Program-made: the position numbers and the translations under genes | The notes under the pieces: generated by a model | The model's database searches: none | What the model was told of the DNA's origin: nothing | The model's input: only the letters and a program-made list of their open reading frames with translations | Part shown: piece by piece, positions 1 to 64,000 of the stretch | Layout of the letters: every line of letters begins with the position of its first letter | How positions within the stretch are numbered: position 1 is the stretch's first letter | Origin: Strigops habroptila | Lineage: Eukaryota > Chordata > Aves > Psittaciformes > Psittacidae | Reading direction: 5' to 3' | Length of the DNA stretch: 64,000 bases | NCBI RefSeq assembly: GCF_004027225.2 | Contig: NC_044288.2 | Coordinates: forward strand, 21,214,744 to 21,278,743

Positions 1-1927
1 CCCTCCACTTTTGACCTTGTCCTGCTGGAATCGTGGGGGCTGGAAGGGGGGAAGGAAGGGACCCCAATGTTTGGGAGGCTGAGGACAAGGAACAGGGTGG
101 GACTATCCTGTGATCTCTCTTCGGGGAGGGAAAGGGGGGGAGGGACAAATTCTCCCCCAAAGAAGCAGCGGTGGAGAGCCGTGGAGGGGCATCGCCGAGC
201 AGAGCTGGAAAAGGGCAGGACCGGGCCGGGAGCGGGGGGGGGGGGCACTGATCCTGTCGAGAGCAGGTTGCAATGGGGCGGCGGGTGGGGGTGTGTGTGA
301 TGAATATTTTAATGTGAATCGAACAAAAGCGCGAGAGCCGCTCCGAGCATTTGCCGGAGACGGGGAAGGGCTGGAGGGAGGGAAACGAGACCCCCGAAAA
401 TCTCAGTGTCCCCCCAGATCCCCGTCCGTCCTAAGCAGCCCTCGGGGGATCCCGGGGCCATCTCGCCTCCGGGGTCCCAGCCCCGGGCGGAGCGGGGATA
501 AGGGGGGAGAAACAAATCGTGGCGGTTTCCGTGGGAATGGAGCGGGAGACGGGCCGGCTGTGACCAGCGCTTCGGTGGAGCCCGAGCTTCGCTTACCGGG
601 AGCCACCCCGAGCCCACCCGTGAGCGCCCCGAGCCTACCCGTCTCCCCAGCCGGCGGCCCCACGGCAGAGGCGCGTTCCGCGTGGGTCGCGCTGTGCTCC
701 CAGGGGCCAAATCCCTTTTCCCCAGCCCCACAAACCCCTCGGACCCCGCCGCCTTCTGCTTCCTCTGGTCTCCCGCTCTCCCCTTGATGCTGCTTCCCAC
801 GCGGGTCCCCGTGGAGACCCGGGAGGTGTGGGGGGGGGGGCTGGAGCCGGCGGTTCCGCTCCCACCGGGGACCGGGAGGCAGAGACAAAGGCGGTGAAAT
901 ATCAGTGCACGGCTAAAGCCGCTCCGAGCCCCGCGGAGCCCTTAACTAGATCGTTAGGGAATTATCCGCACCCGAAGCAGGCGTGGACGAGGGGGTGTTG
1001 CGGCCGCTCCGTCCCGTTACCGAGCGCCCCGGGGGACGGCGCCGGTGGGAGGCGACGCGCGAAGCTGCCCGGGCGCGGCGGCTGCTGGAGACGGGTCTAC
1101 GGGGAGAGCGGAGCGACTAGCGGAGGGACCGCGATCGGTACCGGGGCAGGGAGGGGACCGGGGGTCTCAGGGGTCCGTCTGTCGCCCTCCGGGGGCCGGT
1201 GGGGACCGAGGCTCGGCGGAAAGTTTGTGCCCACAGGCGGGGCAGGTCCTCTGGTCTGCGGTGGGTTCGTGCCCCGGGAGCCCGAGGGCTGAAGCTGGGG
1301 TGCCCGGGGGGGCCAGGATTAGGGGCGCGGGGCTGTGGCAGCCGGGGTGTCGGGGGGGGTCTCTCTGTGCCTCCGCGCTGATGGGCTCAGCTTTATCCAG
1401 GGCTGTAATCCCCCCTGCTCCGGTAATTAAAAACTCCGCATTACAAGGAAAACGGTGTGCAGGGAAATGTAATCAAGTCTGGAGGGGCTTAACCATCTGG
1501 TAAAGGTTAGGACCGGCACGGCGGGGGACGCGGCTGGGGGATTTGGCAGCCGTTGCGATCCGGGCTCCTCTTAATCTACCGCGGGGACAAGCGCAGTATC
1601 TGCGGGTTAATACCGGTGCCCCGAGCAGCGATCAGTCTCGCTGGGGCTCCCACGGCTCTCAATGGGACCTCCCCGGGGCTAGCCCCCTCCCCAGGTGCGT
1701 TCAGCTCCTGTAAACCGGTTCTGCTGTGGCTCCGGGGCGCGGATTGCATCCCCGCCCTGGGGCCGGCAGGGAACGGGTTAAGCAGGAGCCGGTGGTCGCG
1801 GCTCGGCCCCCCCCCAGCTCCGGGCAGGGCCCTCCCCCCCCGGCCCCGGGAGCCCGAAACTCGCTGGAAGTGCAGGAGGGAGCAAAGGCGAGGGGGGACC
1901 CCGCGCCCCCGGGAGGACGGCGGGGCC
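1..1927 (+). promoter_or_regulatory. GC/CpG-rich 5' region of the first protocadherin
   Basis: This stretch is GC- and CpG-rich, especially from about 460 onward, and leads into the ATG at 1928, so it is the likely promoter and 5' UTR. Two short AT-richer patches (about 300-350 and 1425-1480) interrupt it. No TATA box is evident at a sensible distance, and I did not find the CGCT-core element that precedes the alpha exons downstream. Several open frames cross the region, including one continuous upstream with the protocadherin frame from 1553. None shows protein-like composition beyond GC-driven Pro/Gly/Arg runs, so I do not call a gene here. Confidence 0.55.
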
Positions 1928-4414
1928 ATGGGGGCCGGGGACCGCTCCGGGCTGGGGCAGCTCTTCCTCCGCTCCCTCCTCTTCCTCTTGCTGGCCGGGC
2001 CCCCGGCACCGCGCCCGGCGGGCGGGCAGCTGCACTATGCCGTGCCGGAGGAGCTGGAGCACGGAGCCTTCGTGGCCAACCTGGGTGAGGACCTGGGGCT
2101 GGACGTGTCCACCCTGTCAGCGCGGCGGTTCCGCATCGTGTCACGGGCCGGGGCCAGGCAGTACCTGGAGGTGAACCTGGAGAACGGGATCCTCTTCGTG
2201 AACGAGCGGATTGACCGGGAGGAGGTGTGCGAGGCGGGAGGCACCTGCCTGCTCCACCTGCAGCTCCTCGTTGAGAGCCCGCTGGAGCTCTACCGTGTCG
2301 AGGTGGAGGTGCTGGACATCAACGACCACGCACCCACCTTCCCCTGGCAAGAGTATGTGCTGGAGGTGGCCGAGTCTGCCGTGCTCGGTGCCCGCTTCCC
2401 ACTGGAGAGTGCCCAGGATCCTGATGTGGGCACCAATTCGGTGCGCACCTACCGCCTCAGCCCCAATGGTTTCTTCTCACTTGAGGTGCAGACGCGCAGT
2501 GACACCAGCAAGTTTGCGGAGCTGGTGCTGGAGCGCGCCCTCGACCGTGAGCAGCAACGCGTGCACCGGCTGCTGCTCACTGCTCTTGATGGCGGCGTCC
2601 CCGAGCGCTCAGGCACAGCTCACATCCTCATCACGGTGCTGGATGCCAACGACAACGTGCCTGTCTTTGACCAGCCTTCGTATGGCATCAGCCTTCCTGA
2701 GGATGCCCCTGCCGGCACGCTGGTCATCCAGCTCAATGCCACTGACTTGGATGAGGGTCCCAATGGGGAGATCGAGTACTCCTTCAGTGGGCACGCACCA
2801 CCGCGTGTCCGGGAGCTCTTCCACATAGAGCCCTGGAGCGGGCAGGTACTGCTGAAGGGCCCTCTGGACTATGAGCGGGCAAGCCTCCATGAGCTCTACG
2901 TGCAAGCCAAGGACCGCGGACCCTCAGCTGTGGCTGTGCACTGCCGGGTGCTTGTGCACCTCCTTGATGTGAATGACAACGCACCAGAGGTGACCCTCAC
3001 CTCTGTGTCCACACCCGTGCTGGAGGATGCCCCACCAGGCACTGTCATTGCTGTCATCAGCGTTCTGGACCGGGACTCTGGAGACAACGGGCGTGTGAGC
3101 TGTGAGGTCAGCCCCGATGTACCCTTCGAGCTCCACTCCTCCTTCCACAACTACTACACGCTGGTCACCACGCGGGCACTGGACCGGGAAGTTGTGCCCG
3201 AGTATAACATAAGCATCACTGCCCGGGACATGGGCTCCCCTGCCCTGCTGACCCACAGCACCCTCACCGTCCCAGTGTCTGATGTGAACGACAACGCCCC
3301 ACGCTTCCTTCAGCCCTCCTACAGCGTCTCTGTGATGGAGAACAATGCACCAGGTGCCTCCATCTGCTCTGTCAGTGCATTGGACCCTGACTGCCAACAA
3401 AACGCCTACCTGTCCTACTCCATTGTTGATGGGCACATCCATGGCATGCCTGTGGGCACCTATGTGTCTATCAACTCAGACAGTGGGCACATGTATGCCC
3501 TGCGCTCCCTTGATTATGAGCAGATCCGCAGCTTCCAGATCCAGGTGCAAGCACAGGATGCAGGTTTCCCTCCCCTCAGTGCTAACGTCACAGTCCACAT
3601 CTTCGTGCTGGACCAGAATGACAACGCTCCAGTCATAGTTTCCCCCATGCCACGCAATGGCTCCGTGGCCACAGAGCTGGTGCCACGTTCAGCCAGGCCT
3701 GGCTACCTTGTGGGCACAGTGTCAGCAGTGGATGCAGATGCAGGGCTGAACTCCCACCTCTCCTACCAACTCCTCCAGGCCACTGACTTCACCCTCTTCA
3801 GCATGGCACCAGACACGGGTGAGCTGCGCACCCTCCGCTCCTTTCTGGAGCAGGATGCGACCCGGCAGCGGCTGGTGGTGCAGGTGCGGGATGGGGGGCA
3901 GCCAGCCCTCTCTGCCACCATGTCCCTCCTGCTTTCAGTGGTGGAGACCATGCCTCAGACTCTCTCTGACTTCAGCGAGTTCAGCCTCCCCGCGGAGCCT
4001 TCCTCATCCTCCCCACTCACCCTCTACCTTCTTGTCTCCCTGGGCTCCATCTCCTTCACCTTCCTCCTTGCCATCCTCATCCTCACAGCCATTCGATGTC
4101 GTGGAGAGCGGTGCTCCCGTGAAGGTGATGGTTGCTCACCACTCTGCTGCCGCTGCTGCCCTGGCTCCAGACCCTCCTCTGATGGCCTGAAGACATCCAA
4201 CCTGATGGCACAGGCCCCTGCAGGGACCACGGCTGCCACCTGCCTCGACATGCCTGGAGGTGGCCCCCCGGGCTACTGCTACAAGGTCTGCCTTGGTCCT
4301 GAGTCTGCACAGAGTGACTTCATGTTCCTCAAGCCCTGCAGCCCACCCCGGAACAATGAGAAGGACTCTGGGAAGTGCTCCCAGCCAGGCCAGCATCTCC
4401 AGGTCTCAAAGCAG
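1928..4414 (+). CDS. Clustered-type protocadherin, exon 1 (ectodomain, TM, variable cytoplasmic part)
   Basis: This large exon encodes 829 residues of a homophilic adhesion receptor at the cell surface. The start at 1928 is chosen for its good context (gccATGg) and the signal peptide that follows at once (residues 1-33, Leu-rich). Six EC repeats end at calcium-binding motifs at about residues 130 (DINDHAP), 239 (DANDNVP), 347 (DVNDNAP), 452 (DVNDNAP) and 562 (DQNDNAP), with EC6 after that. A membrane helix spans about 699-722, then a Cys-rich juxtamembrane stretch with CSPLCCRCC. Near the end, QSDFMFLKPCSP matches the variable cytoplasmic motif of beta/gamma protocadherins, and the EC2 motif SAQDPDVG recalls C-type members. 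The donor CAG|GTAACA follows 4414 in phase 0. Reading through it gives a short alternative tail stopping at 4450. The gene is clearly not an alpha isoform. Its place upstream of alpha suggests the delta-type subcluster reported in non-mammals, which is my inference. Confidence 0.9.
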
Positions 4415-5538
4415 GTAACACTGTGCCCATCAGTGCTCACTGGCACTTGACAGGTCCCCCAGCTCTCTTCTTCAGCCTCTGCCGTGCCTTTCCCAGAGAA
4501 TAACAGATGCTTTTGATCAGTGCAGGAATTAGGAGCTGTCAGGCAATGGGAAACTCTCCACTGAGCTTCCTGACAGGTCTAATTACTGGGGAAAAATCCC
4601 TTCCCACCACCTTTTGCACCCATTAGAGGCAACGGAGATGCTCCAGTGCCCTGGGGGATGTAGGATGGTGGGGGTGGCATCATGTGGGTGGGCAATTCAC
4701 GGTGGGACAGCCTGAGCATTACTGCTTCCCCCGAGCCAGTGGGGATCTGCAGGGTCCCACTGCTGCATCCAGGGCTGGTCCTGGCCCCAGCATCACCACT
4801 CGTGTCCCCAGCTCTGGCACCCAGGCAGCTGTGCTGCACCGGGCTGTACTGGCAGGGAGGGAGTGGGCACTTCAGGGCAGGATTTTGGTGTCAACATTTG
4901 TTAGGTAGTGAAATGAGGAATGTCTAATTTTCCCGATGAAAGACTCTTTCTGAAACACGATTACAAGGCTGGAGAGTGATGAGGCATCTAATCCACTTAC
5001 ATTTGAGTTTTAATAAAACAGCCCTTCCAAGGAGAGCCCAGGACTGGCTGCCAAAAGGCTCTCCCCACACGTCTCCCTGCACCGCTGGACACCTTTCTCT
5101 AATACATTAATGGGATTTTCCCGTTGTTCCTTGCAACCCCCTCCTGGGAAATTTGGTATACAGCCAATTTCTGCACCTCTCACCATTTAGTGCCTGAGTC
5201 CTGGGCTAAGCTTCCATTGCACCAGCAAAAGAGGCTTTTTAATATGAACAGGAATAGGAAAAGCCCCTTTCTGTCCTGGAAGGACAGACTTTAGCACTTA
5301 AACAGAGAGCAAGCCCCAGGCAACCCCAATGCCTCAGGAAGGTCCAGAAGGGAATAGGCTGGTTCAACACTGCCTCAGTTTCCCTAAAATGGGAATGTGC
5401 TGCTTATTTCTTCACAAAGTGCATGGGGAAAGAGGAGATGGGGTCCTGCATCCCTGCCTACTGCAGCCTTGTGCTGGCAGGGCTGGGCTGATTAAGAGGG
5501 TCCCAGCAACCAGCCTTGATTTTCCCTGTGTTTTCCAG

Positions 5539-5597
5539 ATCAAGCAGCCCAACATGGACTGGCTGCCTCCAAGCACACAGAGACCTGCCCTGAAGAG
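5539..5597 (+). CDS. Private constant exon 1 of the first protocadherin
   Basis: This is a 59-base exon. The acceptor is a pyrimidine-rich run ending ttttccag at 5538. It encodes IKQPNMDWLPPSTQRPALK and joins exon 1 in phase 0. The QPNxDW core is the hallmark of the first constant exon of alpha (RQPNPDW) and gamma (PPNTDW) protocadherins. The donor AG|GTACCA follows 5597 and leaves two bases for the next codon. The match in position and sequence shows that this gene carries its own constant region only 1.1 kb downstream of its ectodomain exon. Confidence 0.85.
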
Positions 5598-5701
5598 GTA
5601 CCAAATCCAGCGCTGTGGGAACAGAGGGAGTGGGTGGAAGGGGGATATGGGAACAGGGAGGTTGTCTCTAACACAGCTTTGAATCGGTCTCTTCTTTTTA
5701 G

Positions 5702-5790
5702 CTCCCAGAGCCTGGAGGATGTGGGGGAAATTCGTAAAGCCCTCCAGAAGGAGCATGAGAGGCTGTGCACTCTGGTTACCCCTGTCTCTG
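5702..5790 (+). CDS. Private constant exon 2 of the first protocadherin
   Basis: This is an 89-base exon after the acceptor cttcttttta|g. The two bases carried from the previous exon plus C make Ser, and the frame continues SQSLEDVGEIRKALQKEHER and onward to TPVS. It ends at the donor G|GTTAGT with one base left over. The sequence is acidic and helix-like and has no motif I recognise. In gamma protocadherins the middle constant exon is equally poor in motifs. The maintained splice phases on both sides support it as a real exon. Confidence 0.8.
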
Positions 5791-6038
5791 GTTAGTATTG
5801 GGGCATTCGGGCTGGGAAGACCAGACTGTCTTGTAGCTTGGTGGAGGTGCAGAGAGAGGGGGGGACATCCCTGTTCCGCAGTAGTAGAGTTTTGCGGGGT
5901 GGAAGGGGTGGCCAGCTTCCAGAAGGGAGGTTGGTGACACATGGCCACGGGCTTGCACCCTGGGACATGGATGTGACTGTACCGTCGAGCTATGGAAGTG
6001 ACCTCGCCTGAGCTGTCTTACACTCATCTTTCCTCCAG

Positions 6039-6298
6039 AGTTTCAGAAGGCTTCGGCAGGGACCAACAGCATCTGGACACCCCAGTACAGCCCCTTGTAC
6101 CCAGGACACATCCCACCCCTGGATTACCAGCACAATGTCTACATCCCTGGCACCCCCACTCTGCTTTCCAGCAAGGACGGGCCTCTCTTCCTGGGCCGGG
6201 AGAACAAGAACAGCTTCTCCACCTTTGGCAAGAGGAAGAAGATGACAACTTACTGTGACATGCATGACAACGTGGTTATCAACAACGACCTGAAATAG
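6039..6298 (+). CDS. Private constant exon 3 of the first protocadherin (C-terminus and stop)
   Basis: The acceptor tcctccag ends at 6038, and the leftover G plus AG gives Glu. The exon encodes about 86 residues and stops at TAG 6296-6298, making a 964-residue protein. Two features matter. DYQHNVYIPGTPTLL is close to the gamma constant motif around NVYIPG. Further on, NSFSTFGKRKK resembles the alpha constant motif ending ITFGKKEE. The tail MTTYCDMHDNVVINNDLK replaces the Lys-rich end of both mammalian constant regions. The role is presumably intracellular signalling or scaffolding, as for other protocadherin constant tails. Confidence 0.85.
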
Positions 6299-7500
6299 TG
6301 ACCAGAGCTGGGCCTGGGTGGCTCTGCCCAAGGCCCTGGGCACCACTGGCATTATTTCAGCTGCCAGGTCTACCCACAGCACACAGCTCCATGTATGCAA
6401 CACTCAGGACCCTGTGGGGTTGCTGGGATAGAGCTCACCAGAGTGTGCGGAAAGTGTTTAAGGAGCAAGAGACTAAAAAGTGATGGAGGGAGGGTATTTG
6501 TCCCATCTCATCCTGCAGTGCTGTGTTGGCAGCAGGTGCTATTCGGGGTCCATATGACCAGATCTGAGCAAATCTGCCTTGAGTTTACCCATTCCCATGG
6601 CCCCTTAGGGACTGTCCATCTCTGTAAACATTGTCACTTCTTTGTCTTGTCTGGCTGTGTGAATGTACTGAGCTGCATGCCTGTATTTCTGTCCCAGTAG
6701 GCATGGAAAATGTATGCAGACTAAGCCTGGTTTAGTCAAGCCTGACCATAAATACTGGGGCAGCAACCATTGCTTTGTCCCTGAGATCCAGTGGGATGTG
6801 TTGCATGTCCAGAGCAGCTTTTGGTGTCTGTCTTCTGTGGGAAGTGAATGCAAACCCCAGCCATTACGGGTGCCTCTCTTCAAACCCTGACCCAACTCTT
6901 TCTGGGCTGGAGACCCAAAGTCCAGGGCACAGCCAGGGTCCAGGACACAGCCAGTCTTTGCTCCAGGAGCAGCAGGGGCTGGAGCACACGCAGGTGGGAT
7001 GGCCAGAAGAACTGTTAGCTAAGCAGCTGAGAGATACACAAGGTGAGGCCCTGATGGGTAACTCTCTACACCAAGACAACATCATCTGAACAAAACCATC
7101 GGAGGAGCCCAGCACAGGTGACATCCTCTTCCCTCCTCCCTTTTGCCCTCACCTTCAACGGGGTCTCTGTTCTCCCCAAGTCCTCATCGTCTGGGGGACC
7201 CCCTGCACTGGGGGCCCCACCTGCATAGGACAGACATCTCCTACTGTGCCCTGCTTCTCTTTAAGGACTCTAAGTTGGCTGTCAGAAGCTCTCAAGGGCA
7301 GGAATCCAGCCCCAGAACAGTCTCTCCCCTGCCCTGACCACCCTACACCTGTCCACCCAGTCTGTCTGCCACCATTGCCAATCGCTCCTGTCACGGGACA
7401 GTTCATTTCCAATCTGTGCAGAACATGACAGCTCTTTCTCAACCAAGTTTGCTTCACAATGTCTGATTTGTACCAATAAATTGTATTTTAATAGCTCACC
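6299..7500 (+). other. 3' UTR of the first protocadherin
   Basis: The sequence from the stop codon to the AATAAA at 7475 has no competing gene, and its composition is ordinary. The length of about 1.2 kb is plausible for a 3' UTR. The exact cleavage point, probably near 7495-7500, is inferred from the signal. Confidence 0.6.
7475..7480 (+). terminator. Polyadenylation signal AATAAA
   Basis: This is a canonical AATAAA hexamer about 1.18 kb after the protocadherin stop codon. It is followed by a T-rich stretch (ttgtatttta) and a break in sequence character. It is the first well-placed signal downstream of the last exon. Confidence 0.6.
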
Positions 7501-10500
7501 CTGGCTCCTGGCTGTCCCTGAGCTGCACATGACAGCAGGAATTGCTGCTCAGCTCATGGAGCAGAGCTCTTGGCTCCAGGAGACACATGTGTTCTTCTGG
7601 CCTCCTTAGTTGCTGGAGCAGCTCAGGAGAGCTCATTTTATTCATTTTGCCCGGATCCTGGGAGCTCAAGGTCACCTTTTCCTGGACTCGGGAATGCTTT
7701 GGGGTTACAGCCAGGAGGAGCCATGTGCTGGAGATGTCACACAGCTCCTTGCTGCATGCTCCAGCTTGGGAAGAGACACTGCAGGGATTTGCACCAAGGA
7801 GTGAGCATAGAGGGCTCTGAACTGCTGGGGAGAGGGGCTGGATCTGGCAGTAATGGCTGGTGTTGTTATCGTGCATTGCTTTCCATGGTTCATTTATGCT
7901 TTCCCATGGATGCTCACCACCCACCAGCTTGCCTCAGGAGTCACAAAGATAACCTGAATGCATGCCAGATGCATGGACCAACTGCCTGGGAATAGGTAAG
8001 CCTGGATCTGCTGGTGGGATGACTCTTGATGTGGGAAGCAGTTCACCTTTGGATGAAGTCCTGAGACAGCCATGCCATGTCTGTCCTTCTTGTCCCCCCT
8101 GCTTACTCAGTGGCTGGCTTCGGGAAGCTGCAATGCAGCTTTTGGGATTAACCCAGAAAAGTCCTTGTCTTCAAGTGGGTAAGATGCTCTTTAGTGGAAG
8201 CAGGGGGCAGGGAACGCTCAAAGGGGCCCCATGAGAGTCATGGACCCTGGAGGACAGTGCTTTGGACATGAAAGGGACCTGGCTGCTTCTGGTGACTTCA
8301 GTCCCAGCTCACATCTGCCTGACTGCAAGTAGATGAAATATCCCTGTTCCAATTAGACAGGAGGATGAAGGATTTTATGCTGCTGAGTTCATTCTTCAAT
8401 GGTCTTTACAGAGTGTTAAGGGTAAGAAAAGAACCCCAAACAGACCTTTGTATAGCATTAGCCTGCTTCACTGCTTCAAAAGAACAAAAGAATTATGTAA
8501 AGTGATACAATAAAATTAATAACAGCCTCAAGAAGTAATAAAAGCATCAAATGGACCTGACTCCCTGCGGGGCAGCAAGCATCTCCCTCTCCCAGCTCAG
8601 CTCCGGCAGTATCTTCCCTGCCATTTTCAGGTGGTGCTGGTCAGGCATTGGTGGAGGACTGTGGCCCCTCCAGCGAGCCCACAAAGGCTCAGCAACAGGC
8701 ATTTGAAAATGATGCTTTACATCCCTGTCTTTGGAAATTCATGGGGTTGAACAACCAAATGCCCAGCTTTTGCTACCTCCCTGTGAGTGTGTCACTCTCC
8801 AATGTATTTTCTTGGTATTTTTTAACCCCTACTACTAAGACTCAACTGACATCCAGTAAATTGCTCCCTCTCCATTACTCCTGGCCATCCTCAGCACAGG
8901 GGATGAGATAGATATATACACGTCTGTGCCTCTTGCTGATCCCCAGGTTCGCATGTCCAGGGCAGGCCTCTTCCAAAAGGGATTTCAGGGTCAACAGAGC
9001 ACCCAGCCCATGTCCCAGCACCCCACATTCCCCAAGGATCTTCTTTTGCTTAGTTGAAGGAAATCCTGCACTGGCAAGAGCTCAGTTTCGATCTTTCTTC
9101 TCTACCAACATATTGATAAAAAAGACAATAAGAAGGGACTTGCCTCTGGGAAGAGAGCACTTGCTTAAACCTAATTCAACCACACTACTATCCCTTCTTC
9201 AAAGGGCACGCCTGGTCAGAATCATCCGTCTAATAGACGAGATCTCCTTTGAAGATCTCCCACAGGGACAGGGTGTCATTAAAAATGCAAAGTCTTTGCC
9301 CTACAACCAGTTATTTTTACAACTCTTTCTCTGCTTACACTCCTATACAGTTCATGAGCATTAGCTCATGGTTTCTGTAGTGTGGTAATGCACTGGGCAT
9401 GAGGGCTGCTTTGGAGATGTACTCAACAGAATGCTCTCTATATGCCCCTCTTATACATTCCAGCTCTCTCAGAGATCCAGAGGCAAATCTGGCTTTCAGG
9501 GACCTGCCAGCCAGCTTGAGATTTGCTTCTGCAACAGTGGGAAAGCTGCCATGTGGTGCAGTTGGCTGCAAAACGCTGCAGGCCATGCTAGGGAAGCACA
9601 CAGTGCTTCTGGGCACCAGCACAAAGAAGGCTTTTTTGTGCTCTTCCTATTGCTGAATAGATTCTTTGGATGGAAACATTATTTGTAGCTCTGTAATGAC
9701 TTGAAAGTATATACCAGAGAGGCAGAATGAATGCAGAGGTAGAGAGGAAAGAGGCCAGAGAGGAGGGGCTGGTGCTCAGCTCTACTCTGGTCTGCCATGG
9801 AGTCAAGTGAAACCCTCAGAAAACCTTAGTGGGGACACAGCACCCTGCATGTAGTCAGGTTAGACTGGGTAGAGCCACGGATACAGGCGATCTCAGCTCC
9901 CCAGAGGGGTTGGTGTCAGCAGGACAGAGCTATGGGGGACCAGTTGGAGTCTGTACACTGACTTTGGAGGGTTCCGTACCCAGCCCAGAGTCTGTGACTC
10001 TCAGCAGCTAATTACAGTCTCCAAAGATGCGAGAACTTTGTTTTCTTTTCTTCTCTTCTCTTCTCACTTGAAGCTGATGCTGGAATGAACACACCTTAAT
10101 TTAGCCAAGACTGGGTCAAGATCCATCCTGGTTTCTTTTCAAATTGCCTCAGCATCTTAAATATCTCCCTGGCCTGACCCTGCAGAGCAGCCTCCTGTTC
10201 TTGGCTGGACCCCCTCCTCCTGCCTCCTTTTTGATCTCAGCAAATGTTTTGTAGAAATAAATATCCTTTAGGTTTTCTCATAATAGTTTAGCCTCTGCCA
10301 CACTGACAAACAGTCTGCATGATCGTCATGTGCTGATTTTCTCTGCTCTTTTGCACCTTTTCTGGTTTTTACTGCTCTGAAAACCTCAGCTGCCAGCTCC
10401 TCCACAGAGATCAGATGAAAAAACAGGCCTGGGCTAAGTGAAGCTTTTGCCTCACCACTTTGCCTGTAATGTGTTTTAATCTAAGTGGTGGAAATGTCAC

Positions 10501-13500
10501 TGACTCTGTTTGCAGCATTCTCTCGAGCGGAATTGATGCTTCTTGTTAGTGATAATATGACTTAATCAGCTTAATTATGGTGAGACATAAGTAGACACCT
10601 TTGTGTATTGAATAACTTATGACCTACTGGACCAAAAAGCACGAATGAAGGCTTGGAAAATAAATTAAATATGACCCCTAGTGCAGTCTGCACTTTGACG
10701 AACGATTCGTCTCCCATGAAATTCAATGATTTACAAACCTTACATTTGAATAAGTGATATATTTCTTGCATTTTTTAAACAATAGCAGCGACTTTAATTT
10801 CAGCATTTGGAATTCCAAGTGTTTCTCTGATGCCAGGAAGCAGGGCAAACAAGTTCATGGTAAACGAGTTGAAAAATTAAGCATTTGTGCAGTGAGCTAT
10901 CAGAAAGACATGCAGAGGATCTGCAGGCATTTGTGATATTTATTTCAATTCATTGCTAGGGATATCTACAACAACAGGTGAAAAAATGCATCGGAAGACA
11001 TGAAGAGAGAGCAAAGATTTCCAGAAGAGTTGCTAATGTTGTCAAATCAAATCCGTACATTTCAGTAATGTCTACAACAGAAAATACCATTAAATAGCTC
11101 CAGAAATGTCTTATCATGCATTTTGCCTGCACAGAAAATAAATCATACAAAGGAAAGAGAAGCAGGAAAAGCAAGAAAATGATTATGAGCATTAGCAGGG
11201 TTTCTAATAGGCCAGGATGCAGAGACTCTGTGATAGCAGGCTGCATGTGAACTAGAAAAATTGGGGTTAAATTGCTATGTGAACCCAGAGAAAAGATGAG
11301 CTGTCTGAATACGTTCTGTTCTATTGCAATGAGTCACTGAATTTTGTGTCCAAATCTTCCTTTAAAAAGCACTGGAGTTCATCATGATGCAAACAATAAA
11401 GCGGATCTCTACACAAGGATTTTTTGCAGCCCAAGTCTATTTGAAATTCAGAGGTTAGTTTAGAATTCAGCATCAGAAGGAAGCCTGGCTAGTTTGACGA
11501 GTCTGCTCTGAAGTCCACGTCCATATTTCTTGGTATTTTAACTAACAGAATGGGGGGGGGGGGGAGGAAGGAGGGTTCATACTGACAATGGTGAGGGCTG
11601 AGGGCTTAATATTTCTGTCAGAGAGCTGCTGCTCTTTTGCAGCCAGTTTATCACTGCACTTGTTCTGCAGTTGTTCAGTCTGTATTGCCTAAATCTCCAA
11701 ATCCCCCCCAGTACAGATGGAGCATATTCACACCAGTATATAAATGTAAGGGCTTTGACCAGGGGCTGAATCCCACCTGGAGGATCCCTGTTGTCCCCAG
11801 TTTCCTCCTTGGCCTTCCTTTAATATCATTTACCAGAAGTGGAGATAAAGCCCTCTGTGCCCAGCACCTGTCTGTCAGTGGCTTTTTATCAGAGACCAGA
11901 GGAACAGATTTGCTATTTGTTTTGAGTCTCCCCTAGAAGGCCAAATTTCAGTAATGTAATCCTGAAAATCCTGAAATCCATTCTTAAATCTAAAGTGGAT
12001 TTTTTCTGTTGCCAGGAAATGTAATGTTATATTCAGTTTGCTTACCTAAACCATCTTTTCTTCCTTTTCATTTCCCCTGCAAACTAATCTGGTAGCTGCC
12101 CCACTATGTGAGGAGATCTACAGGTGGGATTGAATCCTTTTCCCATGTTACCCAGGAGTCTTCTTGGTTGGTTGTGCCACATGACATGAGCCATTTCACT
12201 GCCTTAATGCCTATCTGATGGTATTTACCATGATGGTCATGTTCCTCTCATATCTGAACAGCCTTCATCATGCCCATCCTGTTGCTGTAGGCTTCACCCT
12301 CATGCCCTCTTTTCTGCCTCTCTTTTGGCTCAAGTTTTATATCATCTGCTATAGTTTCCTAGTGAGGCTGGATCAAATCTGACCTTGCTTGGAGCAGAAA
12401 GTTGGCCCAATCACTTCCAGGTATCTCTTTCAGCCTCAGTCATCATGTGAATCCATGAAGATCCCATACTGCAACCTTCAAATCACTGGTGCAGTGTGGC
12501 CCCTCCATGTTACCCACATGATGCACAATACCAGCAGGACAAAACCATCCTATCTGCTGTGCTTGTGTCTACTGAGCCATCTTGCGTGCAGCCTTGTGGT
12601 GTCTGAAAACCAGGGTGGATCTATGCAGGGTACCACGGCTGACCAGCAAGACACTTCCAATCTTACAAGGGAGCGGTTAGAAGATAATTTCTGGTCCTCC
12701 TATCGTGGAGACCAGCAGGGGCAAGTTACAGGCTATTTGAATGTTATACCTTCTTTAAAAAGATAACAAATAAACCAAAAACTTGGGTCTGAAGGGACAA
12801 ATCACAGCACAGAGCTTGAGTACACAAGGGCGACCTTCATGTCTTTCCCCAAGCCTTTCTGTCTAGTAAAACACTGTCTGTCTGCTGAAGGAATGAGGAA
12901 GAAAGACCACTCCGAAAGCCACTTGTGAAAAGCTTGATGCTGTTGGCATGGAGAATTTTCTTCACAAAGGACCTCTATATGCAAATGGGAAATGGAGATG
13001 GAGTGGGAAATGAGCCCAGCAAAAAAATCATGGAAGTTTTTTGCTGCCTGCAGGTGAAATTCAAGTGAAAAACAAGGGGAAGGAGGGTGGGGGGAGAGAA
13101 AAATGAAACAGCCTCCTCTCTGCATAGATTGCGTTGCTGGGGAAGCTCTGAATCTTGCAAGGCAGAACAATTGTCTGCTCAGAGGTTCCTTCCCCAGGGA
13201 CTTTGCCTGGGATAGTTTCATTCATTTATCCCTGACTCCTGACATCTGCATAACACGCTCACAGAGAGAGTTATTAGTTTAATTTTCTTGTGAATTACAA
13301 CAGAGGCAAAGAGAATTAGAAAAGACTTTTTTATTATTATTATTATTATCATTCCTTTTTGTTTTCCAGTTGAGAGATTGTAAATTAGGCCATTCATCCT
13401 GCTAACACCAGTAGGGACCCAAACCCAAGCCTTTCTGGGGTAATTGGTTTCTGATGAGCAATCACTTGTAAAACCAATAGCAAAGGCAAGAAGTAAAATA

Positions 13501-16500
13501 TAAATTCTCCCTTTACATGCTGAGCTTTTCATTAGGATTGTGTGCTGGTTTCTTTCTGGGATTTAGTGGAAAAACCAAGAAGTGGTAAACAAGGCAGTGG
13601 GCTAAGCCTGACAAGGAGTTTGTATTAACACAAAACTGGAAGAAGAGCATTGTCCAATGCCCTTGGGAAGAAATAAAGCAGCTGCAGAATTCCTCAAGCT
13701 ACAGCTTTCTAGGGAGCCATTTGGCCAAACTAAGGCCTTGGGCAGGCACCAGAAATGGCAAATCTTCTCACAAGCATGTGTTTTCATGTGGGGCAGCCTG
13801 AGTGTGTTTCTGTCTAGCAGAAATCAAAATGTTGAGGAAAGAAACAAAAACCTAAGACACCAGGGGCAGTTGTCTATGCTGCAAGTCTAACCAGAGTGGC
13901 TAATGGAAATTTGCGATCCCTTGTACCCTGCAGCTTGCAAAATGTAGTGGACCATGTTATCTGGATTTGTACAAGGGCTGAGACTGTGAGTCAGGCTCCA
14001 GTTCTCTTTTTATTCCCCAGTTCCAAGTGAGAAGGCTGCTCATCTGCACCAGCTTTTGTTTCCCTGATGAACGTCACGGTGCTTAAGGCTTGATTTATTT
14101 ATTTATTTTGGAGGCAAATTAAGTATCAATGTAGATGCAGCTTCCAATGGTTTCTAGGTTGAGGTTGTGGGGCTGCCATTCATTGGCTTAACTGGATTGC
14201 TTGCTGTTTTATGGGAGGTTTTTTTCTCAGTTAATCTTTTGGCACACATGCAGCTGGTTGTTGCCTTATAGATGAGTAGAGAACAGCAGGCTTGACAAAG
14301 ACTGAATATTTTTAAGCTCATGTACACAGAAAAGCTTCCAAAACAAGAATGAGGAAGACATATCTCTAACAAAACAAACCAAGCAAAACTCTTCAAACAA
14401 ATCCGCTTTTTCAGCTTCCAAATGATGAAAGCTGATCCCAAGGAAACCAATGTGGAGTAAAATCCACAGATTGGACTCAGCCCTGAGCAACCTGGTTTGA
14501 GCAGAGGGGAACGGACCAGATGTTGTCCAGACATATGTTCCAAACACAATGATTCTGTGATCACAGCTTTTTCCTTCCCTTAACCCCCCAAAATAAGGAC
14601 CTGTTGCTGCAGCCACAGGAAGAAAGGAGACAATTTGGACATTTCAATATTTGCATCACATTTACTTACAACATACAGCTCAGTGCAATATTCTGCACAC
14701 TTATCAAGCAAACCAGTTTCTGTTTCTCCCATTTGGAGCCAAGCTTTCCGGGAGCCTCATAAAGCCCGTACTAACTGTGCCTTGTTATTGGTCACACACC
14801 AGCCAGACTCTGTTGACTGCCCTGGCTTTTTGGCCTCCTACCTCAAACATGAGGAAACCTTGTCATTTTGGTACTACTTCAGCAGAAGCAAGTGTCTTTC
14901 CATGACAAAGCCCAGGATCACTCACCTAGGCTTAAACACTGGAAGTTAGGGGGATATAAGGCATTGAGAAGTGAAGAGGTTTTCGTTAACTGTGATGTGA
15001 CATAGGAGAGGTGGAACAGGAACAGCTGATCCCAGCAGTTTTCCAAACTGCCCAAGCCTCTGGAATCATTAATGATAATTCATCCCCTTCTGCCTGCAAT
15101 GTGGGCAGAGGTTTGTACAAGAAGAGAGAACTTGTGCCTTCCTGTCAAACTGTGCAAGCACAACCCCCATGGCCTGGCCCTGCACCCTCACCTCTACTGG
15201 TACCTCATCTCTAAAACCTATACAGGCAGAAGCGGAGTCTGCAGGTAATGAACTTCCTTTCCTACTTTGAATAGCTGGTTCCCCACCTCCTTCTGTCTTC
15301 CCCAAACAATCCCGCATGCCCTTGCTCTGCAGAGAGCTGAAGTCCCCAGCTGAGTTCTCTTCTGCACGTGTATCTGGCTGATCTTTCTGAGCACGCTCCC
15401 ATTTTGTCTTTATGGATGTGTCTGTCCTCCAAGTGATGAACAGTGCAGCTGAGCCTTTCACTCTCAAGGGTGGAAATAAGGGGGAAAATGCAGGAAGTGA
15501 ATCCTTCTGACTTTTTTTGTCTGTTTTACTTTGCAACTTTGTTCTTTTGCATACGCCTTGTATTTCCGTTTTTTGAGTTTATTAATGAGGAGGTTGGGAC
15601 TGAAGAATAGCAACAGCTCACACATTGCACATTCCTTTAAAATGTGGGTGCTATTTAAAAAGATTTATTCACTGTGGCAACAATTTGTCAAAGGCACAAA
15701 GTGGTGATTGAAGAAGATTTACCCACCCAGAAAGCAATTTTGTTGCTGTTGCAGGTTTTGCTTATTCTCTGCTTTATTCTGTGACCTGGCCTAGGAAACT
15801 CATCGGGGATATTATGTGCTTGGGAAGTCTGTGAAAGAGAAAAGTAGGTGACATTCTGGACCTGCACAGCTGGTGTGCAGCAAAGGAAAGTGAAAGAAAA
15901 AGCACCATGGTGGGAAATCTGTCGGATTTAACAGCCTTATATATAAAAATTTCTGCCATGGAATAATATTTGTAGTTGTTGTTACAGAAAGAAGAAAGAA
16001 AGATAGGCAGAGCACTGAAAACTGGATAAAATAACCACTATCTGACCAGGAACCCTGTACCACTGTTGGAATTTCCCTCAATTCCCTTTCTGGTGGACAT
16101 TTAAGGGAATCTGTGGTATTAGGGATAGGAAAGAAAATTGCAATGGAAGCAGGGTGCAAGGTATTATATGGTTTCCACCTGAAACTGCAAAGAGCTCAGT
16201 CTCTGGCAGCCCACAGCCCCCCTTCACATCATGCTCACTGGCCACCTTAGGACAACATCCCCAGCTTTTACATCCTGATTCTCCTTTCTGCGGCATCATT
16301 TCATGCAGTTTTCCCTATTGCTGCAGAGCAAGGAGGGAGGAATTCTTTCTCCTGCAACTGCATCATTCTCTCGCTTTGTTTACAGAGGCTGAAATGAAGA
16401 AAACTCACCCTTGTGCTAAATCTGTTGGGCATGGGGAGCGTGGTGGAGGCACGGAAGTGGAATTATATTGCAAATGTCAGGAGCTATGAAAAATGTAACA

Positions 16501-16690
16501 GACTTTCATATTCTTCTGCTGTTATTGCTGAGTGTCTCTCACCTGCATTCACATAAAGTGAAGTGCCTTTTACCAAGCCCAGAGGCCACTGAGCAGAAGA
16601 AATTGCCAGGATTCCTATTTGTATTTTAACACTGCACTATGGATTGCGTCCTAATAATAAATGCACTTTCCCTCTAAACTCTCGTTGTAA
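7501..16690. other. Gene-poor spacer, no recognised gene
   Basis: Over nine kilobases of ordinary to AT-rich sequence, no protein family could be recognised on either strand. Simple-sequence elements are a G homopolymer at about 11551-11563, a TTA/ATT run at about 13329-13350 and a short TTTA run at 14095-14110. Short open frames of 60-150 codons occur but lack recognisable domains or splice support. I cannot exclude distal enhancers or noncoding RNAs. Confidence 0.5.
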
Positions 16691-16805
16691 CAGAATCACA
16701 GAATGGTTTGGGTTGGAAGGGACTTCTAGAAATGATGTAGTCCAACCCCCCCTGCCAAGGCAGGGCCACCCAGAGCAGATTACATAGGAATGTATCCAGG
16801 TGGGT
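16691..16805 (-). mobile_element. CR1 LINE 3'-end fragment
   Basis: The stretch starting agaatcacagaatggtttgg and continuing through ttggaagggac and tccaaccccccctgcc is the reverse complement of the avian CR1 3' end. It is a short, non-coding, 5'-truncated copy. The left edge is the 3' end of the element, and the right edge fades at about 16805. Confidence 0.85.
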
Positions 16806-17574
16806 TAATTTTAATTAAATTAGTAATTAGCTTTCAGCTTCAAGACTTCATTTAAACCCTCAACCATGAGGGTTAATCCTTCTATCATGCTCCCTTAAAT
16901 TTCAGCCCCAGTATCCTGCTACTTATACCTTATGAGTGACTTCTATGTTCCAAATTATAACTACAGCCCCTGCCTTCCGTGATACCTAGCTGGTGCTGAG
17001 CCAGCCAGTTGGATGCTGCTCTGAAGATGTAAAACATTAACGATGCATCTCTCCATAGCTCACTTTCCCGTGGGGGTGTGTTTCAAGGTAAGTGGTTTGC
17101 ATAAGACCCCTCAGAGACCCGCATTTAGTTTATTCAGTAGTATAAACAAACTGCTGCTTTTGTGCTTCTCCCTACAGAGCAAAGAAAAACCCATTTTATA
17201 CATTAAAATTGAACATAGAGTTGCTGAAAGGTCTGTGATGGCTTTTTCTGGAGCTCAGAGCACCTTATCTAATTCTGAGCGGGGTCTTACAGGGCATAAG
17301 CAATTTCTCGCCGTACATCCCCCTCCTCTCTTAAGACCCGGGCTCCGGTGGGGGATATGGGGTCACCGGCCCCCAGCTCTGCCTGTCTCACTGTCCAAGG
17401 CTGGGGGAGTTCCTGCCGAGAGCAGTATCGGTTTTCTCCACGGGGTTATTTTCATTTCACTTCAATACAGCGATCCCCACGGTTCAAAAAACAGCTCCAG
17501 GAGGGGAAACCTGGCTCTCCGCGACACAATTAGCATAATCCCTGGAAGTAAAGGGCTTAAGTCCTGACTCCTGT

Positions 17575-19400
17575 TGTTTTATCAGCAGTCACGGCATGTC
17601 GCTCCCTGCGAGGCACCGGCGAGGCCGGCTGCTAACGGGGCCCTCGGCTTCCAGCCCCGCCGCGGAGAGTAGCACCGGAGAGCCCCGACGGCTCGTCCGT
17701 GCTGTGCCCCCGGGGAGCCCCGGCGGTGGTTCTCCCCGGACACGGGGGCTGGAGGGGAGCGAACCAAGGCTGAACCAGACCTTGTTCAGTCCCAGACGCT
17801 CAAAGGCAGGATCGGGGCTTGGGGGAACGGAGACGAATTTCATCCTTTCCCTCCTTGTCGTGAGGTCGGTTCTGGTAAGGCACAAAAAGGAGCGGTGGAA
17901 GATAAATGAACAGCTCCTCCACGCCGGGATTTGAGCAATCAGGAAATATAGTCTGAGCTGGAAAGTGCCCGAGCATCTGTTGGGTTATTAATAAATTGTA
18001 TGCAATCTGTCCGGGATGAACCTCGGGATGGAGAGGAACCATCTGCTCCCGAGCGGTAGCTTTAATGGGGTCTGGGGAATGAACTTAGTGGATGAAAGGC
18101 AATGGGATCGGCCAGGCGGGTTCCCGGAGCGCTGCTCTGGGCACAGCTTTCCCAGGGAGGGACAACGCGGGGGTTCCCCCACCCCCGGAACAGGACCCCG
18201 CACGGATGCGCAGAGAACTGGGATTCAGGCCGAACGTGGGCATCATCTCTCCGGCCTCACAGGCTCGGCCAGCTCTCGGGGAACTTGTGCTTTCTTTCGA
18301 GATCCCTTCCAGAAACCAAAGGGTCTTGGGCCAGGGAGAGCCCCGCTCCCAGGGGCTGCCTTGTGTCCCCAGTCCTGGGGGATGCAAGGACACATTTATT
18401 CCCTCCCCCCTTTCCTCTCGGTCAGTGCTTATTGCTGCTCATAAATACTATTTTCCACCTTTTATCCTTTAACGGTGCCAACTGCAGAATGCTGGGGCAT
18501 GGAAGGGTTATCATATGAGTGCAGAGTGAATAGCCAAAATGCTCATTGCTGGCAGACATCTCTGCCTGATCGCGGGGATGCGAAGCTCTGTCAGTGGACA
18601 TGCATTCCCTTAGGAAGAACCCAGGACGGTGTCCCCGAAACACGTGAGAAAACCTGGGTTCCCATACACCCCACTAGGAAGAACTCCAGCCTAAATCCAG
18701 GCCATGGGAGGATATAACCTACAGCGAAAGGGAAGAGAGGCAGAAAAGGAAGGAGCGCAGGCGCCGCTGGGCGGAGCTGTGCAGATGGAGCTGCGGGCGG
18801 GCAAACTCGCTGCTTCCCCTTCGAGAAGGATAACCGGGAACCCCGGCCCCGCAGCGACCGCCCAGACGGAGCGCTGACAAACGCTACCGCTCCGCTGTCA
18901 CCCGGCGGCGGAGCAAAGGCTGCCGGGACCTTCCGGCGACGGGAGGAAGCGGAGCCGAGCTCCGCCTGCTCCCCGGAGGGGTTTGGGTTGCGGGACGCGG
19001 CTCTGCTCTGGCTTGGAAGTCGCTGTGGCGGGGGGGGAGCGGGGTAGGGGTGGTGGGGAGGATATTCTTCGTTAATGAATTAATTACTTTAAATGCATTT
19101 TCCGGGCTCACTGGGCCGCTCCCCGGGCTCGGAGGCAGGCGCTGGGCTTGTCGGAGGGAGCTGAGCGGCTGGGGGCCGGCAGCGGCGGGCTGATCGGCAC
19201 CGGCCATCGCCGGGGGAGGGAGGCAGGTAGGTTTCAGCTCTACCAGCTCTCTGAAGACAGCGGTGGAAAGGGAAGGGTTTGGTGTCCTTTGCCCGCTCTC
19301 TGAACCTGCCCCTCTTATGTTCGATGCTGAAGGTGATGGTGCAGAAGGAAGGGCTGAACCCCGCGGCGGTGAGTGCTCCAGCCGCTGAGGTCACCCCTTT
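17575..19400. promoter_or_regulatory. CpG-rich region between the first protocadherin and the alpha array
   Basis: Two CpG-rich islands lie here, at about 17580-18400 and 18730-19400, set in AT-richer flanks. The second runs through GC-box-like sequence and ends near a splice-donor-like GGCAG|GTAGGT at about 19226. No cadherin sequence is present in any frame. It may be a promoter with a noncoding first exon, or a regulatory island of the locus. Confidence 0.4.
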
Positions 19401-22104
19401 CCCCGGCTTTCCCACGGGCGGTCACTCGCTCAGTGTTTAGGGCACTCTTAGTGTTTAGGGTAGGAGATGTTTTAAGAGCTTTCGGTCTCAAAAGGGCTTT
19501 GAAATCAGATATCGGCTTTTCTGTGCCGTGCTCTAACAGCTCAACGGCGTCAAAGAGGCGTCAAGGACCCCCTTTCCAAGAGGACAAATCCGACAGTGTG
19601 TGCTCGGGGCTCGCTAGCCCTTCGGGAGGGGACGGGCTCTTCTTTCCGTCTCAGGATGGTAAGGCTGGAAGCGTTCTGTGTCACGGGAGTCCTGCTTTGA
19701 GTCCGGCGGGGGTCGAACTGGAGCTTTCCGAATATCCCTGGAGAAGTCCGTCTGTCTCCCCCTGTCTAAAGAACGACAGGAGACGAACGTTTCGGCTGGT
19801 GTTTGCCATTGGGCTGTACTTGCTTTTCTAAGAATCCAGCGTTTACTCTTTGAGCTCTGATGGACGAACTGGTGTGGGGATGTTGAAACTCACCGTGGTT
19901 ATTTTTTACAACAGCTTAACTAAGCTTTCACCCCTTCTAATGAAGGAGGCTTGGAGTAATGCCTGGGCACTTGATGGGCTTTTGGGGTGTAAAGGTGAGT
20001 AGCTTTCAGTAATTTTTCTGTACAGATTCTTTCTTGATGTGGATCACCACTCCTCACATCTTGCTGCTTAGTCAGGGGCACAGGGCATACTCCATATGGA
20101 GACTGACTAAACTTGCAGCAGCTAAACTAAGCCTCCCACCAAATCGGGTGCTTTTACAGGATCATCTCAGCTTTTTCTGATGACCTTTGTTGCTTCTCAT
20201 TATAGATCTGTAGTAGTAGCACAATGCTATAATGCTTAAGGATTTGCCAATGCTACCAGCTTCCCTACTGCTGCTCAGCTAGCAGCTGGATTTCATCAGA
20301 ATGTGAGAATCTGGCATGGACTGGATGTGACTAAACAAGAATCAGCTCTTCCAATGTGTGCCCTTGTGACTCTTCCAGCAGTTATCCTGGATTCTTTACC
20401 TGTTTCTTTGCATATAGAAATACTTTTATCCATTGCTAAGCTCAGATCTCTGACGTCGTGGGATCATTTATTCAAGTTGCTGCTTGGTGGATATAGAAAT
20501 GGTGCAGACAAGTGTTCAGACCACAGGAGAAGGGACACCATGTCCTATATTCTCGATGTTAGTGCTCCTCATCTCATTAAAAGCTGTTCTACTGATTTAA
20601 AACCTCCTCCAACATTTTACAATGAGCTTAACTTGGGTCCTAGCACGGCTCTTAAGATACTTGAAAATAAAGCGATGCTGCTCTTGGTGACATCGGCATT
20701 ATATATTCATCCCTATGAATATGGCATGAAATATTGCTCAAAAAAAAAATCTACTTATTCCAGGTAAGTGGATTAGCTCGGCAAGCAGGTAAGTAGGGAA
20801 AACAAACGAGCACGAAACAAAAAAACAGCAAACTGAACACCACCACCCCCAAATCAGCAACAACGAAACGAAACCCCACCGAAACAAACAAAACCTCACC
20901 GAAACAAACAAACAACAAAACCACAAATCCCCAAACCTATCCTGCTTAAACACCTCTGGTCCTGGACTCAAATGGGGCGAGCATGATGAATGTGTTTATA
21001 GAAGATCTGTGATGGCACCTCTCCCTATCCACGAGTCAAGACAAGGGATCTCTATCCAAACCTTTATTTCCTTTTGCTACACGAATTAAACAAACTGCTG
21101 GAAAACTCCAGGAAACTCGAAGGTTGGGAATGTGTCTCCAAATTAACCTGGCAAAAATCGTGCCTTGTAGAATCTTGTTCGTCGGTTCTCTGTTATCAAA
21201 AAGATCAACTCCGTCGTCTGCTCCTGGAAGAAGTTAATAAATGCTGTTCTGCTTGGTAGGATAGATTTGTCTCTCTCTGCTTACCTGTGGTGTAGTAATG
21301 ACGGAGAGTGCAGAAAATCCGTGTGAAGACCTAAACAGTGGAAGAGAAGGATAAAACCTGTATGGACGTTATGAATGTGATAACGATGTGCTAATGGGCT
21401 TCGTAAGTCTGAGTCCCCGGCAGGAGCAGTGTCTGCCGAAGGTCCCTTTTGCTGTTTACCGTGGGCTGCTTTGCTCGAGAGTGGTGCTGGAGGGAAAGAC
21501 CGCTCTTCATCTTGAAAGGCTGAACTTCCGCAGGGATTTTGGAGAAATTAAACGTGATCTGCCTGAACGTCTTCGAAGGGGAGAAAACCCTGTCACGGTC
21601 GGGATAAGGAAATTCAGGTAAGTTACAAAGACGATGTAGGAAGAGTTTGTGTTTTGATGGCATAGACCATACAAAATTGGCATCAAGGATACATCTGTAA
21701 TCAAGACATTATTGCTGTCCACGAAAAGCCTGACTACCTTCAGCAGCAGGTAAGCACTGATTTTTGTATGAACCAGCAGCACTGTGAAGATCAGTCAGGC
21801 AGGAATACAGAAAGGTCAGTAGGCACGTTTGTATTCCATAATGTTTTGAACTGTGGTCTGTGTACATGAGCTGCAGAGGTAACGGCAGAAGTCGGTCTCA
21901 CCCTTGGTCCAGCTGTGGGAAGTGCAGCAGCTCGGCTGCCTGCGAGGGCCCAGAGAGCTCATGGTGAATGTGAACGAGGGCAGATTTTGCCTGCGTTCAA
22001 ACTTCAAATGGTGGTTAAAAATCCTCCCACAGCCACGCAGCCACCTTTGCCTGGATGGGGGAGTTGGGGACGATAATATTTTTTGATCGTTATTATCTTT
22101 ATTG
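19401..22104. other. Intergenic stretch with two open segments ending at splice donors
   Basis: An open frame at 20303-20767 (154 codons) and another at 21388-21621 (77 codons) each run to a perfect CAG|GTAAGT (GT at 20764 and 21618). The proteins match no family I know. Between them, about 20810-20935 is a low-complexity A/C-rich run of aaacaaa and aaacccc. These could be exons of an unannotated transcript or chance open frames. I do not call genes. Confidence 0.3.
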
Positions 22105-23560
22105 CTGGGACATGCTGTTGTGGTGGGGCAGTGTCTGGATACTATGGCAGTAATCTTCCAAGTGGCACGGAGTAAGGCTTGAGGCATCCATTATGGGGAG
22201 AGTGGCTGACTGGGGAAGAGTCTTCCCTGAAGAAATGGAGATGCTGTGTAGAAAATGGACTGTGTCATTGGGGAAGAACTGGAGACTCACATTGGCAATG
22301 AGTTGTTAACAGTGGATGAAATGCAGCTGGCAGAATTTTGGCAATTACTGGGTGGCAAAGTTTGAGGCTGTTGGCTGTCAGTGTGGGGATAGCTGGGGAT
22401 GGCTTTTCCAGTGTCCCGAGCTGAGCCTAATGTTTAGAGAATGTCCTTAGCTTTCTGGTGTCCTTCCTGCTTCCCGTGTGATAGAAGTGCATAAGGGAGC
22501 CCTGTGCAGTGTCCAGTGATTTCAAGGCTTTTGCAGATGTGGGTCATGTTTTCTGTCTCCCCCAGAAATCTCTGATAAAGTTAAGGGAAAACGTCCTTAA
22601 GAACCAATTCCCCTCCCCTGAAAATCTTCCTTTTCTGAAGAAGTAACCAGTGATGCTATTTCAAGGCTTTTGCAGATGTGGGTCATGTTTTCTGTAAGTG
22701 GCTCCTGCCTGAAAAAGATGAGTCTGAGAGACAGATGTACTTTTGTTCCTGTTTCGTTGTGATACCTTCATGATGGATTGACTGAACATAGCCTGGATTG
22801 TGTGTTGGACTCAATGATCCTTATGGGGCCCTTCCAAGTGGAGATATTCCATGATTCTATGATTGGCGCAAAGCACCACTGCCTGCTCTCATTGCTTTCT
22901 TGCTGCTTCCAGGCAGAATGTGAGCAAGTGACAGCCAGCACGGACGGAGGAGGAACCCTAATCTGTTTCTCAGAGTGGATATGTTTGGCATCGAGGGGAT
23001 ATCACGGTGTTCTCTTGGTAGCTTTTGACGGATGGCTTGTGCTAGTGAAGGAGAAGTATTCTGTGGGAATTAGTGCCTCTGGGTATGGAGTTAAAAAGAA
23101 GCAAGGTCCTGACATAGAATGTGAAGGTAGAAAATGAGGCTGGAAGAATGGTTCTTCATCGAGGTACAGGAGGAGTGCTTAGGAGTGTGATGGCCCCGTG
23201 CTTTTTTAGCTTTCTTGGAGGATTGGTGTGCTGGGCTGTGACGGGTTTGAGTTCTTAAATGAAAGATTCCCCCTGGGTTGTTTGGGATCATCGGAGCCTG
23301 TTTGCACAAATGTCGAAGAACCTGTTGCTTAGTCTTTTGTTTCAGAGGGTGATGGATTTTCTTTACTGAGAGTTCGAGAGTGTTCTTTCAGAAGTGGAGG
23401 TGAAGGGGGAGTCTGTTGCATAGATCGGAGGAAAGCAGGAAGGTTGGTCCTTGTGGAAGGAAAGAACTCTTGCCAAAGTGCATGTCCGTGCTGCAGAGAG
23501 AGAGTGATGTAATCGTACATAAAACGTGTTGGTTAAGGAGAGAAAGCACAAAAGAAGAAA
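22105..23560 (+). repeat. Duplicated intergenic unit, copy before alpha exon 1
   Basis: This sequence recurs in altered form before every alpha exon. Marker phrases are caaagcaccactgcctgctc, tttcttgctgcttccaggca and gatttctcagagtggatatg-like segments, all in the same order. It shows that the alpha exons spread by tandem duplication of a multi-kilobase unit. This copy alone is split by a CR1 fragment at about 22792-22866. Confidence 0.75.
22792..22866 (+). mobile_element. CR1 3'-end fragment inside the duplicated unit
   Basis: The segment ggactcaatgatccttatgg through ttccatgattctatgatt is the CR1 3' terminus in + orientation, ending in the typical attctatg octamer repeat. The corresponding spot in sister copies (about 29900, 37800, 47220, 57500) reads straight through without it. 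Confidence 0.8.
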
Positions 23561-24480
23561 CGGTCCGGGTGGGAAGGAAGGCAGGACAGGGAAAAGAAGA
23601 CGAAGAGAAACGAAGGAAAAGGAAGTAAGGAAAGAACAATGCAGAGAAAGTGAAAAAGAATGAATCAAGCAAAAGAGAGAAGAGGAAGAAAGGAAGAAAC
23701 AATAAAGGAATTTACAAGCACGGACCAACACTGCCATTGTACACAGAAATGTGGTGAGGGAGAGAAAAGAAAAAATGAAAGACGAAAGGAAAGAGATAAG
23801 TTAAAAATAAGGAAAGAAGTAAGATTATAAAGAAGAGGGGGAGGAAAAAAAAAAGGAAAAACCATACAGGACATGACCAGGGTTCACCTTGCAAAAGCAT
23901 CCAGGAGGAAAGGGAAAAAAAGGCAGTAAGAAAGAAAGCATAGAAGGGAAGGAGCGAAGAGGCGATAGGGGAGATGACGAGCCCGTACTGATGTGCCCTC
24001 TAGCCGCGAACCGGAGCTAGTCCCTAGCAGCCTCCCCCGTGGGTAGAGCACTGCGCTCCGGCGCTGCTGCCCCGTCAGTAGCGGGAATGGGTCCGTCTTT
24101 GACAGTGTCCGCCGCGGCGCCGGAGAAGTCGGGGGAGCTGTCAGCGGGAGTAAAGGAGAGAGAAGGGTAGGAAGAGAAGGGAAAGGGGCGTAAAGAGCAG
24201 GGCAGAGCAACAAAGGAAAGAAGAACGGATGGAAGAAGGAGACGGAAGACAGAACAAAGGAGCAAGAAAGGGCGGGGAGGGGGGAAGAAGCGAGAAGAAA
24301 AGAGGGGAGGAAGAGGAAGAAAGAAGCAATGAAAACCTGAGATTTGAAGTAAGAAGATAGGAAGGAAATCAGAACGAAATTAATAAAGGAAGAGGAGAAA
24401 AGAAGGGAAGCTATGCAAGCAAAGAAAAGGAATAGGGAAAAAAAACAGTCGAAGGAAAGAGAAGGGGAGAAAAAGGCGAG
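23560..24480 (+). repeat. Purine-rich (GA) tract upstream of alpha exon 1
   Basis: The + strand is dominated by A and G in gaaaggaag-type runs, interrupted only at about 23980-24165 by a CpG-rich island. Comparable tracts precede all five alpha promoters. The bias creates long Ser/Phe/Leu-rich open frames on the minus strand that are artefacts. Confidence 0.75.
23980..24165 (+). promoter_or_regulatory. Small conserved CpG island about 0.6-0.75 kb before the ATG
   Basis: This GC-rich block sits inside the purine tract and contains tgtccgccgcggcgccggag and a gtgggtagagcactgcgctc segment. Homologous blocks occur at 39555-39755 and 48478-48600 but not in the other two units. It may be a second regulatory element or an alternative promoter. 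Function is unknown. Confidence 0.5.
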
Positions 24481-24727
24481 CGGAGAGCGGAGCAGCCCAG
24501 GGCCGCAGGCTTGGGCGATGTCGGGAAGCGTGTGAGGCGTTGGAGCAGCACACGGTGTCGCTGCAGGCTCAGAAACGGCGTGTGGGCGGCTCCGCCCCGG
24601 TGCGAGCGGCGGAGAGCCCGGCTGTGAGCGCGGGGGGGCGGCGCGGGCCGGGCAGGAGAGCCGGTGCAGCCGTGCGGCGGCGGGGAGCCGTGCGAGTCTC
24701 GGACCTCTGCCGGAGGTGGCGATAGCG
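24481..24727 (+). promoter_or_regulatory. Alpha promoter block with CGCT-core element
   Basis: This block is nearly identical before all five alpha exons. At 24545-24568 it has gcagcacacggtgtcgctgc; the CGCT at 24559-24562 lies about 170 bases before the ATG. That fits the conserved sequence element (CSE, core CGCT) of protocadherin promoters. At 24628-24641, GCGCGGGGGGGCGG resembles a CTCF motif but could equally be a GC box. In mammals CTCF at such promoters mediates stochastic isoform choice. Confidence 0.65.
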
Positions 24728-27136
24728 ATGGGCGGCGTGTGTCGGGGTGCGTTGTTGCGGCTGCTGGTGCTGCAGGCGTCCTGGGCGTTGATCGGCGGGC
24801 AGGTGCGGTACTCGGTGCCGGAGGAAGCGAAGGCCGGGACGGTGGTGGGCCGGCTGGCGCAGGACCTGGGCCTGGAGGCGGGCGAGCCGGAGGCGCGTCG
24901 GCTGCGGCTGGTGGCGCAGGGCCGGCGGGCGAGCGTGGAGGTGAGCGGGGCGCTGGTGGTGAGCTCGCGGCTGGACCGGGAGGAGCTGTGCGGGAAGAGC
25001 GCGCCGTGCGCCCTGCGCCTGGAGGTGCTGGTGGAGCGGCCGCTGCGCGTCTTCCACGTGGAGCTGGAGGTCACCGACATCAACGACAACGCCCCGGTCT
25101 TCCCCGCCGCCCGCAAAAACCTCAGCATCGCGGAATCGTCGCTGCCGGGGACTCGGTTCCCTCTGGAGGACGCGTCGGATGCAGATGTCGGAGCCAACGC
25201 GCAGCTGTCCTATAGCCTCAGCCCCAGCGAGCATTTCAGAGTAGAGGAAGAAAATAGTAATTCGCGCAGTAAATCCCTGTTTCTGGTGCTCGCGAAACCT
25301 CTGGACCGCGAGACGATGCCGATTCACCGTCTGTTGCTGACGGCGAGCGATGGGGGCCGCCCGCCGCTGGCGGGCACTGTGGAGCTGGTGATCTCGGTGC
25401 TGGACGTGAACGACAATGCGCCCCAGTTCAATCAGTCGGTGTACAGCGTACTTTTGCCCGAAGACGCCTTAGAGGGCACGCTGGTGGCACGGGTGAACGC
25501 CACGGATCCGGACTTTGGAGTATATGGTGAAGTGATTTACGAAATGGATACAGTTGTTCCTCCCTTGGCGTCAGCTGCATTCAGCATCGATCCGAAGAGA
25601 GGGGAGATTAGACTGACGGGCGCCCTGGATTTTGAGACCGTTACTTTATACAACCTACACGTTAAAGCTAGAGATGAAGGGACTCCCCCGCTGTCGGGTC
25701 ACTGCAAGGTGGTGGTGGAGGTGCTGGACGTGAACGACAACGCGCCGGAGGTGTGGGTGACGTCGCTGTCGTTGCCGGTGCCGGAGGACGCGGCGGTGGG
25801 GACGGTGGTGGCTCTGCTGAGCGTGTCGGACCGGGACTCGGGGGCGAACGGGCGCGTGCGCTGCTCGGTGTGGCCGGCGGCGCCGTTCGGTCTGGTGTCG
25901 ACGTTCGCGGGGTCGTACTCGCTGGTGCTGCGGGAGGCGCTGGACCGGGAGCGGGTGTCGGAGTACGAGGTGGAGGTGCGGGCGGAGGACGGCGGGGCGC
26001 CGCCGCTGCGCGCCAGCCGCGGTCTGCGGGTGCCGGTGTCGGACGTGAACGACAACGCGCCGGCGTTCGCGCAGGCCGTGTACACGGTGCTGGTGCGGGA
26101 GAACAACGCGGCGGGCGCGGAGCTGGCGCGGCTGTGGGCGCGGGACCCGGACGAGGCGGGCAACGGTCGCGTGAGCTACTCGGTGTCGGAGGGCGGCGGC
26201 GGGGCGTCGGTGTCGAGCTACGTGTCGGTGGACGCGGAGAGCGGGCGTCTGTGGGCGCTGCAGCCGCTGGACTACGAGGAACTGCAGGTGCTGCAGTTCG
26301 AGGTGCGGGCGGTGGACGCGGGGGAGCCGGCGAAGTGCGGCAACGCCACGGTGCAGCTCTTCGTGCTGGACGAGAACGACAACGCGCCGGCGCTGCTGCC
26401 GCCTGCCGGCGGCGGGCCGGGCGTCGGGGCGCCGGGCTCGGCGGTGCCGGGGGCGCTGTGGGCGTGGGCGTCGTGGGGGGCGCCGGCGGGGCAGGTGGTG
26501 GCGAAGATCCGCGCGGTGGACGCGGACTCGGGCTACAACGCGTGGCTGCGCTACGAGCTGTGGGAGCCGCGGGGCAAGGGCCCGTTCCGCGTGGGGCTGT
26601 ACAGCGGCGAGGTGAGCACGGCGCGGGCGCTGGAGGAGGCGGACGGCCCGCGGCAGCGCCTGGTCATCGTGGTGCGGGACCACGGCGAGCCGGCGCGCTC
26701 GGCCACGGCCACGCTGAGCGTGTCGCTGGTGGAGGGCGCCGAGGCGGCGCTGGCGGCCGCGGGCTCGTCGGGGTCGGGGCTGCGGCCGGCGGCGGAGGGC
26801 GGTGCATCGGCGACGTCGGCATCGGCGACGACGACGAACGTGTGGCTGGTGGTGGCGATCTGCGCGGTGTCGAGCCTGTTCCTGCTGGCGGTGGTGCTGT
26901 ACGGGGCGGCGCGCTGGGCGCCGCGGGCGGCCGTGCTGTCGGGGCCCGGGCCGGCCACGCTGGTGTGCGCCAGCGAAGTGGGGAGCTGGTCGTACTCGCA
27001 GCGCCAGAGCCGGAGCCTGTGCGTGGCGGACGGCGCGGGCAAGAGCGACCTGATGGTTTTCAGCCCCAACTTCCCTCCGCCGCCCGGCCCCGCGGCGAAG
27101 GAGACGCAGCCGGAGGCTCCCGCTCTGCTGGACACG
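24728..27136 (+). CDS. PCDHA: Protocadherin alpha variable exon, first in array
   Basis: This exon encodes 803 residues of an alpha-type neuronal adhesion receptor. The start at 24728 (MGGVCRG) is the first ATG in frame; where sister exons have the earlier ATG of MAMGG, this copy has ATA. A signal peptide covers 1-24. EC repeats end at about 117, 226, 334, 439 and 548 with DxNDNAP motifs. The membrane helix is about 705-727. Alpha identity rests on ATLVCASEVGSWSYSQ and KSDLMVFSPNFP in the cytoplasmic part, which match mammalian alpha almost word for word. The exon ends at ACG|GTCAGT. Oddities: the EC3 calcium motif reads DPDFGVYGE instead of DPDEGxN, eight residues are missing from EC5 after GGGGASVS, and three residues are missing in EC1. 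Only three Thr precede the membrane segment. Reading past the donor would stop at 27271. Confidence 0.93.
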
Positions 27137-27540
27137 GTCAGTGGCGCTTCCTCCCTCCCTTTCACGCCTCTCTCCCTTTCCCCCTACGCTCTTTTTCCCC
27201 TGTCGCCGTTCTCGTTCGCCCGCTCCTTGGGCAGTCACGGATGTGAGCCAGGCTCAGACCCCAGGTCCTGAGGGCTATGGGTGTTGGGCGTGTCTTTATG
27301 GCTCTTCTGGGCACCTTGTCATCAGCCTCCACATCCTGATCGGAGCACCCTGGCCCTTGCTAGGGGAGTCTGTAAAGAAAGGTCTGGCCTAATCACAGAA
27401 TCTTTAAGAACTCAATTTCTATTTGAAAGTGCTGAAGAAGCACAAAGCATCCAGGCAGCTGTATAGCATCTAAGAGTTCCAGAGTGGCTTTGCAGCATTC
27501 CATGTATTCTTTGTTCCAATCATAAAGAAAGGTGAGGATG
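27137..27540 (+). other. Intronic flank after alpha exon 1
   Basis: This begins with the donor GTCAGT. After a divergent, pyrimidine-rich stretch it carries a conserved segment (gctcttctgggcaccttg... ggtctggcct) also seen after the other alpha exons. It holds no coding features of its own beyond the read-through stop at 27269-27271. Confidence 0.6.
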
Positions 27541-30500
27541 TACAATGGTTTGAGTCTTGCTCAATGTAGGCTTTATTGCTGCGACACACTGAGTGGTGGA
27601 GCAGTCTCTGAGTACTGTGGCAGCGATCCTCCGAGTGTCACTGACTGTTGCCTGGGCACGCATCCCAGGGAGTGTGTCCTTGAGCAGGGAAAAGTTTCCC
27701 GAGGGAAATGGAGGTGCTGTGTACAACATGGCCTGTGCCACTGGGGAGGAACTGGAGCATGTCTGCTTAGATGATCACATTTCCCATGGCAGGAAATAGA
27801 TTATGCCAGCAGAAAACCTCAGGAAGTGTCCCCATGCACAGTGCTGCTTGTCCAGGATCCTCTCAGGATCTCCAGAAGTTTTGTGTATTCTCCGCCCCCC
27901 TGTCTTTGTTGTTGGTCTAAGACACTGGCAAACCTGACCTTTCAATACAGTGGCATGGGATCCTCTGGTTTTCTGCTTTCCTTTTAGCAAAACCTCTGTT
28001 CTTTTGTTTTTATTTCTCACCCTGGCAATGTGTAGGCTCTAGGGAATGAGGTGCAGATGGTGGAATTTTGGCAGCTCTCGGGTTGCAGAGGGTTTGGCTG
28101 GTTGGCCATCAGTGTGGGGGATGATTTTCCCCACTATCCTGAAGTGAGATTGACATTGCAAGAATATCGTTAGCTCTCAGGAGCCCCACCTGAGGCCCCT
28201 GTAACACAAGTGTGTGAGCACAAGGCACTGATCAATAATTTCACAGCTTTTGGAGAACTTCGGTCATAATTTTTCTGTTCAGGCTCCCCAGAAAGCGCTG
28301 ATAACATCAAAAAATTATGTCCCTTAGAAGAAACTGTCCTTTCTTTTTGTAAGAACCAACTGTTAATGCTACAGGTAAGTTGCTTCTACCAGAAAAGGCT
28401 GTGTTTGAAGAGACAAGTCTACTTTTGTTCATGTCTTAGCTGAAGTATCTTTATGTTGGATCGAATGAATGTTGACTGTATTGGATCAGCAAAGCACCAC
28501 TGCCTGGTCTCGTACCTTTCCTGCTGTTGCCAGGCACAGCTGGCCAGGTGGAAGCAAGCATGAGTAGAGAAAGGACCCTAATACTTTTCTTGGAGTTGGG
28601 TGTACAAGGAATGCTAGAATCAGAATAGTTTGTGTTGGAAGGGACTTTTATAGGTCATCTAATCCAAGCCCCCTGCAATGAGCAGGGATGTCTTTAACTA
28701 TATCCGCATTGCCCTAAGCCCAGTCCTACCTTCTTGATGGAAGGATTAACAAAAGCTGGAGTGAGCCCTTGAGGTATGAAAGGAAATGGTGGCATGTCTG
28801 GGAGGTTAATGTGGCAGTGAGTAGAGCCTGGCCATTTCCTCATGTGAAAGGTGACTGTGAGCAGTGGGAAGACTTGTCTGTGGGCAGGGCAATTCAAAGT
28901 CTGAGTATTTTGGCACTGATCCTCCAAGTGGCACTGACATGGCCTGGCCTATGTCGTGGGGAAGGGTAGTTTTAGAGGGGAAGTGTCTTCCCTGTGGGAA
29001 AAGGAGATGCTGGGTAGAACATGGTCAGTGTTAGTGGGGAAGGACTGGAGAATGTCTGCTGAGCTGTGGAGATGACAATTCCCATGGCACATAGAGGATG
29101 CAAATAGAAAACCCTCAGAAGAGGCCTGGCACACAGGGCTGCTCTCCTGGGATCCCCTCAGGGCTTCCAGAAGTTCTACATATTGTCGCGGTCTGATGTT
29201 CTCTGGGGTATCACTGCTTTTGAAGATAACTGCTGTACGTGCCTTTGATCACTTGGTTTTGGAGTGGAATATTTTTAGTCAAGCAGAAGCTTTTTGAAAT
29301 TGGAATCATTCTGGCAGCCTTCTCAGAACATCTCCTCACTCATCTCTCTGGTCTTAGTCTTGTGAGTTAGGGGAAGATGTGCTTTCCATATTCAAGATGT
29401 TGCAAACCTCGTGTGGCTGGTTTTCTTCTCTCACATTCTCTGTTCCCAAAACATTTCTTCCCATGTTTTGGGAACAGGGGATGAGATGCAGACTGCTGAA
29501 TGTTGGCAGGTGGCAGGTTTTGGGCAGTGTTCCATGAGTGTGTGGGAAGGTTTTTCCGCTCTCGTGTCCTGAGGTTGGTGTTGAGATAATATCACTATCA
29601 TTCAGGTCTCTCTCCCTATTCCACTTTGATACAGGTGCATGAGGGAGCACCACACAGTGTCCAGTGTTTTGAAAGCTTTTGGAGAACATGAATAATCTTT
29701 TTTCTGTTTGGCATTCCATGAAATTGCAGATAATGTTAAAGGACAATGTCCCTCAAAAACAGTTCTCTTGTTCTTTTTCTGAAGATTACACCAATGATTC
29801 TACATGTAAGTTACTCATACATGAAAAAGATGCATTTTGAGAAATTAGATTCCTGTTCAGTTGTGGTATCTTCGTGTTGGATTGAGTGAATGCCACCTTG
29901 ACTGAAATGCCTATAGGTTTGGAGCAGCAAAGCACCAGTGCCTGCTCTCATTCCTTTCCTGCTGCTTCCAGGCACAGTGTGATCAGGTAGCATGGATGGA
30001 AAAAGGACCCAATGAATTTCATCAACCAACACATTCATTCCATGAGGGGATGTTCTCAGTGAAAATATCGTGGTGTTACCTTGGTGGCTTTTGTTTGGCT
30101 GTATGACAAGTGATCATGCTAATGATTGCGAGCTATTACGTGGGCGCTAATGGCCCTGGGTATGGAGGTTCTTTCTGTGATGTTCTGGCAGAGCATGCAT
30201 GCCACAGAGGGAGAAGCAAGAGCCTGACTTTCAGTGTGGAGGTGGAGAATGAGACCAGAAGAATGGCTTTTCATGGTGGTACATAAAGAGTGCTTGGATG
30301 CTGTCGTGGCCTTGTGTTTTATGAGCCTCACCTGAGTAATTGTCATCCTGGGCTGTGACAGGTTTGAGTTCCTGAATGAGAGACTCCCCTGGGTTGTTTG
30401 GACTCATCAGAGCCTGTTTGCAGAAATATCATAGTACCTGGTGCTTGGGCTTGCATTTCTGAGGGTAATGGATTCTGTTCTGCTGTAGCAGAGCTTTTCT

Positions 30501-30740
30501 TTGCCACATGATTGCCTTGCTCTCTTATTTGCTGGGTTCTTGAGAGTACTGGAGGCTGAAGAGTGTGGCCTTCGTCCTGAGAGGAGGGGAAGTTGGAGGT
30601 GCATGGAGAGCGGAAGAGCAGGAAGGTTCTTCTGTATCTAGAGGGATGGAAGGTGACAGAGAAGTGGAATGAGAGCTCTTGCCAAAGGACATGTCAGTGC
30701 TTCATGGCAAGTGTGGTGTGGCTAATTTAAAACACTTTGG
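27540..30740 (+). repeat. Two consecutive copies of the duplicated intergenic unit
   Basis: A partial copy (about 27540-28610) and a fuller copy (about 28735-30700) follow each other, sharing phrases such as actgtggcagcgatcctcc / ttggcactgatcctccaagt and caaagcaccactgcctggtc / caaagcaccagtgcctgctc. The unit was therefore duplicated within this interval as well as between genes. A CR1 end lies between the two copies. Confidence 0.65.
28616..28705 (-). mobile_element. CR1 LINE 3'-end fragment
   Basis: The run agaatcagaatagtttgtgt, then ttggaagggacttttatagg, and tccaagccccctgcaatgag is a degraded reverse-complement CR1 3' end. It separates the two intergenic copies here. Confidence 0.75.
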
Positions 30741-32040
30741 TAAAGGACAAAATGAGCAGAAGATACAAGGATGGAACGAGAAGACAAGCCGAGGCAAAGA
30801 TATGGCAGAGTGGGTCAAGAAAAGAAAAGGAAGAGAAAAAGGAAGAAGTGAAAGGAAGAAGAGAAAAAAAAAGGAGTGGGGAAAAAGAAAGGAGGGGGGA
30901 AAGGGAACCTTTGTAAGAAATAAGTAGGCAAGGAAGAAAGAAAAAAGGTAGAAAGAAGGATGGAGGAGATGATTGAGGAGATTACCAGCATGCTCTGATA
31001 CTATCTCAAGACTCTTAATGGAGATGAGGAACTCAGTATATTCAGTACTCAGGAACGCCCTGCAAGGCTTGACAAAGAGTAGTGAGGAAGAGGAATGAGA
31101 GCTCCTGCCAGAGGCCATGTCTCTCCATCCTTGCGAGCATGGTGGAGACATTGGGAAAATATTCTTGTAAAGGAAAAAAAGAACAGAAGAGACAAGGATG
31201 GAAACAGAGAGGAGGGGAGGAAAAAAGGCGAATGAAGAATGAAATATATTTAAGAAAAATAGAGTAAAAAGAGTCAAATAGAATGAAAATGAGAGAGAGA
31301 AAGAAAGAAAAAGAAACAGAAAAAAGAAAGAAAAAAGAAGGAAAAAAGAAAAAGAAAAAAGGGAAGAAAGGAGGAAGGAAAGGAAGAAAGGAAGAAAAAA
31401 GACAGGAGGAAGGAAAGAAGGAAAGAAATGAAGAAAGGAAGAAAAAGAAAGGAGGAAGGAAAGAAGGAAAGAAATGAAGAAAGGAAGAAAAAGAAAGGAG
31501 GAAGGAAAGAAGGAAAGAAATGAAGAAAGGAAGAAAAAGAAAGGAGGAAGGAAAGAAGGAAAGAAATGAAGAAAGGAAGAAAAAGAAAGGAGGAAGGAAA
31601 GAAGGAAAGAAATGAAGAAAGGAAGAAAAAGAAAGGAGGAAGGAAAGAAGGAAAGAAATGAAGAAAGGAAGAAAAAGAAAGGAGGAAGAAAAGAAGGAAA
31701 GAAACTAAGGAAGAAAGGAAGGAGAAAAGGAAGGAAGAGGAGGGAAGAAAGAATGGAGGAAAAGCAGAAATGGAAGGAAGAAGAAAAAGGAAAAAAAGGA
31801 AGCAAGAAGAGGAAGCAAAGAAGGAAGAGGGGAGAGAGAAGTAGGAATTAGAAAGAAAGACCGAGTGAGAGAGGGAGGGAATAAGGAAAAAAAGAAGATG
31901 AACGGTAGAGAACTAAAGGAAAGAATAGAAAAGGAGGGAGGAAAGAAAAGCGTCTATGCATGCAAACACGGAACAAGCAAGGAGAAAAAAGGAATGCGAA
32001 AAACAGGGAATGAAGAGAATGAAAGAGGAGAAGGGGAGGA
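30740..32040 (+). repeat. Long purine-rich tract with 46-base minisatellite
   Basis: About 1.3 kb is almost entirely A and G on the + strand, apart from a more mixed patch at about 30970-31150. Within it, about 31400-31705 is a tandem array of a 46-base purine unit. The marker gaaatgaag recurs with its T at 31429, 31475, 31521, 31567, 31613 and 31659, an exact 46-base period. The 367-codon minus-strand frame across it is a by-product of the bias. Confidence 0.9.
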
Positions 32041-32051
32041 AGAGGCAAGCT

Positions 32052-32289
32052 AGAACGAAGCAGCCCGGGTCCGGAGGCTTGGGCAGTATCGGGGAGCGTG
32101 TGAGGCGTTGGAGCAGCACACGGTGTCGCTGCAGGCTCAGAAACGGCGTGTCGGCGGCTCTGCCCCGGTGCGAGCGGCGGAGAGCCCGGCTGTCAGCGCG
32201 GGGGGGCGGCGCGGGCCGGGCAGGAGAGCCGGTGCATCCGGGCGGCGGCGGGGAGCCGAGCGGGACCCGAGCCGGTGCTGGCGGCGACG
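32052..32289 (+). promoter_or_regulatory. Alpha promoter block, second unit
   Basis: The CGCT core lies at 32127-32130 within cacggtgtcgctgcaggctc. The GC-rich CTCF-like/GC-box motif is at 32196-32209. This unit has no upstream CpG island; the block directly abuts the long purine tract. Confidence 0.65.
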
Positions 32290-34728
32290 ATGGTGATGAG
32301 CGTGTGTCGTGGTGCGTTGTTGCGGCTGCTGGTGCTGCAGGCGTCCTGGGCGTTGGTCGGCGGGCAGGTGCGGTACTCGGTGCCGGAGGAAGCGAAGGCC
32401 GGGACGGTGGTGGGCCGGCTGGCGCAGGACCTGGGCCTGGAGGCGGGCGAGCCGGAGGCGCGTCGGCTGCGGCTGGTGGCGCAGGGCCGGCGGGCGAGCG
32501 TGGAGGTGAGCGGGGCGAGCGGGGCGCTGGTGGTGAGCTCGCGGCTGGACCGGGAGGAGCTGTGCGGGAAGAGCGCGCCGTGCGCCCTGCGCCTGGAGGT
32601 GCTGGTGGAGCGGCCGCTGCGCGTCTTCCACGTGGAGCTGGAGGTCACCGACATCAACGACAACGCCCCGGTCTTCCCCATCGCCCGCAAAAACCTCAGC
32701 ATCGCGGAATCGTCGCTGCCGGGGACTCGGTTGCCTCTGGAGGACGCGTCGGATGCAGATGTCGGAGCCAACGCGCAGCTGTCCTATAGCCTCAGCCCTA
32801 GCGAGCATTTCAGAGTAGAGGAAGAAAATAGTAATTCGCGCAGTAAATCCCTGTTTCTGGTGCTCGCGAAACCTCTGGACCGCGAGACGATGCCGATTCA
32901 CCGTCTGGTGCTGACGGCGACTGACGGGGGCCGCCCGCCGCTGACGGGCACTGTGGAGCTGGTGATCTCGGTACTGGACGCTAACGACAATGCGCCCCAG
33001 TTCAATCAGTCGGTGTACAGCGTAGTTTTGCCCGAAGACGCCTTAGAGGGCACGCTGGTGGCACGGGTGAACGCCACGGATCCAGACGAGGGAAGTAATC
33101 GAGAAGTGATTTATGAAATAGATACTGTTGTTCATCCCTCGGCGTCAGCTGCATTCAACATCGATCGGAAGAGTGGAGAGATCAGGCTGACGGGCCCCCT
33201 GGACTTTGAAACAGTTGCTTTATATGACCTACACGTTAAAGCCAGAGATCAGGGGACTCCCCCTCTGTCGGGTCACTGCAAGGTGGTGGTGGAGGTGCTG
33301 GACGTGAACGACAACGCGCCGGAGGTGTGGGTGACGTCGCTGTCGGTGCCGGTGCCGGAGGACGCGGCGGTGGGGACGGTGGTGGCTCTGCTGAGCGTGT
33401 CGGACCGGGACTCGGGGGCGAACGGGCGCGTGCGCTGCTCGGTGTGGCCGGCGGCGCCGTTCGGTCTGGTGTCGACGTTCGCGGGGTCGTACTCGCTGGT
33501 GCTGCGGGAGGCGCTGGACCGGGAGCGGGTGTCGGAGTACGAGGTGGAGGTGCGGGCGGAGGACGGCGGGGCGCCGCCGCTGCGCGCCAGCCGCGGTCTG
33601 CGGGTGCCGGTGTCGGACGTGAACGACAACGCGCCGGCGTTCGCGCAGGCCGTGTACACGGTGCTGGCGCGGGAGAACAACGCGGCGGGCGCGGAGCTGG
33701 CGCGGCTGTGGGCGCGGGACCCGGACGAGGCGGGCAACGGTCGCGTGAGCTACTCGGTGTCGGAGGGCGGCGGCGGGGCGTCGGTGTCGGGCGGCGGGTG
33801 GCGTCCGGCGTCGAGCTACGTGTCGGTGGACGCGGAGAGCGGGCGTCTGTGGGCGCTGCAGCCGCTGGACTACGAGGAGCTGCAGGTGCTGCAGTTCGAG
33901 GTGCGGGCGGTGGACGCGGGGGAGCCGGCGAAGTGCGGCAACGCCACGGTGCAGCTCTTCGTGCTGGACGAGAACGACAACGCGCCGGCGCTGCTGCCTC
34001 CTGCCGGCGGCGGGCCGGGCGTCGGGGCGTCGGGCTCGGCGGTGCCGGGGGCGCTGTGGGCGTGGGCGTCGTGGGGGGCGCCGGCGGGGCAGGTGGTGGC
34101 GAAGATCCGCGCGGTGGACGCGGACTCGGGCTACAACGCGTGGCTGCGCTACGAGCTGTGGGAGCCGCGGGGCAAGGGCCCGTTCCGCGTGGGGCTGTAC
34201 AGCGGCGAGGTGAGCACGGCGCGGGCGCTGGAGGAGGCGGACGGCCCGCGGCAGCGCCTGGTCATCGTGGTGCGGGACCACGGCGAGCCGGCGCGCTCGG
34301 CCACGGCCACGCTGAGCGTGTCGCTGGTGGAGGGCGCCGAGGCGGCGCTGGCGGCCGCGGGCTCGTCGGGGACGGGGCTGCGGCCGGCGGAGGGTGGCGC
34401 GTCGGCGGAATCGGCGACGACGACGACGAACGTGTGGCTGGTGGTGGCGATCTGCGCGGTGTCGAGCCTGTTCCTGCTGGCGGTGGTGCTGTACGGGGCG
34501 GCGCGCTGGGCGCCGCGGGCGGCCGTGCTGTCGGGGCCCGGGCCGGCCACGCTGGTGTGCGCCAGCGAAGTGGGGAGCTGGTCGTACTCGCAGCGCCAGA
34601 GCCGGAGCCTGTGCGTGGCGGACGGCGCGGGCAAGAGCGACCTGATGGTTTTCAGCCCCAACTTCCCTCCGCCTCCCGGCCCCGCGGCGAAGGAGACGAA
34701 GCCGGAGGCTCCTGCTCTGTTGGACACG
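32290..34728 (+). CDS. PCDHA: Protocadherin alpha variable exon, second in array
   Basis: This exon encodes 813 residues. The start at 32290 (MVMSVCRG) has A at -3 and G at +4; the in-frame ATG at 32296 is a weaker alternative. It is the closest sister of the first alpha exon. EC2 is nearly identical (SLPGTR, FRVEEENSNSRSK), and EC3 shares ASAAF and DFETV, but here the EC3 calcium motif is intact (DPDEGSNRE). The EC5 insert GGGWRPAS and the EC1 repeat GASGAL are present. Likely glycosylation sequons are NLS at the EC2 start, NQS and NAT in EC3, and CGNAT in EC5. Four Thr precede the membrane helix. The cytoplasmic end reads KETKPEAPALLDT before ACG|GTCAGT. The frame beyond the donor runs to a TAG at 34789-34791. 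Confidence 0.93.
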
Positions 34729-35990
34729 GTCAGTTGCTTTCCCTCCCTTCCTTTATCGTTTCTCGCCCCTTGTCCCCTGTCACCCTTTTAGCCCGCCCGC
34801 CAACTGGCAGGTGCTGGTGTGAGCCGGGCTCAGGTCCTGGGGCAGTGGGTGCTGGGCTGTTGCTTGAAGCTCCTCCGGGCACCTTGGGATCTGCCTCCGC
34901 ATCCTGGAAGGTGCACTGTAGCTCTTGCTCTTCTGGTGAAGGGAAAGGTCTGGCTGCACTCTGCAGCAGGTACGGTCCTTAGCTGAGCTTTGCTGCTACA
35001 CGTGTGAGTTGTTCTTCCCTTGTAGTAAATTCCTGTTGATATGTGCAGTATTTTATCAGAAACTCTATTCTTGTGTTCTCTGATTCTCCACTGCAGGAGA
35101 GATGTTACCTGATTATACTTGGGATTTCAGGGGTTTCTCTGCCTGTGGTGGATATTCTCCATTTCTGTTCGTGCACCATGCTCATAATGAAATTAGGGGA
35201 TGCGTGGTAGACTTTTTTCCATGTTCTTTTGCAAGGATGTTGTTACTCTATCAGTAGCGTAAAGTGTTCAGGCAGAGGACTTTGATCCAGCATGGATGTC
35301 CGAAATAGCAAATTTCTTGTTGTAGTTCTGCAACCCTGAATCATGATATAGATGTGTATAATCAGAATTGACAGCCTCAGGGAAGAACAAAAAACCTTGT
35401 ATTTAAAAAAAACCCCAAACTCCTCTACATTGTAGATCATCCATTGTAGTGTTATGCTCGTCAGCATTCGAGTTCTTCTCTCACAGAAAGAAATCAATGG
35501 CTATTGCCATTATTGTTATTGTGACACCATCTCTACAAATATATGTGTTACATTTCAGAGGTGTAACAGAACTCCCAGGTGTGGATCAGTTTCATCTGGG
35601 ATAACGGAACATGAAGGGTCAAATACAGATAGTCTGCTGAATACAGTGATACCGGCTGCCTGTTTATTATGGGGCTCTTGATTGCAACAGTTGCGGATTT
35701 GTGCTCCTGACCAGTGAAGTGGCGTGACAAACACTGGATGGCTTCGATGTTCTTTCAATATTTGCTTCAGCAGCCACACCCTCACAAAATTAAAAACCAA
35801 ACTGAGCTTCCCCCAGTAACACCCCCGTAAATCCAGATTGCCCTGCCCGTATCATCTGTTACACTGGGGGCTTGTCAACATTTAGGTTCTTCTGTCACAG
35901 AGTGAAATTAATGCCATTACAAATTTAGAGCTGCTCTGACATCAGCTTTTGAACATGTAATGTGCAACACGCCGTCTGTATAGTACAACT
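34729..35990 (+). other. Intronic/intergenic flank after alpha exon 2
   Basis: This has the conserved post-exon segment to about 34980. A block at about 35440-35700 (gaggtgtaacagaactccca, ctgctgaatacagtgatacc) recurs after the fifth alpha exon at 61600-61810. No gene is recognised. The close match ties intervals two and five together as more recent relatives. Confidence 0.55.
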
Positions 35991-38640
35991 GGTATGGTCT
36001 TTTAAAGTGCTCTCATTGTTTGGAAGGGTCCAGAAATGCTGGAGTGAGCCCTGGTTTGGGGAAGAGAACAGAGGCGTGTCAAGGAGGTGAATGTGGCAAT
36101 GGCCCTGAGCAGGGCCTAGGAACCTCATAAAATCAAAGCCATTGCAATTTAAAGCTCTTTTGTCATTATCTTTTGAATGTGTAAAGTGCACTGCACATAG
36201 TCTGTATGATACGATTGATATGGGTGTTTTTGAGAGTGCTCATTGTTTGGAAGGGGCCACAAATCCTGGCGTGAGCCTTGATTTGGGGAACAAAACAGTG
36301 GCATGTCAGGGAGGTGAATGTGGCAGTGGACCTCTGGACTAGGAACTTGGCACCTCATAACATGAAGGGTGATCTTGAGCAGTGGGAAGACTTGCCTGAA
36401 TTGAAAATCCTTGGGAAGCCCATGGGCCATGTAGTAAGGCAATAACGGGAGACGGCATGCTTGTCTGGAGAACACGTCTCAGACTGGGGAGTGGGGAATA
36501 ACCAGAGTAAAGCATGAAGCAGGAAGGGCACAGATTGTTCCTGCCCAGGATCCTTTCCCAGGCTCCCAGCATGTCTGGAGTTGGAGGCCTTCTGGATCTT
36601 GAGACAGTGTGTGATATTGAAATGCCAACAATGTCTTTTGAATTTGTGAATGTCTCCCACGAGCCACAGTGTCCTGTGGTGCTGCTGCCTGATGGGGGAA
36701 GATGAGTATGTGCAAAGAGCTGGGTCATGCGCTGAGAGGGGTTTAGAGCTGGGGCATGTCTCTGTGTTGGAGCAATGTCTGTGTATTGTGGCAGTGATGG
36801 CACTGAGTAGGGCCTGTGTCTGCATCACAGGGAGTATGACACTGAGCAGGGAAGTGCATTAACTGAGGGAAATGGAGATGCTGGGGAGAATGCAGTCTGT
36901 GTCGTTGGGAAAGAACTGGAGAACATCTGCTTAGCTGTGGAGATCACATTTCCTATGGCACGGGTTTGCATATGCCAACAGATGACCTTGAGAAGAGGCC
37001 CGGTACACAGAGCTGCTCTCCTGGGCTCCTCTCAGGGCCTCCAGAAGTTCTACATTCTTTGCAGCCTGGTGTTCTCTGTGGCATTACTGCTTTTGAAGAT
37101 AACTTCTGTACATGCCTTTAATCGTTCAGTTTCGACATTGAACGTTGTTGATCAAACAGAATCTTTTCAAAATTTGTATCATCTTTCTGGTCATAGTCTT
37201 GAAAGGGAAGGGAAAAGATGCTTGTTGTAATCAAGATGTCAGCAAACCTGCTGTTGCAGTAGAGTGGCATGGGTGCCTTCTGTCTTCTACTCTTGTCTAT
37301 AGTGAAGATGCCCACCCTTTGTTTATTTCTTCTCTCACGCTGTCAGCGTGTTGGAAACAGGGGATGAGACGGAGATGCTGAATTTTAGCAGCTGCCAGGT
37401 GGCAGGTTTTTGGGCAGCATTCGTGAGTGTGTGGGAAGTTTTTTCCATCCCACCTGACCTGAGGATGTTTTTAGGAGAATGTCTCTAGCTTTCAGGCCTC
37501 CCTCCTTCTTCCCCTTTGATAGAGGTGCATGAGGGAGCACCATGCAGTTTCCAGCATTTTTAAAGCTTTTAGAGAACATGAATATTTTTTCTGTCCAGCA
37601 TCTCCTGAAATTCCAGCTCATGTTAGGGGACAGTGTCCCTCAAAACCAATTCTGCTGTCCTGAAAGTGTTTACTTTTCTGAAGTCTACACCAGTGACGCT
37701 AGAGGTAAGTCACTTATTATAGAGAATGTGTTTGAGGGGCTGATGTACTTTTGTTGTCGTTCAGTTGTGGTTTCTTTCTGTTGGATTAACTGAATGTTGC
37801 CTGGATTGAAATGCCTGTAGGTTTAGAGAAGAAAGCACCACTACTGCCCTCGTTCCTTTCCTGCTGCTTTGTGGCAGAAGTTGAGCAGGTGGAAGCCAGG
37901 ACAGGTGGAGAAGGGACCTTGATGTGTTCCTTGGAGTAGATGCATTGGGCATTGAGGGGATGTTTTAGTGAAAATGCTGTGCTGTTACTTTGGTGGCTTC
38001 TGTTTTGTTTGGCTGTGTGATGAGTGGATCATGCTAATGGGTGAGAGGTATTCCATGGGAACTAAGGCCCTGGGAATGGAGGTTCTTGCTGTGTTGTTCT
38101 GGCAGAGCATGTGTGCCAGAAAAAAGAAGCAAGGTCTTCACGATCATTTTGGAGGTAGAAGATGAGGGCAGAAGAACAGCTGTCCATCGAGGTGCATGGG
38201 GAGTACTCGGAAGCTGTGGTTCCCGTGTGCTTTTTGATCCATTGGGAGGGTTGTCTTGCTGGACTGTGATGGGTTTGAGTTCCCAAATCAGAGACATCCC
38301 TGTGTAGTTTGGAGTCTTTGGAACCTGTTTCATTAGCGGTCCCAGTACCTGGTGCTTGGGCTTGTTTTACCAAGGGTGGTGTATTCCTTTGTGCTGTAAC
38401 AGAGCTGTTCTTTGCCATATGATTGCCTTGCTCTGTTGTTTGCTGGGTCCTTAAGAGGACTGGTGGCTGCAGAGCATGGCCTTCCTCGTGAAGAGAGGGT
38501 AAGTTGGAGATGCGTGGATGGGATGAAAGCAGGAAGGCTCTTCTGTGACCAGAGGAATGGAAGACGGTATTGAAGACAAATGAGAGCTCTTGCACAAAGG
38601 CATGTCGGTGCTTCCTAGTGAGCATGGTGGAGCTATTTTA
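35935..38640 (+). repeat. Duplicated intergenic unit, third interval
   Basis: A local tandem pair opens the interval: tttggaagggtccagaaatg at 36019 and tttggaaggggccacaaatc at 36246, an offset of 227 bases. From about 36700 the standard unit follows in the common order and ends at the next purine tract. Only one copy of the 227-base pair exists in the last interval of the window. Confidence 0.65.
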
Positions 38641-40047
38641 AGAACATTTTGGTAAAAGACTAAATTATCAGAAGAGACAAGGATACAAGAAGAAGTGAAA
38701 CGGAAGCAAAGATAGAGCAGAGCATCGCAAGAAAGAAACAGAGAGGATGAAGAAGGGTGAAAAGAAAATAAGGAAAGACAAAGGAGGAGCAAAGCAAAAA
38801 TAGGAAATGATGGAATCGCTGGGAGAAAACAAACAAAAAAACCCCCAACAACAACAACAACAACAACAAAAAAAGGATGAAGGATTGAAGATATTATCAG
38901 CATGCTCTGATGTTATCTCGAGATGCTGAATAGAGAGGAGTAAGTCGACATCCTCGGGACTCATGGGCACTCTGCAAGGCTTGATGAAGAGCGGTGAGGT
39001 TAGAGGAATAAGAGCTCCTGCAGAAGCCATGTCCGACTTTATTTTGAGCGTGGTGTGGACTTTGGGAAAATATTTTGGTAAAGGAAAAAAACAACAGAAG
39101 AGACAAGGATGGAAGTGGAAGAGAGGGGACATAAGCAAAGGAAGAGGAGGAAAGAGAAGACAAAAGAACAGAAGGGAAGAGAAGACGAAAAGAGAAATAG
39201 AGAGAGACTAGTAGAAGAGAATGACGAAGGAAAGGAAAAAGGAAGGTGAGAAAGGAGGAGAAAAGAGGTGATGACGTGCCGCCACCGAAGTCACTTCTGG
39301 TCGTGGAGAGTGAAACATTGAAACGAGGAGGAGAAGGTAAGATACACACGTGAGGAGAAGGGAAGAGAAGACACAAGTAGTGAGGAGATAGAGAAAAAGG
39401 TATTTAAAAAGAATAGCAGAAGGAAAGGAAGCAAGCAAGGAAGGAAGCACAAAGCAGGAAGGAAGACAGAAAAGCAGTGAGAAAGGGAAGAGTAGAAGGA
39501 GGGATGAAGAGAGGAAGAAAGAAAGGAAGAAACAAAGGAAGAAAAGGAGATGATACAGGGCAAGACGAGCCCGCAGCGACGTCACCTCTAGTCATGGAGC
39601 GGAGGTGGTTCGTAGAAGCCCCTCCCGTGGGCAGAGCACCGCGCTCCGGTGCTGCCGCCCTGTCATTACCGAGGAGGAGTCCGGGTTTGACGGTGTCCGC
39701 CGCGGCGCCAGAGACGACTGGAGAGCTGTGATCAGGAGTAAAGGAGAGAGAAGGGTGGGAAGACAAGGGAAAGGGGCATAAAGAACAGGGCAGGACAAGA
39801 ACGAAAACGGAGAATTGACAGAAGAAGGAGAGGAAAAAGAAGATAGAGGATAAAAAAAAAGACAATAAAAATGGGCAAGAGGAAAGGTAGGGTGGGGAAT
39901 AAAGAAACGATAAAAACCTGAGAGTTTAAGTAGGAAATAGATAAGAAGGAGGTGATGAAAGAGGAAGAAGGAAAGAATGTGGGGAAGCTAAGAACGTGGA
40001 ATAAGGAAGAAAAAAGAGAACGAATGAAGAGAAGGAGAGGAAGAGGC
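38640..40047 (+). repeat. Purine-rich tract upstream of alpha exon 3
   Basis: A/G-rich sequence on the + strand, split by a CAA microsatellite (about 38843-38870), a small CpG patch at about 39270-39315 and a larger CpG island at 39555-39755. Otherwise it is similar in texture to the other pre-promoter tracts. Confidence 0.75.
39555..39755 (+). promoter_or_regulatory. Small conserved CpG island before alpha exon 3
   Basis: This is the homologue of the island at 23980-24165. It carries GACGTCAC at 39578-39585, a CRE-type core, and the shared segments gtgggcagagcaccgcgctc and tgtccgccgcggcgccagag. It ends where the purine tract resumes. A weaker TGACGTG lies at 39272-39278. Confidence 0.5.
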
Positions 40048-40293
40048 GAGCGTGAGCGGAGCAGCCCGGGTCCGGAGGCTTGGGCGATGTCGGGGAGCGT
40101 GTGAGACGTTGGAGCAGCACACGGTGTCGCTGCAGGCTCAGAAACGGCGTGTCGGCGGCTCCGCCCCGGTGCGAGCGGCGGAGAGCCCGGCTGTCAGCGC
40201 GGGGGGGCGGCGCGGGCCGGGCAGGAGAGCCGGTGCATCCGGGCGGCGGCGGGGAGCCGTGCGGGGCCCGGGCGGATGCCAGCGGCGGCACAG
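40048..40293 (+). promoter_or_regulatory. Alpha promoter block, third unit
   Basis: The CGCT core is at 40128-40131 and the CTCF-like/GC-box motif at 40197-40210. An extra in-frame ATG at 40276 lies just upstream of the preferred start and would add six residues ahead of the signal peptide. Confidence 0.65.
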
Positions 40294-42756
40294 ATGGCGA
40301 TGGGCGGCGTGTATCGTGGTGCGTTGGTGCGGCTGCTGGTGCTGCAGGCGTCCTGGGCGTTGGTCGGCGGGCAGGTGCGGTACTCGGTGCCGGAGGAAGC
40401 GAAGGCCGGGACGGTGGTGGGCCGGCTGGCGCAGGACCTGGGCCTGGAGGCGGGCGAGCCGGAGGCGCGTCGTCTGCGGCTGGTGGCGCAGGGCCGGCGG
40501 GCGAGCGTGGAGGTGAGCGGGGCGAGCGGGGCGCTGGTGGTGAGCTCGCGGCTGGACCGGGAGGAGCTGTGCGGGAAGAGCGCGCCGTGCGCCCTGCGCC
40601 TGGAGGTGCTGGTGGAGCGGCCGCTGCGCGTCTTCCACGTGGAGCTGGAGGTCACCGACATCAACGACAACGCCCCGGTCTTCCCCGCCGCCCGCAAAAA
40701 CCTCAGCATCGCGGAATTATCTACGATGCCGGGGTCTCGGTTCCCGCTTGAGGGCGCATCGGATGCAGATGTCGGAGCTAACGCGCAGCTCTCCTATAGC
40801 CTCAGCCCTAGCGAGCATTTTACGGTCGATATTAAATCCTCTGATGAACACAGAAAATCTCTCTTCCTGGTGCTCACAAAGCCTCTGGACCGCGAGACGA
40901 TGCCGATTCACCGTCTGATGCTAACGGCGACTGATGGGGGCCGTCCGCCGCTAACGGGCAATGTAGAGCTCCTGATCTCGGTGCTGGACGCAAACGACAA
41001 CGCTCCTCAGTTCAACCAGTCAGTGTATAAAGTGCAGCTGCCGGAGAGCGCTGCAGAGGGGACGCTGGTGGCACGGGTGAACGCCACGGATTCAGACGAA
41101 GGTGTGAATAAGGAGTTTACTTACAGTCTCGTCAGTTCGGTTCCTGTTGGTAAGCGAGATCTGTTCTCCATTGATCCAGAGACGGGCGAGATCAGACTAA
41201 CCGGTGATCTGGACTTCGAAGACATCAGCTTATACGAGTTGCAAATCGAAGCGAGAGACAAAGGGACGCCTCCGCTGTCAGGTCACTGCAGCGTGGAACT
41301 GGAGGTGCTGGACGTGAACGACAACGCGCCGGAGGTGTGGGTGACGTCGCTGTCGGTGCCGGTGCCGGAGGACGCGGCGGTGGGGACGGTGGTGGCTCTG
41401 CTGAGCGTGTCGGACCGGGACTCGGGGGCGAACGGGCGCGTGCGCTGCTCGGTGTGGCCGGCGGCGCCGTTCGGTCTGGTGTCGACGTTCGCGGGGTCGT
41501 ACTCGCTGGTGCTGCGGGAGGCGCTGGACCGGGAGCGGGTGTCGGAGTACGAGGTGAAGGTGCGGGCGGAGGACGGCGGGGCGCCGCCGCTGCGCGCCAG
41601 CCGCGGTCTGCGGGTGCCGGTGTCGGACGTGAACGACAACGCGCCGGCGTTCTCGCAGGCCGTGTACACGGTGCTGGCGCGGGAGAACAACGCGGCGGGC
41701 GCGGAGCTGGCGCGGCTGTGGGCGCGGGACCCGGACGAGGCGGGCAACGGTCGCGTGAGCTACTCGGTGTCGGAGGGCGGCGGCGGGGCGTCGGTGTCGG
41801 GCGGCGGGTGGCGTCCGGCGTCGAGCTACGTGTCGGTGGACGCGGAGAGCGGGCGTCTGTGGGCGCTGCAGCCGCTGGACTACGAGGAGCTGCAGGTGCT
41901 GCAGTTCGAGGTGCGGGCGGTGGACGCGGGGGAGCCGGCGCTGTGCGGCAACGCCACGGTGCAGCTCTTCGTGCTGGACGAGAACGACAACGCGCCGGCG
42001 CTGCTGCCGCCTGTCGGCGGCGGGCCGGGCGTCGGGGCGCCGGGTTCGGCGGCATCGGGCTCGGCGGTGCCGGGGGCGCTGTGGGCGTGGGCGTCGTGGG
42101 GGGCGCCGGCGGGGCAGGTGGTGGCGAAGATCCGCGCGGTGGACGCGGACTCGGGCTACAACGCGTGGCTGCGCTACGAGCTGTGGGAGCCGCGGGGCAA
42201 GGGCCCGTTCCGCGTGGGGCTGTACAGCGGCGAGGTGAGCACGGCGCGGGCGCTGGAGGAGGCGGACGGCCCGCGGCAGCGCCTGGTCATCGTGGTGCGG
42301 GACCACGGCGAGCCGGCGCGCTCGGCCACGGCCACGCTGAGCGTGTCGCTGGTGGAGGGCGCCGAGGCGGCGCTGGCGGCCGCGGGCTCGTCGGGGTCGG
42401 GGCTGCGGCCGGCGAAGGGTGGCGCGGCAGCAGAGTCGACGACGACGACGACGACGAACGTGTGGCTGGTGGTGGCGATCTGCGCGGTGTCGAGCCTGTT
42501 CCTGCTGGCGGTGGTGCTGTACGGGGCGGCGCGCTGGGCGCCGCGGGCGGCCATGCTGTCGAGTCCCGGGCCGGCCACGCTGGTGTGCGCCAGCGAAGTG
42601 GGGAGCTGGTCGTACTCGCAGCGCCAGAGCCGGAGCCTGTGCGTGGCGGACGGCGCGGGCAAGAGCGACCTGATGGTTTTCAGCCCCAACTTCCCTCCGC
42701 CTCCCGGCCCCGCGGCGAAGGAGACGCAGCCGGAGGCTCCCGCTCTGCTGAACACG
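40294..42756 (+). CDS. PCDHA: Protocadherin alpha variable exon, third in array
   Basis: This exon encodes 821 residues from the ATG at 40294, chosen because MAMGG is shared with the fourth and fifth exons; 40276 is possible. EC1 and EC4-EC6 match the sister exons almost completely, while about 40712-41310 (most of EC2-EC3) is distinct: LSTMPGSR opens EC2, HFTVDIKSSDEH follows, and EC3 contains DSDEGVNKE and VPVGKRDLFSID. Local base composition drops in GC across this stretch. EC3 ends HCSVELEV, shared with the fourth exon but not the first, second or fifth. The EC6 linker has the extra GSAAS unit, and six Thr precede the helix. The cytoplasmic part reads PRAAMLSSPGPATLV. The donor is ACG|GTCAGT after LLNT. 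Confidence 0.93.
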
Positions 42757-44160
42757 GTCAGTGGCGCTTCCTCCCTTTCTCACGTCTCGTACTTTCGTTC
42801 GACGCCCCCTGTCGCCCTTCTCGCCCGTCCGGCCGCTGGGCAGGCGCTGGTGTGAGCCGGGCTTAGCTCCCTGGTCCTGAGGGAGGTGGGTTCTGGCCGG
42901 GTGCTTGAGGCTTTTTTGGGCACCGTGGCATCTGCCTCTGTGTCGTGGCCGGAGCACCTCGGCTTTTGCTCTTGGGGTCCATAAGGAAAGGTCTGGCCTC
43001 ACTATGCAGCCGTTACCATCCTCATCTGAAGTTTGTTGTTCTGCGCTTGAATCCCTGTCCTCACTTTCTTTGATTCTCCTCTGCATTTTCACCAGAACTT
43101 GCTAAAGGATTGCAAGACATGCAGGTAGTATTTTCCTCCTTGTTACCTTTGCAGTCCAGGCTTTTTTTAAGTGCAGTTTCATATCTTAAGTGCGATGCTC
43201 CTGCTCTTTGATTCTTTTTTGAAGGAGAGGTGATGTGATGTTGCTGGGATAACTGGGTCTTTGGGGGTTTATGTATCTGTGGTGGATCTTCTCCATTTTA
43301 ATTTGCCCACCGGAGTCATTATGAAAGTAGGGAGGGCATTACAGACATTTTAATTCCCAATATGTTTTAACTGTGTTTAGTTGAAGAAGATACTCAGGCA
43401 GAGGAGTGCCATCCAAGGTAGGTGTTGGAAACTGGAATATTTCTGGTCTTGGTCACCTCGTCTCCCAGGTTGTGGACTTGCATTCTTGGCTAGAGAAGTC
43501 ATGGGATGTCTGCTGCCCGGTTCTGGTGTTCTTTCAATGTTTGCATCAGCAGCCATGCTGTTACTAAAGTGCTGGAAATCCTCTATTCAGGAAAAACAAA
43601 CAAACAAAACAAGAAGAAAAAACACTGTTTGTCTTGAGAATGCATGTTCCAGAGTGGGGAATGGAGGATGCTCAGATGAGAGCAAGAGGCACAATGAGAA
43701 CATAGTGCTCCTTCCAGGATGCTTTCCAGGCTCCAAGAGTTGGAGGGCTTCCTGATGTTGAGATAGTTACATGGTATTAAAATGCCTACAATGTTCATTG
43801 AGAGTATGAAGATGTCTCACGAGAGACATCTCATGCTGCTGCTGCCTAACATAGGGAATGTGTTGGGTAAGAGTTGCTGAGATGCTGACTGCTTAATAAT
43901 GTCTCATGGAACCTTTCTGTCTTGGCTTGGGAAGGGCGTTGTGGAATTGCCAAGTCAGCCTCAGTAGAGATGGTGTGTCCTGTTCAGACACGTGGCTCAT
44001 TCTTATGTCTGGGTGTGCATGTCAAACCCTGCACAGGAGCCCAGCTCTGGTTTTCTATGGCACAAATTCTCTCATGTAATTGACATTGCTGGTGCAATTG
44101 TGCTTCAGCATTTGCTGTGGTCTTCTTGAAGATCTGTACGGACTTGGATCAGAGCTGTCT
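42757..44160 (+). other. Intronic/intergenic flank after alpha exon 3
   Basis: The read-through frame stops at 42853-42855. The conserved post-exon segment extends to about 43020. The remainder is unremarkable, with short aacaaacaaaacaag runs at about 43600. No gene is recognised. Confidence 0.5.
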
Positions 44161-44164
44161 GAGC

Positions 44165-44844
44165 TCTAATCACAGAATCTGTAAGAACTCAGTTTTTATT
44201 TGAAAGTGCTGAAAAGGCACAAAGCATCCAGGCAGCTGAGAAGAGTCTGAGTCCCAGAGTGGCTTTGCAGCATTCCATATATTCTTTGTGCCAATCATAA
44301 AGGTAGGTGAGGATGTGCAAAGGCCTGGGTCATGCTTAGTGTGGGCTTTGTTGCTAGGAAACACTGAGTGGTGGAGCAGTGTCTGGGTACTGTGGCAGTG
44401 ATCCTCCAAGTGGCACTGACTGTTGCATGGGCATGCATCCCAGGGAGTGCGTCCTTGAGCAGGGAAGAGTTTCCAGAGGGAAATGGAGATGCTGTGTAGA
44501 ACATGGCCTGTGCCACTGGGGAGGAACTGGAGCATGTCTGCTTAGCTGATCTCATTTCCCATGGCAGGAAATGGATGATGCCAGCAGAAAACCTCAAGAA
44601 GTGTCCCCATGCACAGTGCTACTTGTCTGTGATCCTCTTAGGCCTCCAGAAGTTCTGTATATTCTCTCACCCCTGCCTCTCTGGTGTTGGTCTGAGACAT
44701 TGGCAAACCTGGCCTTTCAATACAGTGGCATGAGATCTTTTGGTTTTCTTCCGTCCATTTAGAAAAATCTCAGTTCCTTTGTTTTTGTTTCCCATAGTGG
44801 CAATGTGTTGGTAAAAGGGGATAAGATGCAGACAGTGGAATTTT
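44165..44844 (+). repeat. Duplicated intergenic unit, fourth interval, first part
   Basis: This matches 27400-28050 closely (cacagaatctgtaagaactc, ggagcatgtctgcttagctg, cactggcaaacctgacc-like text). The copy is cut at about 44845 by a minus-strand CR1 insertion and part of its text continues after about 45616. Confidence 0.65.
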
Positions 44845-45615
44845 GGCGAGGCCTTATACTTGGTCTTACTGATCCCCATGTGATTCATGTAGGCCCACTT
44901 CTCAGACTTGTCCACATCCCTCTGAATGGCATCCTGTCCTTCAGGCATATGAACTGCATCACTGAGCTTCGCATTGGCTGCCAGGTTGCTGAGGGTGCCC
45001 TTGGTCCCACTGTCTACCTTGTTGATGAAGTTATCAAACAGCACTGGTCCCCATACAGACTCCCGAGGGATACCACTTTTCACTAGTCCATCTGGACATG
45101 GAGCCGTTGACCTCTACCTTCTGGATGGGATCATTCAGCCAATTCCTCATCCACTGAACAGTCCATCCGTCATATCTGTACCTGTCTTATTTAGAGAGAA
45201 GGAAGTTGTAGGGGACTGTGTCAAAGGCCTTACAGAAGACCAGGTAAATGACATCCATAGCTCTTTCCTTGTCCACTGATGCAGTCACTCCCTCATAGAA
45301 GGCCACTAGACTGGTCAGACAAGACTTGCATTTGAGGAAGCTGTGCTGGCCATCTTGAATCACCTCTCTACCCTCTATGCACCTTAGCATAGCTTCTAGG
45401 AGGAGGTGTTTCATGATCTTCCCAGGCACAAGGGTGAGGCTGACAGGTTGCTCGATCGCAGGTTCCTCCTTTCAGCTCTTTTTAGAAGGAGGTGCAAAGT
45501 TTCCTTTCCTCCAGTCATCAGGGACTTCACCTGCCTGCCATGACATTTGAAATATCATGGAGAGGGGTTTGGCAACCACATCAGTGAATTCTCTCAGGAC
45601 TCTGGGAATGTTCTC
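44845..45615 (-). mobile_element. CR1 LINE internal fragment (reverse transcriptase region)
   Basis: Read on the minus strand, this encodes broken pieces of the CR1 reverse transcriptase: [36 protein letters not shown] and, further on, GPVLFDNFINKVDSG. The catalytic FADD position reads LAAN, so the copy is inactive. Frameshifts separate the pieces. It lacks the 3' terminal attctatg repeat. Confidence 0.85.
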
Positions 45616-47960
45616 AGTGAAAATGCCGTAGCATTACCTTGATGGCTTTTGTTTGGCTGTGTGACGAGTGGATCACCCTAAGGCAAGAGGTGTATTCCAT
45701 GGGAATTAATGCGCCATGGTACATAGGTTCTTGATGTGGTGTTCTGGCAGTGCCTGCCTTCCTGAAAGGAAAAGCAAGAGCTCGCCATTCATTATGGGGG
45801 TGGAAAATGAGGCAGGAAGAGTAGCTCTACATCAGGGTATATGAAAACACAGATGTCTTCAGCTGGATTAAAAAAACCACTAACCAATAAAACACAAACA
45901 CAAACCAAATTGTACTACACAGTAGATATCGCCCATTACAGTGCTGTGTTTATCAAAGTTTGGGTTATTACCTTCAAGAACTAAATCAGTGCCATTGCCA
46001 TTTAGAGCTTTTCCATCATCCCCTTTAGAAAGGTGTTGCTTATTGATGTATAACATCCCCATCTGAGATAGCTGAAGCACTGCAAAATTGAAGGGTCTGC
46101 TGCAGAGAGTCTGGAGGACACTGTGTCTATGATAGCATCTGTGTGGTTTTCTATGTGCTTTCCATGATGGGAAAGGTCAATAAAAGCTGGAGTGAGCCCT
46201 GAGGTGTGAAAGGAAACAGGGGCGTGTTGGGGAGGTGAATGTGGCAGTGGCAGTGAGTTGGACCCGTCAGTGTCCTGATGTGAAAGGTATTTTGGGAGTG
46301 ATTCTCCAAGTGGCACACACTATGGCCTGGCCATATGTCATGGTGAGGGTGACTTTTAGTGGGAAGGAGTCTTCCCTGTGGGAAAAGGAGGTGATGGGTA
46401 GAACATTGCATCACTGGGGAAGAGCTGAATGTCTGCTTAGCTGTGGAGATCATGTTTCCCATGGCAAGGTTTTGAGGATACCAATAAAAAACGCTGAGAA
46501 GAGGCCCAGTGCACAGGGCCTTCTCCTGGGATCCTCTCAGGGCCTTCAGAAGTTCTACATATCCTAGCAGCCTGGTTTTCTCTGTGGTATTATTGTTTTT
46601 GAAGATAACTGCTATATGTGCCTTTAATCACTTTTATTTGAATCATTCTGTCAGCCTTCTTAGAACGTCTCCTCAGTCTTGCGAGGGAGGGGAAAGAAGT
46701 GCTCTCTATATTAAAGATGTCAGCAAAGCCGGTGTCACACTAGAGTGGCATGGGTTCCTTTGGTTTTCTTTCCTATCTATAGTGGAAAGGCCCACCTCTT
46801 GTTTCTTTCTTCTCTCATGCTGGCCATGGTTTGGAACAGGGGATGAGATGCAGACTGCTGAATGTTGGCAGCTGTGAGTTGGCAGGATTTTGGGCAGTAT
46901 TCCATGAGTGTGTAGGAAGAATTTTCCACAATCCTGACCTGAAGTTGGTGTTGAGAGAATGTCACCAGCTTCAGGACTCACTCCTGCTTCTACTTTGATA
47001 AAGGTGCATGAGGGAGCACCACAGAGTGTCCAGCATTTTCAAAGCTTTTGAAGAACATGAGTTTGATTTTTTTTTTTTAATGTCCAGCATCCCGCAAAGT
47101 TGGAGTTGACGTTACAGGTAAGTAATTCTTTAAAGAGGATGTGTTTGAGAGACTGATATACCTTTGTTGTCATTCAGTTGTGGATTCTTCCTGTTAGATT
47201 AAATGAATGTTGACTGGATTGAAACGCCTGTAGGTTCGGAGCAGCAAAGCACCACTGCCTACTCTTGTTCCTTTCCTGCTGCTGCCTGGCAGAAGGTGAG
47301 CAGGTGGAAGCAAAGGACAAATGAAGGAGGGACCTTGATGGATTTCTTGGAGTAGCTATGTTGGGCATTGAGGGGATGTTCTCAGTGAAAATGCTGTGGT
47401 GTTGCCTTGGTGGCTTTTGTTTGGCTGTGTGATGAGTGGATCATGCTAATGAGTGACAGGTATTCTAACGTTCATGGGTATGGAGGTTCCTGCTGTGTTG
47501 TTTTGACAGAGCATGGCTGCCAGAAAGGAGAATCAAGAGCATCACATTCATTGTGCAGGTCGAAAATGAGACCAGAAGAATGGCTTTTCATTGAGGTACA
47601 TGAAATGTGGCTGGGAGCTGGGATGACCCCGTGCTTTTTCAGCCTTCTTGGAGGATTACTTGGCTGTAATGGATTTGAGTCCCTGTATTGAGAGACTCCC
47701 CTGAATTATTTAGAGTCACTGCAGCTTGTTGGCTCAGATGTCAGTGTTGGGATTGTTTTTAATAGGGTGGTGGATTTTCTTCGGTGATAGAAAATTGTGG
47801 ACTTCTTCCAGCAGGGGAGGTGGCTGAACAATCTGTCTGTCTTCACAGAGGGAGGAAAGTAGGAATGTTTGTTTTTGAAGAGATTCAAGGCAGCAGGGAA
47901 GAGTGATTGCCAGAGGGTATGTCTGTGCTCCATGGCGAGAGTGATGTAATCATAGAGAAA
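45616..47960 (+). repeat. Duplicated intergenic unit, fourth interval, second part
   Basis: After the CR1 the unit resumes (ttctcagtgaaaatgccgta, ggcttttgtttggctgtgtg). A second, fuller copy spans about 46140-47960 with the same order of marker segments as 28735-30700. No gene is recognised. Confidence 0.65.
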
Positions 47961-48880
47961 ACGTGTTGGTTTAGGAGAAAAAGCAGAGAAGAAGAAGGGG
48001 TGGGGGTGGGGGTGCAGCACAGGCAGGAGAAGATGAGGAGAAATTGGTGAAAGAAGTGAAGGAAGAAAGGAACAGGGTAGAGAAAGAAGAGCAAACGTGC
48101 ACGACAAAAGCAATAGGGAGAAAGAAGGGAAGCAACAATGAACATGTTTACTAGCATGTAAATGACAGTATCACTGTAGATAGAAATGTGCTGAGGAAAA
48201 AAGGGAGGAAGGGATGAAGGAAGATGGAAAAGAAAAGAAAAAGCAAGAATGTATAAAGATGATGAGCAGGGTGCACGAATGTTACTTGCAGAAGAATCCA
48301 AGAGGAAAGGAAAAAGACAATGAATATATGCAAATAAGAAAGCAAGAAAAGAAGAAAGCAAGTATAGAAGGGAAGGAGCGAAGAACTGATAGAGGGAAGT
48401 GTGAAGGAAAGAAGGAAGCAAACAATTACGGAAAGAAGCTGACAAAGAAAAGAAAGCAAGAAGCAATAGTGGAGATGGCAAGCCCGCACCGACGTCGGCT
48501 GTAACCGCGGGGATGGGTCAGTCTTTGGTGTCCGCGCGGCGCCGCAGGCGGCGGGGAGCTGTCATCAGGGGAAAGGAGAGAGAAGGGAAAGGGGCGTAAT
48601 GGGCAGGGCAGGGTAAGAACGTAAAGGGGAAGGAAGAGAAGAAAGAAGAGAAGGACGAATGAAAATAATGCAGAAAGAAGATGGGGTAAGGGAAAAGAAA
48701 AAGGAAGAGCAGAAGAAAAGAAAGTGTAGGAAAAAAAGAAAAACGAGAGATACGAATAAAAAGAGGTAACTGCGGGAAGACAGGTGAAAAGAAGAAAGGA
48801 AGAGATAAAGAACAAACAACGAAGGAGAAAGGAAAAGAAAGACTGGAAGGAAAGAAGAGAACGCGAGGAGGAGGCGAGTT
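47960..48880 (+). repeat. Purine-rich tract upstream of alpha exon 4
   Basis: A/G-rich + strand, interrupted by the CpG island at 48478-48600. Minus-strand frames up to 362 codons arise from it and continue antisense into the promoter and exon. They are not genes. Confidence 0.75.
48478..48600 (+). promoter_or_regulatory. Small conserved CpG island before alpha exon 4
   Basis: This is a shortened homologue of 23980-24165 and 39555-39755, with the palindrome GACGTC at 48491-48496 and tgtccgcgcggcgccgcagg. The middle part with the gcagagcac segment is missing. Confidence 0.45.
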
Positions 48881-49121
48881 GGAGCGGAGTATCCCGGCTC
48901 CGCAGGCTTGGGCGATGTCGGGAAGCGTGTGAGGCATTGGAGCAGCACACGGTGTCGCTGCAGGCTCAGAAACGGCGTGTCGGCGGCTCCGCCCCGGTGC
49001 GAGCGGCGGAGAGCCCGGCTGTGAGCGCGGGGGGGCGGCGCGGGCCGGGCAGGAGAGCCGGTGCATCCGGGCGGCGGCGGCGGGGAGCCGTGCGGGGCTC
49101 GGGCCTCTGCCGGACGCAGCG
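48881..49121 (+). promoter_or_regulatory. Alpha promoter block, fourth unit
   Basis: The CGCT core is at 48956-48959 and the CTCF-like/GC-box motif at 49025-49038. This unit has one extra CGG in the run before the coding start. Confidence 0.65.
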
Positions 49122-51560
49122 ATGGCGATGGGCGGCGTGTGTCGTGGTGCGTTGTTGCGGCTGCTGTTGCTGCAGGCGTCCTGGGCGTTGGTCGGCGGGC
49201 AGGTGCGGTACTCGGTGCTGGAGGAAGCGAAGGCCGGGACGGTGGTGGGCCGGCTGGCGCAGGACCTGGGCCTGGAGGCGGGCGAGCCGGAGGCGCGTCG
49301 TCTGCGGCTGGTGGCGCAGGGCCGGCGGGAGAGTGTGGAGGTGAGCGGGGCGAGCGGGGCGCTGGTGGTGAGCTCGCGGCTGGATCGGGAGGAGCTGTGC
49401 GGGAAGAGCGCGCCGTGCGCCCTGCGCCTGGAGGTGCTGGTGGAGCGGCCGCTGCGCGTCTTCCACGTGGAGCTGGAGGTCACCGACATCAACGACAACG
49501 CCCCGGTCTTCCCCGCCGCCCGCAAAAACCTCAGTGTATCGGAGAACTCCCCTGCCGGGTCTCGGTTCCCGCTTGAGGGCGCGTCAGATGCAGATGTCGG
49601 AGCCAACGCACAGCTCTCCTATAGCCTCAGTCCCAGCGAAAACTTCGCTTTGGAAGCGAAATCCAAGGACGATAACAAAATCTCCGTAGTTCTCATATTA
49701 ATGAAATCTCTGGACCGCGAGACGATGCCGATTCACCGTCTGGTGTTGACAGCGAATGACGGGGGCCGTCCGCCTCTAACGGGCACGATGGAGCTTGTAA
49801 TCTCGGTAGCAGACGTGAACGACAACGCACCTCAGTTCAACCAGTCGCTGTATAAAGTGCAGCTGCCGGAGAACGCTGCCCCGGGAACTGTGTTTTTCCA
49901 GCTGTTAGCGACAGACAAAGATGAGGGAATTAATCGGGAGATATATTACTCGTTTAGTGATACGGTTTCCGCCAAAGTTCAGGACCTTTTCCTTATTGAC
50001 GGAGAATCCGGGGAATTAAGGACTGCGGGTGAATTGGATTTCGAGGACGTTCGATCCTATGACTTGGAGATCGAAGCGAGAGATAAAGGGACGCCTCCGC
50101 TTTCGGGTCACTGCAGCGTGGAGCTGCAGGTGCTGGACGTGAACGACAACGCGCCGGAGGTGTGGGTGACGTCGCTGTCGGTGCCAGTGCCGGAGGACGC
50201 GGCGGTGGGGACGGTGGTGGCTCTGCTGAGCGTGTCGGACCGGGACTCGGGGGCGAACGGGCGCGTGCGCTGCTCGGTGTGGCCGGCGGCGCCGTTCGGT
50301 CTGGTGTCGACGTTCGCGGAGTCGTACTCGCTGGTGCTGCGGGAGGCGCTGGACCGGGAGCGGGTGTCGGAGTACGAGGTGGAGGTGCGGGCGGAGGACG
50401 GCGGGGCGCCGCCGCTGCGCGCCAGCCGCGGTCTGCGGGTGCCGGTGTCGGACGTGAACGACAACGCGCCGGCGTTCGCGCAGGCCGTGTACACGGTGCT
50501 GGCGCGGGAGAACAACGCGGCGGGCGCGGAGCTGGCGCGGCTGTGGGCGCGGGACCCGGACGAGGCGGGCAACGGTCGCGTGAGCTACTCGGTGTCGGAG
50601 GGCGGCGGCGGGGCGTCGGTGTCGGGCGGCGGGTGGCATCCGGCGTCGAGCTACGTGTCGGTGGACGCGGAGAGCGGGCGTCTGTGGGCGCTGCAGCCGC
50701 TGGACTACGAGGAGCTGCAGGTGCTGCAGTTCGAGGTGCGGGCGGTGGACGCGGGGGAGCCGGCGCTGTGCGGCAACGCCACGGTGCAGCTCTTCGTGCT
50801 GGACGAGAACGACAACGCGCCGGCGCTGCTGCCGCCTGTCGGCGGCGGGCCGGGCGTCGGGGCGTCGGGCTCGGCGGTGCCGGGGGCGCTGTGGGCGTGG
50901 GCGTCGTGGGGGGCGCCGGCGGGGCAGGTGGTGGCGAAGATCCGCGCGGTGGACGCGGACTCGGGCTACAACGCGTGGCTGCGCTACGAGCTGTGGGAGC
51001 CGCGGGGCAAGGGCCCGTTCCGCGTGGGGCTGTACAGCGGCGAGGTGAGCACGGCGCGGGCGCTGGAGGAGGCGGACGGCCCGCGGCAGCGCCTGGTCAT
51101 CGTGGTGCGGGACCACGGCGAGCCGGCGCGCTCGGCCACGGCCACGCTGAGCGTGTCGCTGGTGGAGGGCGCCGAGGCGGCGCTGGCGGCCGCGGGCTCG
51201 TCGGGGACGGGGCTGCGGCCGGCGGAGGACGGTGCATCGGCGGCATCGACGACGACGACGAACGTGTGGCTGGTGGTGGCGATCTGCGCGGTGTCGAGCC
51301 TGTTCCTGCTGGCGGTGATGCTGTACGGGGCGGCGCGCTGGGCGCCGCGGGCGGCCGTGCTGTCGGGGCCCGGGCCGGCCACGCTGGTGTGCGCCAGCGA
51401 AGTGGGGAGCTGGTCGTACTCGCAGCGCCAGAGCCGGAGCCTGTGCGTGGCGGACGGCGTGGGCAAGAGCGACCTGATGGTTTTCAGCCCCAACTTCCCT
51501 CCGCCTCCCGGCCCCGCGGCGAAGGAGATGCAGCCGGAGGCTCCCGCTCTGCTGCAGACG
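49122..51560 (+). CDS. PCDHA: Protocadherin alpha variable exon, fourth in array
   Basis: This exon encodes 813 residues from ATG 49122 (MAMGGVCRG). The first EC1 strand reads YSVLEEAKAG, whereas all sisters and most protocadherins have Pro at that point (YSVPEE). EC1 also has Glu for Ala in GRRESVEV. EC2 opens SVSENSPAGS like the fifth exon but then diverges (ENFALEAKSKDDNK, ILMKSLDRE). EC3 has ATDKDEGINRE and is the least alpha-like of the set in its first half. EC3 ends HCSVELQV as in the third exon. In EC4, TFAESYS has Glu for Gly. The EC5 insert reads GGGWHPAS. Four Thr precede the helix. The cytoplasmic part keeps ATLVCASEVGSWSYSQ, ends LLQT, and is followed by ACG|GTCAGT. Confidence 0.93.
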
Positions 51561-52894
51561 GTCAGTGGCACTCCCTCTCTCCCTTTTGTCGCCTCTCTCC
51601 CCTTCCCCCGACGCCCCTTGCCCCCTGCTGCCCTTCTCGTCCATCCGCCTGCCCCATGGGCAGGCGCTTGTGTGAGCCCGGTTAAGCCCCCGGATCCTGA
51701 GGGCGGTGGGTTCTGGGCAATTGCTGTTCTTGGCACCTTGGCATGGGCCTTTGCGTCCTGGCCGGAGCACCACGGCTCTTGCTGATGTGAGCAAAGAGAA
51801 AGGTCTGGCCTTGCCCTGCAGCAATTAGCATTGGTAGCTGAGCTTTGCTATTACAGAGGTGAGTTCTTCCCTACAAGGAAATCCCTGCTAGTTGTTGAGA
51901 TTTCTTATCTAATCCCTGTCATCGTCTTTTCTGATTCTCCTCTGAAAGGGAGGTGGTGCCAGGTGACAATTGGGACTTCAGGGACTTCTCTATCTTGGTG
52001 GATTTTCTGAGTTTCTATTTGCCCACCAGAGTCACCATGAAAGTAGGGAGGGCATTATGGACTCTTTTTTCCCCAAAGTATGTTGCAACTCTGTTTAGTT
52101 GTAGAAGGTAATCAGGCAGAGGAGTATCACCCAAGGTAGGTGTTGGAAATGGGAATTTTATTTTTGTTTTCCTGTGTGCACCATGTCCCAGGTTCTGGTC
52201 TCTTATTCCTGTCCAGAGAAGTGGCATGACAGATGCTGCCCTCTTTTGATGTTCTTCTGAGATTTGAATGAGCTATCAGTATGGTAAACATTTCAGAGAA
52301 GCAGAACACAAGCAAACCAAACCCAATTAAAACAAACAGTAATGCAAATCCCAAATCAAATTCTCCTATGTAGTAATATCATCTGTACAGTGGGGTGCTC
52401 AGCACTGTTTGGGTTGTTCCATCAGTGAACAAAATCAATGCCATTTTCATTTAGAGCTGTTCAGACATCACCTTTAGAAAGAGTACTGCTCCCAAGTCTG
52501 CAACATTTCATTTGGAAATAGCTGAAGCATTGCCAAACGTTATGGGACTGCAGCAGAGAGTCTTCTGGACACTGTGTATATGGTTTATACCTGCCATTCA
52601 GTATATATATATAATTTTATTTGTGGTAATGTTCTTGATGAGAATGGAAAGAACAAATCAGAGTGAGCCATGAGATGGGAAACTGGTGTGTCTAGGAGGT
52701 GAATGTAGCAGTGGCCATGAGTAGGGCTGGGCCATTTTCTGATGTGAGGGGTGACCTTAAGCATGTTGTAAGACAAGAATGGGAGATGATGTGCTTTTCT
52801 TGAGGGTGCAAGCACTCAAGTGGGGAACAGAGAATTCCTAAAAGTGAGCATGAGGCAAGATTGTCACAGTGTTCCTGCCCAGCATCCTTGTATG
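51561..52894 (+). other. Intronic/intergenic flank after alpha exon 4, with partial duplicated unit
   Basis: The read-through frame is open to 51785, the longest read-through tail among the alpha exons (75 codons). The conserved post-exon segment follows. About 52400-52890 contains a decayed part of the intergenic unit (tctaggaggtgaatgtagca), cut off by the CR1 that follows. Confidence 0.5.
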
Positions 52895-53345
52895 TGGATA
52901 ACACTCAGTTTGGTGTCATCCACAAACTTGCTGAGGGTTCACTCAATCCCACTGTCCATGTCCCAACAAACATATTCAGTAGTACTGGTCCTGCTACGAG
53001 CCCCTGAGGCAAACCACTTGTCACTGGTCTCTACCCAGACATCAAGTCTTTGATCACAACTGTTTGAGTGTGACCACCCAGCCAATTCATTATCCTCTAA
53101 ATGATCTACCCATCAAATCCATGTCTCTGCATTTTAGAGACAAGGATGTCTTGCGGCAAATTGTAAATGCTCTGCACAAATCCAAGTAAATGTCAGTCTC
53201 TCTCCTTTTCCACTGCTTATATAACCCTGCCATAGAAGGCCATCACATTTGTCAGGCACAGTTTGTCTTTAGAGAAGCCATGTTGACTGTGACACTCAGT
53301 CTCTGTCTTCCATGTGCCTTAGCACAGGTTCCAGGAGCATCCTTT
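52895..53345 (-). mobile_element. Outer CR1 LINE, right-hand part of a split element
   Basis: Minus-strand CR1 internal sequence (compare 45000-45400): gcccctgaggcaaaccactt, gccaattcattatcctctaa and gtgccttagcacaggttcca in reverse sense. It stops abruptly at ccaggagcatccttttag, where a + strand CR1 begins. The matching continuation is at 54396. Confidence 0.8.
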
Positions 53346-54395
53346 TAGGCTGTGCAGGCTGGATGAGTGAATGGTTATGTGGGCTGAGAACTAGCTGAAT
53401 GGCATGACTCAGGGGGTTGTGGTCAGTGTCACAGAGCATAGTTGCAGACCTGTAACTAGTGGTGTCTCCCAAGGGCCTACTGTGTCCGGTATTGTTTAAC
53501 TTATTCATGAATGACTTGGATGAAGGGCCAGAGTGTTTCCTCACTAAGTTTACTGACAATACGAAACTGGGAGGAATGGCTGATACCCTAGAGTGCTGTG
53601 CTGTTATTCAGAAGCATCTAGACAGGCTGGAGAGATGGGCAGAGAAGAACCTTTTGAAATTCCACAATGGCAATTGCAGAATCCTGCACCTGGGGAGGAA
53701 TAACTCCATGCAGCACTACAGGCTGGTGGCTGAGCTGCTTAAAGTAGCTCTACAGAGAAGGACCTGGGGGTCCTGGTGGACAGCAAATTCTTCTTGTGGC
53801 CAAGAAGGCCAGTGGTGTCCTGGGCTGCATTAGGAAGAGTATTGCTGGCAGGTTAAGGGAGGTGATCCTCCCTCTTTACTCAGCCCTGGTGAGGCTTCAC
53901 CTGAAGTACTGTGTCCAGTTCTGGGCTCCCCGGTACAAGAGAGACATGGAGCAAGTCTGGAAAAGGGCTACCGGATGATTAAGGTTCTGGAGCATCTCTC
54001 CTATGAGGAAAGTCAGAGGGAGCTGGGCCTGTTCAGCCTAGAGAAGGCTCGGGGGGGATCTGATCAATGTGTGTAAGTATCTGAAAGGAGGGTGTCAAGA
54101 GTATGGGGCCAGACTCTTCTCGTTTGTGCCAAGTGGTAGGACAACAGAAACCAGGCATAAACTAAGCCACAGGAAGTTCTGCCTGAACATGAGGAAGAAT
54201 ATCTTTACTGTGAGGGTGACTGACCCTTGGAACAGGTTACCCAAAGAGGTTTCAGAGTCTCCTTCCCTGGAGATATTCCAGAGCCATCTGGACACAATCC
54301 TGAGCAATGGTCTTCAGGTCATCCTGCTTGAGCAGGGAGCTTGGACTAGATGAATGCCTGTGGTCCCTTCCAGACTCAACCGTTGTGTGCTCCAT
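53346..54395 (+). mobile_element. CR1 LINE inserted inside another CR1
   Basis: This + strand CR1 3' portion of about 1 kb encodes degraded reverse transcriptase end sequence (LFNLFMNDLDEG, FLTKFTDNTKLGG). The FADD-equivalent reads FTDN. The 3' region (cagaaccaggcataaact-type text, ttggactagatgaatgcctg) follows, then ccttccagactcaaccg. Both edges abut minus-strand CR1 sequence. Confidence 0.85.
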
Positions 54396-54700
54396 GATCT
54401 TGCCAGGACCAGAGGTGGAACTGACTTGCCTGTAGTTCCCCTGCCTTTCTTTATTCCCTTTTTAAAAGTGGGTGTTATGCTTCCCCTTTTCCAGTCACTG
54501 GGAACTTCACCAGTTTGACAAGACTTTTCAGATATGAAGGACAGTGGCTTAGCAACTTTACCTGCGAGTTGCCTTGGAACCCTTAAGTGCATAGACTCAG
54601 GTCTCATGGACTTGTGATGCCCATTGATGCTTCTTACATGATCTGCAACCTGACCTTCTCCTACAGTGGGGAGTAGTTCATTGTCCCAGATGAGGTTTTC
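54396..54700 (-). mobile_element. Outer CR1 LINE, continuation after the nested insertion
   Basis: gctccatgatcttgccagga to ttccagtcactgggaactt continues the CR1 interrupted at 53345; the same order is uninterrupted at 45400-45530. It fades at about 54700. Confidence 0.75.
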
Positions 54701-55489
54701 TTTTTCAGGTGTGACCGGTTTTTCTGTAGAATAAAATCAGTCCTGATTCTGATGAGAGGTGCAGCACCACCAACTTTGCAGACCCTCTTGCTTGCTGGGG
54801 TGTAGCATTTCTACATGAGTTTTATGAGGAACTGCAAGACACGCAGGCTGTGGTGGTGGCCATCCCCCAGGCACTGTTGACTGCCATTTCTGTTGTTGAT
54901 CATTGTCTGTGCTTGTATTCAATATGGTTTCTTGTCTAAAACTTTGTCGTCCTCCTCTTTGGTTCTCCTCTGGAATGTATGTGATGGAAAGTGACATTTG
55001 GGACTTGAGGGTTTTCTCTCCCTGTGGTATAATTTGTCCACTCTGGTGAGCTCATCAAAGTAATTATAAAAATAGGGAAGGTGCTGTGGACTTTTTCTAT
55101 GTTCTTTTTCCAAGTATGTTGTTACTGTAGTTGGTGGTATAAAGTGTTCAGAGAGAGGAGTGTACCGAGGGCAGGTGTTAGAAATGGGAATTCTATTTTC
55201 CTGCTCCCCATTTCTCCCAGGTTGTGGACTGCATTTCTGGCCAGTGAAGTGTTGTGATGTACACAGACTTTTTGATGTTCTTTCAGTATTTGGATCAGCA
55301 GCAACAACCTTAAAGAATCCATGTAAGCCTTCTTGTCAACAGACCAAACCAAATAGAAACAAAAGAAAACACATCCCCAAATTGCCCTACACTTTAGATA
55401 TCACCCATTACAGTGCTGTGCTCGTCAGCATTTAGATTGCTGTCTCACTGCATGAAATCAATACCTGTTGCCATTAGAGCTGTTGTGAC
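54701..55489 (+). other. Intergenic stretch, no recognised gene
   Basis: This short unique-looking stretch between CR1 elements resembles the post-exon flank of other units (cattacagtgctgtgctcgt, catttctggccagtgaagtg also at 35700 and 52210). Nothing coding is recognised. Confidence 0.45.
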
Positions 55490-56725
55490 ATCATGGGTTT
55501 ATGAAAGGCTAGTCCTGCTTGACTAACCTGATCTCCTTCTAGAACAATATAACCTGCTTAGTGGATGAGGGAAAGGCTGTGGACGTTGTTTACCTGCACT
55601 TTAGTAAAGTCTCTTACACTGTTTCCCACAGTGTTTTCCTGGAGAAACTGGCTGCTCATGGCTTGTAAGGGAGTGCTCTTTGCTCGATAAAAAACTGGCT
55701 GGATGGCCAGACCCGAAGAGTGGTGGTGAATGGAGTTAAATCCAATTGGTGGTCAGTCACAAGTGCTGTTCCCCAAGGCTTAGTATGGGTCCAGTTCTAT
55801 AATGCTTATCAATGATCTGTACAAGGGGATTGACTGCACCTTCAGTAAGTTTGCAGATGACACCAAGTTGGGCTGGTATATTGTTCTGTTTCAAGTTAAA
55901 GAGGCTCTACCCAGTGATATGGACAGGCTGGATTGATGGGCCGAGACAATTGTATGAGGCTCAACAAGGCCAAGTGCCAGGTCCTGCACTTGGGTCACAA
56001 CAACCCTATGCAATGCTACAGGCTTGGGGAATAGTGGCTGGACAAATGTCCAGTGGAAAAGGACCTGGGGGTGTTAGACAACACCTGGCTGAACATGAGC
56101 CATCAGTGTGCCCAGGTTGCTAAAAAGGCCAGTAGTATCCTGGCCTGTATCAGAAATAGTGTGTCCAGCAGGACTTGGGAGTGATTTCCCCCCTTTACTT
56201 AGCAATGAAGTGACTGCACCTCAGATACTGTGTTCAGTTTTTGGCCCCTCACTAGAAGAATAATATTGAGTTGCTAGAGCATGTCCAAAGAAGGACAACA
56301 AAACTGTTGAAGGATCTAGAGCACAAGTCTTACAAGAAGCGGCTGAGGGAACTGGGGTTGTTTGATCTGGAGAAAAGGATGCTGAGAAGAGGCCTTGTCA
56401 TTCTCTACAACTACTTGAAAGGAGGTTGTAGCAAGGTGGGTGTTGATCTCTTCTCCCAAGGTAAAAGCGATAGCATAAAAGGAAATTGCACCAAGTTGCA
56501 CCAGGGGAGGTTTAGACTGGGTATTAGAAAAAAATTCTTCACTGAAGGGTTGTCAAGCATTGGAAGAGGCTGCCCAGGGAAGTGGTTGGGTCACCATTCC
56601 TGGAGGTATTTAAAAGACATGGTGCTTAGGGACATGGTTTAGTGGTGGACTTAGCAGTGTCAAGTTAGTGATTGGACTCAATGATCTCAAGGGTCTTTTC
56701 CAGCGTAAATGATTCTATGATTATC
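55490..56725 (+). mobile_element. CR1 LINE 3' portion with intact 3' end
   Basis: About 1.2 kb in + orientation, starting with decayed reverse transcriptase sequence (ggctagtcctgcttgactaa) and containing the C-terminal region and 3' UTR. It ends gattctatgatt at about 56722, the typical CR1 terminus. Multiple frameshifts and stops make it inactive. Confidence 0.88.
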
Positions 56726-57790
56726 TTTGGAAACAGTATTGCCGCCAGATGTGTAAAATGTCCATCTGAGATTGCTGAAGCATTGTCAAATATGAAGGGT
56801 AAGCTGCAGAGAATCTGCTGAGGACTGTGTATGTGATCCCATCTGTATGTTTTTCCATTGTGCTCTCACTGGTGAAAGGGTCTGCACAAGCTGGACTGAA
56901 AGAAAAATATGGCATGTTCATAGAGGGTGTCAAGAGAGGGCCAGACTGTTCTCGGTGGTGTCTCCTGGGGCCTGGGCATCTCTTTATGTGAAGGGCTAAC
57001 TTGAGCAGTGGGAAAACTTGTCTGAGAGAAGTGGAAATTTTTGGGAAGGATTTCCCAAGTATTGGGTGATGACAAGAAGGAGACATGTTGAGCTTGTGTT
57101 GTGCATGGTTTTTCCATTCTCATGAGCTGAGATTGATGTTGAGAGAATGCTCGTAGCTTTCATGTATCCCACCTGCTTCCCCTGTGATAGAAATGCTAAA
57201 GGGAGCACAGTGGACTCTCCAGTGTTCTCCAGGTTCTTGCAGAAAATGAGTAATTTCTTTTTTCTCTCCAGCTCCTCCAGGAACCTTTTATAACATTATG
57301 TGAAAATGTCACTTAAATCCAGTCCTTCCATCCCGACTTTTTTTTTTTTTTTTCTTTTGATTTATTTTGAAGAACCAACGAGTGATAATACTGGTAATTT
57401 ACTCATACCAGAAAAAGATGTATTTTGAGAAACAGATGAACTTTTGTTTCTCTTCGTGGTGGTTGTATCTTCATGTTGGACTGACAGAATGTTGCCACAC
57501 TGTAATGCCTATAGGTTTGGAGCAGCAAAGCACCACTACCTGCTTTCGTTCCTTTCCTGCTACTTCAGGCACAGTGTGATCAGGTGGCAGGAAGCACGGG
57601 TGGAGGAGGGACCATGTGTTGCATGGAGTTAACATGTTGGGCGGCGATGATCATTCTCAATGAAAAAGCCACAGTGTTACCTTGCTAACTTCTGATCGGC
57701 TGTGTGACGAGTGGCTCATGCTAATGAGTGAGCAGTATTCTGTGGGGAGTAATGCTTGGGGTACCAAGGTTCTTAGTGTGTTGCTCTGGC
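56726..57790 (+). repeat. Duplicated intergenic unit, fifth interval
   Basis: The standard unit resumes after the CR1 (gctgaagcattgtcaaatat, caaagcaccactacctgctt, tcctttcctgctacttcagg). It includes a T homopolymer at about 57340-57356. It is shorter than sister copies and leads directly into the purine tract. Confidence 0.65.
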
Positions 57791-58190
57791 AGAGCATGCC
57801 TGCCAGGAGGAGAAAAGGAAGACGGAGGAAAAGAAATGAGAAATAAGATGGAAAAAGGGGAAATAGAATAGTGAAAGAGAAGAAAAATGCAGGGAAGAAA
57901 GGAAGAGACATGAATAAAAGGAGATAAATGCGGGCAGACAGATGTAAAAAAAGAAGTAAGAAAGAGGAAGAAGGAAAGAGCAAGCAAGGAAAAAAAGGAA
58001 AATGACGACGAAAAGGAAAGAAGAAATAGGAAGGCAAACAAAGAGAGAACAGGGGGAAAAAGGATGAAGAAAGCGGACGGAATGAAGAAATAAAGGCGAA
58101 GACAAGAAGAAATAAATGTTCGCAAGCAAAGAGGAAGCATGGAAAAATAAAGAAAGACTCAAAGGAATGAGAAGGGGAGGAAGAGGCAAG
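57790..58190 (+). repeat. Purine-rich tract upstream of alpha exon 5
   Basis: The shortest of the five tracts, about 0.4 kb of A/G-rich + strand with no embedded CpG island. Confidence 0.7.
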
Positions 58191-58436
58191 CGAGAGCGAA
58201 GCGGCCCGGATCCAGAGGATTGGGCGGTGTCGGGGAGCGTGTGAGACGTTGGAGCAGCACACGGTGTCGCTGCAGGCTCAGAAACGGCGTGTCGGCGGCT
58301 CCGCCTCGGTGCGAGCGGCGGAGAGCCCGGCTGTGAGCGCGGGGGGGCGGCGCGGGCCGGGCAGGAGAGCCGGTGCAGCCGTGCGGCGGCGGGGAGCTGT
58401 GCAGGACCCGGGCCGGTGCCGGCAGGGTCGGTGGCG
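58191..58436 (+). promoter_or_regulatory. Alpha promoter block, fifth unit
   Basis: The CGCT core is at 58268-58271 and the CTCF-like/GC-box motif at 58337-58350. The extreme upstream part (ccggatccagaggattgggc) is more diverged than in the other four units. Confidence 0.65.
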
Positions 58437-60902
58437 ATGGCGATGGGCGGCGTGTGTCGTGGTGCGTTGTTGCGGCTGCTGGTGCTGCAGGTGACCTGGG
58501 CGTTGGTCGGCGGGCAGGTGCGGTACTCGGTGCCGGAGGAAGCGAAGGCCGGGACGGTGGTGGGCCGGCTGGCGCAGGACCTGGGCCTGGAGGCGGGCGA
58601 GCCGGAGGCGCGTCGGCTGCGGCTGGTGGCGCAGGGCCGGCGGGCGAGCGTGGAGGTGAGCGGGGCGAGCGGGGCGCTGGTGGTGAGCTCGCGGCTGGAC
58701 CGGGAGGAGCTGTGCGGGAAGAGCGCGCCGTGCGCCCTGCGCCTGGAGGTGCTGGTGGAGCGGCCGCTGCGCGTCTTCCACGTGGAGCTGGAGGTTACCG
58801 ACATCAACGACAACGCCCCGGTCTTCCCCGCCGCCCGCAAAAACCTCAGTGTATCGGAGAACTCCCCTGCCGGGTCTCGGTTCCCTCTGGAGGGCGCGTC
58901 GGATGCAGATGTCGGAGCCAACGCGCAGCTGTCGTACAGCCTTAGCCCCAGCGAGCATTTCGCTTTGGATTTACAAAAAACCGAGGAGGAGGGTGAGTCC
59001 TTATTCCTGGTGCTCAGAAAACCTCTGGACCGCGAGACGATGCCGATTCACCGTCTGGTACTGACGGCGAGTGACGGGGGCCGTCCGCTGCTGACAGGCA
59101 CAGTGGAGCTGATGATCTCGGTGCTAGACGCCAACGACAACACGCCCCAGTTCAACCAGTCTGTGTATAAAGTGCGGCTGCCGGAAAATTCTGAACGCGG
59201 TACTATAGTGTTCAGAGTAACAGCCACGGATTTGGATGAGGGGACGAACAGGAATGTCTCGTACTCTCTGCTTAACTTGTTCCCTCAGGATGAAAGAGAC
59301 GTTTTCGGGATCAACAGGGACAGCGGAGAGATCCGTCTCCGAGGAGATTTAGACTTTGAGGATGTTGGTGTCTATCGCCTGCAAGTGGATGCGACAGATC
59401 AGGGAAACCCACCCCTGACGGGACACTGCAAAGTCGTGGTGGAGGTGCTGGACGTGAACGACAACGCGCCGGAGGTGTGGGTGACGTCGCTGTCGGTGCC
59501 GGTGCCGGAGGACGCGGCGGTGGGGACGGTGGTGGCTCTGCTGAGCGTGTCGGACCGGGACTCGGGGGCGAACGGGCGCGTGCGCTGCTCGGTGTGGCCG
59601 GCGGCGCCGTTCGGTCTGGTGTCGACGTTCGCGGGGTCGTACTCGCTGGTGCTGCGGGAGGCGCTGGACCGGGAGCGGGTGTCGGAGTACGAGGTGGAGG
59701 TGCGGGCGGAGGACGGCGGGGCGCCGCCGCTGCGCGCCAGCCGCGGTCTGCGGGTGCCGGTGTCGGACGTGAACGACAACGCGCCGGCGTTCGCGCAGGC
59801 CGTGTACACGGTGCTGGCGCGGGAGAACAACGCGGCGGGCGCGGAGCTGGCGCGGCTGTGGGCGCGGGACCCGGACGAGGCGGGCAACGGTCGCGTGAGC
59901 TACTCGGTGTCGGAGGGCGGCGGCGGGGCGTCGGTGTCGGGCGGCGGGTGGCGTCCGGCGTCGAGCTACGTGTCGGTGGACGCGGAGAGCGGGCGTCTGT
60001 GGGCGCTGCAGCCGCTGGACTACGAGGAGCTGCAGGTGCTGCAGTTCGAGGTGCGGGCAGTGGACGCGGGGGAGCCGGCGCTGTGCGGCAACGCCACGGT
60101 GCAGCTCTTCGTGCTGGACGAGAACGACAACGCGCCGGCGCTGCTGCCGCCTGCCGGCGGAGGGCCGGGCGTCGGGGCGTCGGGCTCGGCGGCGTCGGGC
60201 TCGGCGGTGCCGGGGGCGCTGTGGGCGTGGGCTTCGTGGGGGGCGCCGGCGGGGCAGGTGGTGGCGAAGATCCGCGCGGTGGACGCGGACTCGGGCTACA
60301 ACGCGTGGCTGCGCTACGAGCTGTGGGAGCCGCGGGGCAAGGGCCCGTTCCGCGTGGGGCTGTACAGCGGCGAGGTGAGCACGGCGCGGGCGCTGGAGGA
60401 GGCGGACGGCCCGCGGCAGCGCCTGGTCATCGTGGTGCGGGACCACGGCGAGCCGGCGCGCTCGGCCACGGCCACGCTGAGCGTGTCGCTGGTGGAGGGC
60501 GCCGAGGCGGCGCTGGCGGCCGCGGGCTCGTCGGGGGTGGGGCTGCGGCCGGCGGAGGGTGGCGCGTCGGCGGAGTCGACGACGACGACGACGACGACGA
60601 CGAACGTGTGGCTGGTGGTGGCGATCTGCGCGGTGTCGAGCCTGTTCCTGCTGGCGGTGGTGCTGTACGGGGCGGCGCGCTGGGCGCCGCGGGCGGCCGT
60701 GCTGTCGAGTCCCGGGCCGGCCACGCTGGTGTGCGCCAGCGAAGTGGGGAGCTGGTCGTACTCGCAGCGCCAGAGCCGGAGCCTGTGCGTGGCGGACGGC
60801 GTGGGCAAGAGCGACCTGATGGTTTTCAGCCCCAACTTCCCTCCGCCGCCCGGCCCCGCGGCGAAGGAGACGCAGCCGGATGCTCCCGCTCTGCTGCAGA
60901 CG
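58437..60902 (+). CDS. PCDHA: Protocadherin alpha variable exon, fifth in array
   Basis: This exon encodes 822 residues from ATG 58437 (MAMGGVCRG); this is the longest of the five. The signal peptide has VTWALVGG instead of ASWALVGG. EC2 starts SVSENSPAGS as in the fourth exon, then HFALDLQKTEEEGES. EC3 is distinctive: KVRLPENSERGTIVF, ATDLDEGTNRNVS and NLFPQDERDVFGIN, closest in style to mammalian alpha EC3. It ends HCKVVVEV like the first two exons. In EC2, the usual DANDNAPQF reads DANDNTPQF. The EC6 linker has the GSAAS repeat, and eight Thr precede the helix, the longest run. The cytoplasmic part ends KETQPDAPALLQT before ACG|GTCAGT. The read-through frame stops at 61073. Confidence 0.93.
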
Positions 60903-62049
60903 GTCAGTGGCGCTCCCTTTCTCCCTCCCTCTTTTCCTCGTTTCTCGTCCCTTCCCCCGACGACCCTTGCTCCCTGTTGCTCTTTTAGCTCGCCCTCCCA
61001 CGGGGCAGGTGGTGGTGTGATCCCGGCTCAACCACTGGCGACTGAGAGTGGTGGGTGCTGGGCGGGTGCTTGAGTATTTTCTGTGCCCTTTGGCATTTGC
61101 CTTCTCGTCCTTGCCGGAACACCCCGACTCTTGCTGCTGGGAAAAGAAAGATCTCCTGTAGGATTAAATCCCTGGTGTTATGTGAGGTATCTTATCTTGT
61201 TTTCATGTTCTGTAGTTCTTTTCTACAAGAGAAGTGTTGCCAGGTGACATTTTGGACTTCAGGTATTTCTCTTTCTGTGATGGATTTTCTCCCATTAAAT
61301 TCCCTCACCAGAGTCATAAGGAAGTTAGGGGAGGCGTTTTAGTTTTCAGACAGAGTACTGTGAACCATCGTAGGTGTTAAAACCGGCAAGTTTTGTTTGT
61401 ATTTCTGTACCCCATAATCATGCTGTAGATTTCCATTTCTGGCTGGGAAGTGTCATTGTCCTGTTAGGGTAGTCTTTTGATACTTGTATCATCAGCATTG
61501 ACAGCCTCATGGAATAACTGAAAACATTCTCTTCAAAAAAACCAAACAATTTCTTTTGTACATCGTGGCATCCATTGCAGTGTTGTGATTGTCAGCGTTT
61601 GGGTTGTTGTGTCACAGAACAAAATCACTTACCATCAGAGCTATCCTGACACCATCTCTGCAAATATATGTTTAACATTTCAGAGGTGTAACAGAGCTCC
61701 CAGGTGTGGATCAGTTCCATCTGGGGTAACAGAACTTGAAGGATCAACTACAGAGAGTCTGCTGAATACAGTGATACCGTCTGTGTTGTTTTTATGGGGC
61801 TCTCATTGATGGCAAGAGTTGTGGATTTGTGCTCCTGACCAGGGGAGTGATGTGACATACAGTGGACTTCTTTGATGTTCTTTCAATATTTTCATCAGCA
61901 GCCACACCCTTACAAAGGAAAAAACAAACAGAACCTCCCCAGTAACAAATCCCTAAATCCAAATTGTCCGACAGAACTGATATCATCTGTTACATTGGGA
62001 GCCTTGTCAACGTTTGGGTTGTTTTAACACAGCGTTACATCAATGCTAT
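60903..62049 (+). other. Intronic/intergenic flank after alpha exon 5
   Basis: Closely matches 34729-35990 (aagccatcgtaggtgt-type text, gaggtgtaacagagctccca at about 61685, ctgctgaatacagtgatacc). No gene is recognised. Confidence 0.55.
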
Positions 62050-64000
62050 TGCAGTTTGGAACTGCTCTAACATCACCTTTTGAACGTGCCAAGTGCGCTG
62101 CACAGAGTCTGTATGATACAATTGGTGTGGGTTTTCTTAAAGTGCTCTCACTGTGTGGAAGCGTCCACAAATCCTGGAGTGAGCCCTGATTTGGGGAATA
62201 AAACAGTGGCATGTCAGGGAGGTGAATATGGCAACGGCCCTGACTGGGGCCTGGGAACCTCATGATATGAAGGGTGACCTTGAGTAGACTTGCCAGAAGT
62301 GGAAAACTTTGGGAAGACCATGGGCTGTGTAGTAAGGCAATAATGGGAGTTGGCATGTTTGTCCTGAGACCGTATGTCCCAGACTGGGGAGTGTGAGATA
62401 CCTAAAAAAAAGTGTGAGATACCCAAAAAAACTCTGGAAGGGCACAGACTGTTCTTGCCCAGATCCTTTCCCAGGCTCCCAGCATGTCTGTAGCTTAGAA
62501 GCCTTCTGGATCTTGAGGCAGGGTTTCGTACTGAAATGCCAACAATGTCTCTTTAAGTTTGTGAATATCTACCGCCCAGGAGAGTCCATTGTGCTGCTGC
62601 TGGCTGATGTACAGAATGTATTGGGTAAGAGTTGGGACGCTGCCTGCTGAATACTGCCTGATGAACCTTTTCACTGCTGTTCTGGGAAAGTTGTTGTGGG
62701 AAGGCAGTGTTTCAACCTGCTGTCCTTGTGTAGTGGTGGGCAGTTACAGCTTTTCCACAGGTGTTGATGTTGCTGTGATGGGTCATCGGTCCTGCTCAGG
62801 CAGGATTTCTCAGGACACATGAGGAGGTGGGTGTAATCTCTGTGTGCTCGGCTTCCCCTATTTATGCACTTCACCATCAGCCTTGGTAGAGATGGTGTGT
62901 ACTGTTGTCACATGTGGCTCATTCTGGTGTCTGGACATACGAGTCCAGCTCTGGTTTTCTAGCATTTGGTGTGGTTCTTTTGAGTAATAACATCTGTGTG
63001 GCCTGGGATCAGAGGTGTCAGAGCTCTAATCCAAACATTTTTAAGAGCTCAATTTCAGTTCGAACCTTAGTATCTAGAAAAGGCATCACTCCATATGTTG
63101 TGGTGCCAATCCTGAGGGAAGATGAGTATGTGTAAAGACCTGGGTCATGATATGAGAGGGGTTTAGAGCTGGGGCATGTTTTTGTGGTGGAGCAATGTCT
63201 GGGTGTTGTGGCAGTGATGACACTGAGTAGGGCCTGTGTCTGCATCACGTGGTGTGTGACCTTGAGCAGGGATAAGTGTTGTCTGAGAGAAATGGATCTG
63301 CTGGGGAGAATGCAGTCTGTGTCACTGGGGAAGAACTGGAGAATATCCTCTTCTCTGTGGAGATTACATTTTCAATGTACAGGATACAGGATGCCAATAG
63401 ATAACCTTGAGAAGAGCCCCGATGCACAGGGCTGCTCTCCTGGGATCCACTCAGGCGCTACAGGAGTTCTACATATCGTTGCAGCCTGATGTTACCTGTG
63501 GCATTACTGCTTTTGAAGATAACTTCTGTACATGCCTTTAATCATTTGGTTTTGACATTGAATGTTGTTGATCAAACAGAATAATTTCAAAATTTCTATC
63601 ATCTTTCTGGTCTTAGTCTTGCGTGAGAGGGGAAGAAGTGTTCTTTGTAATCAAGATGTCACCAGACCTCATGTTGCAGTAGAGTAGCATGGGTTCCTTC
63701 TGTTGTTTACTCTCATATATAGTGAAAATGTCCATCCCTTGGTTTTTTTTTCTTCTCTCACGCTGTCAGTGTGTTGGAAAGAGGGCATGAGATGGAGACT
63801 GTTGAATTTTGGCAGCTCTCAGGTGGCAGGCTTTTGGAGAATATTCATGAGTGTGTGGGAAGGTTTTTCGACTTTCCTGAGCTGAGGATGTTGTTAGGAA
63901 AATGTCACTAGCTTTCAGGTCTCCCTCCTTCTTCCCCTTTGATAGAGGTGCATGAGGGAGCACCATACAGTGGCCAGTGTTTTTAAAGCTTTTGAAGAAC
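62050..64000 (+). repeat. Duplicated intergenic unit, sixth interval, cut by window end
   Basis: Homologous to about 36160-37570 in the same order (gtggcatgtcagggaggtga, gggcctgtgtctgcatcac, aaagcttttgaagaac). It includes a small tandem repeat of gtgagatacc at 62391-62425. The unit breaks off at the window edge, just before the point where other copies show the acceptor-like sequence. Another alpha exon is expected beyond. Confidence 0.65.

What the first reader, a model, noticed from the sequence alone, without database searches (positions are those of the whole stretch)
1928..6298. Protocadherin with its own private constant region ahead of the alpha cluster
Seen: a large ectodomain exon followed within 1.9 kb by three small exons with conserved splice phases, together encoding 964 residues. 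The small exons mix gamma-like (NVYIPG) and alpha-like (FSTFGKRKK) constant motifs and end in a tail unlike either. Known: mammalian alpha and gamma clusters share one constant set each, and beta genes have none. Non-mammalian vertebrates have been reported to keep extra subclusters such as delta. Inference: this is a one-gene relic subcluster retained in birds, possibly close to the ancestral form from which the alpha and gamma tails diverged.
Basis: partly seen in the sequence, partly recalled or inferred. Interest (0 to 1): 0.72.

Follow-up and report, generated by a model that had tools for sequence, protein, structure and literature searches.

The report
Known single-gene protocadherin delta subcluster
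This is a complete cell-adhesion gene with its own private tail exons, sitting just ahead of the protocadherin alpha array; it matches the published one-gene "delta" subcluster that non-mammalian vertebrates keep and mammals lost, so it is real but already known.

Summary
A 2,487-bp exon (1928-4414) is followed by three small exons (5539-5597, 5702-5790, 6039-6298), all GT-AG, giving 964 residues with six cadherin repeats and a clustered-protocadherin tail. Five alpha variable exons follow; no other tail exons were found. The identification is in print: the one-gene protocadherin-delta subcluster at the cluster's 5' end, reported in shark, teleosts, coelacanth, amphibians, lizard and birds, lost in mammals (PMC2764143; PMC4978886). 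"Close to ancestral" is not shown; one paper says delta tails evolve faster than alpha or gamma tails. Added here: delta lacks the promoter element shared by the five alpha exons; its FSTFGK aligns with alpha's WAVE-binding FITFGK; its ectodomain resembles non-clustered PCDH10 most (60% in EC1-3), but trees do not resolve this. Orthology to a named delta gene was untested: no such sequence was reachable, and 13 requests to search the window's genome did not complete.

The parts
1..1927 (+). GC-rich, CpG-rich 5' flank and presumed promoter of the delta gene; no copy of the alpha-type conserved promoter element above chance
   Evidence: GC 0.67-0.70, CpG o/e 0.70-0.82; best match to the 23-bp alpha element has 8 mismatches, while 60 Markov copies of the same DNA had minima of 7-10
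1928..4414 (+). Exon 1: signal peptide (by eye), six cadherin repeats, membrane segment from residue 697 (by eye), juxtamembrane cytoplasmic part
   Evidence: open frame, donor AAGCAG|gtaaca, phase 0; Pfam Cadherin, Cadherin_2, Cadherin_C_2
5539..5597 (+). Constant-type exon 1 (59 bp), begins IKQPNMDW
   Evidence: GT-AG junctions; Cadherin_tail match starts here
5702..5790 (+). Constant-type exon 2 (89 bp)
   Evidence: GT-AG junctions
6039..6298 (+). Constant-type exon 3 with stop codon
   Evidence: acceptor and stop; Cadherin_tail; best window hit of recalled human alpha and gamma tails, E 1e-4 and 0.001
6134..6151 (+). NVYIPG motif (residue 911 on) shared with the gamma constant region
   Evidence: alignment with a recalled human gamma tail; position
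6215..6232 (+). FSTFGK, a candidate WAVE-complex receptor motif (WIRS), residues 938-943, aligned with alpha FITFGK
   Evidence: the alpha motif FITFGK is named in PMC6047886; consensus in PMC10411975
7475..7480 (+). AATAAA, candidate poly(A) signal about 1.2 kb after the stop (others at 8509 and 8537), before the first alpha exon
24728..27136 (+). Alpha variable exon a1 (context)
   Evidence: 23-bp promoter element at 24545-24567
32290..34728 (+). Alpha variable exon a2 (context)
   Evidence: element starts at 32113
40276..42756 (+). Alpha variable exon a3 (context)
   Evidence: element starts at 40114
49122..51560 (+). Alpha variable exon a4 (context)
   Evidence: element starts at 48942
58437..60902 (+). 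Alpha variable exon a5 (context)
   Evidence: element starts at 58254

Best explanation
[quoted passage not shown] Shown from sequence: one ectodomain exon, three private tail exons with clean junctions, a position 5' of alpha variable exons, a tail of the clustered-protocadherin family, and no alpha-type promoter element above chance. Inferred: it is transcribed from its own CpG-rich promoter, spliced to its own three tail exons and ended at its own poly(A) signal, outside the CTCF-based promoter choice used for alpha exons. It would therefore be expressed without stochastic choice, like the mammalian C-type genes without that element (alphaC2, gammaC4, gammaC5). The protein would bind like with like across neuron contacts through its cadherin repeats and recruit the WAVE actin-regulating complex through FSTFGK in its tail.
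For: Exact gene model. Domain content, and tail above the Pfam cut-off. Five alpha variable exons downstream; no second set of tail exons found with the delta tail at E 0.001 or with recalled alpha and gamma tails, whose best window hit is delta's own last exon. The published delta anatomy and position are the same: single gene, 5' end, constant exons, with anole delta splice sites checked by RT-PCR (PMC2764143), and a frog gene plus a constant-domain tree whose species include chicken (PMC4978886). Promoter element: 5 of 5 alpha exons (it was defined from them), delta flank no better than chance. Mammalian genes lacking it are alphaC2, beta1, gammaC4 and gammaC5 (PMC7811963). FSTFGK fits the WIRS pattern Phi-x-T/S-F-x-x and aligns with alpha FITFGK, whose mutation abolishes rescue in mouse neurons (PMC6047886).
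Against: No named delta sequence was available, so orthology rests on anatomy, position and literature, not on a tree with delta genes. No RNA evidence for the junctions. The upstream neighbour (Zmat2 in lizard and human) lies outside the window, and the genome search did not complete. Over EC1-3 and over EC1-6 the ectodomain is more like non-clustered PCDH10 than any clustered protein compared, though not in EC4 or EC6. A WIRS-like hexapeptide occurs by chance in 916 of 5000 shuffled tails, so only its aligned position is informative. A diverged promoter element would escape the test. PMC4978886 reports low delta expression in frog up to stage 45.
Confidence: 0.93

Rival explanations
1. Exon 1 is an ordinary alpha-cluster variable exon that is spliced to the alpha constant exons; the nearby small exons are unused.
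For: The exon-1 donor is in phase 0, and the alpha donors, placed by eye at ACG|gtcagt, are in the same phase, so cross-splicing would keep the frame.
Against: The nearer exons have intact frames and splice sites and a significant constant-region match. Exon 1 lacks the alpha promoter element and falls outside a clade that holds all alpha exons in each tree: 7 of 7 alpha rows, 5 of 5 (100/99 in both).
Confidence: 0.03
2. It is a non-clustered delta-2 protocadherin of the PCDH10 kind that happens to lie beside the cluster.
For: PCDH10 is its best match among solved chains (782 bits against 594 for gammaB4, both EC1-6). In EC1-3 the in-register PCDH10 score is about 425 bits against 365 for gammaC4 and 360 for alphaC2, and identity is 60%, best in both directions among the rows compared. 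The best trees pair the two (66/59, 62/51), and the pair falls with the non-clustered genes (68/46).
Against: Mouse PCDH10 has exon 1 plus exons 2-5 and several isoforms (PMC9040349). In EC4 the window alpha exons, and in EC6 gammaB4, are closer than PCDH10. Trees with the gene among clustered genes are not rejected (p 0.26 and 0.52; that tree was marginally better than the free one).
Confidence: 0.04

Closest known systems
Protocadherin-delta subcluster gene of anole, coelacanth, amphibians, teleosts, elephant shark, birds
   Same: single gene; own constant exons; 5' end of the cluster ahead of alpha
Protocadherin alpha and gamma clusters
   Same: large ectodomain exon plus three small constant exons; tail of one Pfam family
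   Different: here the constant exons serve one variable exon; no alpha promoter element; tail 31% and 30% identical to recalled human alpha and gamma tails
Non-clustered PCDH10
   Same: closest ectodomain among the rows compared (60% over EC1-3; 58% over EC1-6, though not in EC4 and EC6 taken alone); PCDH10 also has a WIRS motif
   Different: genomic position; exon number; tail type (recalled PCDH10 tail)

Membership tests
Protocadherin-delta subcluster | single ectodomain exon with its own set of three constant exons | tested here: met
   gene model; only tail exons found in the window; splicing not observed
Protocadherin-delta subcluster | position at the 5' end of the cluster, immediately ahead of alpha variable exons | tested here: met
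   first alpha exon at 24728 on the same strand; no protocadherin hit between at E 0.001
Protocadherin-delta subcluster | upstream neighbour is the non-protocadherin gene Zmat2 | not testable with these tools
   the window starts 1.9 kb before the gene; genome search unanswered in 13 tries
Protocadherin-delta subcluster | groups with lizard and coelacanth delta genes in a tree | not testable with these tools
   I had no tool that gives a vertebrate delta sequence
Clustered protocadherin | clustered-type constant region | tested here: met
   Cadherin_tail 46.9 bits, cut-off 22
Alpha variable exon | conserved promoter element about 200 bp before the start codon | tested here: not met
   5 of 5 alpha exons have it (it was defined from them); delta flank at chance level
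Alpha variable exon | groups with alpha variable exons in EC1-3 | tested here: not met
   alpha clade 100/99 without it
Non-clustered delta-2 protocadherin (PCDH10) | groups with PCDH10 rather than clustered genes | tested here: inconclusive
   supports 66/59 and 62/51; tested alternatives p 0.13-0.26 and 0.51-0.52

The most novel reading that the evidence does not exclude
The delta gene may be a bridge between the dispersed PCDH10-like genes and the clusters: a PCDH10-like ectodomain joined to a cluster-type tail, under a promoter without the CTCF-type element. It could be the surviving line of the gene from which the clusters grew, before stochastic promoter choice was added.
Probability: 0.15. 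Interest if true: 0.5.

Novelty: already known. Interest (0 to 1): 0.15.

Why it matters
It confirms that the window holds a complete, apparently functional delta gene and corrects the impression that it is a discovery. The useful residue is testable: whether delta escapes the CTCF-based promoter choice, whether it recruits WAVE through FSTFGK, and whether it is the clustered gene nearest to PCDH10. Each bears on how neuronal self-recognition clusters arose and on what mammals lost.

Tried and rejected
Rejected: chance ORFs (clean frame and splice sites, family tail match). Rejected: an alpha variable exon. Left open: a close tie to PCDH10; two 16-row trees do not resolve it. tblastn over the window with the delta protein, its tail and five alpha proteins at E 0.001 showed only the delta gene and five alpha exons in the printed rows (delta, tail, a1, a3). 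Recalled alpha and gamma tails at E 10 gave, besides delta's own exons, only weak scattered hits with E 0.24 or more; short diverged exons could still be missed. RNA families: 0 matches at gathering score among 4227. ORFs of 120 aa or more between 6300 and 23800: no convincing gene, judged by eye. Solved-structure search for the tail: no hit up to E 10; same for a recalled PCDH10 tail piece, so my memory that PCDH10 carries the same hexapeptide is unverified. Paper searches listed no further paper that I recognised as treating avian delta (listings only). Of these I also opened the fugu paper PMC1852091 (passages; the word delta is absent) and the chicken paper PMC4013082 (passage; nothing on delta).
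Full report
What is there. The window gene reads from 1928 to 6298 on the + strand. Four exons of 2487, 59, 89 and 260 bp join in frame into 964 residues, with GT-AG at all three introns and phases 0, 2 and 1 at the junctions. The protein has, by eye, a signal-like start and a membrane segment from residue 697. Pfam finds one Cadherin_2 and five Cadherin stretches, the membrane-proximal Cadherin_C_2 domain and the Cadherin_tail domain.

Surroundings. tblastn at E 0.001 of the delta protein, its tail and the five alpha proteins finds this gene and five large alpha-type exons at 24728-27136, 32290-34728, 40276-42756, 49122-51560 and 58437-60902, all on the same strand (hits were printed for delta, its tail, a1 and a3). 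No other tail exons were found; recalled human alpha and gamma tails hit delta's last exon best, at E 1e-4 and 0.001. A window alpha piece (a4) matches the solved chains of alpha7 and alpha4 best. A candidate poly(A) signal lies at 7475, others at 8509 and 8537, all before the first alpha exon.

What it is. Jiang and colleagues (PMC2764143; [quoted passage not shown] They say it is retained in elephant shark, teleosts, coelacanth, amphibians and birds and lost in mammals, and they confirmed anole delta splice sites by RT-PCR. Etlioglu and colleagues (PMC4978886; passages only) find it in frog, and their constant-domain tree includes chicken among its species. The elephant-shark paper that both cite (Yu et al. 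2008) was not seen. The window gene has the published anatomy and position, so the novelty is nil at the level of kind. I could not place it in a tree with named delta genes.

Tail motifs. Against recalled human tails, delta matches alpha at 42 of 134 aligned positions and gamma at 34 of 113, while alpha and gamma match each other at 32 of 124. The gamma-like NVYIPG and the alpha-like FSTFGK are both aligned in place. The alpha motif FITFGK is the WAVE-complex receptor sequence, and changing it to FIAAGK abolishes rescue of neuron migration (PMC6047886, passages). The consensus Phi-x-T/S-F-x-x (PMC10411975, passages) fits FSTFGK. Such a pattern turns up in 916 of 5000 shuffled delta tails, so the aligned position, not the pattern alone, carries the argument. 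WAVE binding by delta is inferred.

Promoter. The five alpha exons share an identical 23-bp block whose first base lies 162 to 183 bp before the start codons I assigned; it contains a CGCT box. This fits the described CTCF-binding element about 200 bp upstream. I defined the block from these five exons, so 5 of 5 is by construction; the test is delta. In the 1927 bp before delta the best match has 8 mismatches, while 60 Markov copies of that DNA gave minima of 7 to 10, with 21 of 60 at 8 or fewer. In mammals the genes without this element are alphaC2, beta1, gammaC4 and gammaC5, and C-type genes are expressed constitutively (PMC7811963, passages). By analogy delta should lie outside stochastic promoter choice. 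This is a prediction: a diverged element would not be seen by this test, and frog alpha promoters carry the element without the CGCT box.

Ectodomain kinship. Among the rows compared, delta is closest to PCDH10: 196 of 327 (60%) in EC1-3, then alphaC2 170 of 317 (54%) and gammaC4 167 of 324 (52%); PCDH10 is in turn closest to delta. In-register EC1-3 scores say the same: about 425 bits for PCDH10, 365 for gammaC4, 360 for alphaC2. Over EC1-6 it is 370 of 637 (58%), but by repeat PCDH10 is not always nearest: in EC4 the window alpha exons (57.7% against 54.8%) and in EC6 gammaB4 (53.3% against 50.0%) are closer. Two maximum-likelihood trees of 16 rows pair delta and PCDH10 with weak support (66/59; 62/51). 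In one search the pair sits among the clustered genes; it falls with the non-clustered ones (68/46). Delta with the clustered genes is not rejected (p 0.26 and 0.52), nor is PCDH10 with the other delta-2 genes (0.25 and 0.51); both constrained trees were marginally better than the free tree. The alpha exons form a clade at 100/99 without delta in both. So delta is not an alpha exon, and its exact branch is open. For comparison, PCDH10 also stands second by summed score for alphaC2 and gammaC5 queries, but its long chain inflates that sum; in register gammaC5 (352 bits) slightly exceeds PCDH10 (344) for alphaC2, and gammaC4 (377) exceeds PCDH10 (347) for gammaC5. The name 'delta' is also used for the non-clustered delta-protocadherins (PMC7339444, passages), an easy confusion here.

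On 'ancestral'. PMC4978886 states that delta constant domains evolve faster than alpha and gamma ones. That argues against reading the tail as a frozen ancestor. The intermediate identities fit either view.

In passing. The five alpha exons are nearly identical outside EC2-EC3. Mean pairwise dS (NG86, 10 pairs) is 0.021 in EC1, 0.517 in EC2, 1.568 in EC3, 0.004 in EC4, 0.009 in EC5 and 0.033 from EC6 to the exon end. The 100-base profile shows sharp borders, with two smaller divergent patches, at the start of the exon (12.9% in the step 24680-24770) and near 26720-26816 (6.3%). Published high/low ratios, computed by other methods, are 3.40 for anole alpha and, in table rows whose header I did not see, 7.86 for mouse alpha and 231 for a zebrafish group. 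That EC2 and EC3 escape gene conversion and hold binding specificity is already stated in PMC4978886; the degree here may still deserve its own look.

Verdict. A correctly seen and, at its core, correctly read member of a published gene group.

Noticed in passing
24728-27136, 32290-34728, 40276-42756, 49122-51560, 58437-60902: Five alpha variable exons nearly identical in EC1, EC4, EC5 and EC6 to the exon end (mean dS 0.004-0.033) but strongly diverged in EC2 and EC3 (0.52 and 1.57): strong homogenisation that leaves diversity mainly in the recognition repeats.
   Followed up: partly
24545, 32113, 40114, 48942, 58254 (first base of each, + strand): An identical 23-bp promoter element with a CGCT box before each of the five alpha exons.
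   Followed up: yes
31298-31827: Purine-rich tandem array of a 46-base unit, 11.6 copies, just before the second alpha exon; strong purine skew in 30001-32000 and 38001-40000.
   Followed up: no
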